A stretch of DNA of 48,870 nucleotides from Opitutales bacterium (GTDB taxonomy: Bacteria; Verrucomicrobiota; Verrucomicrobiia; Opitutales; Oceanipulchritudinaceae): NCBI GenBank assembly GCA_020831525.1, contig JAFIGH010000033.1:1-48870 (forward strand). Reading direction: 5' to 3'. Shown piece by piece: positions 1 to 48,870 of the stretch. The translations under genes and the position numbers were made by a program. The number at the start of each line of letters is the position of its first letter. Positions within the stretch are counted from its first letter, which is position 1. The notes under the pieces are model-generated. The model was not told the DNA's origin and did no database searches. It worked only from the letters and a program-made list of their open reading frames with translations.

Positions 1-2
1 CG

Positions 3-55
3 CCGCAAAACCGTCGGCCGATCCCTGCCCAAGACCGTCGCTAACGATTGGGGCG
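3..55. repeat. Left arm of 53-bp terminal inverted repeat
   Basis: Bases 3-55 are a perfect reverse complement of bases 48818-48870, checked base by base; the match fails on the next base inward. The arm ends 50 bp before the Nudix start codon. A 53-bp exact match at both extremities suggests either a multicopy element at which assembly stopped or a de Bruijn-graph overlap between contig ends. It contains no recognisable gene. I did not find a further copy inside the window by eye. Confidence 0.9.
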
Positions 56-105
56 GCAAGTGCGCTCTTGGCATGGACTTCCGCCCTCTGCTAGCCTGCC
101 GCCCC

Positions 106-546
106 ATGCTTTTCGTGAATCCACCGCCGGACTTCGAGCCTGCCTTCGAAGCAGTCTCATGCCTCATCAGCGAGGGCGACGACTACCTCTTCCTCCACCG
201 CGCGCCCGAGGCGCTCCACCCAAGCACATGGGGATGCCCCACCGGCAAGGTCGACCCCGGCGAGGAGCGCGCCGCCGCCGTCCGCCGCGAAGTGCGCGAG
301 GAGACCGGCATCGATTTGCCCGAAGACGCCTTCACCTTCCGCGAGACCCTCGCCGTGCGTTTCCCGGAATTCGACTTCATCTACCACCTCTACACTGCAC
401 GACTCGCCGACCGCCCGAAGATCCGCCTCAACCGCCGCGAGCACATCAACTACGCATGGCTGCCCCTCGAAAAGGCGCGCCGCCACAATCTCGTCCCCGA
501 CATGGACGCCGTTCTCGACCGCGTCGAAAACCGCTCCGCTACCTGA
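106..546 (+). CDS. Nudix hydrolase
   Basis: A 146-residue single-domain Nudix protein, expected to hydrolyse a nucleoside diphosphate linked to another moiety in the cytoplasm; the substrate cannot be read from sequence. The complete Nudix box G-x5-E-x7-REV-x-EE-x-GI is present (GKVDPGE, then RREVREETGI), so the metal-binding glutamates are intact. The reading frame is open from an ATG at 73, but the ATG at 106 starts directly at the conserved Nudix fold (MLFVNPPPDFEPAFEAVSCL) and is preferred; neither has a clear ribosome binding site. The stop lies 45 bp before the RNA methyltransferase, so co-transcription is likely. Length is typical of small Nudix enzymes. The family call is firm. Confidence 0.9.
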   Translation: MLFVNPPPDFEPAFEAVSCLISEGDDYLFLHRAPEALHPSTWGCPTGKVDPGEERAAAVRREVREETGIDLPEDAFTFRETLAVRFPEFDFIYHLYTARLADRPKIRLNRREHINYAWLPLEKARRHNLVPDMDAVLDRVENRSAT

Positions 547-591
547 ACAGCCCTTTTCCGCCGCTCCGCCCGCGAATTCCATCGCTCCCGC

Positions 592-1767
592 ATGAACAAA
601 CCGCTACCTCCGTCCACCGCCGACGCCCATGACCTCGAAGGCCTCGTCACCTGCCGCGCCGGCCTCGAGCGCGTTGTCGCCGACGAACTCCGCGCCCTCG
701 GCATCACCGTCGAGCGCACCGGTCGCCGCGCCGTCTTCTTCCGCTCCGACAAGGCGGGCGTTTACCGCGCCAATATGGGCCTGCGCTCCGCCCTCGCCGT
801 GCTCCTGCCCATCCGCACCTTCAATGCGCGCAACTACGACATGCTCTACTACCAGTCGCGCAAGACCAACTGGCACAAGCTCTTCCCAGTCGACCGTACT
901 GTCCGCATCGACGTCAACGGAGGCTCCGACGCCCTCACCAACACCCAATACGTCACCCACCGCATCAAAGACGGCATCGTCGACACCTTCCGCAAACTCA
1001 CCGGCGGCACACGCCCCTCCATCGACAAGCGCGACCCCGACATCCACGTCGTCGCCCACCTCGACGGCAAACGTGTCACCCTCTGTCTCGATACCTCCGG
1101 CACGCCCCTCTTCAAACGCGGCTACCGCGCCGCCCACGGACTCGCCCCCCTCAAGGAAGACCTCGCCGCCGGCATCCTCCGCCTCGCCGGATGGAACGGC
1201 ACCGTCCCCCTCCTCGACCCGCTCTGCGGCTCCGGCACCTTCCTCTTTGAAGGCTGGATGATCGCCGCCGGCATAGCCCCAAATCTAGAGCGCCGCTTCA
1301 CCTTCGAATCGCTCTTCGACTACGATCCCGGCCTCCATGCCGCCGAGCGCGACGCTCTCGCCGCAGACCGGCACGATCCGCCCGCCGGCTTCCGCCTCAC
1401 CGGCCTTGAAAACGACGGCCCCACCCGCGCCGTCGCCGAGTCCATCCGCCGCCAGCACTTCCCCGACGCCCCGCTCGAAATCACCGGAGCCGACTTCCGC
1501 TCATGGCCGGGCCGCGCCGAAGGTGCCTTCGTCGTCACCAACCCGCCCTACGGACACCGCCTCGGCGACCACGGCGAAGCCATCGCCCTCCACCGTGACC
1601 TCGCAAACTTTGTCCGCACCCGCTGCGCCGGCGGCACCGCCGCCGTCTTCACCGCCAACCTCGAAGGCGCGGGCCTCCTCGACGACCGCCCCGAAGCCGA
1701 ATGGACCCTCTACAACGGCCGCCTCGAAGGCCGCCTCGTCAAGTTCGCCCCCGGCCTCGGCGGGTAG
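592..1767 (+). CDS. THUMP-domain class I SAM-dependent RNA methyltransferase (RlmL/YpsC-like)
   Basis: A 391-residue protein resembling the N6/N2-adenine/guanine RNA methyltransferases with an N-terminal THUMP domain, which binds RNA, and a C-terminal Rossmann methyltransferase. The N-terminal part (about residues 8-170) has the ferredoxin-like/THUMP pattern beginning LEGLVTCRAGLERVVADEL. SAM-binding motif I is DPLCGSGTFLFEG from D209. The catalytic NPPYG is at residues 317-321, the form typical of exocyclic amino-group methylation. It is about the size of single-enzyme YpsC/RlmL-N proteins and lacks the RlmK half of the E. coli fusion. The likely substrate is 23S rRNA by family analogy, but the exact position is not deducible. 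It follows the Nudix gene by 45 bp and converges on the next gene, whose stop lies 18 bp away. Confidence 0.88.
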   Translation: MNKPLPPSTADAHDLEGLVTCRAGLERVVADELRALGITVERTGRRAVFFRSDKAGVYRANMGLRSALAVLLPIRTFNARNYDMLYYQSRKTNWHKLFPVDRTVRIDVNGGSDALTNTQYVTHRIKDGIVDTFRKLTGGTRPSIDKRDPDIHVVAHLDGKRVTLCLDTSGTPLFKRGYRAAHGLAPLKEDLAAGILRLAGWNGTVPLLDPLCGSGTFLFEGWMIAAGIAPNLERRFTFESLFDYDPGLHAAERDALAADRHDPPAGFRLTGLENDGPTRAVAESIRRQHFPDAPLEITGADFRSWPGRAEGAFVVTNPPYGHRLGDHGEAIALHRDLANFVRTRCAGGTAAVFTANLEGAGLLDDRPEAEWTLYNGRLEGRLVKFAPGLGG

Positions 1768-1785
1768 CAGAGGCGCTGTTGACCT

Positions 1786-4188
1786 TCACCGTCTGTCGAC
1801 AGATCGCACATTAAAAGGAAATCGGATCCCTATCCGCGCTGCCGCCGGTTGACCGTCATCCTTCAATCCCGCCTCGAACTCCCAATTGGCCACGGCTTCC
1901 CTTACAGCATTCGCGAAGTCAGGATGCGGCGTGGAAATGATCTGAATGTCCTCTTCCCTCACAAGCCCATCCGGCCCGACAATGAAACGTGTCTCGACAG
2001 TGCCCGCCAGCCCGATGCGCAACATTGAGGGAGGATACATCGGTGCCGGTTGATGCACAGGACGCGGGGGCGAGCTGAGTTCGGCCGTCTCGAAAACCGT
2101 GACGTCAGCTTCAAACCGAATCGGCAACCGCGCGCGCACTCCCGGAACACCTTCGGGTAAGCCAGGAGGTTCGAAGCGCCAGAAACGCAAATAGTCGAGG
2201 ATCTTGTCCTCAAGTTCCGGAATGCCTCCACCCTCCGCAACGACTGGAAACCGTATCCTCCCCTCACCGTCAATGACGAGGTCCAAGATAACCGTGCGCC
2301 CGCCGTAGCGACGCTGCAACTCGTATGGATAGGCAACCATCGGCGTCGCCAAAGGGCGCAGCGGCGCATCCAAATCAGACGGCGCGGCCAGGCGAAGGCT
2401 CCGCCGCGCTTCGCCGGGGAGACCCCGCTCCACCATCACTTCCATAATCCGCGCCGCCCCATGATGCTCGGCCACCCCCCAGCCCGGAAAACCGCCGGAA
2501 AACTCGAAATCAGGAGCAAGGCATTGCGCCAACGTGATCTCAAACACCTCGGGGATGTCATAACGGAAGGCATCTTCCATCAAATCCAGCGCCGTCTCCT
2601 CCGTGAACTCGCACTCGGCCCCCGCCGCCACGAGTGTCTTCACCGCTTCGCGTTGCGCAAGGCGGGTCGCCAGCCACAGAATGTGCTCCCCTTGATGGTC
2701 GGTTGAATTCGGATCCGCTCCAGCCTTCAACAATGCGAGAACCCCGTTGACATTTCCCGCCGCCAATGCCGACGCCATCGGCGTCGCCCCGTTATCCGCG
2801 CGCGCCTCCGGTTCGATTCCCTGTTCCGCAAGCCATCCGACAAGCGGCGGATTCGAGGCCGCCGCAATGTGCATGAGCGTGAAGCCGCCAGCGAGATCCG
2901 CTTCCAGCGAGGCACCTTGCGCCACCAGATACTCCACCAGTTCCACGGATCCGTTCTCAGCGGCAATGACAACCGGATATTCGCCCGCGACCGGTTCCGA
3001 CACGCTTTGGCCCGTCCGCTCCACAAAGTAGCGCACGATCCCCAACCGGTCGTTCCGAAGGCGTGAGGCAAACACCCAATCGGCGTTCTCCCGCACAAAG
3101 CGGAAGCGCTGTCCGTGCTCGATGAACAAATCGGCGAGGTCGTCCCGCAACTCGTTGATCATCGCCAACGTCGGACAATTCCGCGCCAATCGTCCGCTTC
3201 CGGTGGTGCGGGCACCGTTCTCCATCAAAAGCTCCACTAACTCGGGCGGAGAACTACCCACCGCGATAAACAGCGGAATCGAATTCGTGCGGCTGCTCGC
3301 GTTCACCCGCGCCCGCCGGTCCAGTAGGATCCGCGCCGCTTCCACGTTGCCGCGGGAGGCCGCGTAATGCAGCGGCGTAAAGCGTTCGCTGTCCGTCGCG
3401 CGTGGATTCGCAGACTCACTGCGCAGCAACGTCATGGCCGCCTCGTTGGAAAACGTGGCGGCCGCGTGCACCGGCGACCAACCGTCCGGCCCGCCCGCGT
3501 TGGGGTCCGCCCCGGCGGCAAGCAGCACCGTCACCTCCTCGGAATCGTTACGCAGCAGCGCCCGGAGGAGGGGAGCGGCCTCCCCGTGCCGCGGGCTCGC
3601 GTCCACAAAACCTTCGCCCTTGCGGTAGAACCAAATCACCGGCATACCACGACCGAACGGCTGCGCCGGAGCGGACATCGAATGCAACGGCACCCCCGCG
3701 CGCTCTCCATCCGGATCTCTCCGCAACGGGACCACCTTCAGCACCGCCGACCCCTCCGCGTACAGGCCCGCCAAAGCGACAATCCCCCCCTCCGCTTCCT
3801 CGCCTGCCGCGAGTTCATCCACCCACGCCACATCGATCCGCGACCAGCCGCTCACCGTAGCCCGCGCCGCGTCCTCCTCGTCCGCCGGCCGCCCGCGCGG
3901 ACCCAGACTGAACGCCATCCGCGGCGGCAGGAACGCCTTCGCCAACAGTTCGTCCGACGACTCACCGAGTCGAAACACACCGCCCCGCGGCAACCGCTTC
4001 GACTCCCCGTCCACCTCGTTTACAGGCCTCGAGGCGTCGAAGTCGTGCACACTCCACTCCTGCCCGTCGAGTTCATAAGTCAGCCCCGGCCATGCGCCCT
4101 CCGCCCCCGCCGACCGCGAAAGCGCCAACAGCACCAGCCCCACGAAAAAGCACCTTCCCATATCCATTGCCCCCGACCCTAAGGCCAT
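1786..4188 (-). CDS. Exported ankyrin-repeat protein with two C-terminal TonB-like domains
   Basis: An 800-residue protein. It has a signal peptide (core FFVGLVLLALSRSAGA), then about 170 residues of unassigned sequence, ankyrin repeats over about residues 205-560 (recognisable cores such as TPLHYAASRGNVEAARILL and SPVHAAATFSNEAAMTLL), and two successive TonB C-terminal-type domains at about 610-695 and 705-798. The second opens with SPPRPVHQPAPMYPPSM. TonB C-terminal domains normally contact outer-membrane receptors, while ankyrin repeats bind proteins. A cleavable signal peptide rather than a long anchored helix makes a classical ExbB-coupled TonB unlikely. ATG codons at 4188, 4167 and 4161 are all possible; the 4188 start has AAGGAG only 2 nt upstream, whereas 4167 gives a more typical signal peptide. 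The TonB motif recurs in the protein at 17876-18616. Confidence 0.82.
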   Translation of the reverse strand: MALGSGAMDMGRCFFVGLVLLALSRSAGAEGAWPGLTYELDGQEWSVHDFDASRPVNEVDGESKRLPRGGVFRLGESSDELLAKAFLPPRMAFSLGPRGRPADEEDAARATVSGWSRIDVAWVDELAAGEEAEGGIVALAGLYAEGSAVLKVVPLRRDPDGERAGVPLHSMSAPAQPFGRGMPVIWFYRKGEGFVDASPRHGEAAPLLRALLRNDSEEVTVLLAAGADPNAGGPDGWSPVHAAATFSNEAAMTLLRSESANPRATDSERFTPLHYAASRGNVEAARILLDRRARVNASSRTNSIPLFIAVGSSPPELVELLMENGARTTGSGRLARNCPTLAMINELRDDLADLFIEHGQRFRFVRENADWVFASRLRNDRLGIVRYFVERTGQSVSEPVAGEYPVVIAAENGSVELVEYLVAQGASLEADLAGGFTLMHIAAASNPPLVGWLAEQGIEPEARADNGATPMASALAAGNVNGVLALLKAGADPNSTDHQGEHILWLATRLAQREAVKTLVAAGAECEFTEETALDLMEDAFRYDIPEVFEITLAQCLAPDFEFSGGFPGWGVAEHHGAARIMEVMVERGLPGEARRSLRLAAPSDLDAPLRPLATPMVAYPYELQRRYGGRTVILDLVIDGEGRIRFPVVAEGGGIPELEDKILDYLRFWRFEPPGLPEGVPGVRARLPIRFEADVTVFETAELSSPPRPVHQPAPMYPPSMLRIGLAGTVETRFIVGPDGLVREEDIQIISTPHPDFANAVREAVANWEFEAGLKDDGQPAAARIGIRFPFNVRSVDRR

Positions 4189-4385
4189 CTCTCCTTGAAA
4201 ATCAATGCTATCATTGTCAAGGCATGGAAGATTTTACTCCCCTTGCAGCACGAGGGCAGGGATGATTTCCGCCGGCTTCCACCGCAATTGTTACGGACGA
4301 AGCGGACCGAAGGAGCGACGGGTGACGGGAGGACAATGGCACCATGCCGCAAAGAGCGTCGTCTCCGTGCGTTAGCGGTTAACCG

Positions 4386-5138
4386 TCACCGGTCGAGAAT
4401 CCCACGGAGCCGTTCGCCCGCGCCGCCGGCGGCCTCTTCGATGGCTTCGGTTCCGCGCTCGCTCAAGTCGCGCCCGAGGTCACGGAGGTTGCCGCCCATG
4501 TCACCAAGGACGGAGCCGGAGTTGCGCAGGATTTCGCCGAGGACCAACTCGATTACGTCCTTCACCGGGATCCCGCCCTCGCCCGTCCCGATATCTTCCA
4601 GTTGGATCCGCGGCAGCGATGCATTGATCGTCTGACCCAACGCCGCACCGCGCAACTGACCGCCTTCAATGACCAACTCACGGACGATGACTTCGCGCGC
4701 GGCGCCCTGCCCTTCCTCCACATCCTCGGCGGGGGGCGAGTAGGCCTCGATATTGGCCATCAGCCGCCGCAGGTTGTTCCCCGCGCGCGTCTGTTCGATG
4801 AGAATATTGGGCGCATCGATGTAGAGTCTCTCGATGATAATCGTATCCGTAAGCAATGACCGCGGCGAGATACGTATGTCGATGGAATCCACGGAGATAA
4901 TGTAGTCCTCAGAAAAGCCCTCCGGATTGCCCACGCGGAGGCCATTGAGCGCGCCCGAGCCAGCAAATATCGAGAGACCGACAGTCTCCAGCTCCACGGT
5001 CGTGCCGGTCACTTCAGGCCCAATCGTCTCCACCGCGCGCTTGACGGCTGTGTTCAGCCACCCGCCGCCGAAGACGGCGAGGACAACGGCGAGAACAACG
5101 ATAAGGCCGACAACCGATAAGAGAAACTTTTTGAACAT
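4386..5138 (-). CDS. AsmA-like membrane-anchored protein
   Basis: A 250-residue protein with one N-terminal membrane segment (FLLSVVGLIVVLAVVLAVFG) followed by a periplasmic stretch with the AsmA-type strand pattern: VGLSIFAGSGALNGLRVGNP, then ISVDSIDIRISPRSLL and IIIERLYIDAPNILIE. AsmA-like proteins are linked to lipid transport and outer-membrane biogenesis; this is a short member. The C-terminus is glycine/glutamate-rich and probably helical. The frame extends upstream to a GTG at 5165, but the ATG at 5138 has a nearby GGAG and places the membrane segment at the N-terminus, so it is preferred. It is divergent from the receptor operon, with a 265-bp intergenic region between them. The family is fairly sure; the specific role is unknown. 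Confidence 0.75.
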   Translation of the reverse strand: MFKKFLLSVVGLIVVLAVVLAVFGGGWLNTAVKRAVETIGPEVTGTTVELETVGLSIFAGSGALNGLRVGNPEGFSEDYIISVDSIDIRISPRSLLTDTIIIERLYIDAPNILIEQTRAGNNLRRLMANIEAYSPPAEDVEEGQGAAREVIVRELVIEGGQLRGAALGQTINASLPRIQLEDIGTGEGGIPVKDVIELVLGEILRNSGSVLGDMGGNLRDLGRDLSERGTEAIEEAAGGAGERLRGILDR

Positions 5139-5230
5139 GCTCCGAGCAAATCGAACCTTGCGCACAATAGCGAACTCAAACCACGGGAATCGCCGTCCAT
5201 TCGTATCGAGGCAGCCGATCTGTCGGAATT

Positions 5231-5260
5231 TTGCTCAATCACGGCGTGATAAGGTGTATT
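5231..5260 (+). promoter_or_regulatory. Candidate promoter with palindromic operator for the receptor operon
   Basis: TTGCTC (5231-5236) and TGTATT (5255-5260) are separated by 18 bp and match sigma-70 -35 and -10 elements loosely. Between them lies ATCACGGCGTGAT (5238-5250), a perfect 6-bp inverted repeat around a central G. A dyad in the promoter spacer would suit a dimeric repressor. It sits 143 bp upstream of the first gene of the operon, in the divergent region shared with the AsmA-like gene. This is inference from sequence only; Verrucomicrobiota promoters are poorly defined. Confidence 0.3.
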
Positions 5261-5403
5261 CAACTCCGAACAAAAACGGTATTTTACATCTTGAGACGCC
5301 TTGGGGTTTCTTTCCGGAACGCAGTGCGCCGCGTGCCCTTCGGGGGCCGTGATCGTGCGTGTTCCGCAACCCTCAAACCCTCAATCCCCGAAAACCCCTG
5401 CCA

Positions 5404-8121
5404 ATGAAATCGCCCTCCCTCCGGCGCTCACGCGCCCCTTGGATGCTGCCGCTCCTTGCCGTCCTGCTCTCGACGGGCCTTCAGGCCGCCCCCCGAGTTC
5501 ACGACTTTCAAAACCTCCATCTCGGTCCTGCCGACGGACAAGGCGACTGGACCTATGCGGCAGGTGCGCCACTGCCGCAGGACGGCGTGTTGATCGCGCC
5601 CGGCGGTCTCTACTGGATCGGAGAGGACGACGGGATCCTCACCGGAGGCACCCAATACCTTCGCACCCGCGCCGGCCTCGACGGAAACGGGCGGATGAGC
5701 AACTGGTTGAGCCTCGGCGGGGCCGGATCGCCCGGGTCGGTGTATGTCCGCTTCCTGCTGCGGATGGACGAGCGCCCGTCAGGCATTTTCGGGCTTGAAG
5801 ACTACGAGATGTTTTTCGGTTTCGCGGCGGGAACGGGCGGACCTTGGGACGCCTACGCCGGACTGAAAATCCCGGCCACCGGCGACAACCGCACCGGCAC
5901 GCTGGAAACAACCGGCTCCGGCGGCCCGCACCCGAACGAGAAGCTGGTCCTCGGCGAAACGCTGCTTCTCGTCACCCGCTACGACGTCGACAGCGAGGGC
6001 GCGTTGACCGGAATGCATGTATGGGTGAATCCGGCGGCGGTGGACGCGGAATCGCCCGACCTCTCGGTGCCCTTCGATGAGCCGGGAGTTATCCTAAGCG
6101 AACTCGACCGCTTCAATATTTCAGGCCGCAACATGCCCATGGCCCTCGACAACCTTGTCTTCGCGGATGAGTGGGAGGAAGTCGTGCCGCCGCCCCACGA
6201 CGGGACGCCGCGACCGCCCGTCGTGCTTCTTCCGCCCGCCTCGCCCGAGGGCGAGATCGGTGAAATACTGGAACTTTCGCCCTTGGTATGGGATGAGCCC
6301 GGCAATCCGGTAACCGGATACCAATGGGTGGCAAACAACACAATCACCATTCCCGCCGACCTCGGCGGAACCGTCGATCCCCTCGTCTTCCAGGTGTGGA
6401 CCTCCACGGCGGCAAACAACCCGGTACGCCTCGCGGCGCAATCGCCGGAGCGGACCGGCGCGTTGCTCAGGGTCCTCGTGAGCAATGCCACGGGCACGAC
6501 GACCACGCCCAATGTGCGCATCCGCGAGACCCAGACCCCGGAGCCGCCGGAGATCACGCGGCAGCCGCGCGACACTTCATTTATGGAAGGGGACACCGTG
6601 CGGATTTCCGTGCAGGTTTTCAGCCTGATCGATCTCACCTACCAGTGGTTCTTCAATGATTCCCCGCTCCCCGGTGCGACGGACGCCACCCTCATTCTAC
6701 CCGGTGTGACCGAAGCCGACGCCGGAACCTACTACGTTGAGGTGACGAACGACCTCGGCACCGAACGCAGCGCCGACGCCGCCCTCACCTTTGACGACGG
6801 ATCTTTCCCGGCAGACTTCCGCGTGCTCCGCCTCGAACGTTCCGCGGAGCTGGGCGGGAATATCGCCGCCACCGGACAAGCGGACGATCAAACCGGCGGT
6901 GATCTCAGCCCCCACGATCCCGCCGAGGAGCCGCCGACGATCGCCTCCATACCGGTGGAGACATTCAACACCCGCATCGGGCAAGCATACGCCGAGGGAC
7001 GCGGCGGAGTCTTCGATTTCGCCTTCGACAAGGCCACGCTGCTATCCGGTCGTCCGCTGACACCGGAAGAAGAAGGCGCGGAACAGGTCGGTGCCATCAA
7101 AGGCCTGCGCCTCGATCTCGGTTTGTCCGAAATCGAAGTCGTACCCATCGTCCGCGACATGGGCGTTGAAGGGTTTGCCGGACGGGATACCCTCCTGCCA
7201 CCGAACTTTCTCGTGCCGACCGGTTTACTGCCCCGTTATCCACCCGAGGGCGGAGACCCCAACAGTGCAACCATTTCGAGACCCAACGAGGGCCCGCCCG
7301 ACTTCTACCACCCGGGCCACGACCTGGGCACGGCACTTCCGTCGTCGCCGGAATTCGCCCTTGCGGCGAGTACCCACCTGAAACTCGTTTTCGACCCGGC
7401 GGACAAAGTGGAGTTGGCGGGATTCGTATTCGTTAACCGCGACTACTTCCAAAGCCACCGCGAAACAAAAGCCTACCCCGACAAGCCCAATGTCCGCGCC
7501 GCAGCCCGCTTCAGCAAAGGCACGGATATCGTTACGCTCATTTCCACGGGAACAACGCGGCAGCCCGGCGGCGTCGGCTACAATACGTTCTTCGGTTTCG
7601 AAAGTCCGGGCGAAGGCTACTACCTTATCGATCTGGAGACCTGGGCATTGGGCAACAACTTCCGCTGCCACTTCTCCATCGACGACCTCGCTGTCGCCGT
7701 GGCCGGGGGCGGCGATGTTCCCGCCAGTCCCATGCAAACCTGGTTGACCGCCGCAGGCGTGCCTTCCGCGCAGACGGGACCGAACGACCGGCACGGCCCG
7801 CTCTCCCTCACAAACCTCGAAGCCTATGCGATGGGAATTCCGCCCTTCGAAAGCACGGCGGCCGACCTTCCCCGCACCGTGCGCGACGGTGCCGTTCCGG
7901 GTCATGTAACACTCCGCTACCGCCTCAACACCGCGGCGCAAGAGGTTGTTCTATCCATCGAACAGTCGGCGGACCTCGATACCGCCGGCTGGTACCCCGC
8001 CGAACCGCTCACCGACAACGTCCTTTCCGAGTCCGGCGAAATCCAGTGGCGCGAGGCTTCCTTCGCCGTGGAAGCCGGCGCCCCGGTTTTCCTCCGCGTC
8101 AAGGCGGAACTCGCGCAGTGA
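5404..8121 (+). CDS. Secreted LamG-like/Ig-like protein, first gene of the TonB-dependent receptor operon
   Basis: A 905-residue exported protein. Modules in order: signal peptide (core WMLPLLAVLLSTGLQA); a LamG/concanavalin-like region (about 30-265, ending ALDNLVFADEW); an immunoglobulin-like domain (about 380-463, with the typical YQWFFNDSPLPGATDATL and DAGTYYVEVTN); a domain at about 519-767 shared with the protein at 10822-13992 (starts near AEGRGGVFDF, ends FSIDDLAVAV); and a C-terminal module with NLEAYAMGIPPF, common in verrucomicrobial exported proteins. The frame opens at a GTG at 5359, but the ATG at 5404 gives a clean signal peptide. It ends 25 bp before the receptor gene. It may be a surface partner of that receptor, occupying the place SusD has in Bacteroidota, although it has no SusD similarity that I can see. 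Its ligand is unknown. Confidence 0.8.
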   Translation: MKSPSLRRSRAPWMLPLLAVLLSTGLQAAPRVHDFQNLHLGPADGQGDWTYAAGAPLPQDGVLIAPGGLYWIGEDDGILTGGTQYLRTRAGLDGNGRMSNWLSLGGAGSPGSVYVRFLLRMDERPSGIFGLEDYEMFFGFAAGTGGPWDAYAGLKIPATGDNRTGTLETTGSGGPHPNEKLVLGETLLLVTRYDVDSEGALTGMHVWVNPAAVDAESPDLSVPFDEPGVILSELDRFNISGRNMPMALDNLVFADEWEEVVPPPHDGTPRPPVVLLPPASPEGEIGEILELSPLVWDEPGNPVTGYQWVANNTITIPADLGGTVDPLVFQVWTSTAANNPVRLAAQSPERTGALLRVLVSNATGTTTTPNVRIRETQTPEPPEITRQPRDTSFMEGDTVRISVQVFSLIDLTYQWFFNDSPLPGATDATLILPGVTEADAGTYYVEVTNDLGTERSADAALTFDDGSFPADFRVLRLERSAELGGNIAATGQADDQTGGDLSPHDPAEEPPTIASIPVETFNTRIGQAYAEGRGGVFDFAFDKATLLSGRPLTPEEEGAEQVGAIKGLRLDLGLSEIEVVPIVRDMGVEGFAGRDTLLPPNFLVPTGLLPRYPPEGGDPNSATISRPNEGPPDFYHPGHDLGTALPSSPEFALAASTHLKLVFDPADKVELAGFVFVNRDYFQSHRETKAYPDKPNVRAAARFSKGTDIVTLISTGTTRQPGGVGYNTFFGFESPGEGYYLIDLETWALGNNFRCHFSIDDLAVAVAGGGDVPASPMQTWLTAAGVPSAQTGPNDRHGPLSLTNLEAYAMGIPPFESTAADLPRTVRDGAVPGHVTLRYRLNTAAQEVVLSIEQSADLDTAGWYPAEPLTDNVLSESGEIQWREASFAVEAGAPVFLRVKAELAQ

Positions 8122-8146
8122 ACGCAAACGCAGAACATACCCAACA

Positions 8147-10786
8147 ATGCCTCGACCCCTCATCAAGCAACTCTTCCTTGTCTTCGCCGCCGCACTTCCC
8201 GTCCTGCCACCCCTCGCCGGACAAGCCGACGACCCGCCGGATGAAGGCGTGCACATCCTCGACACACTCGTCGTGGACGCGCGGGACCAGCGCGGGTATG
8301 TTGCGTCGACGTCTATGTCCGGAACGCGCCTCGCACAGCTTGTGCGGGATCTTCCGATACCGATAGATATCATCACGGAGGATTTCATCCGCGACACCGG
8401 TGCGCTCACGGTGCGCGAGGCACTGCAGTATTCGGCGGGGCTTGAAGTAGCGGAAGATTTCGCCAACCTTGCACCCGGTCAGAGCACCCTCATGAGCCAG
8501 CAGGCCGGGGAAAATCCGTCGCCAACCGGAACGTCGTTCCGGCTGCGCGGGTTTGTCACGCAGGCGGTCCTTCGCAACGGGTTCCGGCGCGAGGGCAGTT
8601 CCGACACGATCAATGTCGTACAGGTGGATGTCGTGCGCGGCCCCAACGCGCTCCTTTACGGCATCGGCAACTTCGGCGGCGTGGTCAATTATGTCACGCG
8701 CCAGCCCTACGATGAATACGGCGCAAGTCTACGTGTCAGCGTGGGAAGCCACGCCTTCTACCGCGCACAGGTGGACGTTACGGGACCGATCACTGAGGAT
8801 CTCTATTTCCGCCTCCCCTTGATGTACCAAGACCGCGAAAACTGGTTTGACCACTTCCGCGAGCGCCGGCGCGGGATCGCACCTGTGATCACCTACAGAA
8901 TCGGGACCCGCACCCGCGTGCAACTGGAATTTGATTATTACGAAACCGAGCGCACGCTTCCGGAAAACCCGCTCAGCCAGAATCTCCGCTCGCAGGTGAC
9001 GCTCCCTTTCATTGACGGCACGCACCATCCGGTGAACCTCGGGTTCCTCGACTACCCGGACCGGTCGTTCCGCTACACAGGGCCCGACACTTACAACAAC
9101 CAAGAGGATCTCGGGGCACTCGCACAGGTGACCCATGCCTTCACCGATCAGCTCGCCCTGAATGTCGGCTACTATTGGAGCCGGACGCGCGTGCGTCAGT
9201 TGCACAGCGGCCTGAACCTCCGGCCCATTGCGGACATGCTCAGTCCGACCCTCACCGGCGAAACCAACCGCGCGCGCTATCCGTGGGCCTACGTTCGCGC
9301 GCACGAGCGTTACGACGAGTGGAGCGCGGAGGAGTTCTACGCCCTGCAATACAACTGGAGCCGCTCGGAACGCCGGCGCTGGCGCAACCAAGCGCGCGGC
9401 GAGCTGGTCTACAAACCGGAATTGTTCGGCCTCAACCACACCTTCATGAGCGGCTATACCTACGACCGCCTCGAGCAGTCGATCCTTCCATGGAGCCTGA
9501 AGGACCGCACCCGCGACCCCACCTCTTTGGAGACAAATGATTTCACCGGGTTGCAGGGTTCGCGTCCGCGTTACCAGTCGATCCACAACCGTGCGCCCAT
9601 TCGCTTCAGCCTCTTTCCCGGCGAGGAGTTTATGCTCACAGCCGATCCCGTGAAGAGTTTTATCGGCGAGGCGCACGGCGCCTACCTCATCTACCAGTCC
9701 GCCTTCTTCAACGAACGCCTGCGCACGGTCGGCGGCCTCCGCTACGACCGCTTCCAAATCCTCCGCGAGACGCGTTACAACGCGGCGGAGTCCAACGAAG
9801 CCGTCGGCGACCTCAGCCTCATCGGTCGCAAGAAACCCTTCAAGACGCGCCAGAATCCCACCTCCCAGTGGAATTACTCCCTCGGCGTTTCCCTCACCGC
9901 GACGGACGCCCTCTCGGTCTTCGCCCTCACGGCGAGCGCGCTGGATCCCGAAACGACCGGCGGCCAGCGCACTCCCGAGGGATTCGTCGCCGATCCGCAG
10001 AGCGGCCAAAGCTACGAACTCGGGATTAAAGCAGATTGGCTGGAGGGTAAGATCTCCGGCTCCTTCTCCATCTACCGCATCAACCGTGAAAATGTGGCCG
10101 TCTCTCCCCATCCGGGCACCCGGGCCGACTCCGGCGAGCGCATCCTTCCGCCCTCCGGTATCCACAATCCCGGATCGACCGCCTTCGACCCCGATTGGAT
10201 TGCCTCCGGGCGCGACGCCCCCGGCAGCAGCGCCCTGCGTGAGGACCGTTCGGAAGGAATCGATACGCAGATCTTTCTCATCGGTCTCGTACCGAATTTT
10301 GAAACAATTCTCAGTTTCAGCTACAACCGATACTCCATCCGCGACGCCGTTTTCTTTCTCTACGAGGGCAAACAGGACGGAGAGTTTGTCTTCGAGCGCG
10401 TGAAGGCGCGCGCCTTCAACGAGGAAACCGGCACGAGCCTCCCGTGGGACGACTCGCGCCTCAACAACGACACACCGAAATATTCCTTCCGCATCTGGAA
10501 CAAATACACCTTCCGCGACAACGCGCTCGACGGATTCAACATCGCCGTCGGGGTACGCTGGTCGGACCGGCGCGAAGCCTCTTTCGGTTTTGCCGATAAC
10601 CCCTCTTACAAGATCATCCCCGACCGCACCTCGGTCGACCTCGCCTTCGGCTACGCAATCAACGTGCGTGACCTCGAAATCGATCTGCGCGTCAACGTCT
10701 ACAACCTCCTCGACGACGACAAAGTCTACGGCTACGTCCACACCGAACCCCGCAACTGGCGCATGTCCGCCTCGGTCCGGTTCTGA
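8147..10786 (+). CDS. TonB-dependent outer-membrane receptor (FhuA/FpvA-type plug and barrel)
   Basis: An 879-residue receptor. The signal peptide is LFLVFAAALPVLPPLAGQA. The plug domain spans about residues 45-185, with DLPIPIDIITEDFIRDTGAL, RLRGF and the plug signature VDVVRGPNALLYGIGNFGG. The rest is a 22-strand-type beta barrel ending in the expected C-terminal phenylalanine (SASVRF). There is a TonB-box-like stretch near the N-terminus (HILDTLVVDA) and no STN signalling domain. The closest family is the siderophore-type receptors, but in Opitutae-like bacteria this subfamily is expanded and is not reliably iron-specific. The frame is open upstream from 7946 inside the preceding gene; the ATG at 8147 is chosen because it begins the signal peptide. 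It lies between two secreted proteins that share a domain, with gaps of 25 and 35 bp, so one transcript is very likely. Confidence 0.93.
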   Translation: MPRPLIKQLFLVFAAALPVLPPLAGQADDPPDEGVHILDTLVVDARDQRGYVASTSMSGTRLAQLVRDLPIPIDIITEDFIRDTGALTVREALQYSAGLEVAEDFANLAPGQSTLMSQQAGENPSPTGTSFRLRGFVTQAVLRNGFRREGSSDTINVVQVDVVRGPNALLYGIGNFGGVVNYVTRQPYDEYGASLRVSVGSHAFYRAQVDVTGPITEDLYFRLPLMYQDRENWFDHFRERRRGIAPVITYRIGTRTRVQLEFDYYETERTLPENPLSQNLRSQVTLPFIDGTHHPVNLGFLDYPDRSFRYTGPDTYNNQEDLGALAQVTHAFTDQLALNVGYYWSRTRVRQLHSGLNLRPIADMLSPTLTGETNRARYPWAYVRAHERYDEWSAEEFYALQYNWSRSERRRWRNQARGELVYKPELFGLNHTFMSGYTYDRLEQSILPWSLKDRTRDPTSLETNDFTGLQGSRPRYQSIHNRAPIRFSLFPGEEFMLTADPVKSFIGEAHGAYLIYQSAFFNERLRTVGGLRYDRFQILRETRYNAAESNEAVGDLSLIGRKKPFKTRQNPTSQWNYSLGVSLTATDALSVFALTASALDPETTGGQRTPEGFVADPQSGQSYELGIKADWLEGKISGSFSIYRINRENVAVSPHPGTRADSGERILPPSGIHNPGSTAFDPDWIASGRDAPGSSALREDRSEGIDTQIFLIGLVPNFETILSFSYNRYSIRDAVFFLYEGKQDGEFVFERVKARAFNEETGTSLPWDDSRLNNDTPKYSFRIWNKYTFRDNALDGFNIAVGVRWSDRREASFGFADNPSYKIIPDRTSVDLAFGYAINVRDLEIDLRVNVYNLLDDDKVYGYVHTEPRNWRMSASVRF

Positions 10787-10821
10787 AGCGCCGTCCACCC
10801 GCAACATTCACTTCCGCCGCC

Positions 10822-13800
10822 ATGCTCTCAAGATTGACACCCGCCTTTCTTCCGGCCCTGCTCGTCTCCGCGGTGCTCGCCGGACAGTCCGCCGACACTT
10901 CCAACTTAGTGCGCGAGTCCGCCACCTTTCTGACCACCGGAGGCATCGCCGAGGGGAACAACCCCATCAACATCTTCGCCACAGAGGGCGGCGACTCTGT
11001 CACCGGTATCCCCTTCGACGAATTCATTGAAATCTTCAACACGGCGCGTGCCGAGGGACGGGGCGGAGTCATCGATTTTGATAATCCGGTATACGGCGAT
11101 CCCATTCTCGACTACGACCGCACGGGAGTGCGCGCATTCATTCAGGCACAAGTCCGCGGACAAAGCTTCGACTCGCAGGCCGAGGCACAGGCCGCCATCG
11201 AAGCAGCGCGCTCGCTCGCCTACGACAGCGGCGTAGTCGACCGCTCGGCGCGCGGCCCGGTGATCAACCGCCTCGACCCCTCCCTCGATGACCCTTCGCC
11301 CGGCGCTCCGGGCGAGGATATCCTCTTCGACAAGACCATCGGCCTCTTTGGCCACGCAGGCGAGCGCCGTCTCGTCCTGCGGCGCGGCCCGCAACACTAT
11401 ATGGAGGGCGATCTCGCCTCGCGCGAAGCGCCCGCCTCCGAGAACCTGCAGACTGTCAACGACAACTACTTCACCCACGTAGCACGCTCCACTTATGGCG
11501 ACGGGGGACGCCCCGGTCCCCTGCCGGTGTCCCTTCCGTTCTCGCGCAACGGCGGCATGACGGATCTTCTCATCGATCCGCGCGACAATGTGACCGCCGT
11601 CGGATTCGTTCTCCTAAGCGCCGGAAATTTTCAATACTGGCAGGGGCTCGGCGCACTGCCGGACAACACGGAAAACAAGCGCGTGCTCGTGGAGTTTTCA
11701 GACGGCTCAACGGACCTGCTCACATCGACCACGCTCGACTCCAGCGGCGGCGGCGACACGTTCTTCGGCATCCGCGCCCCGGAAGGCACAAGCATTGTCC
11801 GCCTCAAAATGCGCGTAATCGGCCGCAACTGGCGCACCCGCACCTTTCTCGACGACTTCGCGTTTGTCACGGAGCCCTCGGCACCGTTTATTGCCAGCGC
11901 GCCGGAGGTCCGCGGATCGGCGGGCGCCCCCTTCTATCACCGCCTGCTGACAGCGCAGGAGCCCGAAGAAGTCACACTTGAGGGACTCCCCGCCGGTCTC
12001 GCGTTTGACGCGGACACCGGGCTGATCTCGGGAATCCCCGCCGAAACCGGAGACTATGCCGTCGCCGTCACGCTGACGAACGAGGTGGGTACAACCGAGG
12101 AGGTGATCGACTTTCACATCGGACCGTCCGTGGACGGAGAGCAGGTTCCCCGCATCCTGAGCGTTCCGGAGATCGCGGTCACCGTCGGCCGCGAGCTTGC
12201 CCCCGCGCCCGTCGTCACGTCTCTCGACGACGCAGTCCTGCCCGGCGAACTCAACTACTTCACCCTTGTCTTCCGACTGGGCGACGACGGCACGCGCACC
12301 CTCCTCCCCCTCGAAGCAACGGGGCTGGGCATCGCGGCGGGCGTGTTCTCCGGCACACCGGACCAGCCCGCCCAAGTCGGCACCTATGAGATCGAGGTCT
12401 TCGTCACGAACGACCACGGCGGCGACCGTGCCGCCACGCTCCTCAACATTTTCCCGGTCGTCCCCGGCCCGAACTTCGCGGGCGACGAGGCGACCGACCT
12501 GATGTGGCGCGACAACGCCTCCGGCCGCGTCTACACCCTCAACGCCCAGGGCAACTTTCTCGACGCCGAAGGCGCCTTCGGGATGCGCCCGCAATGGGTC
12601 CCGCGCGACGCCGGACTGACCGTTGAAACGTCAACCTTTCTCGGCACAGGCGATCTCGACGGCAACAACCACACCGACATCGTCGCCCGCACACCCGGCA
12701 CAGGGCACATCGACTTCCGTTATTTCCATGCCGGGGACACCGCAGCGCAGACACACCGCGTCGACGAATTGAGCGGCGGTTGGGAGGTCCTCATGGCGGG
12801 CGACATGCGGGGCGACGGCCACCTGAGCTTTTTGTGGCACCGTCCGGCGACGCACGACTACGACATCTGGCACATGGTCGACCGCGATTTGCGGTGGTCA
12901 GGGATACTTTTCGCCGACGGTATTGCGCGCGAATTCGTTCTCGATGGTGACTTCGACGGCGACGGCACACGGGACCTCCTCTTCCGGCGGTCGCCGGGCG
13001 TCTACGAACTGGTCAACATACGCATCCTCACCGGAACGGGCCTCGTTGACTACACGTCGGAGACCTTCTCTATGCCGTCCCCCGACTGGAAGCCGCACAT
13101 GGCGGCGGATCTCACGGGCAACGGCGCCGACGACCTGTTGTGGAAAAACCATTACTCCGGGGAAGTGACCGCGTGGATTATGTCGGGAGCGGTCGTGCCT
13201 GCGGACGCCCGCGCGTCGGCAGGGGAGAACAACGACAGCGATGCCCCCGCCGACGCGCTTCCCGGCATCACCGTCCTACCGTTCGGAACCCGTTTCGAGG
13301 TCCTCGCCGCGCTCGACGTCGACGAAGACCAGCGCAACGACCTCATCCTCCAGCACCGCGAGACCCGTACGCTCCACCTGATGCTCATGGACGGTCCCGC
13401 GCCCAAGGCGCCGCTCATCACCCTCGATATCGACGGAGAGCACCTTGAGATTGTCGCGGCGGGCGACTACAATGCGGACAAGCGGGAAGACCTCCTCGTC
13501 CGCAATACCGCCACAGGCGAGGTGCGGTTCAAACTCATGGGGCCGTCGGGCGTTGCGGAGAGTCACAAACTCGGTGTCTTCGGCGACAACATCAAGTTCA
13601 TCACACCGCGCATCCTCTCGAGCAACCTCACGCCGCCGACGGGCCGCGACGCGCCCGTGCCACCGTGGACGCAGGCCACGCCGCTCGGCGACCGCTTCTT
13701 CCACCTCGAGGGCTTCGGCACCTTTTACGATCCTCCGGGAGGCGGCTGGATCTACCATGAAGACCACGGCATCATCGGTGTCGCCGGGGACAGCCCGGAG

Positions 13801-13992
13801 AGCATTTGGCTGATCGACTATGCCCTCGGATGGTTCTGGACCAATACCAGTATCTACCCGTGGATGTATTACCCGAATCCCATCCAGACCACATGGATCT
13901 ACTACGCGCGCGGCACGAAAAACCCCCGCTGGCTCTACTTCCACGCTTTCGCCGAGTGGATCACGGACGAAGAACTACTTGAGTTTCTCTGA
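10822..13992 (+). CDS. Secreted protein with shared domain, putative Ig domains, VCBS-like repeats and aromatic C-terminal module
   Basis: A 1056-residue exported protein. It has a signal peptide (FLPALLVSAVLAGQSA), a domain at about 72-351 homologous to residues 519-767 of the protein at 5404-8121 (FNTARAEGRGGVIDFD near the start, TFFGIRAPEG and FLDDFAFVT near the end), and two putative-Ig (He_PIG-like) domains at about 354-433 and 443-552. Five VCBS/FG-GAP-like repeats follow at about 553-930, with calcium-loop patterns GDLDGNNHTD, GDFDGDGTRD, ADLTGNGADD, LDVDEDQRND and GDYNADKRED. The C-terminal ~110 residues are rich in Trp, Tyr and Gly (GGWIYHEDHG, ALGWFWTN, TTWIYYARG). It starts 35 bp after the receptor and ends 23 bp before the protease. 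The architecture suggests a calcium-stabilised surface adhesin or receptor partner; the ligand is unknown. Confidence 0.82.
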   Translation: MLSRLTPAFLPALLVSAVLAGQSADTSNLVRESATFLTTGGIAEGNNPINIFATEGGDSVTGIPFDEFIEIFNTARAEGRGGVIDFDNPVYGDPILDYDRTGVRAFIQAQVRGQSFDSQAEAQAAIEAARSLAYDSGVVDRSARGPVINRLDPSLDDPSPGAPGEDILFDKTIGLFGHAGERRLVLRRGPQHYMEGDLASREAPASENLQTVNDNYFTHVARSTYGDGGRPGPLPVSLPFSRNGGMTDLLIDPRDNVTAVGFVLLSAGNFQYWQGLGALPDNTENKRVLVEFSDGSTDLLTSTTLDSSGGGDTFFGIRAPEGTSIVRLKMRVIGRNWRTRTFLDDFAFVTEPSAPFIASAPEVRGSAGAPFYHRLLTAQEPEEVTLEGLPAGLAFDADTGLISGIPAETGDYAVAVTLTNEVGTTEEVIDFHIGPSVDGEQVPRILSVPEIAVTVGRELAPAPVVTSLDDAVLPGELNYFTLVFRLGDDGTRTLLPLEATGLGIAAGVFSGTPDQPAQVGTYEIEVFVTNDHGGDRAATLLNIFPVVPGPNFAGDEATDLMWRDNASGRVYTLNAQGNFLDAEGAFGMRPQWVPRDAGLTVETSTFLGTGDLDGNNHTDIVARTPGTGHIDFRYFHAGDTAAQTHRVDELSGGWEVLMAGDMRGDGHLSFLWHRPATHDYDIWHMVDRDLRWSGILFADGIAREFVLDGDFDGDGTRDLLFRRSPGVYELVNIRILTGTGLVDYTSETFSMPSPDWKPHMAADLTGNGADDLLWKNHYSGEVTAWIMSGAVVPADARASAGENNDSDAPADALPGITVLPFGTRFEVLAALDVDEDQRNDLILQHRETRTLHLMLMDGPAPKAPLITLDIDGEHLEIVAAGDYNADKREDLLVRNTATGEVRFKLMGPSGVAESHKLGVFGDNIKFITPRILSSNLTPPTGRDAPVPPWTQATPLGDRFFHLEGFGTFYDPPGGGWIYHEDHGIIGVAGDSPESIWLIDYALGWFWTNTSIYPWMYYPNPIQTTWIYYARGTKNPRWLYFHAFAEWITDEELLEFL

Positions 13993-14015
13993 GGGGTCGG
14001 TTGTTCTCCGCGGCA

Positions 14016-15881
14016 ATGAAGTTACGTCGATTTCCACGCCTGTTTCTTGCCCTCGTATGCATCTCCGCTACTGCCGCGGCAGAGCAACTGCAGGACAACG
14101 AACGCATTGTTATCGAGCGACTGGACGACCTGCCCCGCCTCGCCTACCCGGCGGAGATGCCCTTGGAAGAGTGGCTGGAGGATCGCGACGCCCTCCTCGA
14201 CCTCGCCCGGCGGGTGGAGACCGACATGCGCGAACGCCTCGAACGCTTCGACATCCGCGATGCCTCCACCCTGCGCGCCACGCACAACACCCTGCGCACA
14301 ATCGCCTACCTCCGCGGAGACCACGATGCGGCCCTGCGCCATATTGAAACGATCCGGGAGTTGCAGGAGAAGCCCGGCGACCGCCTCACAAACGGGCTTC
14401 TGCTCGAAGCCGTCATCGAGGCGGAGCGGCGCGGCGAAGCGTTCACCGATGTCTACGCCGCCAAACTCGCCGACCTGCCGTGGTCCGTTGTCAACGAAAG
14501 CATCCTAGACCTCCGCGCCGGGCTCCAGACGATGGGCGAAGGGCTCTACCGCGGGGCGCTGCGCTCGCAGATGCAGCCGGTCGTCGACCAGTCCGGCGAA
14601 CTCAGTCTCGGCATCGCCACGTCCCTCATTAGCTTCCGCTACATGTTCGACGCCATCCTGCCGCGGCGCGACGACGCCGTGGAGGTGCTCACGGAATACA
14701 TCGAGGCCAACCGCGAGGACAAGCCCGACATCTGGGCGGAGCGTTCCGTCGACCTCACGGACCGCGACGACCTCACCCCGGTCATCGTCGCGGTGTGGGA
14801 CAGCGGGCTCGACCCGGAAGTCTTCGAACCCATGGGCAATCTCTGGCGCAATCCGGACGAAGCGCACGACGGCACCGACACCTCGGGCAACGGATGGGTG
14901 GACGACGTCCACGGCATCGGCTGGGACAAAGACTACCGCCGCGAAGCCGGCGAACTCATGCCCCTCACCGAGGAGGAACGCGCCCGCTATCCGGAGAGCG
15001 TCGCGCTCACGAAGGGCTTCACCGATCTCCAGGCGGGCGTCGACAGCCCCGAGGCGCAGCTCGTGCGCGAACGCATGTCCGGTCTCGAGCCCGAGGCCTA
15101 CGAAGAATTCGTCGAAAACCTCAGTCTCTTCGGCTCCTACGTGCACGGCACGCACGTCGCGGGCATCGCGGCGGAGGGCAATCCCGCCATCCGCCTGCTC
15201 AACGCGCGCATCACTTTCGGCCACAAACTCCTCCCCGAAAAGCCGACCCTCGAACTCGCCGTGCGCTCCGCCCGCGCCACCCGCGATGCCGTTGCCTACT
15301 TCCGTGAAAACGGCGTGCGCGTCGTCAACATGAGCTGGGGCGGCACCCAGGCGGGCTACGAATACGCCCTCCAGGCCAACGGCGTGGGCGACGATGCCGA
15401 AATGCGCGCGGAAATGGCGCGCGTCCTCTTCGGCATCGGCTACCGCGCGCTCGTCGAAGCCATGGAAGAAGCCGAAGACATCCTCTTCATCCCCGCCGCC
15501 GGCAACAGCGACGACGACGTCGATTTCACCCAGGTCATCCCCTCTTCCATCGACCTGCCCAACGTCCTCGTCGTCGGCGCCGTCGACCAAGCGGGCGACG
15601 AAACCAGCTTCACCAGCCACGGCCGCAACGTCGCCGTGCACGCCAACGGCCTTGCCGTCGAGAGCTGGTTCCCCGGCGGCGAACGCGTCGCTATCTCCGG
15701 CACCTCCATGTCCGCGCCCAACGTCGCCAACCTCGCCGCCAAGCTCCTCGCCGTCGACCCGTCCCTCACCCCCGTCGAAGTCCGCGAGATCATCGTCTCC
15801 ACCGCCGAACGCACCGAAGACGGCCGCCGCAACCTCATCCACCCCCGCCGCGCCATGGAGGCACTCGAAGCCCGGCGGTGA
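14016..15881 (+). CDS. Subtilisin-family (S8) serine protease, exported
   Basis: A 621-residue protease with the full catalytic triad in canonical motifs: D262 in VAVWDSGLD, H377 in HGTHVAG and S564 in SGTSMSAPN. The signal peptide is RLFLALVCISATAAA. Residues 25-255 form a long N-terminal region, probably a helical prodomain. The distance from Asp to His is 115 residues, longer than in simple subtilisins, because of an acidic insertion (about 300-365). The frame begins at a TTG at 14001, but the ATG at 14016 is preferred. It is the last gene of the receptor operon, 23 bp after the preceding stop, which suggests that proteolysis is part of the operon's job, either releasing a peptide or protein substrate or maturing the surface partners. 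Confidence 0.92.
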   Translation: MKLRRFPRLFLALVCISATAAAEQLQDNERIVIERLDDLPRLAYPAEMPLEEWLEDRDALLDLARRVETDMRERLERFDIRDASTLRATHNTLRTIAYLRGDHDAALRHIETIRELQEKPGDRLTNGLLLEAVIEAERRGEAFTDVYAAKLADLPWSVVNESILDLRAGLQTMGEGLYRGALRSQMQPVVDQSGELSLGIATSLISFRYMFDAILPRRDDAVEVLTEYIEANREDKPDIWAERSVDLTDRDDLTPVIVAVWDSGLDPEVFEPMGNLWRNPDEAHDGTDTSGNGWVDDVHGIGWDKDYRREAGELMPLTEEERARYPESVALTKGFTDLQAGVDSPEAQLVRERMSGLEPEAYEEFVENLSLFGSYVHGTHVAGIAAEGNPAIRLLNARITFGHKLLPEKPTLELAVRSARATRDAVAYFRENGVRVVNMSWGGTQAGYEYALQANGVGDDAEMRAEMARVLFGIGYRALVEAMEEAEDILFIPAAGNSDDDVDFTQVIPSSIDLPNVLVVGAVDQAGDETSFTSHGRNVAVHANGLAVESWFPGGERVAISGTSMSAPNVANLAAKLLAVDPSLTPVEVREIIVSTAERTEDGRRNLIHPRRAMEALEARR

Positions 15882-15943
15882 TTCTTCACCGCCTTCGCGA
15901 CGCAAGGCCCGATCCCGCCGGTCCAAAGCCTCAACGGCGTCGG

Positions 15944-16732
15944 CTACTCTGCGCCCCGCTCCCGCGCGGCTTCGACGAGGGCGTGGAAGAGGCGTTGCTG
16001 GCGGCGCGACTGGGGGAGGTATTCCGGGTGCCACTGGATGCCGACGGCGAAGGGATGGTCGGCGATCTCGACGCCCTGCGCGATTCCGTTCTTCTCGCGG
16101 GCGACGACACGCACCCCCTCGCCCAGCCGGTTGACGGCTTGGTTGTGCAGACTGTTCACAAGCGCCTCCTCCCCGCCGAGGACGGCGGCAAGCCGGCTGT
16201 CCGGCTCGAGGAGCACCGGCTTGCGCGGAAAGACGGTATCCACTTTTGGTGACTCCGTGTAGAACGTCCCGATGTCCTGGTGGAGGTCGCCGCCGCGTAC
16301 GACGTTCATCAGCTGCGCGCCGCGGCAGATGCCGAGCACCGGCACACCCCGGCGCAGGGCGTCGTCGAGGAGGCGCCGCTCCAGTGCGTCGCGTCCCTCG
16401 TCGACACCGGCGCGGTGGCCGAGGCTGAAGAGCTTGCGCGAGAAAAAGATGGCCAGCCCCCAGAAGACGACGGTCCACCGCGAGCGGCGGCGTTCGCGGC
16501 GCGCGGCCTCGCGCAGGGCCTCTATGGTCACGCCGCCGTAGAGGTTCGGGTCGACATCCGCCCCGCCTCCGATCACCACCGCGTCAAAGGGCGGCACCCG
16601 GTGCGCCTTCCGCGGCCGCGCGCGCACCGCCCGCCCGCCCGCCCGCCAAACCGCCAGCCGCGTGAAAAACCACGCAATGTATCCGCCCCGGTCCGGACCC
16701 GTGACGAGAACCCTCGGCCGGCGCCCCTTCAT
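15944..16732 (-). CDS. Gamma-glutamyl hydrolase/glutamine amidotransferase-like protein (peptidase C26, PuuD-like)
   Basis: A 262-residue class I glutamine-amidotransferase-fold hydrolase. The nucleophile is C136 in GICRGAQLMN, and the His-Glu pair is H235 and E237 in GIQWHPEYL, so the triad is complete. Members hydrolyse gamma-glutamyl amide bonds, as PuuD does with gamma-glutamyl-GABA. The N-terminal GGGADVDPNLYGG also fits the family. An insertion of about 35 basic and hydrophobic residues (about 72-115, including TVVFWGLAIFFSRKLFSLG) is unusual and may be a membrane-associated hairpin. The ORF extends upstream to 16894, but the ATG at 16732 overlaps the stop of the amidoligase gene as ATGA, indicating translational coupling. 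The pair probably makes and breaks the same kind of amide bond. Confidence 0.85.
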   Translation of the reverse strand: MKGRRPRVLVTGPDRGGYIAWFFTRLAVWRAGGRAVRARPRKAHRVPPFDAVVIGGGADVDPNLYGGVTIEALREAARRERRRSRWTVVFWGLAIFFSRKLFSLGHRAGVDEGRDALERRLLDDALRRGVPVLGICRGAQLMNVVRGGDLHQDIGTFYTESPKVDTVFPRKPVLLEPDSRLAAVLGGEEALVNSLHNQAVNRLGEGVRVVAREKNGIAQGVEIADHPFAVGIQWHPEYLPQSRRQQRLFHALVEAARERGAE

Positions 16733-17748
16733 GCAAACCACTCCCGGATCTTCGCCGCAATCCGCCCGGCGACCACCTGCGCCGGATGGTCGAGCCAGTG
16801 CAGCCACGACTCCGCGAGGTGGGCCATCCGCTCCTTGTCGGCGGCCACGCGTTCGACCACGACCCAGCGGTTCCACTCCGAAGCAAGGGTCCACGCCGGA
16901 TCGTTGAGCGAGCAGTTGGGCAGCCGGTAGTGGTAGGCGGGACGCGGCGACACAAGCTTGGGTTCAAACCCTTCAAAGACCACGTCCTCCCGCAGGTGCG
17001 CGAAGAGCGGCAGCATGTCGAGAGGCCGGTTGCGCGTCGGGTTGTGCCGCAGGTAGTCCCGGATGAGCGTGTCGAGGTCCGGCGCGTAGTCCGGCGCGAG
17101 GACAAGCCGCGCGTAGGCGCGCGGAAACGGGTCGATAAAGGGCGTCAACCGGCGCGACAGATCGACCTCCAGCTTCTCCTTCAACCAGTCGTAGAGAATG
17201 AGGAACGCGCGCAGGATATCGCGGATATCTGCGGCCTCGAAGGACGGCGCCTCCGGATTGAAGTGTGTCCCGAAGGCATGAAAGACGGAGGCCCGCGTGT
17301 CCTTCGCGGCGGAGGCGGCGAGGGCGGCGCGCAGCCGCTCCAGCTCAGGCAACCGCCCGAGGGGCAGCGGCGGGGCGACAATCTCCATGGGCACGATATG
17401 CCGCGCCGAGCGCGCCACAAAATCCTCCACCGACGAAAAGGTCTCCCCTTTCTCCACGCCCACCTTGCCGAGGTAGCGCTCCAGTTTGCCGTCCTTGAGG
17501 AGCGACGCGTCCAGCTCGATAGCGAAGTCGCCGAACTCCGCGAGCGAAGTGCCGCATACCTTTCCGCTCCACACGTCCTTTGTCTCCAGCCGCCCGCCGT
17601 AGACACCCGTGATAATCTCCGCGATCCCGGCCATGTCCAGGCCCGCGAACTCCAGTTCCACGCCCACCACGCGCTCGCCCCCGCCGGGAGCGGTCGTCAC
17701 CGGCGGCTTCCAGAATACCGGGGATTGCGCACTCGGACTCAGAACCAT
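16729..17748 (-). CDS. Amidoligase-family (COOH-NH2 ligase) enzyme
   Basis: A 339-residue protein matching the putative amidoligase family related to glutamine synthetase-fold and gamma-glutamylcysteine ligases. The motif VVGVELEFAGLDM holds the metal-binding glutamates; FAIELDASL and the later MEIVAPPLP give the next conserved acidic and E-hydrophobic-P blocks; HAFGTHFNPE has a conserved histidine pair. Such enzymes are predicted to form an amide bond between a carboxylate and an amine using ATP. It overlaps the C26 hydrolase by 4 bp (ATGA), a pairing consistent with a peptide- or polyamine-conjugate pathway. The frame extends to 17889, but that would run into the divergent gene starting at 17876; the ATG at 17748 leaves a 127-bp divergent promoter region and begins just before the conserved domain. 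The substrate is unknown. Confidence 0.75.
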   Translation of the reverse strand: MVLSPSAQSPVFWKPPVTTAPGGGERVVGVELEFAGLDMAGIAEIITGVYGGRLETKDVWSGKVCGTSLAEFGDFAIELDASLLKDGKLERYLGKVGVEKGETFSSVEDFVARSARHIVPMEIVAPPLPLGRLPELERLRAALAASAAKDTRASVFHAFGTHFNPEAPSFEAADIRDILRAFLILYDWLKEKLEVDLSRRLTPFIDPFPRAYARLVLAPDYAPDLDTLIRDYLRHNPTRNRPLDMLPLFAHLREDVVFEGFEPKLVSPRPAYHYRLPNCSLNDPAWTLASEWNRWVVVERVAADKERMAHLAESWLHWLDHPAQVVAGRIAAKIREWFA

Positions 17749-17875
17749 CGGCGCGGACAGTAGCACGGATTGTCCGCCGATGGCAAACATCGGCTTTGCG
17801 AACCGAGAAGTGGCACGAAATTCCGTTGACCCGATTACAAAACCAACAAGCATAAAGAAGATACCAACGCCCGCC

Positions 17876-18616
17876 ATGTACCACTCCAAACCGAAGAAAG
17901 CGACCTATCCGAACACAGTCCGTTTCTTCCTACGCTGGCTGGTCATGTGCTTCATTGCGTTTTCGACAAATGGTATGAGCGCCTCGGTCGCAGCAATCCA
18001 TAGCGCCTCTGAACTGCCCGAACTCCCATGGTCCGGCGTGTATGTCGATTTCGGCGACTGGATCTTCCACAATCGGCATGGCTGGCAGTACTGGCCCGCC
18101 CAAGCGACCGAGGAAGGTCACTTCTACGATTTCGGCATCGGCGCCTGGGGATGGAGCACTCCCGAAGCATGGCCTGCGGTCTACTTGCATGAACCGATCT
18201 CCGAATGGTTCGTCGACAAAGCGCCGACGAGCGGCCAGCGCCGGTTCTTTCACCCGCGGTCGGGGTCGTTCGTCTCAGAAGAATCGCTTCGGACGGTTTG
18301 GAACATCCGCGAGTTATCCATCCCGCCTCGTCCTGTCTATCAGCCTGCCCCCGTTTACCCGCCCGAAATGCGGTTCAAGGGCATCTCCGGCGAGGTCACT
18401 CTCGAATTTGTTGTGACATCGGAAGGAACTGTTCGAGACATAACAGTTGTCGATGCATCTCGCGACGAATTCATCGACCCTACCATCGACGCCGTCGGAC
18501 AATGGTGGTTTCTTCCGGGAACGGTAGGCGGGGTGGAAGTCAATACTCGCGTGCGCATTCGCATCCCCTTCGTCATCGACTCTGAACCGGAACCGGATCC
18601 GCATCCGCCGAACTAA
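17876..18616 (+). CDS. Exported aromatic-rich protein with one TonB-like C-terminal domain
   Basis: A 246-residue protein. The N-terminal hydrophobic segment (FFLRWLVMCFIAFSTNGMSA) is a signal peptide or anchor. Residues about 45-135 are rich in Trp, Tyr and Phe (GDWIFHNRHGWQYW, IGAWGWSTPEAWPAVYL) and resemble the aromatic module at the C-terminus of the VCBS protein. A TonB-C-type domain follows at about 145-236, opening IPPRPVYQPAPVYPPEM, which is closely similar to the second TonB-like domain of the ankyrin protein at 1786-4188. The tail is acidic and proline-rich. An uncleaved N-terminal helix would make it a short TonB, a cleaved one a free periplasmic protein. It is divergent from the amidoligase gene, and the subtilase starts 106 bp downstream. 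Start chosen: the ATG at 17876. Confidence 0.75.
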   Translation: MYHSKPKKATYPNTVRFFLRWLVMCFIAFSTNGMSASVAAIHSASELPELPWSGVYVDFGDWIFHNRHGWQYWPAQATEEGHFYDFGIGAWGWSTPEAWPAVYLHEPISEWFVDKAPTSGQRRFFHPRSGSFVSEESLRTVWNIRELSIPPRPVYQPAPVYPPEMRFKGISGEVTLEFVVTSEGTVRDITVVDASRDEFIDPTIDAVGQWWFLPGTVGGVEVNTRVRIRIPFVIDSEPEPDPHPPN

Positions 18617-18722
18617 CCGCCCATTCGGCACCGACGCCCGTGAGGAAAACGTCAATTCCGCGGGAGGATTGCGCCGTGCGTTGACGGGGCTATTGTAAAA
18701 TCCTCACGTTGGCCCCGCATTC

Positions 18723-21700
18723 ATGAAGCGCGCCGCATTGACAGCCCTTGTTCCGGCTGCCGCCATTGCCTTGGCGGTCTGTGCGCTGCTGTTCTTCGGA
18801 ATGCCGGCGGACCTTGCGGACAACGCCGTCCCTCACCAACCGCCTCCGGCTTTCCCTGCCGCGGAAACCAACGAAACGCAGTCGGAACCGGATACACGGC
18901 AAACGCCCGCGCACGACGAGGCGGAACCCTTTGATCCACCGCCCGCTCCGCCGCCGCCCCCCGACACCTCGATCGCCGACATTCTCGAAGAGGCGGGCGA
19001 CCTCAGCGACCCCGAGGCGCGGGCGCGGGCCGTCGAGGCCATCCGCGAACGGGAAGACGCACGCCTCAAGGCTGCCCGCGAACGCGCCGAAGAGCTGGGT
19101 CTGCCCACCCGTATCGAACTGCCCGACGGCACCGTTAAAGAGATCTACGGCTTCGAGGGCGATACACCGCTTTACCGCGTCACACACAACGTAAACGCCG
19201 CGGTCTCCGCCGCCGTGGACCGCGTCCGCGACGACCCCGCCGCACCCCTGCGCGGCGCGGGCGTCACCATCGGCATGTGGGACGGCGGCACGGCGCGCGC
19301 CACGCACCAGGAATTCGGCGACCGCATGCGGCTCATGGACAACGCCTCGGCCATCACCCACGCCACGCACGTGGGCGGCACGCTCATCGCCGCCGGCATC
19401 GACGCGCGCGCCCTCGGCATGGCGCCCCTCGCAACGGTCGATTCGTATGACTGGAACAACGACAAATCGCAGATGACCGCGCGGGCCGCCGCTGCGCCCG
19501 GCGAGGAAGGCAAGCTCTACATCTCCAATCACAGCTACGGATTTGTCGCCGGATGGCTGCGCACGGGCCAGTCCTCGCCCCGCTTTGAGTGGCACGGCGG
19601 GGGTGGTTCCGTGGAGACGCGCTTCGGCGCCTACCACGCACAAGCGCGCGACTCCGACGCCATTGCACATGCGGCGCCCTACTACCTCATGTTCCGCAGC
19701 GCCGGCAACGACCGCACGGAAAACCCCGCCGACGGCGACAGCGTCGCCCTCTCCCCCGGCGGCACCGTCGTTACCTACGACAGCTCCGTCCATCCGCCGG
19801 GCGACGGCGTGTACCGGGGCGGCTACGACACCATCAGCTTCGACGCCGTCGCGAAGAATGTGATCACCGTCGGGGCCGTCGACGACGCCGTGGCCGCCGG
19901 ACAGCGCGACCTCTCCCGCGCCTCCATGGCACCCTTCTCCTCGTGGGGACCGACCGACGACGGACGCATCAAGCCCGACATTGTCGCCAACGGCGTCACC
20001 CTCGTCTCCGCTTCCGCCGGTTCCAACACCGGCTACGCCACCCTCAGCGGCACAAGCATGTCCGCGCCGAACGCGGCGGGCGCGGCCGCCCTTCTCATCG
20101 AACTCTACGGTACGCTCTTTCCCGGCGGGGCCATGCGGTCGAGCACCGTCAAAGGCCTCCTCATCCACACCGCCGACGCCCTCGGCAACCCCGGCCCCGA
20201 TTACCGCTTCGGCTGGGGTCTCCTCAACACGGAAGCCGCCGCCGCCCTCATCCGCGACTTCGCCGAAAACCCAGCCACCCGCCGCATGACGGAAGACACC
20301 CTCACGACCGGCGATCCCGCGCACACCCACTCCTTTGTGTGGGACGGCGCGTCTCCCCTGCGCGCCACCCTCGCATGGACCGATCCGGCGGGCTCGGCCA
20401 CCACCTCCCACGATCTCCGCTCGCCGCGCCTGCGCAACAACCTGCATCTACGCGTCGAAGGACCCGGCGGCGAAGTGTTTTATCCCTACGTCATGCCCTT
20501 TGTCGGCACATGGACGCAGGAATCGATGTCGTTGCCCGCCACTACGGGCGTCAACAACACCGATAACGTCAACCAAGTCTACATCGCCGCACCGCCCTCG
20601 CCCGGCGTCTACACCGCCGTCGTCTCCCGTAGCGGCACACTCGTCAACGACCGGCAGGTCTACTCGCTGCTCATCTCCGGATCCGCCGCCGAGGAACCGC
20701 CGCCGCCCGCCTTGCGCGTCGACGCCGTGTCGCCCGCCTCCGCGCTTTCCGGCGAAACCGTCACCCTCCGCATCGAAGGCACCGGCTTCACCGAAGGCAC
20801 AGCCGTGCGGCTCGCCCGCGCGGGCCTGCCCGACATTCCGGGCACCGCCTACGAAGTCCTCGGCACCGGCGCCCGCGCACAGTTCGACCTCGACGGGGCG
20901 GTCGCCGGCCCATGGGATCTTGTCGCCGGGCGCGACGACGGCTCGACGGACGCACTCGCCGCCGCCTTCTCCGTCACCGACGCCGTGTGGAGTGAAAACT
21001 TCGACGGCGCTGTCGAAGGATGGACTACCGAATCTCCCGTCGGTGCCAACGCATGGTCCCTCACCACCGACCGTAGCCATTCTCCCGATACATCCTACTT
21101 TGCCCCCGGCGTGGCGCAGCGCTCGCTCGCCGTCCTCGTCTCCCCGCCCATCGAGATCCCCGCCGATGCCTCGAATCTTCAGCTTCGTTTCTGGCAGCGG
21201 CGCTCCCTCCACTCCAGCCGTCAGGGAGGCATCATGGAGCTGAGCGTCAACGGCGGACCGTGGACCGACATCGCCGACCCCGCCTCCGGCGCCTCCTTTC
21301 TGAGCAATGGATACAACGGCACCGTCTCGGACATCGGCCGCCCCGCCGACCGAAATCCACTCGACGACAAAGCCGCATGGACCGGCAGCACTTCCGCCTT
21401 TGTCGAAACGATCATTGGTTTGCAGGACACCTTCGCCGGCGCCACCGTCCGCTTCCGCTGGAGCCTCGGCACCAGCACCCGGTCGAGCAGCGAGGGCTGG
21501 TGGATCGACAGCCTCGCCCTCCTCGGCGACAGCGATGAGATTACGGGCACGCCGCCGGTCATTACCGCCGGTCCGGACGCAACCGTCTCCTTTTTCGATA
21601 CAGAAAACGAACGCGGCGTGATCGAAGGCGTATCCACGGATCTCTCCGTCGAGGCGGAGTCCGCCGCGACAAACGGCACCCCGCTCGTCTATGCGTGGAG

Positions 21701-22811
21701 CGCCGAAGGACCGCCCGACGCACCGGTCGACTTCTCCGAAAACAACAACGCCGCGGCCGCCGCGACAACCGCCGTCTTCGCCGCCGCCGGTATCCACACG
21801 TTCACCGTCACCGTGACCGACGGCAACGGCCTCACCACCGCCGCCAGCCTCGAAGTCGAGGTGCGCGCCGTGCCGGGGGGCCTGTCCGTCTCGCCCGCGG
21901 CGGCCACCGTCACCGTCGGAGCCGCACGCACCTTCACCGCCACCGTCCACGATCAGTTTGGCGCACCCCTCGAATCGCAGCCCGACTCGTTCACGTGGTC
22001 GGCCAGCGGCGGCGGCACAATCGACAGCGCCGGCACCTTCACCGCCGACACCGTGGGCGACCTCTTCTCCATCCAGGCCGGATCCGGAGACCTCTCCGGC
22101 ACCGCCGCCGTGACCGTCGCACCGCTCTCCGCCGCGGTCACCCTCGGCAATCTCGTGCAAACCTTCGACGGCACCCCCAAATCCGTCACCGTCACCACCG
22201 ATCCGCCTGGCCTCGCCACACGGGTAACCTACGACGGCAGCGAAGATCCGCCCGCCGCCGTCGGCAGCTATGCCGTGCGCGCGGAGGTCACCGACCCCGA
22301 CTACCGCGGCGACGCCGAGGGTACGCTCGTCATCGAACCGGCGGACGATGACGGCACATCCGCCACCCTCGAAGATTTCCTCACCCGCTACTTCCCCGAC
22401 GCCGATCCGGTCTCCATCGACCTCACCGCCGACCTCAACGGCAACGGCCTCCCCGCCCTCGCCGACCTCGCCTTCGGCAACCATCCCGCCGAGCACAACC
22501 TCCCCGTCTTCCGCCCGGACGTGGAACTGACGACCCCCGGAGATGTCGTCCTCACTTTTCCCCGAAGCCGCGAGGCCGAAAATGTCCTCACCCTCACCGC
22601 CGAGCGGAGTGAAAACCTTTTCACATGGCACGTCCTCGATCCCGGTACCGAAGGCGTCGTTCGCGAAGTCGTCGAAGGCGGCTTCCGCACAACGAGCGAA
22701 ACGGACGGCGAGACCGCACCAACCGTCGACGCCGTCCGCTACACCGTTCCCGCGGATGGCCACGCCGCACTCTTCTTTCGTCTCCGCGTCCGCCCGGCGG
22801 AGGGCGGATGA
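18723..22811 (+). CDS. Large multidomain exported subtilase (S8)
   Basis: A 1362-residue protein. An N-terminal hydrophobic segment (LVPAAAIALAVCALLFFG) is followed by a Pro-rich linker. The S8 catalytic domain has D187 (IGMWDGGTA), H213 (HATHVGG) and S445 (SGTSMSAPN). Then come a beta-sandwich of the kind that follows S8 domains (about 520-655), an IPT/TIG-like domain (about 660-750), a carbohydrate-binding/MAM-like region starting SENFDGAVEGW (about 757-940), PKD-like and Big-2-like Ig domains (about 945-1135), an MBG-like domain (about 1137-1207), and a C-terminal module (about 1215-1362) with DLNGNGLPALADLAFG and FFRLRV, related in layout to the end of the protein at 5404-8121. It is probably surface-attached. 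Unlike the protease at 14016, Asp and His are only 26 residues apart. No operon partner lies downstream. Confidence 0.9.
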   Translation: MKRAALTALVPAAAIALAVCALLFFGMPADLADNAVPHQPPPAFPAAETNETQSEPDTRQTPAHDEAEPFDPPPAPPPPPDTSIADILEEAGDLSDPEARARAVEAIREREDARLKAARERAEELGLPTRIELPDGTVKEIYGFEGDTPLYRVTHNVNAAVSAAVDRVRDDPAAPLRGAGVTIGMWDGGTARATHQEFGDRMRLMDNASAITHATHVGGTLIAAGIDARALGMAPLATVDSYDWNNDKSQMTARAAAAPGEEGKLYISNHSYGFVAGWLRTGQSSPRFEWHGGGGSVETRFGAYHAQARDSDAIAHAAPYYLMFRSAGNDRTENPADGDSVALSPGGTVVTYDSSVHPPGDGVYRGGYDTISFDAVAKNVITVGAVDDAVAAGQRDLSRASMAPFSSWGPTDDGRIKPDIVANGVTLVSASAGSNTGYATLSGTSMSAPNAAGAAALLIELYGTLFPGGAMRSSTVKGLLIHTADALGNPGPDYRFGWGLLNTEAAAALIRDFAENPATRRMTEDTLTTGDPAHTHSFVWDGASPLRATLAWTDPAGSATTSHDLRSPRLRNNLHLRVEGPGGEVFYPYVMPFVGTWTQESMSLPATTGVNNTDNVNQVYIAAPPSPGVYTAVVSRSGTLVNDRQVYSLLISGSAAEEPPPPALRVDAVSPASALSGETVTLRIEGTGFTEGTAVRLARAGLPDIPGTAYEVLGTGARAQFDLDGAVAGPWDLVAGRDDGSTDALAAAFSVTDAVWSENFDGAVEGWTTESPVGANAWSLTTDRSHSPDTSYFAPGVAQRSLAVLVSPPIEIPADASNLQLRFWQRRSLHSSRQGGIMELSVNGGPWTDIADPASGASFLSNGYNGTVSDIGRPADRNPLDDKAAWTGSTSAFVETIIGLQDTFAGATVRFRWSLGTSTRSSSEGWWIDSLALLGDSDEITGTPPVITAGPDATVSFFDTENERGVIEGVSTDLSVEAESAATNGTPLVYAWSAEGPPDAPVDFSENNNAAAAATTAVFAAAGIHTFTVTVTDGNGLTTAASLEVEVRAVPGGLSVSPAAATVTVGAARTFTATVHDQFGAPLESQPDSFTWSASGGGTIDSAGTFTADTVGDLFSIQAGSGDLSGTAAVTVAPLSAAVTLGNLVQTFDGTPKSVTVTTDPPGLATRVTYDGSEDPPAAVGSYAVRAEVTDPDYRGDAEGTLVIEPADDDGTSATLEDFLTRYFPDADPVSIDLTADLNGNGLPALADLAFGNHPAEHNLPVFRPDVELTTPGDVVLTFPRSREAENVLTLTAERSENLFTWHVLDPGTEGVVREVVEGGFRTTSETDGETAPTVDAVRYTVPADGHAALFFRLRVRPAEGG

Positions 22812-23144
22812 ACCCCGTAAGCCGAAGGGACACTGCCAACAGCCAATCCAGCCAACCCGCCTCACGCGATGACTACGGAACACGAGCCACGCGCTTATTG
22901 CCGCGGAAACTTCCACAATCCCCCGGCCCGCTCCCGCATTCCCGACAGCAAAAGAACTCTCATTTGTAATTTCCCTTTGTGATCTAGACCGATTTGCGAA
23001 ACGGTTCGAAAAGGCTTGCCGTGGCCTGGCTTTACAGTTCTATTAAAACAGTCTCCCACTCTCATGGGCGGATTGCTTTGGTGGATGACGCATTGCTCGC
23101 GCCTTGTAACATGGCATTCCGCTTGTGTCCTTCGCCTTTGAGGC
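22812..23144. other. Intergenic region with no gene seen
   Basis: The 333-bp gap between the large subtilase and the three-repeat protein has no supported ORF. Its right half is more A+T-rich than the flanks, with T- and A-runs (for example TTCTATTAAAAC near 23037-23048), as expected of a promoter region for the downstream gene. I could not define -35/-10 elements with acceptable spacing, and no terminator hairpin is obvious. Confidence 0.5.
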
Positions 23145-26100
23145 ATGACACCTTCGCCAGCCAGTTTTCGCTTCCGCGCCGCCGCAACATGCGCTTTTGC
23201 CCTCGCCTTTGCATACGTTTTTCTGGGGTCTGCCTGGGCTCCGAGCGAAATTGCGGTGAGGTTCGATCTGGATTCGGGAAGCCCGCGGATTGAGTGGGAC
23301 AGTGAACCGGGATGGGACTATGTGATCGAGGGCCGGGACGAACTGACGTCGGGCGATTGGGTGACGCTTGGTGAAGTGACGGCGGAAGGTACGACGGTCA
23401 TCTGGACCGATCCCGTGCCGATTGAAGGGGATCGTTTCTACCGGATTCGTTTTGCGGGTGAGGAGATCGAGGAAACGCTTTCCGTTGGCCAGTTGACGCA
23501 CGCCGGCAGCGGCGAGGGCCTGCTCCCAAATCTGGACGAGGTCTCCTTTGCAACGGCCCGCCAGGGGCTGCAGGAAATGGCGGATAGCGGGGAAATTTCG
23601 TTGCCGATCCCCTTCGCCGGCCTGGAGTTTTTCGAGAGCATTGAACTGCCTGAGTTACAGCTCTTCGTTGATATGACTCGGCGCACCCTTGTGCTGAAGG
23701 CCGAGACCACCCTGCTCGGCCAGCCCGCGCAAATTCTCTTTATGGGTGTTTGGGAGAACAATACCGGTCCGGCGGCCGGCTTCGCCTTCAGTGTAAAGTT
23801 TCCCGAGTTCAAACTCGTGGACTGGGTCACCGGCCTTTCCGGCAGCGTCCTTGATGATTTCGCCCTGGACCACTCGATCATCACGCTTGCTACCGCTGCC
23901 TTGAGTCTAGATCTGGCGGTGCTTCCCGGGAATGTGGACGGATTTTTTGGCCTTCAGGATCTGGAGCTTCGCCGGGGGCTGAATCTGTCCAGTGAGATTG
24001 ACCTCGCGACGGCACCGGGCTTGGCGGATCCACTCGACTGGCTGGGGTTTACGGATACCATTGCCACTTTAGAGGGATTTCTCGGCATCAACGAAAACGC
24101 CTTGTTTCAGGGTTCGTTTGTTGCTGCAACTGCTCCGCTGTTGCATTTGCGGGCGCATTTGCCGATCTCCGATTCCACCGCCTATCCTGACTGGATCGAA
24201 CCGACGAAGCGCGTGTTGGAGTTCACGAACGATCCTTCATTGAGATTGCAGCTGATGGATACGCTCCGCGTCCAATGGGGCGATGAAACGGCCTTCTTCA
24301 ATGCCGTGGCTGCCATCGACGCGGGCGGGGACCTGGCATCGGTAAACCTGACGGGCGAACTGGCGCAGCCCTGGGACCAGCCGTTCGAAATCCGTTGGTT
24401 GACCATGGATGACGCCTCCATCGGCATTTCCTTCGATGCCTCAGGTGCGGGAGACGCTTCCCTCAACGGGAGCTTTCTGGTCGGTAATTCGACCGTCAAT
24501 GCGGCGTTCGCCGTTGCCACAGGAGAGTCCGGTCCCATCGCCGAGGTCACGGCTTCGGCCACGGAAATCGACCTCGTCGATCTTCTGGACCTCTTGGGCG
24601 ACATGACCGGCGTGACACCCTTTGACGATGTCTTGACGGAGGACACATTCGTGCTTCGCGAGGTCAGCTTTTCCTTCAACTCGGGCGACGCAAGCTCGCT
24701 CGCCATCTCGGCAACGACCTCTATTCTCGACGAGGTCGAGACCGAAGTGCTTGTCTCCTTTGTCGAAACCGAAGACGGAACAGCGCTGCTGATGTTGGGA
24801 TTGCGGGTGAGCGACTTCACGCTGAGCGCACTGTATGAGGGGATCGACGGCACGGTCGCCGGGGACCTGAGGTTTCCCGGTGTGGCCTTTACAATCGTGC
24901 ATTCGTTGCCCGATGGCCTGTTCGAGGACCTCCTTGATGAACTGCCGGAGGAGTTTGACGGTGAGCTGCCAGAAGGTCCCTTCGAGGTCTCCTCGGAGGA
25001 TCTCAGCGACCTCGCGCAGAAGTTCTACGAACTCGAGTTCCCGGAATCTTCGTTCACCCTCGAGCTTGAGCTTGGAGCGAATTTCCTCGGTGCCTTCCCT
25101 CAGTCCAGATTGCCGACCGTTGTCCTTGACGCGCTCGGGATGGATCCCGAGGCGGAAGTCCTTCTCGAAGGCGCACTGAACATGCGACTGGGCGCATTGG
25201 CGGGGGGCGGCCTGCTCGCTCTCGACACCATGCGTCTCAAGGCCACCCTTCCGCCCCCGACGCGTCCGCGCACCGGCTTTCCCGACTGGCTCGCCGATAT
25301 CGAGTCAGGCGAACGGATCCTGCAATTCGACTACGATGACGGGCAGATCGAAGTGACTGTCATCGATTCCTTTGGGGTCATGCTCGACGGGGCAATGCGC
25401 TGGTTCACGTCGACCCTCGCCCTTGCTACCGGCGGGGAGCAGAACCAAGTCACCATCGCCGGCGAAATGCATGGCGGCTGGGACGAACCCTTCGGGCTGG
25501 ATTGGCTCAATCTTGATACCGTGGGTATTGAGATCGTTGCGCGCAGTCAGACGGCCAGCGCCACGCTCCATTCCTCCTTTGGTCTTGGGGACAAGTCCAT
25601 TGCCCTCGAAATGAACCTCTCCGGCGGCGCGGGCAATCGCCAGTTCCGCGTTTCCGGCACCGTCGATGCCTTATCGCTGAGCGACTTCACGGAATTGGCG
25701 CAAAAGCACCTCGGTCCGCAGGCCAGTCCCTTTGGCCAGACTACGTTCGACTTCTCGTTTACAGACGTAGGACTGACGGTGGAGGCCGGGTCGAAGTCAT
25801 CGTTCTCGCTCGGGGCGAGGACTGAACTCCGTGGCCGGACCGCCGATGTCCTCTTTTCCGCCACCTACTTGCCCGGAGGGGGCTCGCCGCAGATTGTCAC
25901 TGGAATCCAGATACAGGATTGGTCCCCGGCCGATGCACTCGAGGCGCTTGAGGGAACACTTGTGGAAGAGCTGCGCCTCGATACGGCCGCCCTCATATTC
26001 TCCACGGCAGAAGGTGAAGCGGATGCCTCGAACATGGGTCCGGAGGCAAAGGCCTTTTACAGCAAGCTTTATGGGACGGATGATTTCAAAGTTCCGTTCA

Positions 26101-28007
26101 GCAACGGACTCAGCCTGATCGGCCGGGCACCCTTGGACGGCAATCCGATCAACGGCGGATTGGACGCCTTGGGCATGACGGCCGACTCCCTTTTCCTGAG
26201 TGGCACCCTCCCGGGCAGTATCCTCGGATTGGGTGGAAGTGGCTTGGGCGGATTGGCCCTGCGCGCCTCCCTTCCCCCGGTCTCGCCTCCGGGATCGCCC
26301 GAATGGTTTGTTTCCGGGCAGCTCGCCCTCCAGATCACCTCCCAGCCCTCGGTGGGCCTCGTTGGCGAGATCACGACCCTTATCGAAGGGGAGGAACTCA
26401 CCTTCTCGGTTGGGGCGACTTTTCAGCGAGTCGGACCCAACGTGGAGTTCGCGCTCGCCGGGGGCCTGAAGGCGGCGGAACCATGGGAACAACCCTTTGG
26501 CATCGAGTGGTTGATTTTCAACGAGGCGCGGGCCGTGGTCGCGGTCAATGCCATCGGCAGTATCACCCTGGGCTTTGCCGGAGATATGGTCATTGGAGAG
26601 AAGGATATCGCCGTAGCCGTTGCCACCACCATAAGTGCCGCCGGTGTGCCGACAAACTTCATCTTCGACGGTGCGAGTGAGGAAGGTCTGGAGATGGCGG
26701 ATCTCGTGGCTCTCCAGCAAGCCATGGCCCAGGTGGAAAATCCCGGCGAGCCCCTCATCTCCCTCGAGACCGTACCCGAAATGGCAGTACGCAGCCTGCA
26801 GCTCAAGTTTGCCCCACGGGCCGCGCCCGACCTCGGGGTCGAAGCGGGTTTTGCCATCGCAGGCCAGCTTTGGCTGCCCACCGAACTCGACGGGCCTCCC
26901 AACCAGAACTTTGCCGGTATCGAGCTTTCCGTTGGTGCCGACGGTATCATCGGCCTGGCCCATCTCGGGGCCTTCGAACTCGGGCAGTTGGTCTGGGACG
27001 ACGCCATCTTCGACCTTTCATTGTCGCTCGCGGAGCAGCACCTCTCCATCAGCGGGGCCGCCGAGGTGGGTTCCCTCTTTCAGGGCGACCTCGATCTTGG
27101 CCTCACACGCACGTCCTTCAACTTCACGACCCAAACGGAAATCTTTGAACAGTTCCAGGCGCAACTGGCAGCCCACGCCTCCTTCTCCTTCACCGACCCG
27201 GAGTTTACCGTGCATGCCCTCATGCAAAACGACTTCAACGGGGCCATCGTCTCGGACCTCACGCAGCGAATGAAGCAGAGGGCCGGCAACTCGACGAGCG
27301 TCGCCGACCGGATGCTCCGGCGGGGACTCAGCGGGAGCGGGTGGACCACCTTCCGCAATAATCCGCACTCCCTGAGCTTCGGAAGCCGGATTGCCGGCTT
27401 TGCGAGTGCGGCAGGCTGGCCGACGAGCCAATGGAAATCCTACACTGACGCCATTCAGGACACGATGGACGACATCGCCTGGTACCTCCCCGGAAGCAAC
27501 CACGACTACCTGGACCTGGCTCTTGCGGGTGTCACGATCCCAGGCGTCCCGGGGGTCATTACAGAACACTGCGACGAGTGGGAATGGCAGGGTGGATTGC
27601 TCGACGGGCAGCTGGTCTGTGTGCGTACCTTTTACCGTTGCAATGGCGTCCGCTATGGCGGAGGAGCCTGCTGGACCACTCCTCCTACAACTATAGGCGG
27701 GGTGTGCCACTCCTACGACATCCCGTGCAACTCTACCGCCTTCATCCATCAGACACTCATACCGCCACTCATCAGCCGCATCGACACAATCCTCGAAAAT
27801 CTCGACAGACTGCCAATGATCGTCATCGAGCGGGCTGAATTCAACGCCAGCCTCGAGGGCCTCCTGAGTTCCCCGCAGGTAGACCTCTCCGTCCGCACCC
27901 AGTTCATGCAAAGCTCCACGCGCATCAATGTAAACGCCGAGTGGAACTTCGAAAACCGCGACACCAGCCTGAACGCCCTGCGCGACGCCCTCGCCAACGC
28001 CTTGTAG
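23145..28007 (+). CDS. Giant secreted protein of three long internal repeats, family not recognised
   Basis: A 1620-residue exported protein. The signal peptide (TCAFALAFAYVFLGSAWA) is followed by a 70-residue module (about 34-104, ending RFYRIRF) of the type verrucomicrobial proteins often carry at the C-terminus. The body consists of three imperfect repeats of about 340-370 residues. Landmarks: a P-(D/E)-W at W350, W715 and W1054, each followed 60-64 residues later by W-(D/E)-(Q/E)-P-F at W410, W779 and W1114. Other shared blocks include LDALGM and LRAxLP-type strands before each unit. The sequence is dominated by alternating hydrophobic and polar residues, implying long beta-sheets. Six cysteines cluster at residues 1476-1528. 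I do not recognise the family. An extended beta-structure or lipid-binding groove is possible but speculative. It appears to be monocistronic. Confidence 0.85.
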   Translation: MTPSPASFRFRAAATCAFALAFAYVFLGSAWAPSEIAVRFDLDSGSPRIEWDSEPGWDYVIEGRDELTSGDWVTLGEVTAEGTTVIWTDPVPIEGDRFYRIRFAGEEIEETLSVGQLTHAGSGEGLLPNLDEVSFATARQGLQEMADSGEISLPIPFAGLEFFESIELPELQLFVDMTRRTLVLKAETTLLGQPAQILFMGVWENNTGPAAGFAFSVKFPEFKLVDWVTGLSGSVLDDFALDHSIITLATAALSLDLAVLPGNVDGFFGLQDLELRRGLNLSSEIDLATAPGLADPLDWLGFTDTIATLEGFLGINENALFQGSFVAATAPLLHLRAHLPISDSTAYPDWIEPTKRVLEFTNDPSLRLQLMDTLRVQWGDETAFFNAVAAIDAGGDLASVNLTGELAQPWDQPFEIRWLTMDDASIGISFDASGAGDASLNGSFLVGNSTVNAAFAVATGESGPIAEVTASATEIDLVDLLDLLGDMTGVTPFDDVLTEDTFVLREVSFSFNSGDASSLAISATTSILDEVETEVLVSFVETEDGTALLMLGLRVSDFTLSALYEGIDGTVAGDLRFPGVAFTIVHSLPDGLFEDLLDELPEEFDGELPEGPFEVSSEDLSDLAQKFYELEFPESSFTLELELGANFLGAFPQSRLPTVVLDALGMDPEAEVLLEGALNMRLGALAGGGLLALDTMRLKATLPPPTRPRTGFPDWLADIESGERILQFDYDDGQIEVTVIDSFGVMLDGAMRWFTSTLALATGGEQNQVTIAGEMHGGWDEPFGLDWLNLDTVGIEIVARSQTASATLHSSFGLGDKSIALEMNLSGGAGNRQFRVSGTVDALSLSDFTELAQKHLGPQASPFGQTTFDFSFTDVGLTVEAGSKSSFSLGARTELRGRTADVLFSATYLPGGGSPQIVTGIQIQDWSPADALEALEGTLVEELRLDTAALIFSTAEGEADASNMGPEAKAFYSKLYGTDDFKVPFSNGLSLIGRAPLDGNPINGGLDALGMTADSLFLSGTLPGSILGLGGSGLGGLALRASLPPVSPPGSPEWFVSGQLALQITSQPSVGLVGEITTLIEGEELTFSVGATFQRVGPNVEFALAGGLKAAEPWEQPFGIEWLIFNEARAVVAVNAIGSITLGFAGDMVIGEKDIAVAVATTISAAGVPTNFIFDGASEEGLEMADLVALQQAMAQVENPGEPLISLETVPEMAVRSLQLKFAPRAAPDLGVEAGFAIAGQLWLPTELDGPPNQNFAGIELSVGADGIIGLAHLGAFELGQLVWDDAIFDLSLSLAEQHLSISGAAEVGSLFQGDLDLGLTRTSFNFTTQTEIFEQFQAQLAAHASFSFTDPEFTVHALMQNDFNGAIVSDLTQRMKQRAGNSTSVADRMLRRGLSGSGWTTFRNNPHSLSFGSRIAGFASAAGWPTSQWKSYTDAIQDTMDDIAWYLPGSNHDYLDLALAGVTIPGVPGVITEHCDEWEWQGGLLDGQLVCVRTFYRCNGVRYGGGACWTTPPTTIGGVCHSYDIPCNSTAFIHQTLIPPLISRIDTILENLDRLPMIVIERAEFNASLEGLLSSPQVDLSVRTQFMQSSTRINVNAEWNFENRDTSLNALRDALANAL

Positions 28008-28327
28008 CGGCGGGCCGAACAGAATCCGCAAACGCCGCAAATTCACCGCCCCCGCCGACCTCTCCGGCGCACCCCACTGGGCCCAACCCTTCATCGCCGC
28101 CGTCCGCCTCCATACCCTGCCGGAGTGAAAGGCGTGTCTTCTTGATTTGCATCGTTCTGGAAGCAAAAAATAGATCGGGACGATTCATGCCGTTTGCCCA
28201 CTTTCCTGCAACATTGCAAATGGTTGGCAAAAGTAAATCCGATAGATTAAGGGTGCTTGCAGGCGAATGCGAGTGAACCGCGCAGTCTTATCGCCTTTGA
28301 GGTTGATCCGCTTGCGCGGAAAGGATC
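28008..28327. other. Intergenic region with possible RBS hairpin at its end
   Basis: The 320-bp gap holds no supported ORF. Its last 130 bp are A+T-richer and probably contain the promoter of the glycosyltransferase gene, but I could not fix the elements. No terminator with a T-tract is evident after the three-repeat gene. Confidence 0.45.
28305..28327 (+). promoter_or_regulatory. Dyad overlapping the ribosome binding site
   Basis: GATCC (28305-28309) can pair with GGATC (28323-28327), and the overlapping TCCGC (28307-28311) can instead pair with GCGGA (28316-28320) across a TTGC loop. The Shine-Dalgarno-like AAAGGA just before the ATG at 28328 lies inside the first pairing, so translation could depend on which stem forms. 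This is observed pairing potential only, with short stems. Confidence 0.25.
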
Positions 28328-30427
28328 ATGCTTAGCGGTTTCGGGATGAGGATTTGTTTGGTGACGCCGGATATCGTGGGACCGATCCAGAACGGAGGCA
28401 TCGGAACCTTCTGCACGCATATACTGGAGCTACTGAAGGGCCATCATGAACTGACTCTAGTTTTCACCGCTGAAAAAGAGAGGAATGCCGCTTCCGGCTG
28501 GCAACGCCGCTACGAGCAAGCGGGGATTCGGATCGTAACGCTCAATGAGCTTCAGGCGCACGCGGAGAGCCGGGACATCAATCCGGTGCAGGACCGGTTT
28601 CTGCAGCGCTCGTGGATGGTATATCAATGGCTCACTTGTGAAACTTTTGACCTTGTCCACTTTCAAGACTGGGGTGCCAACGGATTTTACGCAATCCGTG
28701 CGCAACGGACCGGTCTTGCCCTGTCCAGTACCCGCCTGGCCGTAACGGTACACTCACCGTCGGAGTGGCTGCGCCAAGGCATGCGCGAATGGCCAGGGGA
28801 CACCCTCGCGCATCTGCGTTTGCACTACGCGGAGCGCTATTGCGTGGAGCATGCCCATACGGTGGTCTTCCCCAGCGCTCATATGCGTGACTGGTGCCGG
28901 GAGGAGGGTTGGAGCGTTCCTGAAAACAACAGCGTAATCCCATGCCCCTACACCATGGATTCCACGGCACCGACGGGCCATGGGAAGGAACCAGACCCCG
29001 CCCACCTCGTCTTCTTCGGTCGCCTCGAGGCACGCAAAGGTCTCGACATCTTCCTCAAAGCCCTTGAGCGCATCCTGTCGGGTCCATCCCACGGCATCAA
29101 GCGCATCAGTTTTGTCGGCAAAGACGGGTGCGTGAACGGCGAAGCCGGCAGCCAACGGATTCGTAAGCTGCAAAAACGGGTCCCCGGCGTTGAACTCCGT
29201 ACCCTGACCACCCTTGACATGCCCGGTGCGCTGACCTACCTGCGCGAGAGCCGAGGTATAGTCTGGATGCCATCCCGCATAGACAACTGCCCGTACACCG
29301 TCATCGAGTGCATTGAAAATCGAATACCGTTTTACGTCGCCGCCACCGGAGGCACCCCCGAACTCGTTCACGCCTCCCGGACCTTTCCTTTGAGCCTCGG
29401 CGGCATTATTGACAAGATTCTGGCCTGCGGAGAAGCCGCGGACACCGAACCTCATCCTTACTCCGCTGAATCGGCAAATACCCTGTGGCTAAAGTGGCAT
29501 TCCCGACGGGCCTCCCGACCGACATCCGCCGCCAAGACGTCCCGTGGCAAACCACCCCTGGTTACCGTCTGCGTGCCCTACTTCAATCAACCGGAATTCC
29601 TGCCCCACACCCTCAAGGCCCTGAAGCGGATCGAATACCCGGACCTCGAAGTCATTGTTATCAACGACGGCTCCACGGAACCCGAAGCCGCTGCTGTCTG
29701 GAACAAGATGGCCCAGCAGTACGAGGAGGCCGGATGGACTTTCCACGAACTCGAAGTCAACCAGGGTCTCGGTGCCGCGCGCAATGCAGCCGCACGCATT
29801 TCCACCGGAAAGTTTTTGGTTTTCAACGACTCCGACAACTGTGCGTTCCCGCGAATGATCGAACGGTTTGTCCATGCCATGGCGCACTCCGGAGCCGACT
29901 GCCTGACGTGCGGTTTCGTCCGCCACCACTGCAAAAGCGATCCCTTCCAGACTCCCCGTCCCGGCAAGGTCATCCGCCCGCTGGGTCCTTTCACCCTACT
30001 CGGGCTACTCGACAACGTCTACGGCGACGCGAACTTCTGCATCCGCCGGGACGTTTTCGACGCCGTCGGCGGTTTCTGCGAGGATCACGAAACCGCCACT
30101 CACGATTGGGAATTTCTCCTCCGCCTCGACCTCGGAGGCTACGACATTGACGTTATCCCCACTGAACTGTTCTGGTACCGCCACCTTCCCCAATCCATGA
30201 TGCGCCAGGCCGACCTCTACCAGAGTCACCTTGTCGCAGTTCAGTCTTGGTTGAGCCAGCACGATTCCAGTCGCGACCGCCGGCTATTCACTCAATTGAC
30301 CCTCCCTCTCTTTCACGAGCAGCAGCAACTGCGCAAGTCATGGTCCCGGTTGCCGAGGTTTCTCCAGCGATGGTTTCGCCGACGCCGCCACGGTCATAAG
30401 AAGCCATGCTGGCGGTTCTGGACATGA
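28328..30427 (+). CDS. Bifunctional glycosyltransferase, GT4 followed by GT2
   Basis: A 699-residue cytoplasmic protein with two glycosyltransferase halves. Residues about 7-385 form a GT4/GT-B enzyme: a Gly-rich N-terminal loop (NGGIGTFCTH), LVFFGRLEARKGLDIFLKAL, and a donor-site motif in which the usual E-x7-E reads D-x7-E (DNCPYTVIE). Residues about 408-640 form a GT2/GT-A enzyme: VTVCVPYFNQPEFL, VINDGSTEPEA, and NDSDN at 500-504 as the metal-binding D-x-D. The C-terminus is very basic (RRRRHGHKK), perhaps for membrane association. Such fusions build polysaccharide chains with two linkages. The GT2 half resembles the one in the protein at 38170-40281 (shared YGDAN/FGDAN and GGF blocks). 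ATG at 28328 with AAAGGA upstream; MRICLVTPD at 28346 is an alternative start. Confidence 0.88.
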   Translation: MLSGFGMRICLVTPDIVGPIQNGGIGTFCTHILELLKGHHELTLVFTAEKERNAASGWQRRYEQAGIRIVTLNELQAHAESRDINPVQDRFLQRSWMVYQWLTCETFDLVHFQDWGANGFYAIRAQRTGLALSSTRLAVTVHSPSEWLRQGMREWPGDTLAHLRLHYAERYCVEHAHTVVFPSAHMRDWCREEGWSVPENNSVIPCPYTMDSTAPTGHGKEPDPAHLVFFGRLEARKGLDIFLKALERILSGPSHGIKRISFVGKDGCVNGEAGSQRIRKLQKRVPGVELRTLTTLDMPGALTYLRESRGIVWMPSRIDNCPYTVIECIENRIPFYVAATGGTPELVHASRTFPLSLGGIIDKILACGEAADTEPHPYSAESANTLWLKWHSRRASRPTSAAKTSRGKPPLVTVCVPYFNQPEFLPHTLKALKRIEYPDLEVIVINDGSTEPEAAAVWNKMAQQYEEAGWTFHELEVNQGLGAARNAAARISTGKFLVFNDSDNCAFPRMIERFVHAMAHSGADCLTCGFVRHHCKSDPFQTPRPGKVIRPLGPFTLLGLLDNVYGDANFCIRRDVFDAVGGFCEDHETATHDWEFLLRLDLGGYDIDVIPTELFWYRHLPQSMMRQADLYQSHLVAVQSWLSQHDSSRDRRLFTQLTLPLFHEQQQLRKSWSRLPRFLQRWFRRRRHGHKKPCWRFWT

Positions 30428-30675
30428 GACCATCAGGGACCGGCCGGTAAATCTTCCTCAATGGCGCGGATAAGACGGGAACACGCGGGCATGCCATGCC
30501 GTGGATCGGGTCTGAGCGTCGTAGCTGGCGGCCATCTTGGCGGTCGGTCCGCGGCGCGCGAAAGCCCGCAACCTTTCGCTCCCCCCTAAACTGCCATTAG
30601 CGCTCTCTGCCCCGGCAGGACCTTATGCCGGAATTCCTTTGACAGCGCAGGGCCAACGGGGATTCCTCCAATAAA

Positions 30676-31839
30676 ATGCCATGGAGCTTTGATTATTTGA
30701 TCGTTGGGGCCGGATTCGCCGGCATGACCATCGCCGAGCGACTGGTCAGCACCAAGGGCGCGCGTGTACTCATTGTAGAGCGGCGCAACCATATCGGAGG
30801 CAACGCCCACGACCACTATGACGACGCCGGTGTGCTCATCCACCGCTACGGACCGCATTATTTCCGCACCAACGCTCCCAGAATCCGCGCCTATCTCTCG
30901 AAATTCACGGACTGGACCCCCGTCGATTACACCATCAAGAGTTTCACGCGGGACCGCTACTGGAACTTTCCGGTCAACCTGAACACCTTCGAGCAACTGA
31001 TCGGGCGCCCGGCCACGAGCGGTGAGTTCGTCGACTGGCTTGAACAGAACAAGGTCTCCATCGAAAACCCGCGCAACTCGGAGGAAATCATCCTCTCCCA
31101 AGTCGGGCACGAGCTTTACGAACTTTTTTTCAAGGGGTACACGCTCAAGCAATGGAAACGGCACCCGCGCGATCTGGACGCTTCCGTCTGCGGGCGCATA
31201 CCGATCCGCACCAACCGCGACGACCGCTACCTGAAAGAAGAATTCCAAGCCCTGCCCAGTGCGGGCTACCACCGGATCTTCGAGCGCATGGCGCAGGCCA
31301 TGGGGGAGAACGTGAAGATCCTCCTCAACACCGACTACCGCGAGGTGCTGCCCCATGTGCAATTCGACCACATGGTCTATACAGGACCGATCGACGCCTA
31401 CTTTGACTTTGCCCACGGCAAACTGCCGTACCGTTCGCTCCGATTTGAATTCGAGTCTTTCGAGGGCAAGGATTTGGCTGATCGGGAGTCTGTCTCCGGC
31501 AAACCCGGCTTCTGGCAGCCCGCCATGCAGGTCAACTATCCGGATGAATCCGTCCCGTGGACCCGCATTGTGGAAATCAAGCACGCAACGGGACAGCAGT
31601 GCCTCCCGACCACGATCGTCCGGGAGTTCCCCGAGGATTTCGGGGCAGGAAAGGAACCCTACTATCCCGTGCCCAATGCCGAAAGCGCGGCGGTCTATAA
31701 GAAATACAAAGAAATGGCCGATGCCCTACCGAATGTCAGCTTTATCGGACGCCTCGCCACCTACCGCTACTACAATATGGACCAAGTGGTGGGAATGGCG
31801 CTCGCGGAAGCGGACAAGCTCCAGAGCAGGGAAATTTAG
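30676..31839 (+). CDS. glf: UDP-galactopyranose mutase
   Basis: A 387-residue flavoenzyme that interconverts UDP-galactopyranose and UDP-galactofuranose in the cytoplasm, supplying galactofuranose for surface glycans. The N-terminal dinucleotide-binding motif is GAGFAG at residues 11-16, followed by VERRNHIGGNAHD for FAD. HRYGPHYFRTN, GYTLKQWKRHP (the uracil-contacting Trp) and IPIRTNRDDRY (the diphosphate-binding Arg) are the conserved active-site segments. Near the C-terminus, GRLATYRYYNMDQVVGMAL is the second FAD contact. Length matches bacterial Glf (about 370-390). The ATG at 30676 is clear. It follows the GT4-GT2 gene after 248 bp and implies that the local glycan contains galactofuranose. 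This is the most secure functional call in the region. Confidence 0.97.
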   Translation: MPWSFDYLIVGAGFAGMTIAERLVSTKGARVLIVERRNHIGGNAHDHYDDAGVLIHRYGPHYFRTNAPRIRAYLSKFTDWTPVDYTIKSFTRDRYWNFPVNLNTFEQLIGRPATSGEFVDWLEQNKVSIENPRNSEEIILSQVGHELYELFFKGYTLKQWKRHPRDLDASVCGRIPIRTNRDDRYLKEEFQALPSAGYHRIFERMAQAMGENVKILLNTDYREVLPHVQFDHMVYTGPIDAYFDFAHGKLPYRSLRFEFESFEGKDLADRESVSGKPGFWQPAMQVNYPDESVPWTRIVEIKHATGQQCLPTTIVREFPEDFGAGKEPYYPVPNAESAAVYKKYKEMADALPNVSFIGRLATYRYYNMDQVVGMALAEADKLQSREI

Positions 31840-31890
31840 GTCATTCCGGCGAATTTACGGTTGCTTGCGCTGGTAGAAAAACACCGTATG

Positions 31891-31927
31891 CGGAACGAAG
31901 GGCCGAGCCCCTTCAGCTTCAGTTCCG
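31891..31927 (+). repeat. Imperfect hairpin downstream of glf
   Basis: CGGAAC (31891-31896) pairs with GTTCCG (31922-31927), and inside it GAAGGG (31897-31902) pairs with CCCTTC (31909-31914), leaving a 7-nt bulge on one side. It lies 52 bp after the glf stop and lacks a following T-tract, so it is not a clear intrinsic terminator. It could be an mRNA 3'-end structure or a remnant of a structured RNA. Confidence 0.35.
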
Positions 31928-31991
31928 TATGAGAGATTCTGTAAGCTACTAGCCCAGGCTCCCTCGCTTAGACAACATTCCCCAAAAAGCC

Positions 31992-32023
31992 AAAAAAACG
32001 CCGCCCGTTGCCGGGCGGCGTTT
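31992..32023 (-). terminator. Rho-independent terminator of the aromatic-rich secreted protein gene
   Basis: Bases 31996-32007 and 32012-32023 form a perfect 12-bp G+C-rich stem with a 4-base loop. Read on the minus strand, the stem is followed by an uninterrupted T-run (31992-31998 is A on the plus strand, partly within the stem). It starts 36 bp after the stop codon at 32059 and so terminates that gene. The A/T tracts on both sides may let it also act weakly on plus-strand transcripts from glf. Confidence 0.9.
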
Positions 32024-32058
32024 GGTATCAGAAATAAATTTCTTAGCCGTTGGCGGGC

Positions 32059-32781
32059 TTAGCGGAGGCGGACCCAAGTCGCCCCGTCGTCGTTGGAATA
32101 GAATGCAACGCGTTGACCCGCGGGATCCGTCCAGTCAGCAATATACTGATCGAGGAAGTGCCAGTTACTGCCCCCGTCCAGCGGATCAATAACATAGAAC
32201 CAACCTTGCTGAGGATCATTCGCGTCGGAGAGAAGCTTGAAACCAGCCTCACTCACTTCGAAAAACGCCCAGCTATTGAAATGGTTGGAGAAGGTCCAGA
32301 AGGCTTCCCCGTTACCGACCTCGGTATTGATGAAAAACCAACCATTAGCCGGTTCGGTGATGCCCCAGTCTTCCCAGAAGATCCAGCCGTCCTGTTGGTT
32401 CCAGAAGTGATTGATCACCGGCGAGTAAAACCAACCGGCAAGCTCCGGACCATATTCATACAGGTCCATAAAGAAGCCGTCGGCCGGGTTCGGAGAGACG
32501 CCGATATCGGGCACTTGAAGAACGGTGCCGTCGCCGAGGTCAAGAGACCCGTCCGCGAGGACCGTCGCTTGGGGACGGTTGATCGTCGTTCCGTCGATGA
32601 CGAGATTTCCTTCGCCGTCGACTTCGCCGGCGGGCGGGGCAATCGTCATTTCATTTTCTTCGCCTGGGTTGATGACGAGGTTGCCGTTCTCGTCTACCAT
32701 GGCGTTAGGAGCCGTCTGAGCCATGAGACCGGTGGAGGCGGCAAGGAAGCCGCCGAGGATCGTGAGTGTTGTTTTTTTCAT
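32059..32781 (-). CDS. Small secreted aromatic-rich protein
   Basis: A 240-residue protein with a clear signal peptide (MKKTTLTILGGFLAASTGLM, then AQ). Residues 25-95 carry short Gly/Asp repeats (VDENGNLVI, VDGEGNLVI, LADGSLDLGDG). Residues 100-240 are strikingly rich in Trp, Phe and Tyr in a Gly-Trp-Phe/Tyr rhythm (LAGWFYSP, QDGWIFWEDWG, ANGWFFINT, QQGWFYVIDP). The same rhythm occurs in the C-terminal module of the VCBS protein, the TonB-like protein at 17876 and the CotH protein at 44979. Almost the whole mature protein is this module, which makes it a useful minimal example. It has its own strong terminator and is preceded by a 110-bp gap, suggesting independent transcription. Function unknown; probably surface or matrix. 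Confidence 0.75.
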   Translation of the reverse strand: MKKTTLTILGGFLAASTGLMAQTAPNAMVDENGNLVINPGEENEMTIAPPAGEVDGEGNLVIDGTTINRPQATVLADGSLDLGDGTVLQVPDIGVSPNPADGFFMDLYEYGPELAGWFYSPVINHFWNQQDGWIFWEDWGITEPANGWFFINTEVGNGEAFWTFSNHFNSWAFFEVSEAGFKLLSDANDPQQGWFYVIDPLDGGSNWHFLDQYIADWTDPAGQRVAFYSNDDGATWVRLR

Positions 32782-32891
32782 AATAATAAGGTTATTTACT
32801 GAGGTTCACTGACTGAGAGATCAAGGTATCCCCCAAGTAACCAAATACAACCCAAATCGGAGGGGGAAGTTTCACGCCATTGAAAAAAACG

Positions 32892-33635
32892 TCACGGCGC
32901 ACCGGACGGCGGCGCAGAATCGGGACGGCGTGTGGGTGAAGGGGTAGGCGGCGGGCCGGAGGGACGCTGCGCCGGTACCGAGACGGACGGGCCGACACTG
33001 GGGCGCTCCGTGGAACGGGAAACTCTGGACGGCGGGACGCGGCGGAGCGGCTGCGAGACTGCCTCGCGGCCGGAGCGGGACGCCGAGGCGGACCGGGAAT
33101 CATCGCGATCACGGACCACAGGCGGGCGGCGCACGGTCGGGGACGGCGTGACGCGCTGGGACGACGACCCCGGGCTGGCCGCTGACGGGCTTCGCGTGGA
33201 GGAAGAAGTGGGCTGGCGCGCACGCGGGGGCCCGGAGGAGGCTGTGGCCGCCGACGGCGACGGATTGGACGCCATTTTTGCCATTTCCACCCAGCCTTCC
33301 CGACCATCGAAGCGGGCCCGGACGCGCTCATTGTCCGGATCAAAATCGAGAACTTCCAGCTCATCCGCGGATTCGCCCACGCCCAGCCAGGACGCGCTCT
33401 GCCCTCGTTTTTTCCCAACGAGGAGCCTGTATTCCCCTCCGAGTTGGTAGAATCCCTTGAAATCGATGAGATTCTCCAGCTCCCCCGGGGATTGGGCGGG
33501 CGCCTCCGGCGCCGGTTCGTTTGTCCCGAAATCAGCGGGAAGAAAGGGGGAACGCTCGGCCAGCGATCCCGCGGCGGGGAAAGCGAGGGCGCCAAAGCAG
33601 GCGGCCATTGAAAGAAAGTATCCGATGGGACGCAT
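32892..33635 (-). CDS. Exported PilP/GspC-like protein with Pro/Ser/Arg-rich tail
   Basis: A 247-residue protein. It has a signal peptide (FLSMAACFGALAFPAAGSLA), then RSPFLPADF and a compact beta-domain at about 55-118 (FKGFYQLGGEYRLLVGKK, SWLGVGESADELEVLDFD, VRARFDGREGWVEM). This layout resembles the PilP/GspC-type periplasmic domains found beside pilus and type II secretion genes in Verrucomicrobiota, where the short SH3-like domain is preceded by an SPF-P motif. Residues 120-247 are low-complexity Pro/Ser/Arg, likely disordered. No other pilus or secretion gene is near, so if related it is an orphan. It precedes the aromatic-rich gene by 110 bp on the same strand. The family assignment is tentative. 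Confidence 0.6.
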   Translation of the reverse strand: MRPIGYFLSMAACFGALAFPAAGSLAERSPFLPADFGTNEPAPEAPAQSPGELENLIDFKGFYQLGGEYRLLVGKKRGQSASWLGVGESADELEVLDFDPDNERVRARFDGREGWVEMAKMASNPSPSAATASSGPPRARQPTSSSTRSPSAASPGSSSQRVTPSPTVRRPPVVRDRDDSRSASASRSGREAVSQPLRRVPPSRVSRSTERPSVGPSVSVPAQRPSGPPPTPSPTRRPDSAPPSGAP

Positions 33636-33766
33636 TATTGAGTGATCCTAGAGCCTGAAGTAATGAACCGCGTAATTTGAATGGACGCAAGTCCGTCGCG
33701 GGTTATTCCGCGGATTCGTATACGAAGGGAAACCCCTGTGCCCACCCAAAGTTGTGCCGTCGCCTT

Positions 33767-36208
33767 TCAGAGAACTGGCGGCCGCGGGAGTAGAGAACGT
33801 GCCCAATGGAATTTGCGCCATCGCATGACGGCCCGGTAGTAACGTGTTTTGGTGAGCGCGCGAAGGCGGGTGGAGATATCTAGATTCTCGTCGTAGCAGC
33901 GCCGGGAGGCCGCAACACGAAGGGAGCGGGTCAGGGGGGAGATCCAGCCGACATGCCACCATCGATGGAGCTGAAAGGGAATGTAGCGATGGATGTGGTT
34001 CCATTCCCGCAGGGGATCGCCGAGCGCCGAGGCCGTGGTATGCGTGGATGCGGTCCCTTCGCCGTTCGCCGCGTGGGCCTTTCTCCAAAGATCTTCGGCC
34101 AGCTGCTCGAGGCGGAGGAACTCCACCGCGCGGAGGGCCGATTCATGGGCGAACGCGGTCTCTCCGGGTGACGGCAGGGGACGCTGGCGAGCCTTTTCGA
34201 TGGAACGATCAAGCGCCTGCACAAGCTTGCGGACCATCTTCTCGAGCGGGAACTCCACTTCGATGCGGGCGCGGGCGCGGGCACCCATTTCGCGCGCTTT
34301 CGACGAATCGTTCAGCAGCGGCGTGAACGCCTCGACGTAGCGCCGGATCTCTTCGATGGTATTGTCCGGCGGGCGACGGATGAGGACGCCGGTTTCGGGA
34401 ACGACCAGTTCGACTTGGCCCCCGACTTCCGCACCGACAACGGCAAGGCCCATGGCCATGGCCTCGAAAATCGACAGAGCAATGCCTTCCCAATGCGAGG
34501 GAAGAAAAAAAATGTCAGCTGCACTGAGAAGATCACCCATCTCGTCCTGGCTCCGGCTTCCCAGAAGTCTGACGCGCTGCCCAAGATCATGGCGGGCGAC
34601 AAAGTCCGCGAGCCACGCGCGGTCCTCGCCGTCACCGACGATCCACGCATGAAAGCGGAGGCCTTTGTCCCGAAGGTCCCGCAGCACTCTTGCGAGCACT
34701 TCAGGCTGCTTCTGGGCGCAGATGCGGCCGGCGAAGAGAATCACGGGAAGATCCTCGTCCACGCCCGCCTCTTCGCGCAAGCGCATGCGCGCGGCGGGAT
34801 CGCGCTTCCATCTCGCCGGGTCGATGTTGGTGTTGATGACCTCGAAGTGCTCTGGTCCGGCCCCAGACCGTTCAATCATCCAGTCGCGCAGGTGGCGGGA
34901 AGAGACGAGATTGGCGTCGAGAAGACCATGGGCGCGCGCGGCATAGCGGGGGTAGCCGCCGTTCTTCCAGTAGCTTTCCTCCATATGGCTATAGTCGAGG
35001 AACGCCGTCCGCGGAAAGTGGGCGCGCAGGTAAGGCAGGCACCAGTGGGCTAACTCGCTGTTGCTCATGAGAACGGCATCCGCTTGGCGCGAACGGATGA
35101 TATAGCGCAGAAAGAGCGGATGCCGGGAGGGATGCACACCGTCATGGAGGACGAAAATCTCCGGAGTGAAGCGGGCGAACTCGTGCCGCCATGGGTTGTC
35201 GCCCGCCCGCGTCGTCACGACGGTCACTTCCCAGCCTGCGGCAGTGAGGCACTCGACAACGTCGAGGTTGAACTTGTCGGCGCCGCCGAGGACCATCCAC
35301 GGGATGATGAAGACGAGTCGTTTTCCCTTCTTGCGAAGTAGGTTTTCCGCCGGGAGGGCGTCCTCGAACTCGTCGAAGGGTAGCTGCGGCTGCGGGCGGA
35401 ATGAGGGGAAGCCGCCCGCGTGAATCTTCGGGAAGCGTTGGGGAAGGGTGTCCGCGAGGGCGGCATGCCGCTTTTTGTTAGAAATGTCCTTCCAACGGTC
35501 CCAATGCTTCTCGCGCTTACGGTACCAATAGAAAAAGTCCCGCATGGTCGCCCCCCAGAGGCCTTCTTCAGCGGCCTTCAGCCAGAAGAGCCAGTCTTCG
35601 AATCCATGCCCGAACGCCTCGTCGTAGCCGCCGAGGCGGAGCAGCGCGTCTTTGCGGAAGAGAGCGGATACCGTGAGGATGTTCGTGCGGAGGAAGACCT
35701 CCCTCTCCTCGAAGCCATGCCGCCAGAGAAACTCTTCCGCTCCGAAGGCCACGGACCAGCCGTTCACCCATGGGCAATGCGGGTGCGAGCGAAGAAACCA
35801 ATAGGACTTCTCGATCGTCGTAGGTTCGATGAGATCGTCCGCATCCATCATAAACACGTATTCGGTCAGCGATTCGGCGATACCGGTGTTGCGGGCAGCC
35901 GACGGGCCGCCGTTGCGTTCTTGGTCGACGACGCGGATACGCGGATCGCTTGATCGACGGAGGGGCTCGAGACGGGCTTGCGCGGCGGGGTCTGTTGAAG
36001 CATCATTTACGATAATCCACTCCCATTGTTGAAAAGTCTGCCGTTCGAGACAACGAATGGTCTCGTCGAAATGGGTGTGGGCGTTGAAGTAGGGTGTAAT
36101 GACGCTCACCGCCGGCGGGGCCGAATGATCCTCCGGAAGGAAGGGGCCGTAGGTTCGGTCGTCGCTTGCGGGCGTGTTGCGGTAGTCGGGTTGATGGGGA
36201 TTAATCAT
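33767..36208 (-). CDS. Bifunctional glycosyltransferase, GT2 followed by GT4
   Basis: An 813-residue protein with the opposite order to the enzyme at 28328. The GT2 half (about residues 33-260) has SVITPYFNAHTHFDETI, VNDASTDP and the metal-binding MDADD; the GT4 half (about 310-690) has LVFIIPWMVLGGADKF, LFAGRICAQKQPEVL and an intact E-x7-E donor motif (EGIALSIFE). The remaining C-terminal 120 residues are basic and unassigned. The frame is open from a TTG at 36223, but the ATG at 36208 gives an N-terminus (MINPHQPDYRNTPAS) that matches the neighbouring protein (MIHPRHPDFRNTPAS), which settles both starts. It lies 33 bp downstream of that neighbour, in the same run of minus-strand genes. It likely adds two sugars to an envelope glycan. 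Confidence 0.9.
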   Translation of the reverse strand: MINPHQPDYRNTPASDDRTYGPFLPEDHSAPPAVSVITPYFNAHTHFDETIRCLERQTFQQWEWIIVNDASTDPAAQARLEPLRRSSDPRIRVVDQERNGGPSAARNTGIAESLTEYVFMMDADDLIEPTTIEKSYWFLRSHPHCPWVNGWSVAFGAEEFLWRHGFEEREVFLRTNILTVSALFRKDALLRLGGYDEAFGHGFEDWLFWLKAAEEGLWGATMRDFFYWYRKREKHWDRWKDISNKKRHAALADTLPQRFPKIHAGGFPSFRPQPQLPFDEFEDALPAENLLRKKGKRLVFIIPWMVLGGADKFNLDVVECLTAAGWEVTVVTTRAGDNPWRHEFARFTPEIFVLHDGVHPSRHPLFLRYIIRSRQADAVLMSNSELAHWCLPYLRAHFPRTAFLDYSHMEESYWKNGGYPRYAARAHGLLDANLVSSRHLRDWMIERSGAGPEHFEVINTNIDPARWKRDPAARMRLREEAGVDEDLPVILFAGRICAQKQPEVLARVLRDLRDKGLRFHAWIVGDGEDRAWLADFVARHDLGQRVRLLGSRSQDEMGDLLSAADIFFLPSHWEGIALSIFEAMAMGLAVVGAEVGGQVELVVPETGVLIRRPPDNTIEEIRRYVEAFTPLLNDSSKAREMGARARARIEVEFPLEKMVRKLVQALDRSIEKARQRPLPSPGETAFAHESALRAVEFLRLEQLAEDLWRKAHAANGEGTASTHTTASALGDPLREWNHIHRYIPFQLHRWWHVGWISPLTRSLRVAASRRCYDENLDISTRLRALTKTRYYRAVMRWRKFHWARSLLPRPPVL

Positions 36209-36241
36209 TTCTCGTAAAACCAAAAGAAGCTAAGATTGTGA

Positions 36242-38173
36242 TCAATTCGGCGGGCGGATGCGGGCAAGAAATTGGTCGAGGGCCGGTTTGGCTGGAAACT
36301 GCTGCCGCACCCTCTCCCGCGCGATCCGCCCGGGCTGGCGCAGCCGGTCGGGATCATCGAGCAAAGGAGCCAGTGACCGGACGAGGGAAGCGGCCATGGC
36401 ACCGGCGGATTCTCCGGGTTTCAGCGCGTGGAAGGCCTTTCCGGGAAGCCATTCGGGTGCACCGGCGGCCGGGGCGAGGACGGGGAGGCCCATGGCGGCC
36501 GCGAGGACGGGCGACGGGTCGTCCGCGCCGCTCCATACCGGAACGAAAAGCAGGTCGCCGACACAGAGGAGATCGCGCACATGATCAAGGGACTCAACGG
36601 TGAAGAAGCGCGCCGAGCAACTGCGGCCTTTGTCGCCAAGATGCGGCAGGGCGGCGGAGCGGGCAGCCTCGGGACCGTAAAAGAGAAACCGGCAGGCACG
36701 CCCGCTCAGAAACAGCTCATGCAGGGCGGTGATCGACGCTTCGGCACACATCACCGGAAGCAGAAGCACGGGAGTGTGCGGGGACCATCCGATCATCTTG
36801 CGCACCCGCCGTCGGATACCGTTTTCCCGGGCCCAACGGTCGGCGTCGATACCGGGGCGGAGCACGCCTTGGTCACCCCTAGCTTTGCCTCCGGAGACCG
36901 CGCGCAGGAGTAGCTGCCCGAGGCCATCCGGCGCGCTCGAGTTCCGGCTTGGATCGCTTTCGAGAATGAACTGAGCGCATCCGCAGGCCTCGCCGTCGCC
37001 GAGCCGGCGGGCTTTCTCCGGCGGCTTCCCGAGCCATACGACCACATCGGGATGGCGCGAATCGAGCAGATAGCTGAAATAGGCTAAAAAGTGCGCTTCG
37101 GGCAGGAAAGCGTGCAAGCGGTAGGCTTGCGGCGTTAGGGTGGACAAGGCCTCCATTGCCGCGTGCGAGGAGCGGGAAGGATCGACGAGAATGGCGCGGA
37201 TCCCTTCCCCCGAGAGTTCCCGAAGCACATCTCCGAGAAAGACCTCCAGATCCGGCGCGAGCGGCGGGGAGTCCGGCAGGACAAAAACGACGGATGGGGC
37301 GTCGGGCCGGAGTTGATTAGCGCAGGGCGCGGGAACGGACTCAGCCCCGAGTTCCTCGTCCCGCGCACGGGGAAAACTCCCCGCCCGCAGCTTTCCGAAG
37401 CGGGCGCGAAGGGCCTTGCGGAAAGATTCCCGGCGCTTCGGCTCGGCGAGGTCTTCCCAGCGACTCCAGTGGTTCTCCCTTTGCCGGTACCAGTCGAAAA
37501 ATTCCTGGAGGGTTACGCCCCACAGACCGCGTTCCGCACCCTTCAACCAAAAGGCCCAATCCTCGTAGCCGCCGCGGATGTCTTCATCGTAGCCACCGAT
37601 GCGCTCATGCGCGGCCGCCCGAATCATGGCGCGACCGGTCACCCAGTTGTCAGCGAGGAAGCGGCCCCCTTCGTCGAATCCCTTGCGCCAGAGGTAGCGG
37701 TCCGCCCCAAAGGCGACCGACCACCCGTTCACCCACGGACAATCCGGGTGGGTGAGAAGAAACCAATAGCACTTCTCGATCATCGTTGGCTCGATGAGGT
37801 CGTCCGCATCGAGGTGGAAGACAAGAGAGGCGCGTGCCTCGGCTACGCCCCGGTTCCGCGCGGCCGCGGGTCCGCTGTTCGCCGCCATATCGATCACGCG
37901 GATGCGTTCATCGTCGGATCGTCGATACGTTTCCAGTTCCCCGAGAGCCTGCGGATCAGTCGAACCGTCGTTCACGATGAGCCACTCCCATTGCTGTAAG
38001 GTTTGGCGGAAGAGGGATTCGGCGGTTTCGTGAAAGGCCGCTCCGACGTTGAACCACGGGGTGATGACCGAGACGACCGGAGACGCGGCGGGATCGACGG
38101 GCCGGAAGCGTCCGTAGGGGCGCGATGCACTCGCCGGGGTGTTCCGAAAATCGGGATGTCGCGGGTGGATCAT
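36242..38173 (-). CDS. Glycosyltransferase GT2 with degenerate GT4-like C-terminal half
   Basis: A 643-residue paralogue of the protein at 33767-36208. The GT2 half is intact (SVITPWFNVGAAFHETAESL, VNDGSTDP, LDADD). The second half (about 285-640) follows the GT4 fold order but has lost key residues: in an ungapped alignment with the neighbour, the segment LFVPVWSGADDPSPVLAAAM replaces both glutamates of E-x7-E with Gly and Leu, and the usual R-x-x-x-K loop is not recognisable. The C-terminal half may be a non-catalytic scaffold or binding domain. The start ATG at 38173 overlaps the TGA of the upstream gene (ATGA), indicating translational coupling, and matches the N-terminus of the downstream paralogue, pointing to a tandem duplication. 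Confidence 0.85.
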   Translation of the reverse strand: MIHPRHPDFRNTPASASRPYGRFRPVDPAASPVVSVITPWFNVGAAFHETAESLFRQTLQQWEWLIVNDGSTDPQALGELETYRRSDDERIRVIDMAANSGPAAARNRGVAEARASLVFHLDADDLIEPTMIEKCYWFLLTHPDCPWVNGWSVAFGADRYLWRKGFDEGGRFLADNWVTGRAMIRAAAHERIGGYDEDIRGGYEDWAFWLKGAERGLWGVTLQEFFDWYRQRENHWSRWEDLAEPKRRESFRKALRARFGKLRAGSFPRARDEELGAESVPAPCANQLRPDAPSVVFVLPDSPPLAPDLEVFLGDVLRELSGEGIRAILVDPSRSSHAAMEALSTLTPQAYRLHAFLPEAHFLAYFSYLLDSRHPDVVVWLGKPPEKARRLGDGEACGCAQFILESDPSRNSSAPDGLGQLLLRAVSGGKARGDQGVLRPGIDADRWARENGIRRRVRKMIGWSPHTPVLLLPVMCAEASITALHELFLSGRACRFLFYGPEAARSAALPHLGDKGRSCSARFFTVESLDHVRDLLCVGDLLFVPVWSGADDPSPVLAAAMGLPVLAPAAGAPEWLPGKAFHALKPGESAGAMAASLVRSLAPLLDDPDRLRQPGRIARERVRQQFPAKPALDQFLARIRPPN

Positions 38174-40281
38174 GCCGGCGGCGGGGTACGCCAACGCCTC
38201 CAGAGCGGAAGGCGGCGCCATTCGAGTTCAGCCCGGGCCCGCACGAAAGCGGTCTCGCGGTCTTGCAATACGGACTGGTAATAGGCGTCCATTGACTGGC
38301 GGCTTTCCCACAGAAGCGAGAGCTTCTCGTCGAACTCGCGCAGTCTTTCGTTCAACTCCGCGACCGTCCCATAGGCCGCTTCCAGCTCTCTTCCACGCTC
38401 CCCCGTTTCCTCCCGGTGCCGCGCCTCTGCCTCTTCGTAAGCGAGACGGATTCGACGGACCTCCTCGTCCCGAGCGGCGATCTGGGCCTTGTAGTAGCTG
38501 TCCATTTCCTCGCGTGAGCGCCAGATCTGCGCGTTTTGCTCGTCCCGCGCGGCGATCTGGGCCTTGTAGTAGGTGTCCATTTCCTCCCGTGAGCGCCAGA
38601 TCTGCGCGTTTTGCTCGTCCCGCGCGGCGATCTGGGCCTTGTAGTAGCTGTCCATTTCCTCGCGCGAGCGCCAGATCTGCGCGTTTTGCCCGTCGAGCGC
38701 GGCAATCCGTTCATCGAGCGCGGCGAGGCGCTCGTCCCGCGCGGCCAACTGCTCGCGAAAAAAGTCACGCAGGAACTCGATTTCACCGCTCATTGCGGAG
38801 ACGCTTGCTTTGTGCGCCTGCCAGCTCACCGGTGCGGCCGACCGCGCCTCCTCGAGATCCTCTCTGAGACGGTCGGTTGCGCGTTCATGGGTGGCTCGGG
38901 CCTGCTCAATCCCGTCCCGCAAGCGCTGCGTTTCCGCCCAGTTGCGCGCGGCTTCCTCCCGCCACCGGTGCATACCGGGGAGTTCACCCATGACAAAGCT
39001 CCAAAATTCCCGCAGGCGCGGCGGCTGGATCTCCGCAGCCTGTTCGCGGTAGACCGCGCGCACCCGCTCGACCGAACGCTCCCATGCAGTCGTGCGCATG
39101 ACCGAAGCGCCGTGCACGCGGTAATTGAAGAGCACCTCGGGAACCACACGGAGTGTCGCCCCGCGCCAAATCATACGGGCGAACAGGTCCCAGTCTTCGG
39201 CCGTGGTCCCCTTGGGTGAACGGAAGCCGCCCGCCGCGCGCAGCGCGTCTTTTCGGTAGAGCGCGTTGGCGTCGCCAAAGGCATTGAAGAGCCAGCCGAC
39301 AGCAAGACAATCCCCCAGTGGCGTGAAAAACTCACGGGTCTCCTCCGAACAGGCTTCGTCCACCTCGAAATGCCGGTTGTAGCAGGTCACAGCGTCGGCC
39401 CCGGTCAAGGCCGCCGTTTCCCACAGGCGTTGCACCATGTTCGGTTCGGAGCGGTTGTCGGCATCGCAAATGACGATCCAATCCCCCTTCGCGGCCGCGA
39501 TGGCCTCGTTCCGCGTAACCGAGAGGCCCTTGTTTTCCTCGCGGCGGATGAAACGGAAAACAGCGCCGTCGTAGGCATCCTGGAGGGATTCCCAGACTTC
39601 CAGCGAGGCCGGGTCGGCCGATCCGTCGTCGACGACCACGACTTCCGTGTTCGGGTAGGTCTGTGCGGCAAGGGAATCGAGTTGTTCGCGAAGAAAAGCG
39701 CCGTAGTTGAAGTGGGCCACACACACGGAGATGAGCGGCCTTTCGGGCACTGTCGGAGGCACCGGCGCTACGGTTGCCTTCGCCCAGTCGCCCAGTCGCT
39801 CCCCTGCCCCCGCAAAATCCGGCACGACGGCGTCAAAAATTTCCTCGGTCGTCCGGGCGGCGAAGCACTCCATCGCACCCTCGGGAAAAGGATCCGGTTT
39901 CTCCCGCGGTGCCTCCACCGGCGTGAAGAGCCATCGCATGCCGGTGTGCGCGCCGCCACTGGCGCGGCTTTGCAGCGCCACGAAAGCCGGCACCGCCGAT
40001 CCCACGACCCAGCACACTGTCGACGGGTTCTCCATGAGCCAGCGATGGATGCGGCGCGCGTTTTCAAGAAACGGTTGGTTGAAATGCACCACCGGCTCCA
40101 ACAATGGAGGCAGATCCTCCACGTTCACCCAGTCGCCGACCTTCGCAGTCCCGGCAAGGTCCTCCGGGCCAACAAACCGCCACGCGTAAGGCAGCCCCTC
40201 GACCACGCCACGCAAAGCCCCCCAACCCCCCGGCGGCAGCGCGGTGAGCAGGCAAACGGCAATCGGACGGTTCCTTTTCAT
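38170..40281 (-). CDS. GT2 glycosyltransferase with C-terminal coiled-coil repeat tail
   Basis: A 703-residue protein. Residues 1-165 are an unassigned N-terminal domain, possibly a remnant GT-B half. The GT2 domain (about 180-425) has ISVCVAHFNYGAFLREQL, VVDDGSADPAS, the metal-binding CDADN and a conserved FGDAN block. From about residue 440 to 690 the chain is charged and helical, a predicted coiled coil, and contains three near-identical 25-residue repeats (QNAQIWRSREEMDSYYKAQI core) encoded by a 75-bp tandem repeat at 38474-38698. The tail could space or multimerise the enzyme, as coiled coils do in some chain-length-controlling proteins; this is inference. It is the first gene of a three-glycosyltransferase run and overlaps the next by 4 bp. 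Confidence 0.87.
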   Translation of the reverse strand: MKRNRPIAVCLLTALPPGGWGALRGVVEGLPYAWRFVGPEDLAGTAKVGDWVNVEDLPPLLEPVVHFNQPFLENARRIHRWLMENPSTVCWVVGSAVPAFVALQSRASGGAHTGMRWLFTPVEAPREKPDPFPEGAMECFAARTTEEIFDAVVPDFAGAGERLGDWAKATVAPVPPTVPERPLISVCVAHFNYGAFLREQLDSLAAQTYPNTEVVVVDDGSADPASLEVWESLQDAYDGAVFRFIRREENKGLSVTRNEAIAAAKGDWIVICDADNRSEPNMVQRLWETAALTGADAVTCYNRHFEVDEACSEETREFFTPLGDCLAVGWLFNAFGDANALYRKDALRAAGGFRSPKGTTAEDWDLFARMIWRGATLRVVPEVLFNYRVHGASVMRTTAWERSVERVRAVYREQAAEIQPPRLREFWSFVMGELPGMHRWREEAARNWAETQRLRDGIEQARATHERATDRLREDLEEARSAAPVSWQAHKASVSAMSGEIEFLRDFFREQLAARDERLAALDERIAALDGQNAQIWRSREEMDSYYKAQIAARDEQNAQIWRSREEMDTYYKAQIAARDEQNAQIWRSREEMDSYYKAQIAARDEEVRRIRLAYEEAEARHREETGERGRELEAAYGTVAELNERLREFDEKLSLLWESRQSMDAYYQSVLQDRETAFVRARAELEWRRLPLWRRWRTPPPA
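38474..38698 (-). repeat. 75-bp tandem repeat, three copies, in coding sequence
   Basis: Copies begin at 38474, 38549 and 38624, each exactly 75 bp and in frame, encoding 25 residues with a Gln-Asn-Ala-Gln start and a Tyr-Tyr-Lys centre. The copies differ at only a few bases (for example a Ser/Thr codon in the middle copy), so expansion is recent or homogenised. The sequence beyond the third copy decays quickly but keeps the AARDE/ALDE rhythm, implying older, diverged units. Confidence 0.95.
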
Positions 40282-40694
40282 CCCAAAACCCTATTGGGGA
40301 GCCCATTGTCATGGGAAGGTAAAAGCGAATGTTCCCGCCCCTCGTGTGAGGGCACACATCATGCCCAAATAGGGGGTTGCAGCGAAACTGATGCCGTGCA
40401 GGCAGGGATGGAAGCCGAGGCACCGGTTCCATATGTGCAGCACGAGGGTGAAGCCGCCTTTTTCCGCCTCATGCCACCGTAGGACCGGCAGGGCTCCGGA
40501 GTCCGGGCGGATATGACACGCGGTTTGGACTTGCCGCGCGCGACAGGAGGTGGGTGAATACACAGGCGGGTTGCCTTCGTTTACTTTCATGACACGGCCA
40601 TCCTGACCACCCAACCCGCGCATTACCAAGTCCCACCCGTCTTGCCATACTATAAAAAACGCCCACCAACCGCCGCGCCGCGGCGTAGTTCAAC
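40282..40694. other. Divergent intergenic region with no gene seen
   Basis: The 413-bp region separates the minus-strand glycosyltransferase run from the plus-strand HAD-UbiA gene and must hold promoters for both. A short dyad CCCAT-TGTC-ATGGG (40302-40315) lies 20 bp upstream of the glycosyltransferase start, and an A+T-rich ACTATAAAAAA (40649-40659) lies 35 bp upstream of the HAD-UbiA start and may be a -10 region. Short reading frames here look like chance. No hairpin terminator is apparent. Confidence 0.4.
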
Positions 40695-42158
40695 ATGGAC
40701 CCAGGCCTTAAGGCAAGAAACAACACTGACAGTCAAACGCCGCTGTGTGTCGATTTGGATGGATGCCTATGCATGTCCGACACGCTTTGGGATATCATAC
40801 TCCTCTTGGCTGGAAGATCACCGTTCGCTCTCTTCACCGCCTTCCTGTCTATTCTTAAAGGCAAGGCACAGCTTAAAGCCCGATTGGCGGAAGAAGTAGA
40901 TCCAGCCGAACTTACCTTCTTGTGGAATCCAGCCGTAATCTCTCTTCTACATGAAAATTCCAGTCGGGAGCGATTCTTGGTTACGGGCGCGGACGAGCGC
41001 ATTGCGCGTGAAGTCTGTCGGCGCCTATCCCTCTTTGACGGGTTCATAGCTTCCGACGGGAAGACAAATCTCACAGGAGTCAGGAAAGCCACGCGTTTGG
41101 CCTCAATGTTCGGAGAGAAGGGATTCGACTATGTTGGCAACGAATGGACCGATTTTCCCGTCTGGTCCCAAGCCCGCGTTGCTTATCTTGCCAATGTGAG
41201 CCGTGGCCTCGCAACAAGGGTAAAAAGAGCAAGGGCAGCAAATGTTTTGAATTACAGGACGCGGCGGCTCAATGCACTTTTCCGAGGGCTTCGACCCCAC
41301 CAGTGGGTAAAAAACCTGATCGTCTTCGTCCCTCTGCTAACGGCCCACCTCATTACGGATATTGCCGCCCTTACGGCATGCTTGATTGTGTTTGCGGCAT
41401 TTTGCATGGCGGCCAGCGCGTTCTATCTATTCAACGACCTACTCGACGTTCATGCCGACCGAAATCACACTGCCAAACGAAAACGCCCAATCGCTGCCGC
41501 CGAACTCAATCCGCCGACGGCTATCGTCGCGGGAGGTTTCCTTTTCGCATGCGCGTTTGCCACAACGGCAACCATAAACCTCTGGACATCGGTAGTGTTA
41601 GCAATCTATGTGACATTGAATTTAGCCTACACAGTCAAAGTAAAACAACTCCCCATTCTCGATGTTCTGTCCCTAGGAGGTCTATATACAATTCGAATAA
41701 TCGCGGGTGCGACGGCAACCCTGACTGCCGTGTCCAGTTGGCTCCTGGCGTTTTCTGTCTTCATTTTTCTGAGCTTAGGACTGGTCAAGCGATATACAGA
41801 ACTGAGTTCAACAAAACTGGAAACGGGTGCTTATATCTCGCGTCGGGGTTACAGGGCGGAAGATCTCGGCTTCGTTGCCATGATGGGAATTTCATGTGCT
41901 TTTTCCGCATTGCTGGTTTTCGCGCTTTACATCAACAGTGAGATGGCCGAGCAGATCTACAAGAGACCAGAGTTCCTATGGCCGATTGTCCCTGCCCTGT
42001 TTTATGGAGTGAGCCGCATTTGGCTGATTACATTGCGCGGGGAACTGCACCACGACCCAGTCGTGTTCGTCGTGCGCGATCCGGCCAGTTACGTTCTTGC
42101 CGTTTACATCGGTTTCTTTCTCTGGATTTCCCGAGATCCCCTTCAAATTTTCATATAA
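40695..42158 (+). CDS. HAD-like phosphatase fused to UbiA-family prenyltransferase
   Basis: A 487-residue fusion. Residues about 16-185 are a HAD-like domain with the nucleophile motif CVDLDGCLCMSDTL and FLVTGADE as motif II. From about 200 there are 8-9 membrane segments of a UbiA-type prenyltransferase with its two Asp-rich motifs: N247-DLLDVHADRNHTAKRKRP and YTVKVKQLPILDVL. The entry LRPHQWVKNLIVFVPLL is typical of the decaprenyl-phosphate phosphoribosyltransferase-like branch, which transfers phosphoribose to polyprenyl phosphate for lipid-linked pentose donors; the HAD part could then remove the 5-phosphate. This fits a neighbouring GT-C protein that would use a lipid-linked sugar. The methyltransferase gene follows after 7 bp. 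The DNA appears lower in G+C than the surrounding genes. Confidence 0.88.
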   Translation: MDPGLKARNNTDSQTPLCVDLDGCLCMSDTLWDIILLLAGRSPFALFTAFLSILKGKAQLKARLAEEVDPAELTFLWNPAVISLLHENSSRERFLVTGADERIAREVCRRLSLFDGFIASDGKTNLTGVRKATRLASMFGEKGFDYVGNEWTDFPVWSQARVAYLANVSRGLATRVKRARAANVLNYRTRRLNALFRGLRPHQWVKNLIVFVPLLTAHLITDIAALTACLIVFAAFCMAASAFYLFNDLLDVHADRNHTAKRKRPIAAAELNPPTAIVAGGFLFACAFATTATINLWTSVVLAIYVTLNLAYTVKVKQLPILDVLSLGGLYTIRIIAGATATLTAVSSWLLAFSVFIFLSLGLVKRYTELSSTKLETGAYISRRGYRAEDLGFVAMMGISCAFSALLVFALYINSEMAEQIYKRPEFLWPIVPALFYGVSRIWLITLRGELHHDPVVFVVRDPASYVLAVYIGFFLWISRDPLQIFI

Positions 42159-42165
42159 TTGGGCC

Positions 42166-42891
42166 ATGGACAAAAGTTTCACCCGTTTACGTCTACTAGA
42201 GGAGAAAGACCGTCTTGAAAACCAAGTCAAATCACTCCGCCGCGATCTCTTGCACGCCTACAGGACACATTCACGCTTCTATGTCGCCATAAGATCCCGT
42301 CTGGTTCCTTTGGACTTTTTTCGAATGGTGATTAACGAGGCGCCTACTGGTTGCCGGATCGTGGACATCGGATCCGGGATCGGTTATTTCACGTTGCTCT
42401 TGGCAAGGCTGAGGCCGGACATCGAGTTTCTCGGTCTAGAGTTAGATCGTGATCGAGTGAAAGTTGCCAACGATGTCGCGCAGAGTCTCGCCGTATGCCG
42501 CGCGAGGTTTTCAGAAGCGAATCTCTATGAGACACAATTCACTGAATCGTTCGATGGTGTCATCGCACTGGATCTATTCCACCACCTCAATGAACCGGCA
42601 AGCCACCGCCTCGTACACGAAATTTATCGCTGCCTCCGTCCCGGGGGCACTCTTTGGATAAAAGAGATCGACACTCGTCCGCGCCCGCAATGGCTTTTCA
42701 ATTATGCGGTAGATCGGTTCATGGCTCCGAACGACCAATTCAGTTTCTTCTCTCTGGGTGCCCGTATACAGCAACTGAAGGAAGCCGGATTCGCTGAAGT
42801 ATTCGGAACCCGCCTCCGTTCATTTCTTCCTTATCCTCATATCATGCTCCGGGGACGGAAGCCGAAGGACGATATCGGAAAAGTACCATAG
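42166..42891 (+). CDS. SAM-dependent class I methyltransferase
   Basis: A 241-residue methyltransferase. An N-terminal helix rich in charged residues (LLEEKDRLENQVKSLRRDLL) precedes the Rossmann fold. Motif I is VDIGSGIGYFTLL, followed by an acidic LELDRD (motif II) and VIALDLFHHLNEP (motif IV), then CLRPGGTLWIKEID. The frame extends back to 42097 inside the HAD-UbiA gene; the ATG at 42166, 7 bp after that stop, is preferred and suggests coupled translation. By context it may methylate a lipid or glycan intermediate; the substrate is not deducible. Its last 50 bp overlap the 3' end of the opposite-strand membrane protein gene. Confidence 0.85.
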   Translation: MDKSFTRLRLLEEKDRLENQVKSLRRDLLHAYRTHSRFYVAIRSRLVPLDFFRMVINEAPTGCRIVDIGSGIGYFTLLLARLRPDIEFLGLELDRDRVKVANDVAQSLAVCRARFSEANLYETQFTESFDGVIALDLFHHLNEPASHRLVHEIYRCLRPGGTLWIKEIDTRPRPQWLFNYAVDRFMAPNDQFSFFSLGARIQQLKEAGFAEVFGTRLRSFLPYPHIMLRGRKPKDDIGKVP

Positions 42892-44866
42892 CCCATTTTC
42901 CCCTGCTGTCGGAATCGCGAAATACAACCTCAAAGAGATCTCCGCCGCCTGCCTCCATGCGGCGTGCGTAGTCGGAATGCGCGTACAATAGAACATGATC
43001 AGGCTCGAGGGAAAGAAGCTCTGAAAACCAAGCCTCCAGTTGATCTGCTGGAACACTCCGCAGATCCGCCGGAGAACCTGGATAAAAATCGGCAGGCGAG
43101 CCGGGTATATGAACAAGCCGATTACTAAAACTGGCATTCCACAAAAAAGTGACAAATGCTTGCACATTCCAAGCAAGAATCATTTCAGAACCTGAATGCT
43201 TCCTAATTTGTGATATCATCTCAGAACTTGCATACCACTCGGAGCCGAAGCACTCTACCTCTGGTAAAACCGAGAGACGGTCCAAGAGAGAGAATCTTTC
43301 ACCAATGACACCTTTCGCCCACTGAAATTGCTGAAGGGCACTGTCTATGCTAAAAAAGGCGCTGAATCCACAAAAAATGAGAATGCCCTGCCGGAAATAA
43401 GCTCTTCCTTTACAGGCAACGAGACCGGAGAGCACGGTCACCGCAGCGGCCACCGCGAGCGCTGCCATTGGCAGCTGGTAACGAGGAAGGGCAAGAGAGC
43501 CGAGCGAGAGAACACTTAAGCACATCAGGCCCACCGTAATATGCCACCCATCGCGGACTTGGAGAGACCGGAGAAAAAATACGACAAAGAGAAAGAGAAT
43601 GCCAAAAACAAAAGCGGCCCCCGTCAACCCGGTCGCGTCAGGATTGGCTTCTTGGTACAAATCGAGCCATGCTGCCGGATATCGCCCAAAACGACCAAGC
43701 TCGGCAAACGAACCGAAATGACTGCGCCCGTAATGTTCGAAGATTTCTGGCTTTAACGGACCCTCCAAGTGTATGCCAAATGGTAGTTCAAAACCCACTG
43801 GAAACATTGGGTTTCCAAACCGGATTAGGTTTATCCAATAGGGATAAGCGGCAATAACCAGAACGATCATGGCACCGAGAAAGAACCGGCTTCGAACGAA
43901 GTACAGGAGGTCTGCACGAAGGTCTTCCCCGCTAAAACAGAGGCGGTAGATTAGTCCGAAGCCTAGGAAGATTGTCGGAATAATGGGCAGCTTCATCTGC
44001 ATGGCAACCGAGAACGCCAGACAGGCAAAGAGTAAACCCGCGCCCCTGCGACTGCACGGGCTCTCGCCATGCGGTGGAGAGAGAAAGAGCACCACCGCAA
44101 GAGCGGCCCATGCCACCGGGAGATCTATGTATATTGAACGGGAGAAAAGGCCGAAGGCCGGCATCGCCACGATAATAATGCCGCAAAGCATCGCATCCTG
44201 CCTTCTCGCACCGAGTCGCCGACCGACTGAAGCCGCGCATAGCGCAAGAAGGCATCCCCCCATACACTGAAATACTGGCACCAGTGCAATCGAGCCGGTC
44301 AACTGCAAAGAGTGGTACCAAAGCAGGGCCATACCGCGCGGATAGTGATCAATCCATGGTAGACTCGATCCCAGTTCGCCCAGCCGACCGTCTTGATATG
44401 GCTGAACAGCCATAGGGAGGTGGTATTCGAGACCGTCCCAGTCGAATGAGTTAGCAAAGAAACCGTACCCGGCGAAGAAGCTCACGTGCAAGACAGTCAA
44501 GGCCAACGCGGCACGAAACCACCACGGCAACGCCCTGCAAGAGCGCTGAATGTCGTCCCGGCAACGGCTCATACATTCAATAAAAGTGAAGTCGTGCCTG
44601 CGGAATACTACCATCGCAAGTCCCGCGAGAATGACAAAATGCACGAGCCAAAGGTGGTCGAGAGGGCGGGCCAATGGAAGATTTGACAGCAGATGAATCT
44701 CCGCAAGCAAGACAAGAAAACAAAGGATTGAGCCTGCGACAACACACTCTGGAAGACGCCGGAAAAGGTTAAAGTGGTGCACCAGATAGGAGATCATCGC
44801 AAGCATCAGACCATAGCTAAAAGCCGCCAAGGCACTCCACACAAGGGACGCGAACGTTAAGTACAT
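42842..44866 (-). CDS. Polytopic membrane protein, GT-C-type glycosyltransferase candidate
   Basis: A 674-residue integral membrane protein with about 11-13 predicted hydrophobic segments and a soluble C-terminal domain of about 150 residues. After the third or fourth segment there is an acidic loop with NSFDWDGLEYHLPM and GSSLPWIDHYPRG, the position of the catalytic Asp-Glu loop in ArnT/PMT-like GT-C enzymes that use polyprenyl-phosphate sugars. That agrees with the lipid-linked-sugar enzyme encoded next to it. The frame opens at a TTG (44923), but the ATG at 44866 (MYLTFASLVW) starts directly with the first membrane segment. It is convergent and overlapping with the methyltransferase (50 bp). 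The GT-C call rests on topology and one motif region, so it is moderate. Confidence 0.7.
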   Translation of the reverse strand: MYLTFASLVWSALAAFSYGLMLAMISYLVHHFNLFRRLPECVVAGSILCFLVLLAEIHLLSNLPLARPLDHLWLVHFVILAGLAMVVFRRHDFTFIECMSRCRDDIQRSCRALPWWFRAALALTVLHVSFFAGYGFFANSFDWDGLEYHLPMAVQPYQDGRLGELGSSLPWIDHYPRGMALLWYHSLQLTGSIALVPVFQCMGGCLLALCAASVGRRLGARRQDAMLCGIIIVAMPAFGLFSRSIYIDLPVAWAALAVVLFLSPPHGESPCSRRGAGLLFACLAFSVAMQMKLPIIPTIFLGFGLIYRLCFSGEDLRADLLYFVRSRFFLGAMIVLVIAAYPYWINLIRFGNPMFPVGFELPFGIHLEGPLKPEIFEHYGRSHFGSFAELGRFGRYPAAWLDLYQEANPDATGLTGAAFVFGILFLFVVFFLRSLQVRDGWHITVGLMCLSVLSLGSLALPRYQLPMAALAVAAAVTVLSGLVACKGRAYFRQGILIFCGFSAFFSIDSALQQFQWAKGVIGERFSLLDRLSVLPEVECFGSEWYASSEMISQIRKHSGSEMILAWNVQAFVTFLWNASFSNRLVHIPGSPADFYPGSPADLRSVPADQLEAWFSELLSLEPDHVLLYAHSDYARRMEAGGGDLFEVVFRDSDSRGKWAMVLFRYRPSASVPGA

Positions 44867-44978
44867 GCGACGGAAGCAACCGAACCGCGTTCGCCTCTGC
44901 AAGCAAATCAGCCGACATTCCAATACCGTGTCGTGTGACCCTCAATAGCGCTCATTCTTCAGATTCGGACTACCGTTT

Positions 44979-47225
44979 TCATTCAAGATCAATCCATGCT
45001 CCCGCTTCATAGGAATAAAGATAAGGTGCATCACCGACAGCCTCGGCGAGCCAGCCGTGCCCGGGACTAAAGAAAGTCCGGAAATCACCTCTCCCTCCGG
45101 CGGCAAGCAGCCAGCCTAGCTTGCCGTTATAGCACCAAGGGAAGTTGCTTACCTCATAACGCGTCCCGGTCGTGATCCAGCGCCCGCCATCCGCCGTTTC
45201 CACCGGTTTTCCGAAGAAAATCTCGGCGGGCGGGACCTGCTCGAAAACCGCCCGCAACTCCAGGTGTCCGAAGAGGGCGACGCGACGTTCGGGGTCTGCC
45301 GCCGGATCATCCTTCCAGTATGCGAACCGGAACCCGGGCTCCGCCACGGCTTTTACGCGAAACGGGATTCCTTTGTGCCAAACACCGTGGAAAGGAAAGG
45401 CATCGCTTTCTCCCTCCCAACCCGGAGCACCGCCGCGAATCACCGAGTTCTCTAACTGGATGTGCCCGGCCTCCAACGGTTCGACGGAGACCTCAAAGGA
45501 AGCATCGCTCCCCAGACCGGCGAATCGCTTCACTTCCTGCCGGAGATAGGCCGGCCGCTTCCGCGCGAACTCACGCAACGCTTCCACGTTTGCCTGCCAG
45601 TCGTCCATTGTGCCGAGCAAGCCCCAGCGCGAAAGGTGCCGCGGCATCTCCGGCGCATACAGCGTTTCCATCCGGTCAATCTCCGCCAGCACCCTCTTTT
45701 TGCGAAAGACGGTGTTGAGCAGCGCCTCGGTCCGGTTAATGAAAGCGAGCCGGATCCCTGGGTTCTCCAAGAGACGGCGGGGCAGAAAAGTCGCCCAGTC
45801 GGGATTGGGCCAATCCGTTCCCCCGGGTGTCGTCAGCAGTGCAAAGTAGTCCAGGTCAGGTCCAAACCAGCTTCCGAATCCGAGATCCGTATCGACCAGT
45901 ATCCAACGCCAACGCCCGTCGAGCGGGGGTGGGTCGTCCGGCGCCCCGCTAGAGTCCCGCCAAAACGCGGTGTTATTGCCGGGCCAATCGTAATTTCCGA
46001 AATAAAGCTGACTCGAGATGTAATCCAAATATTGGCGGAGGTCTATCCTCCGGTCGACATATTCAAGAGCCTCCTCCCGTTCCATGTCCACCATGGCTAT
46101 AAAATCAACCAGATTGCGGTAGTGAGCGGACGCCCCCTCCTGAGCCTCAGCGTTGTTTTCAAGGTAGTCCAGGGAATCGGAATCGACCCCGAAGGCGGCT
46201 TCCATGTAGTGGCGGTCATACCGCTCCCGCAGATTGTGGATGCCCCAGTATTCGCCGTTGATGAACAGCACCATCGGTTGAAACGCCTGTGTCGCGAGGT
46301 GCCTCTTGTGGTTGACCAGTCCCTGCAGCAACCCGTCCCGAAAGAGCGTTCCGCGGTCGATCGAATCCTGCCCGGCGTTGCGCAGGATCAGCCGCCGAAA
46401 CGAAGTCCTGTGTTGCGGGCCGAAGAAGGGAGCCTCGAAAGCCTCCGCTCCATATTCACCCCGCGCGTAGAGCCGGAGCGATTTCTGCGGCTGCGTGCGG
46501 CTGCCTCCCCCGTGTATACGGACACCCAAATCGCCTTCCCAGAGTAGGCCGCCCGATTCATCCAGAAAGACAGCGTGCGTCCGCCGCTCCCATTCACGGC
46601 CTCTCATGAAATAATTGCCCGAAGGGAACCCCCAAAGATCATCCGTCCAACCGCCCAAATAATGAAACCAAATGCCAGGCACATAGAGCCCCCGCTCAAA
46701 GTCGAATAGTTCATCCGGCGGAATCGCCAGAAAAACCACCGGCAACTTCAGCGGCGCTTTATCATCGGGCAGGACGAGGTACGAGCCTGTGCTCACCGGC
46801 CCCGCGCCGCCGTCCCCCATAAACGCCCGCACACGAATCACATGCGCCTTCAATCCTCGCTTGCTCGGTGCACGCCATCCGAAACGCTCGCGATAGGAAA
46901 GCGGCATCGCCGCCAGTTCACCGTCCAGCGGGTATTGCGACGGATTGGTCGGGATAAGCGCCAACACATCCGGCACGTCCTCCATCGAACGCAGACGCAG
47001 CTGTCCCGGCCACTCCGGAGATTCGTGCGTCGGTTTCGTCCCGTCGGTCGTGTAGCGCAGGACGCCGTTGGTCGGACCATTCAGAACTTCCAGAGAAACT
47101 TCGCTTTCGTATATCCCCGTAGGATGGCTAAAGACCGGACCGCACACCGCTTCGGTGACCCAGGCAAACACGCCGAAAAGCACCGGGAAGATCGGCGCGA
47201 GACGACGTTTTGGTCCCCGCATCAT
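44979..47225 (-). CDS. Secreted CotH-kinase-family protein with aromatic C-terminal module
   Basis: A 748-residue protein. It has a signal peptide (RRLAPIFPVLFGVFAWVTEAV), a chitobiase/beta-hexosaminidase C-terminal-type domain (about 28-65, LRYTTDGTKPT), then a CotH domain (about 170-560) with the motifs HGGGSRTQPQKSLRLYAR, FINGEYWGIHNLRER, FGNYDWPGNN and ILVDTDLGFG, the set expected of CotH protein kinases. The last 75 residues carry Gly-Trp and Tyr repeats (NFPWCYNGKLGWLL, PGHGWLAEAVGDAPYLY) like the aromatic module in three other proteins here. Starts: adjacent ATGs at 47225 and 47222; the frame itself extends to a TTG at 47303. It is divergent from a second CotH gene at 47379. CotH proteins in Verrucomicrobiota are usually exported; the in vivo substrate is unknown. 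Confidence 0.9.
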   Translation of the reverse strand: MMRGPKRRLAPIFPVLFGVFAWVTEAVCGPVFSHPTGIYESEVSLEVLNGPTNGVLRYTTDGTKPTHESPEWPGQLRLRSMEDVPDVLALIPTNPSQYPLDGELAAMPLSYRERFGWRAPSKRGLKAHVIRVRAFMGDGGAGPVSTGSYLVLPDDKAPLKLPVVFLAIPPDELFDFERGLYVPGIWFHYLGGWTDDLWGFPSGNYFMRGREWERRTHAVFLDESGGLLWEGDLGVRIHGGGSRTQPQKSLRLYARGEYGAEAFEAPFFGPQHRTSFRRLILRNAGQDSIDRGTLFRDGLLQGLVNHKRHLATQAFQPMVLFINGEYWGIHNLRERYDRHYMEAAFGVDSDSLDYLENNAEAQEGASAHYRNLVDFIAMVDMEREEALEYVDRRIDLRQYLDYISSQLYFGNYDWPGNNTAFWRDSSGAPDDPPPLDGRWRWILVDTDLGFGSWFGPDLDYFALLTTPGGTDWPNPDWATFLPRRLLENPGIRLAFINRTEALLNTVFRKKRVLAEIDRMETLYAPEMPRHLSRWGLLGTMDDWQANVEALREFARKRPAYLRQEVKRFAGLGSDASFEVSVEPLEAGHIQLENSVIRGGAPGWEGESDAFPFHGVWHKGIPFRVKAVAEPGFRFAYWKDDPAADPERRVALFGHLELRAVFEQVPPAEIFFGKPVETADGGRWITTGTRYEVSNFPWCYNGKLGWLLAAGGRGDFRTFFSPGHGWLAEAVGDAPYLYSYEAGAWIDLE

Positions 47226-47298
47226 AACCAGCCAGAAAAGCGCAGACGCTGCCGACCTCAAGGAATTTCCATGAACCTCCGCTACGAACCGGAGACCG

Positions 47299-47321
47299 TT
47301 CAATCACAGTGCGAGATTGAA
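47299..47321. promoter_or_regulatory. Operator-like dyad between the divergent CotH genes
   Basis: TTCAATC (47299-47305) and GATTGAA (47315-47321) form a perfect 7-bp inverted repeat with 9 bp between, followed at once by the A+T-rich ATTTTAATAAAAAT. The spacing suits a dimeric regulator on one DNA face, and the A+T-rich block could serve as the -10 region for either gene. It is placed 58 bp from the plus-strand start and 74 bp from the minus-strand start. Sequence evidence only. Confidence 0.4.
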
Positions 47322-47378
47322 TCATTTTAATAAAAATGCCTTGCCCTGTCGAAATTTCACCGCCCAAGCTGCGGTCGA

Positions 47379-48870
47379 ATGAAGAAACACTGCCTTCAGT
47401 TGTTCCGGTGCCCGGCGCTGACGGGCGGGTGCCGACTCCAGCTCGTCTGCCTGCTTGCCTACTTTCTGTGTGTCACCGGGGAGTCCACCGTTGTCATCAA
47501 CGAATTCGTGGCTTCGAACGGAGCCACTCTTGCGGACGAAGACGGTGACTACGGTGATTGGATTGAATTGTACAACCGCGGGACCGACCCCGTTATGTTG
47601 CATGGTTGGAGCCTTTCCGATGATCCGGAGCGACCGTCCCGATGGCGCTTTCCGCCGGTTGTAGTTCCTGGCGGCGAATATCTCCTTGTGTGGGCAACGG
47701 GCAAGGACCGCGATGATCCTTCCGCTCCGCTCCACACGAATTTTTCCATCGCTGCCGCCGGAGAACCGTTGCGGCTTTCACGGATTGACGGGTCCACGGC
47801 GGACGAGGTCGACCCCGTCGAGCTTCCCCGTGACATAAGCTACGGGCGCGGTACCGGCGGTGACGCTGACCGTTGGTTCTATTTTGAAGAGCCAACGCCG
47901 GGCGCGGAAAACCGCACGCAAGCCTATGAGGGACTCCTGGAGCCACCGGTCGTGATCATTGTCGCAGACGCCTCCGGCGACGGAGCCACGGTAACCATCG
48001 ACCACCCGCACAAAGGAGTCGCCTTGCACTACACGCTCGACGGATCCCGCCCCGACGAAACCCGGGAAACGTATAGCGGCCCGTTCCAAATCGGGCAACC
48101 ACCGCCGACCAACGACGGCTTGGCATGGATTCAGACTTCACCGCCGGAGATGGAAGACGCCGGTTTTCCATGGCTTCCACCCCAAGGGCCGGTCGAACGC
48201 GTTCAAACTGTACGAGCCAAAGCCGTCAAGCCCGGATACCTCCCGCCCCACATCGCATCGGCGACATGGATTCCAAACGGCATGCGGGATGCCAAACCCA
48301 AAATCGGGATTGCCTCGATCACGATCGACCCTGATGATCTATTTCATCCCGCAATGGGAATTTACGTGCCTGGAGATATTTACGAAACCTTGGGCTTCAA
48401 CCACAGTGACGTTGCCGGTCGTCCGAACGCGAACTACCACCAACGCGGTTCCAAATGGGAGCGGACTGCGCACATCGAATATTTTTCTCCGAACGAAAAC
48501 GTTTCCAGAATCAACGGGCATGTGGGATTAAGAATTCACGGTGCAACCTCCCGAGCGCTTCCCCAAAAATCACTGCGAATATACGACCGCGCTGCCTACA
48601 ACGACGAGAGGATCTTGAAAAGCACGGCCTTCTTTGGTGGTAATTCCGCACCGTCACTCCTTCGGACCTTGATTCTTCGAAATTCAGGGAACGACTTGGG
48701 AATGACGCATTTGCGGTGCGGTTTGGCGCAGGAGATTGTCCGGCACCTTCGCTTCCACACCCAAAATTATGCTCCGGTCTCACTTTTCATCAACGGGAAT
48801 TACTGGGGAATACACAACGCCCCAATCGTTAGCGACGGTCTTGGGCAGGGATCGGCCGACGGTTTTGCGG
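47379..48870 (+). CDS. CotH-family secreted protein with lamin-tail domain, incomplete at window end
   Basis: The frame is open from an ATG at 47379 to the window edge (497 codons, no stop). Translating by hand gives a signal peptide (LQLVCLLAYFLCVTGESTV), a lamin-tail domain (about 35-165, INEFVASNGATLADEDGDYG, DWIELYN), a chitobiase C-terminal-type domain (about 190-300, LHYTLDGSRPDETRE) and the start of a CotH domain (LRIHGATSRALPQKSLRIY, FINGNYWGIHN). The last normal CotH residue is N480. From base 48818 the sequence is the terminal inverted repeat and reads APIVSDGLGQGSADGFA, where the related protein at 44979 has NLRERYDRHY. So either the gene is interrupted by an element or the last 53 bp are an assembly join. 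Divergent from the other CotH gene; the two are paralogues. Confidence 0.85.
   Translation, partial: MKKHCLQLFRCPALTGGCRLQLVCLLAYFLCVTGESTVVINEFVASNGATLADEDGDYGDWIELYNRGTDPVMLHGWSLSDDPERPSRWRFPPVVVPGGEYLLVWATGKDRDDPSAPLHTNFSIAAAGEPLRLSRIDGSTADEVDPVELPRDISYGRGTGGDADRWFYFEEPTPGAENRTQAYEGLLEPPVVIIVADASGDGATVTIDHPHKGVALHYTLDGSRPDETRETYSGPFQIGQPPPTNDGLAWIQTSPPEMEDAGFPWLPPQGPVERVQTVRAKAVKPGYLPPHIASATWIPNGMRDAKPKIGIASITIDPDDLFHPAMGIYVPGDIYETLGFNHSDVAGRPNANYHQRGSKWERTAHIEYFSPNENVSRINGHVGLRIHGATSRALPQKSLRIYDRAAYNDERILKSTAFFGGNSAPSLLRTLILRNSGNDLGMTHLRCGLAQEIVRHLRFHTQNYAPVSLFINGNYWGIHNAPIVSDGLGQGSADGFA
48818..48870. repeat. Right arm of 53-bp terminal inverted repeat
   Basis: Perfect reverse complement of bases 3-55. 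It begins inside the CotH reading frame, at the codon boundary after IHN, where similarity to the paralogue at 44979-47225 ends. The reading frame happens to stay open through it. This fits the end of a multicopy element inserted in the gene, or a graph overlap at a contig end. Confidence 0.9.

Follow-up and report, generated by a model that had tools for sequence, protein, structure and literature searches.

A candidate SusD-independent TonB-dependent importer with two secreted partner proteins in an Opitutales bacterium

How polymers pass across the outer membrane of Verrucomicrobiota is a question raised by reports, in the parts of the literature cited here, that SusCD is absent from certain polysaccharide degraders of this phylum. 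Five Verrucomicrobiota strains are described there as lacking SusCD while each has a TonB system, with SusCD-free clusters that combine TonB components and CAZymes (PMC11980603). Verrucomicrobiota MAGs without SusCD are likewise described, and outer-membrane transporters other than SusCD were suggested for closer study (PMC8857213, in the part cited). A locus that bears on this question lies in the window, the 48,870-nucleotide stretch of DNA analysed here. Four plus-strand genes encode a secreted 905-aa protein (G1, 5404..8121; ORF, Pfam and model), an 879-aa TonB-dependent receptor with a Plug domain (G2, hereafter TBDR, 8147..10786; Pfam, NCBIfam and PDB relatives), a secreted 1056-aa protein (G3, 10822..13992; ORF, Pfam and model) and a secreted 621-aa subtilase (G4, 14016..15881; Pfam Peptidase_S8 and motifs). 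The first-pass annotation had described four same-strand ORFs with gaps of 25, 35 and 23 bp, in which G1 and G3 form a secreted pair with a common domain flanking the receptor; coordinates and strand were confirmed, and the pair was recovered from the ORFs and a pairwise match. A single transcript for the four genes is compatible with this layout, though unproven by gaps and a consensus scan. In that scan (4900-16900), no terminator-like site was found on the plus strand, and the single promoter-like match (chance expectation 1.5) lies at 13445-13473. Since it sits inside G3, the subtilase may have its own transcription start.

Other genes surround the unit. Upstream and on the opposite strand, 1786-4188 encodes many ankyrin repeats with TonB C-terminal stretches at the end. 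Just downstream of the subtilase, also on the minus strand, an Amidoligase_2 gene adjoins a peptidase C26/GATase gene (15944-17877), and a second, larger subtilase on the plus strand (18723-22811) carries an MBG domain together with PKD-like matches that do not reach the cut-off. Among the 22 window proteins put through Pfam, a subset of the window ORFs, no glycoside hydrolase or lyase family was matched; glycosyltransferases were matched at 28-40 kb.

The sole Pfam match of the TBDR is Plug, for which the genome holds 27 matches, 26 of them over cut-off. No SusC/RagA-type model was found for the receptor in Pfam or among the 25 of 26 NCBIfam matches listed. Its best NCBIfam match is the siderophore subfamily TIGR01783, and receptors for siderophores or metallophores come first among its PDB relatives, from which it could be argued that the TBDR transports iron or another small chelate and that G1 and G3 are unrelated surface proteins on the same transcript. 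However, the TIGR01783 score (140.8 bits) is under the curated cut-off of 223.5, the PDB matches cover mostly the N-terminal third (residues 37-267 in the best one), and sister and distant relatives of the locus are linked to GH26, GH43 and sugar-regulator genes, as detailed below; we consider this explanation quite improbable.

The statement that neither partner looks like SusD was borne out: no SusD Pfam match was obtained in G1 or G3, and a genome-wide search with one SusD model (SusD_RagB, PF07980) gave 0 matches, with a positive control in Bacteroides ihuae. By eye, the SusD-type lipoprotein Cys is also absent from both proteins. The unit resembles the SusCD importers of Bacteroidota in that a TBDR gene adjoins genes for large secreted partners, and resembles SusCD/PUL systems in that a relative of glycoside hydrolases and a regulator of sugar type are encoded next to its sister copies. 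However, there is no SusD match in the genome and no SusC/RagA model among the TBDR matches listed, and G1 and G3 are multi-domain, mostly beta in their models and without the lipoprotein Cys. Judged by these sequence characters (SusD, SusC-type model, lipoprotein partner), the unit is outside the SusCD class.

G1 consists of an N-terminal concanavalin A (ConA)-like part, an Ig domain matched by Pfam, the shared domain and a C-terminal beta domain. Its start is hydrophobic and signal-like and has no lipobox Cys; there is one Cys in the whole protein and 0 within the first 45 residues (by eye). Overall confidence in the AlphaFold model of G1 is low (mean pLDDT 49, 8-row alignment), and residues 1-103 have pLDDT <50. 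Within it, residues 25-287 (5476..6264, plus strand) are predicted to adopt a ConA-like fold, aligning with the globular domain of calreticulin when low-confidence stretches are left in (3pow, Z 13.2, 203 aligned, rmsd 4.6; 3pos, Z 13.1, 201 aligned, rmsd 4.2), and residues 376-466 match Ig domains in structure comparison. The calreticulin-type ConA-like fold is of the same fold class as LamG. The "LamG" originally assigned to G1 does not stand as a Pfam match, but a ConA-like fold is predicted for the N-terminal part.

G3 carries the shared domain, an Ig part (He_PIG), a VCBS/FG-GAP propeller and a W/Y-rich C-terminal domain; its earlier description as an Ig/VCBS protein is supported by Pfam matches to He_PIG and FG-GAP. 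It contains 0 Cys and has a hydrophobic signal-like start (by eye). The model is again of low overall confidence (mean pLDDT 61, 8-row alignment). Residues 548-929 (12463..13608, plus strand) are predicted to form a propeller closest to Psathyrella velutina-type (PVL) lectins: the best matches of this predicted model are 5mb4 and 4tqm (Z 25.1, 332/333 aligned, rmsd 3.1), mushroom lectins of the PVL type take the first six places (Z 24.5-25.1, 331-333 residues, rmsd 3.1), and the next non-PVL match falls to Z 16.3. The VCBS superfamily is described, in the part of the source cited, as including PVL lectins, as connected to integrin-like propellers and as also containing non-lectins (PMC8023676). 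Because such propellers include non-lectins, the predicted fold of G3 suggests, and falls short of proving, sugar binding. Beyond G1 25-287 and 376-466 and G3 548-929, the structure comparisons barely probe the two models.

The domain common to G1 (6796..7743, plus strand; profile A1, E 2e-120, this profile containing the same sequence) and G3 (10861..11898, plus strand; profile and pairwise match) is real, with 37% identity over 104 aa (pairwise E 7e-11) and a score of 62.0 bits vs at most 26.9 bits for 500 shuffled sequences, 380 of which gave any score. It had been put at ~250 residues, but the profile gives ~310, and the two copies resemble each other only weakly outside their 104-residue core (26% across the whole of alignment A1). 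In neither protein does it have a Pfam match over cut-off or an NCBIfam match, its profile found nothing better than E 0.1 among PDB sequences, and it is modelled poorly in both AlphaFold models. In an even draw of 383 genomes of the phylum, with at most five candidates scored per genome, 10 genomes matched, two of them from the host family. The eight outside the family matched only partially (51-94 profile positions, E 5e-8 to 9e-5), so the full domain is treated here as restricted to the family, within the limits of this draw. Within the family, it was found in 5 of 17 genomes.

Shared-domain proteins also occur away from the unit. Two stand-alone proteins are encoded in the same genome (L036:5814-6791 on contig C151 and L037:5473-6423 on contig C68), neither contig having a Plug match; a PEP-CTERM match below cut-off was obtained for L037, and the tail of L036 is similar by eye. 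On contig C43 of genome G000, mechanically called ORFs on one strand (~28000-50500; L134, L038) form a series that starts with a reprolysin-like metalloprotease with a W-rich end, a TBDR, a W-rich protein and a second TBDR, and finishes with two overlapping W-rich ORFs followed by a 1699-aa protein that has a G1-like N-terminus and carries the shared domain twice. Genome G006 (contig C255, L144, 1392-6624) has a TBDR adjoining a divergent protein, whose end is like that of the partner X described below, and a weak shared-domain protein, possibly as a further variant of the receptor/partner arrangement.

The C-terminal W/Y-rich domain of G3 (13660..13977, plus strand) has ~104 positions and 53 matches in the genome, three of them in the window (13660-13977, 18020-18286 and 44970-45149) and 50 elsewhere; none of the scanned proteins showed a Pfam match for it over cut-off. 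It ends at most 25 residues from the frame end in 15 of 17 placed matches, most of these loci having been chosen for the domain, and is possibly a surface-sorting or anchoring module. A general role as a mark of TBDR partners did not hold up, only 10 of the 53 matches lying within 4 kb of a TBDR and the profile being partly built from those. One of the window matches belongs to a 335-aa protein (17609-18616, plus strand), which combines the domain (~140-228) with a TonB C-terminal domain (246-322) and is the second TonB protein of unusual build close to the unit.

It could also be proposed that G1 and G3, with their Ig, VCBS-propeller and W-rich parts, serve in adhesion or as scaffolds of the cell envelope and fix the cell to algal or mat polysaccharide, the receptor being merely co-expressed and no physical partner. 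Foldseek searches with both models are dominated by Ig domains and their top matches are cell-adhesion Ig proteins, 43 of the 53 W/Y-rich matches have no TBDR within 4 kb, and the L036 and L037 proteins sit on contigs without a Plug match. However, we consider an adhesion role unlikely in view of the strict linkage to a single receptor clade (8/8), with conserved order, and because the shared domain was not found at the 42 more distant TBDR loci.

This linkage was established by a TBDR alignment scan of genome contigs, which gave 49 loci in records that are MAGs under Opitutales, Puniceicoccaceae or Verrucomicrobia; the family may correspond to T3Sed10-336/Verruconatronumaceae, a lineage of soda lakes (PMC13274419, in the part cited). 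Close loci were defined by a TBDR at least 46% identical to that of the window, one locus being counted per genome copy (n=8: the window, L029, L081, L082, L083, L084, L085+L098 and L086); L085 and L098 lie on two contigs of one genome and were joined by inference. G3 is immediately downstream of the TBDR in 8/8 close loci (split over two frames in L084), and G1 is upstream in 6/8, missing at L083 and L084. A third partner, X, is present in 4/8 and is placed before G1 in L086. One of the close loci, L029, is a second unit in the same genome on another contig, with G1, TBDR and G3 60%, 58% and 52% identical to those of the window. There, a further secreted protein, X (617 aa), separates G1 from the TBDR, and the subtilase has no match; the L029 ORF at 346-1446 has no Pfam family and only ankyrin-like chance matches. 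At the 42 other TBDR loci (26-41% identity, several on short contigs), the shared-domain profile found nothing, the single tblastn match with G1 and G3 was an Ig stretch to G1 (L100), and the W/Y-rich domain gave one weak match (L088). The expectation that the shared domain co-occurs with the receptor clade was therefore upheld (G3 8/8, G1 6/8, 0/42 distant loci). Trees of the TBDR, of G3 and of G1 are compatible in their splits, the window and L081 standing apart from the L029/L082/L085/L086 type; some forks of the G1 tree are unsettled, and several branches are long. Because they split compatibly, receptor and partners look as though they were duplicated and inherited as a block. In these trees, the window type and the GH26-linked type are sisters, and L083 and L084, without a GH26 relative, branch outside.

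A clue to the substrate comes from the sister copies. A GH26 relative adjoins the unit at 4/8 close loci (L029, L082, L098 and L086), including the paralogous locus of the same genome. Its naming rests on PDB sequence relatives, the best being AlXyn26A (7xjr; E 1.6e-65 for L029, 6.1e-65 for L086); no Pfam family was found for the proteins of L029 and L097, and Pfam GH26 is barely over cut-off for that of L107. In L086, two Glu residues are aligned with AlXyn26A, namely Glu 243, the residue altered in 7xs3, and the Glu upstream of it; we take these to be nucleophile and acid/base. Divergent to the GH26 relative at L029, L082 and L098 (three of the four linked loci, 3/8 overall) is a regulator with Peripla_BP_3 and AraC HTH domains, which we take to be XylR-like; none was found at L086. 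The source cited describes AlXyn26A, a member of GH26, as active on mixed-linkage xylan and on beta-1,3-xylo-oligosaccharides as well (PMC12706835). Among known enzymes, the GH26 mixed-linkage/beta-1,3-xylanases (AlXyn26A, Xyl4) are the closest counterpart of the gene beside the paralogous unit, its best PDB relative being AlXyn26A. Unlike these xylanases, the linked copies at the four loci have no evident signal peptide at their start (by eye), which would fit import before cleavage; the L097 copy has a signal-like start (by eye). The GH26 relative occurs in 5/17 family genomes, the same five that carry the shared domain, an overlap of limited weight because these genomes are related and represent 3/9 genera. 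In G005, the GH26 relative and the unit are on different contigs, and the genes along its GH26 contig (L142) add nothing clear. A GH26 relative is also present, without the shared domain, in G042 and G043, which do not belong to the family.

GH26 and GH43 linkage could be counted independently at the 42 distant TBDR loci, which had been gathered by TBDR similarity alone. Their flanks contain a GH26 relative in 7, a GH43 beta-xylosidase in 9, either in 10 and neither in 32. In six loci of Opitutales, including Pelagicoccus mobilis (L093, L096, L097, L099, L107 and L112), a TBDR is accompanied by matches to GH43 xylosidase, the GH26 relative, a LacI-type regulator and a sugar transporter, with the order TBDR, GH43, GH26, PhyH and sugar MFS gene in L107; by gene content, this stretch looks like a xylan locus. 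Most of the GH26-linked distant receptors fall into a single nested clade; this clade and the additional L110 are separate from the clade of the unit, and the idea that the unit descends from such receptors did not hold up. Because they are not its direct ancestors, the GH26 linkage probably arose more than once, and a link to xylan turns up at least twice.

The first-pass annotation had inferred an alternative lid/partner system that captures a polymer or peptide after extracellular proteolysis. RagAB is the comparison case for peptide uptake by a TBDR, and a similar scheme here would have the subtilase digest external protein, G1 and G3 capture the fragments and the TBDR import the peptides. 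G4 lies just 23 bp downstream of G3, has a signal-like start and contains the Asp, His and Ser motifs (DSG at D262, HGT at H377, GTSMS at 562), and an orthologue occupies the same place in L081 with 91% identity. However, the window and L081 are the only close loci with a subtilase (2/8), four others having the GH26 relative in its stead, and the promoter-like match inside G3 would permit separate transcription of G4. As a core member of the unit, the subtilase was rejected on this distribution. The GH26 relative at 4/8 loci and the XylR-like regulator at three of those four, vs the subtilase at 2/8, therefore indicate polysaccharide, and we regard peptide uptake as improbable. The more general suggestion of an alternative partner system fared better, in that the partners travel with the receptor clade, the unit is SusD-free and lectin-type folds are predicted, albeit in low-confidence models; peptide as its cargo is the part that was not sustained. 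In the broad sense of PUL, the receptor of the paralogous loci lies beside a relative of a glycan-cutting enzyme and a sugar-type regulator, and that of the window copy has no adjoining glycan-cutting enzyme among the 22 window proteins. The substrate proposed for the window copy is accordingly borrowed from its sister copies, no glycoside hydrolase or lyase being present among those proteins.

On balance, we lean towards the unit being a SusD-independent TonB-dependent oligosaccharide importer with two surface capture partners, G1 and G3. This reading draws on gene order, conservation, the linkage of sister copies to the GH26 relative and regulator, and the missing SusD match; the folds are predictions, capture is deduced from these folds and the gene neighbourhood, and glycan binding, surface location, docking and lid movement are proposals. 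The TBDR would import the oligosaccharide, G1 (through its ConA-like domain) and G3 (through its VCBS/PVL-type propeller) would bind glycan and hold it at the receptor mouth, and the shared domain would likely serve as a common docking or ligand module. Sister copies would handle xylan with beta-1,3 or mixed linkages. The copy in the window would be a duplicate in which G1-TBDR-G3 is retained and a subtilase stands in place of xylanase, regulator and X. Because no glycoside hydrolase or lyase was found among the 22 window proteins and a subtilase is present, its substrate may have shifted and could be a glycan, a glycoprotein or peptides.

Among known systems, the nearest working analogue may be BtuBG of Bacteroides, in which BtuG is a seven-bladed beta-propeller lid on the vitamin B12 receptor BtuB (PMC10404256, in the part cited). 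As in BtuBG, a predicted propeller partner is encoded beside the TBDR, here in 8/8 close loci. However, BtuG is a lipoprotein that binds B12, and G3 has no Cys and adds the shared, Ig and W-rich domains. Among the best 50 structure matches of the G3 propeller, the nearest are VCBS/PVL lectins and BtuG is not listed; a relation to BtuG below that rank may still exist. The nearest ecological analogue would be the SusCD-free TonB clusters of Verrucomicrobiota, which likewise have a TonB system without SusCD (PMC11980603; PMC8857213). In the parts of these sources cited, the receptor partners are unnamed, whereas a conserved two-protein set is found here. No description of a G1/TBDR/G3 partner set was found in open-licence PMC titles or abstract starts. 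More tentatively, and with doubt prevailing, the unit could represent a new importer class of this Opitutales lineage, in which the SusD lid is replaced by a secreted VCBS-propeller G3 working with a ConA-lectin G1, both docked to the receptor through an undescribed shared domain, and in which the unit is duplicated as a block and re-targeted by an accessory enzyme swap (xylanase for protease). Altogether, the locus provides a concrete, conserved uptake candidate, whose partner proteins can be named and whose substrate class is open to testing, and the unit may be one route for sugar-polymer uptake without a SusC/SusD pair in such bacteria.
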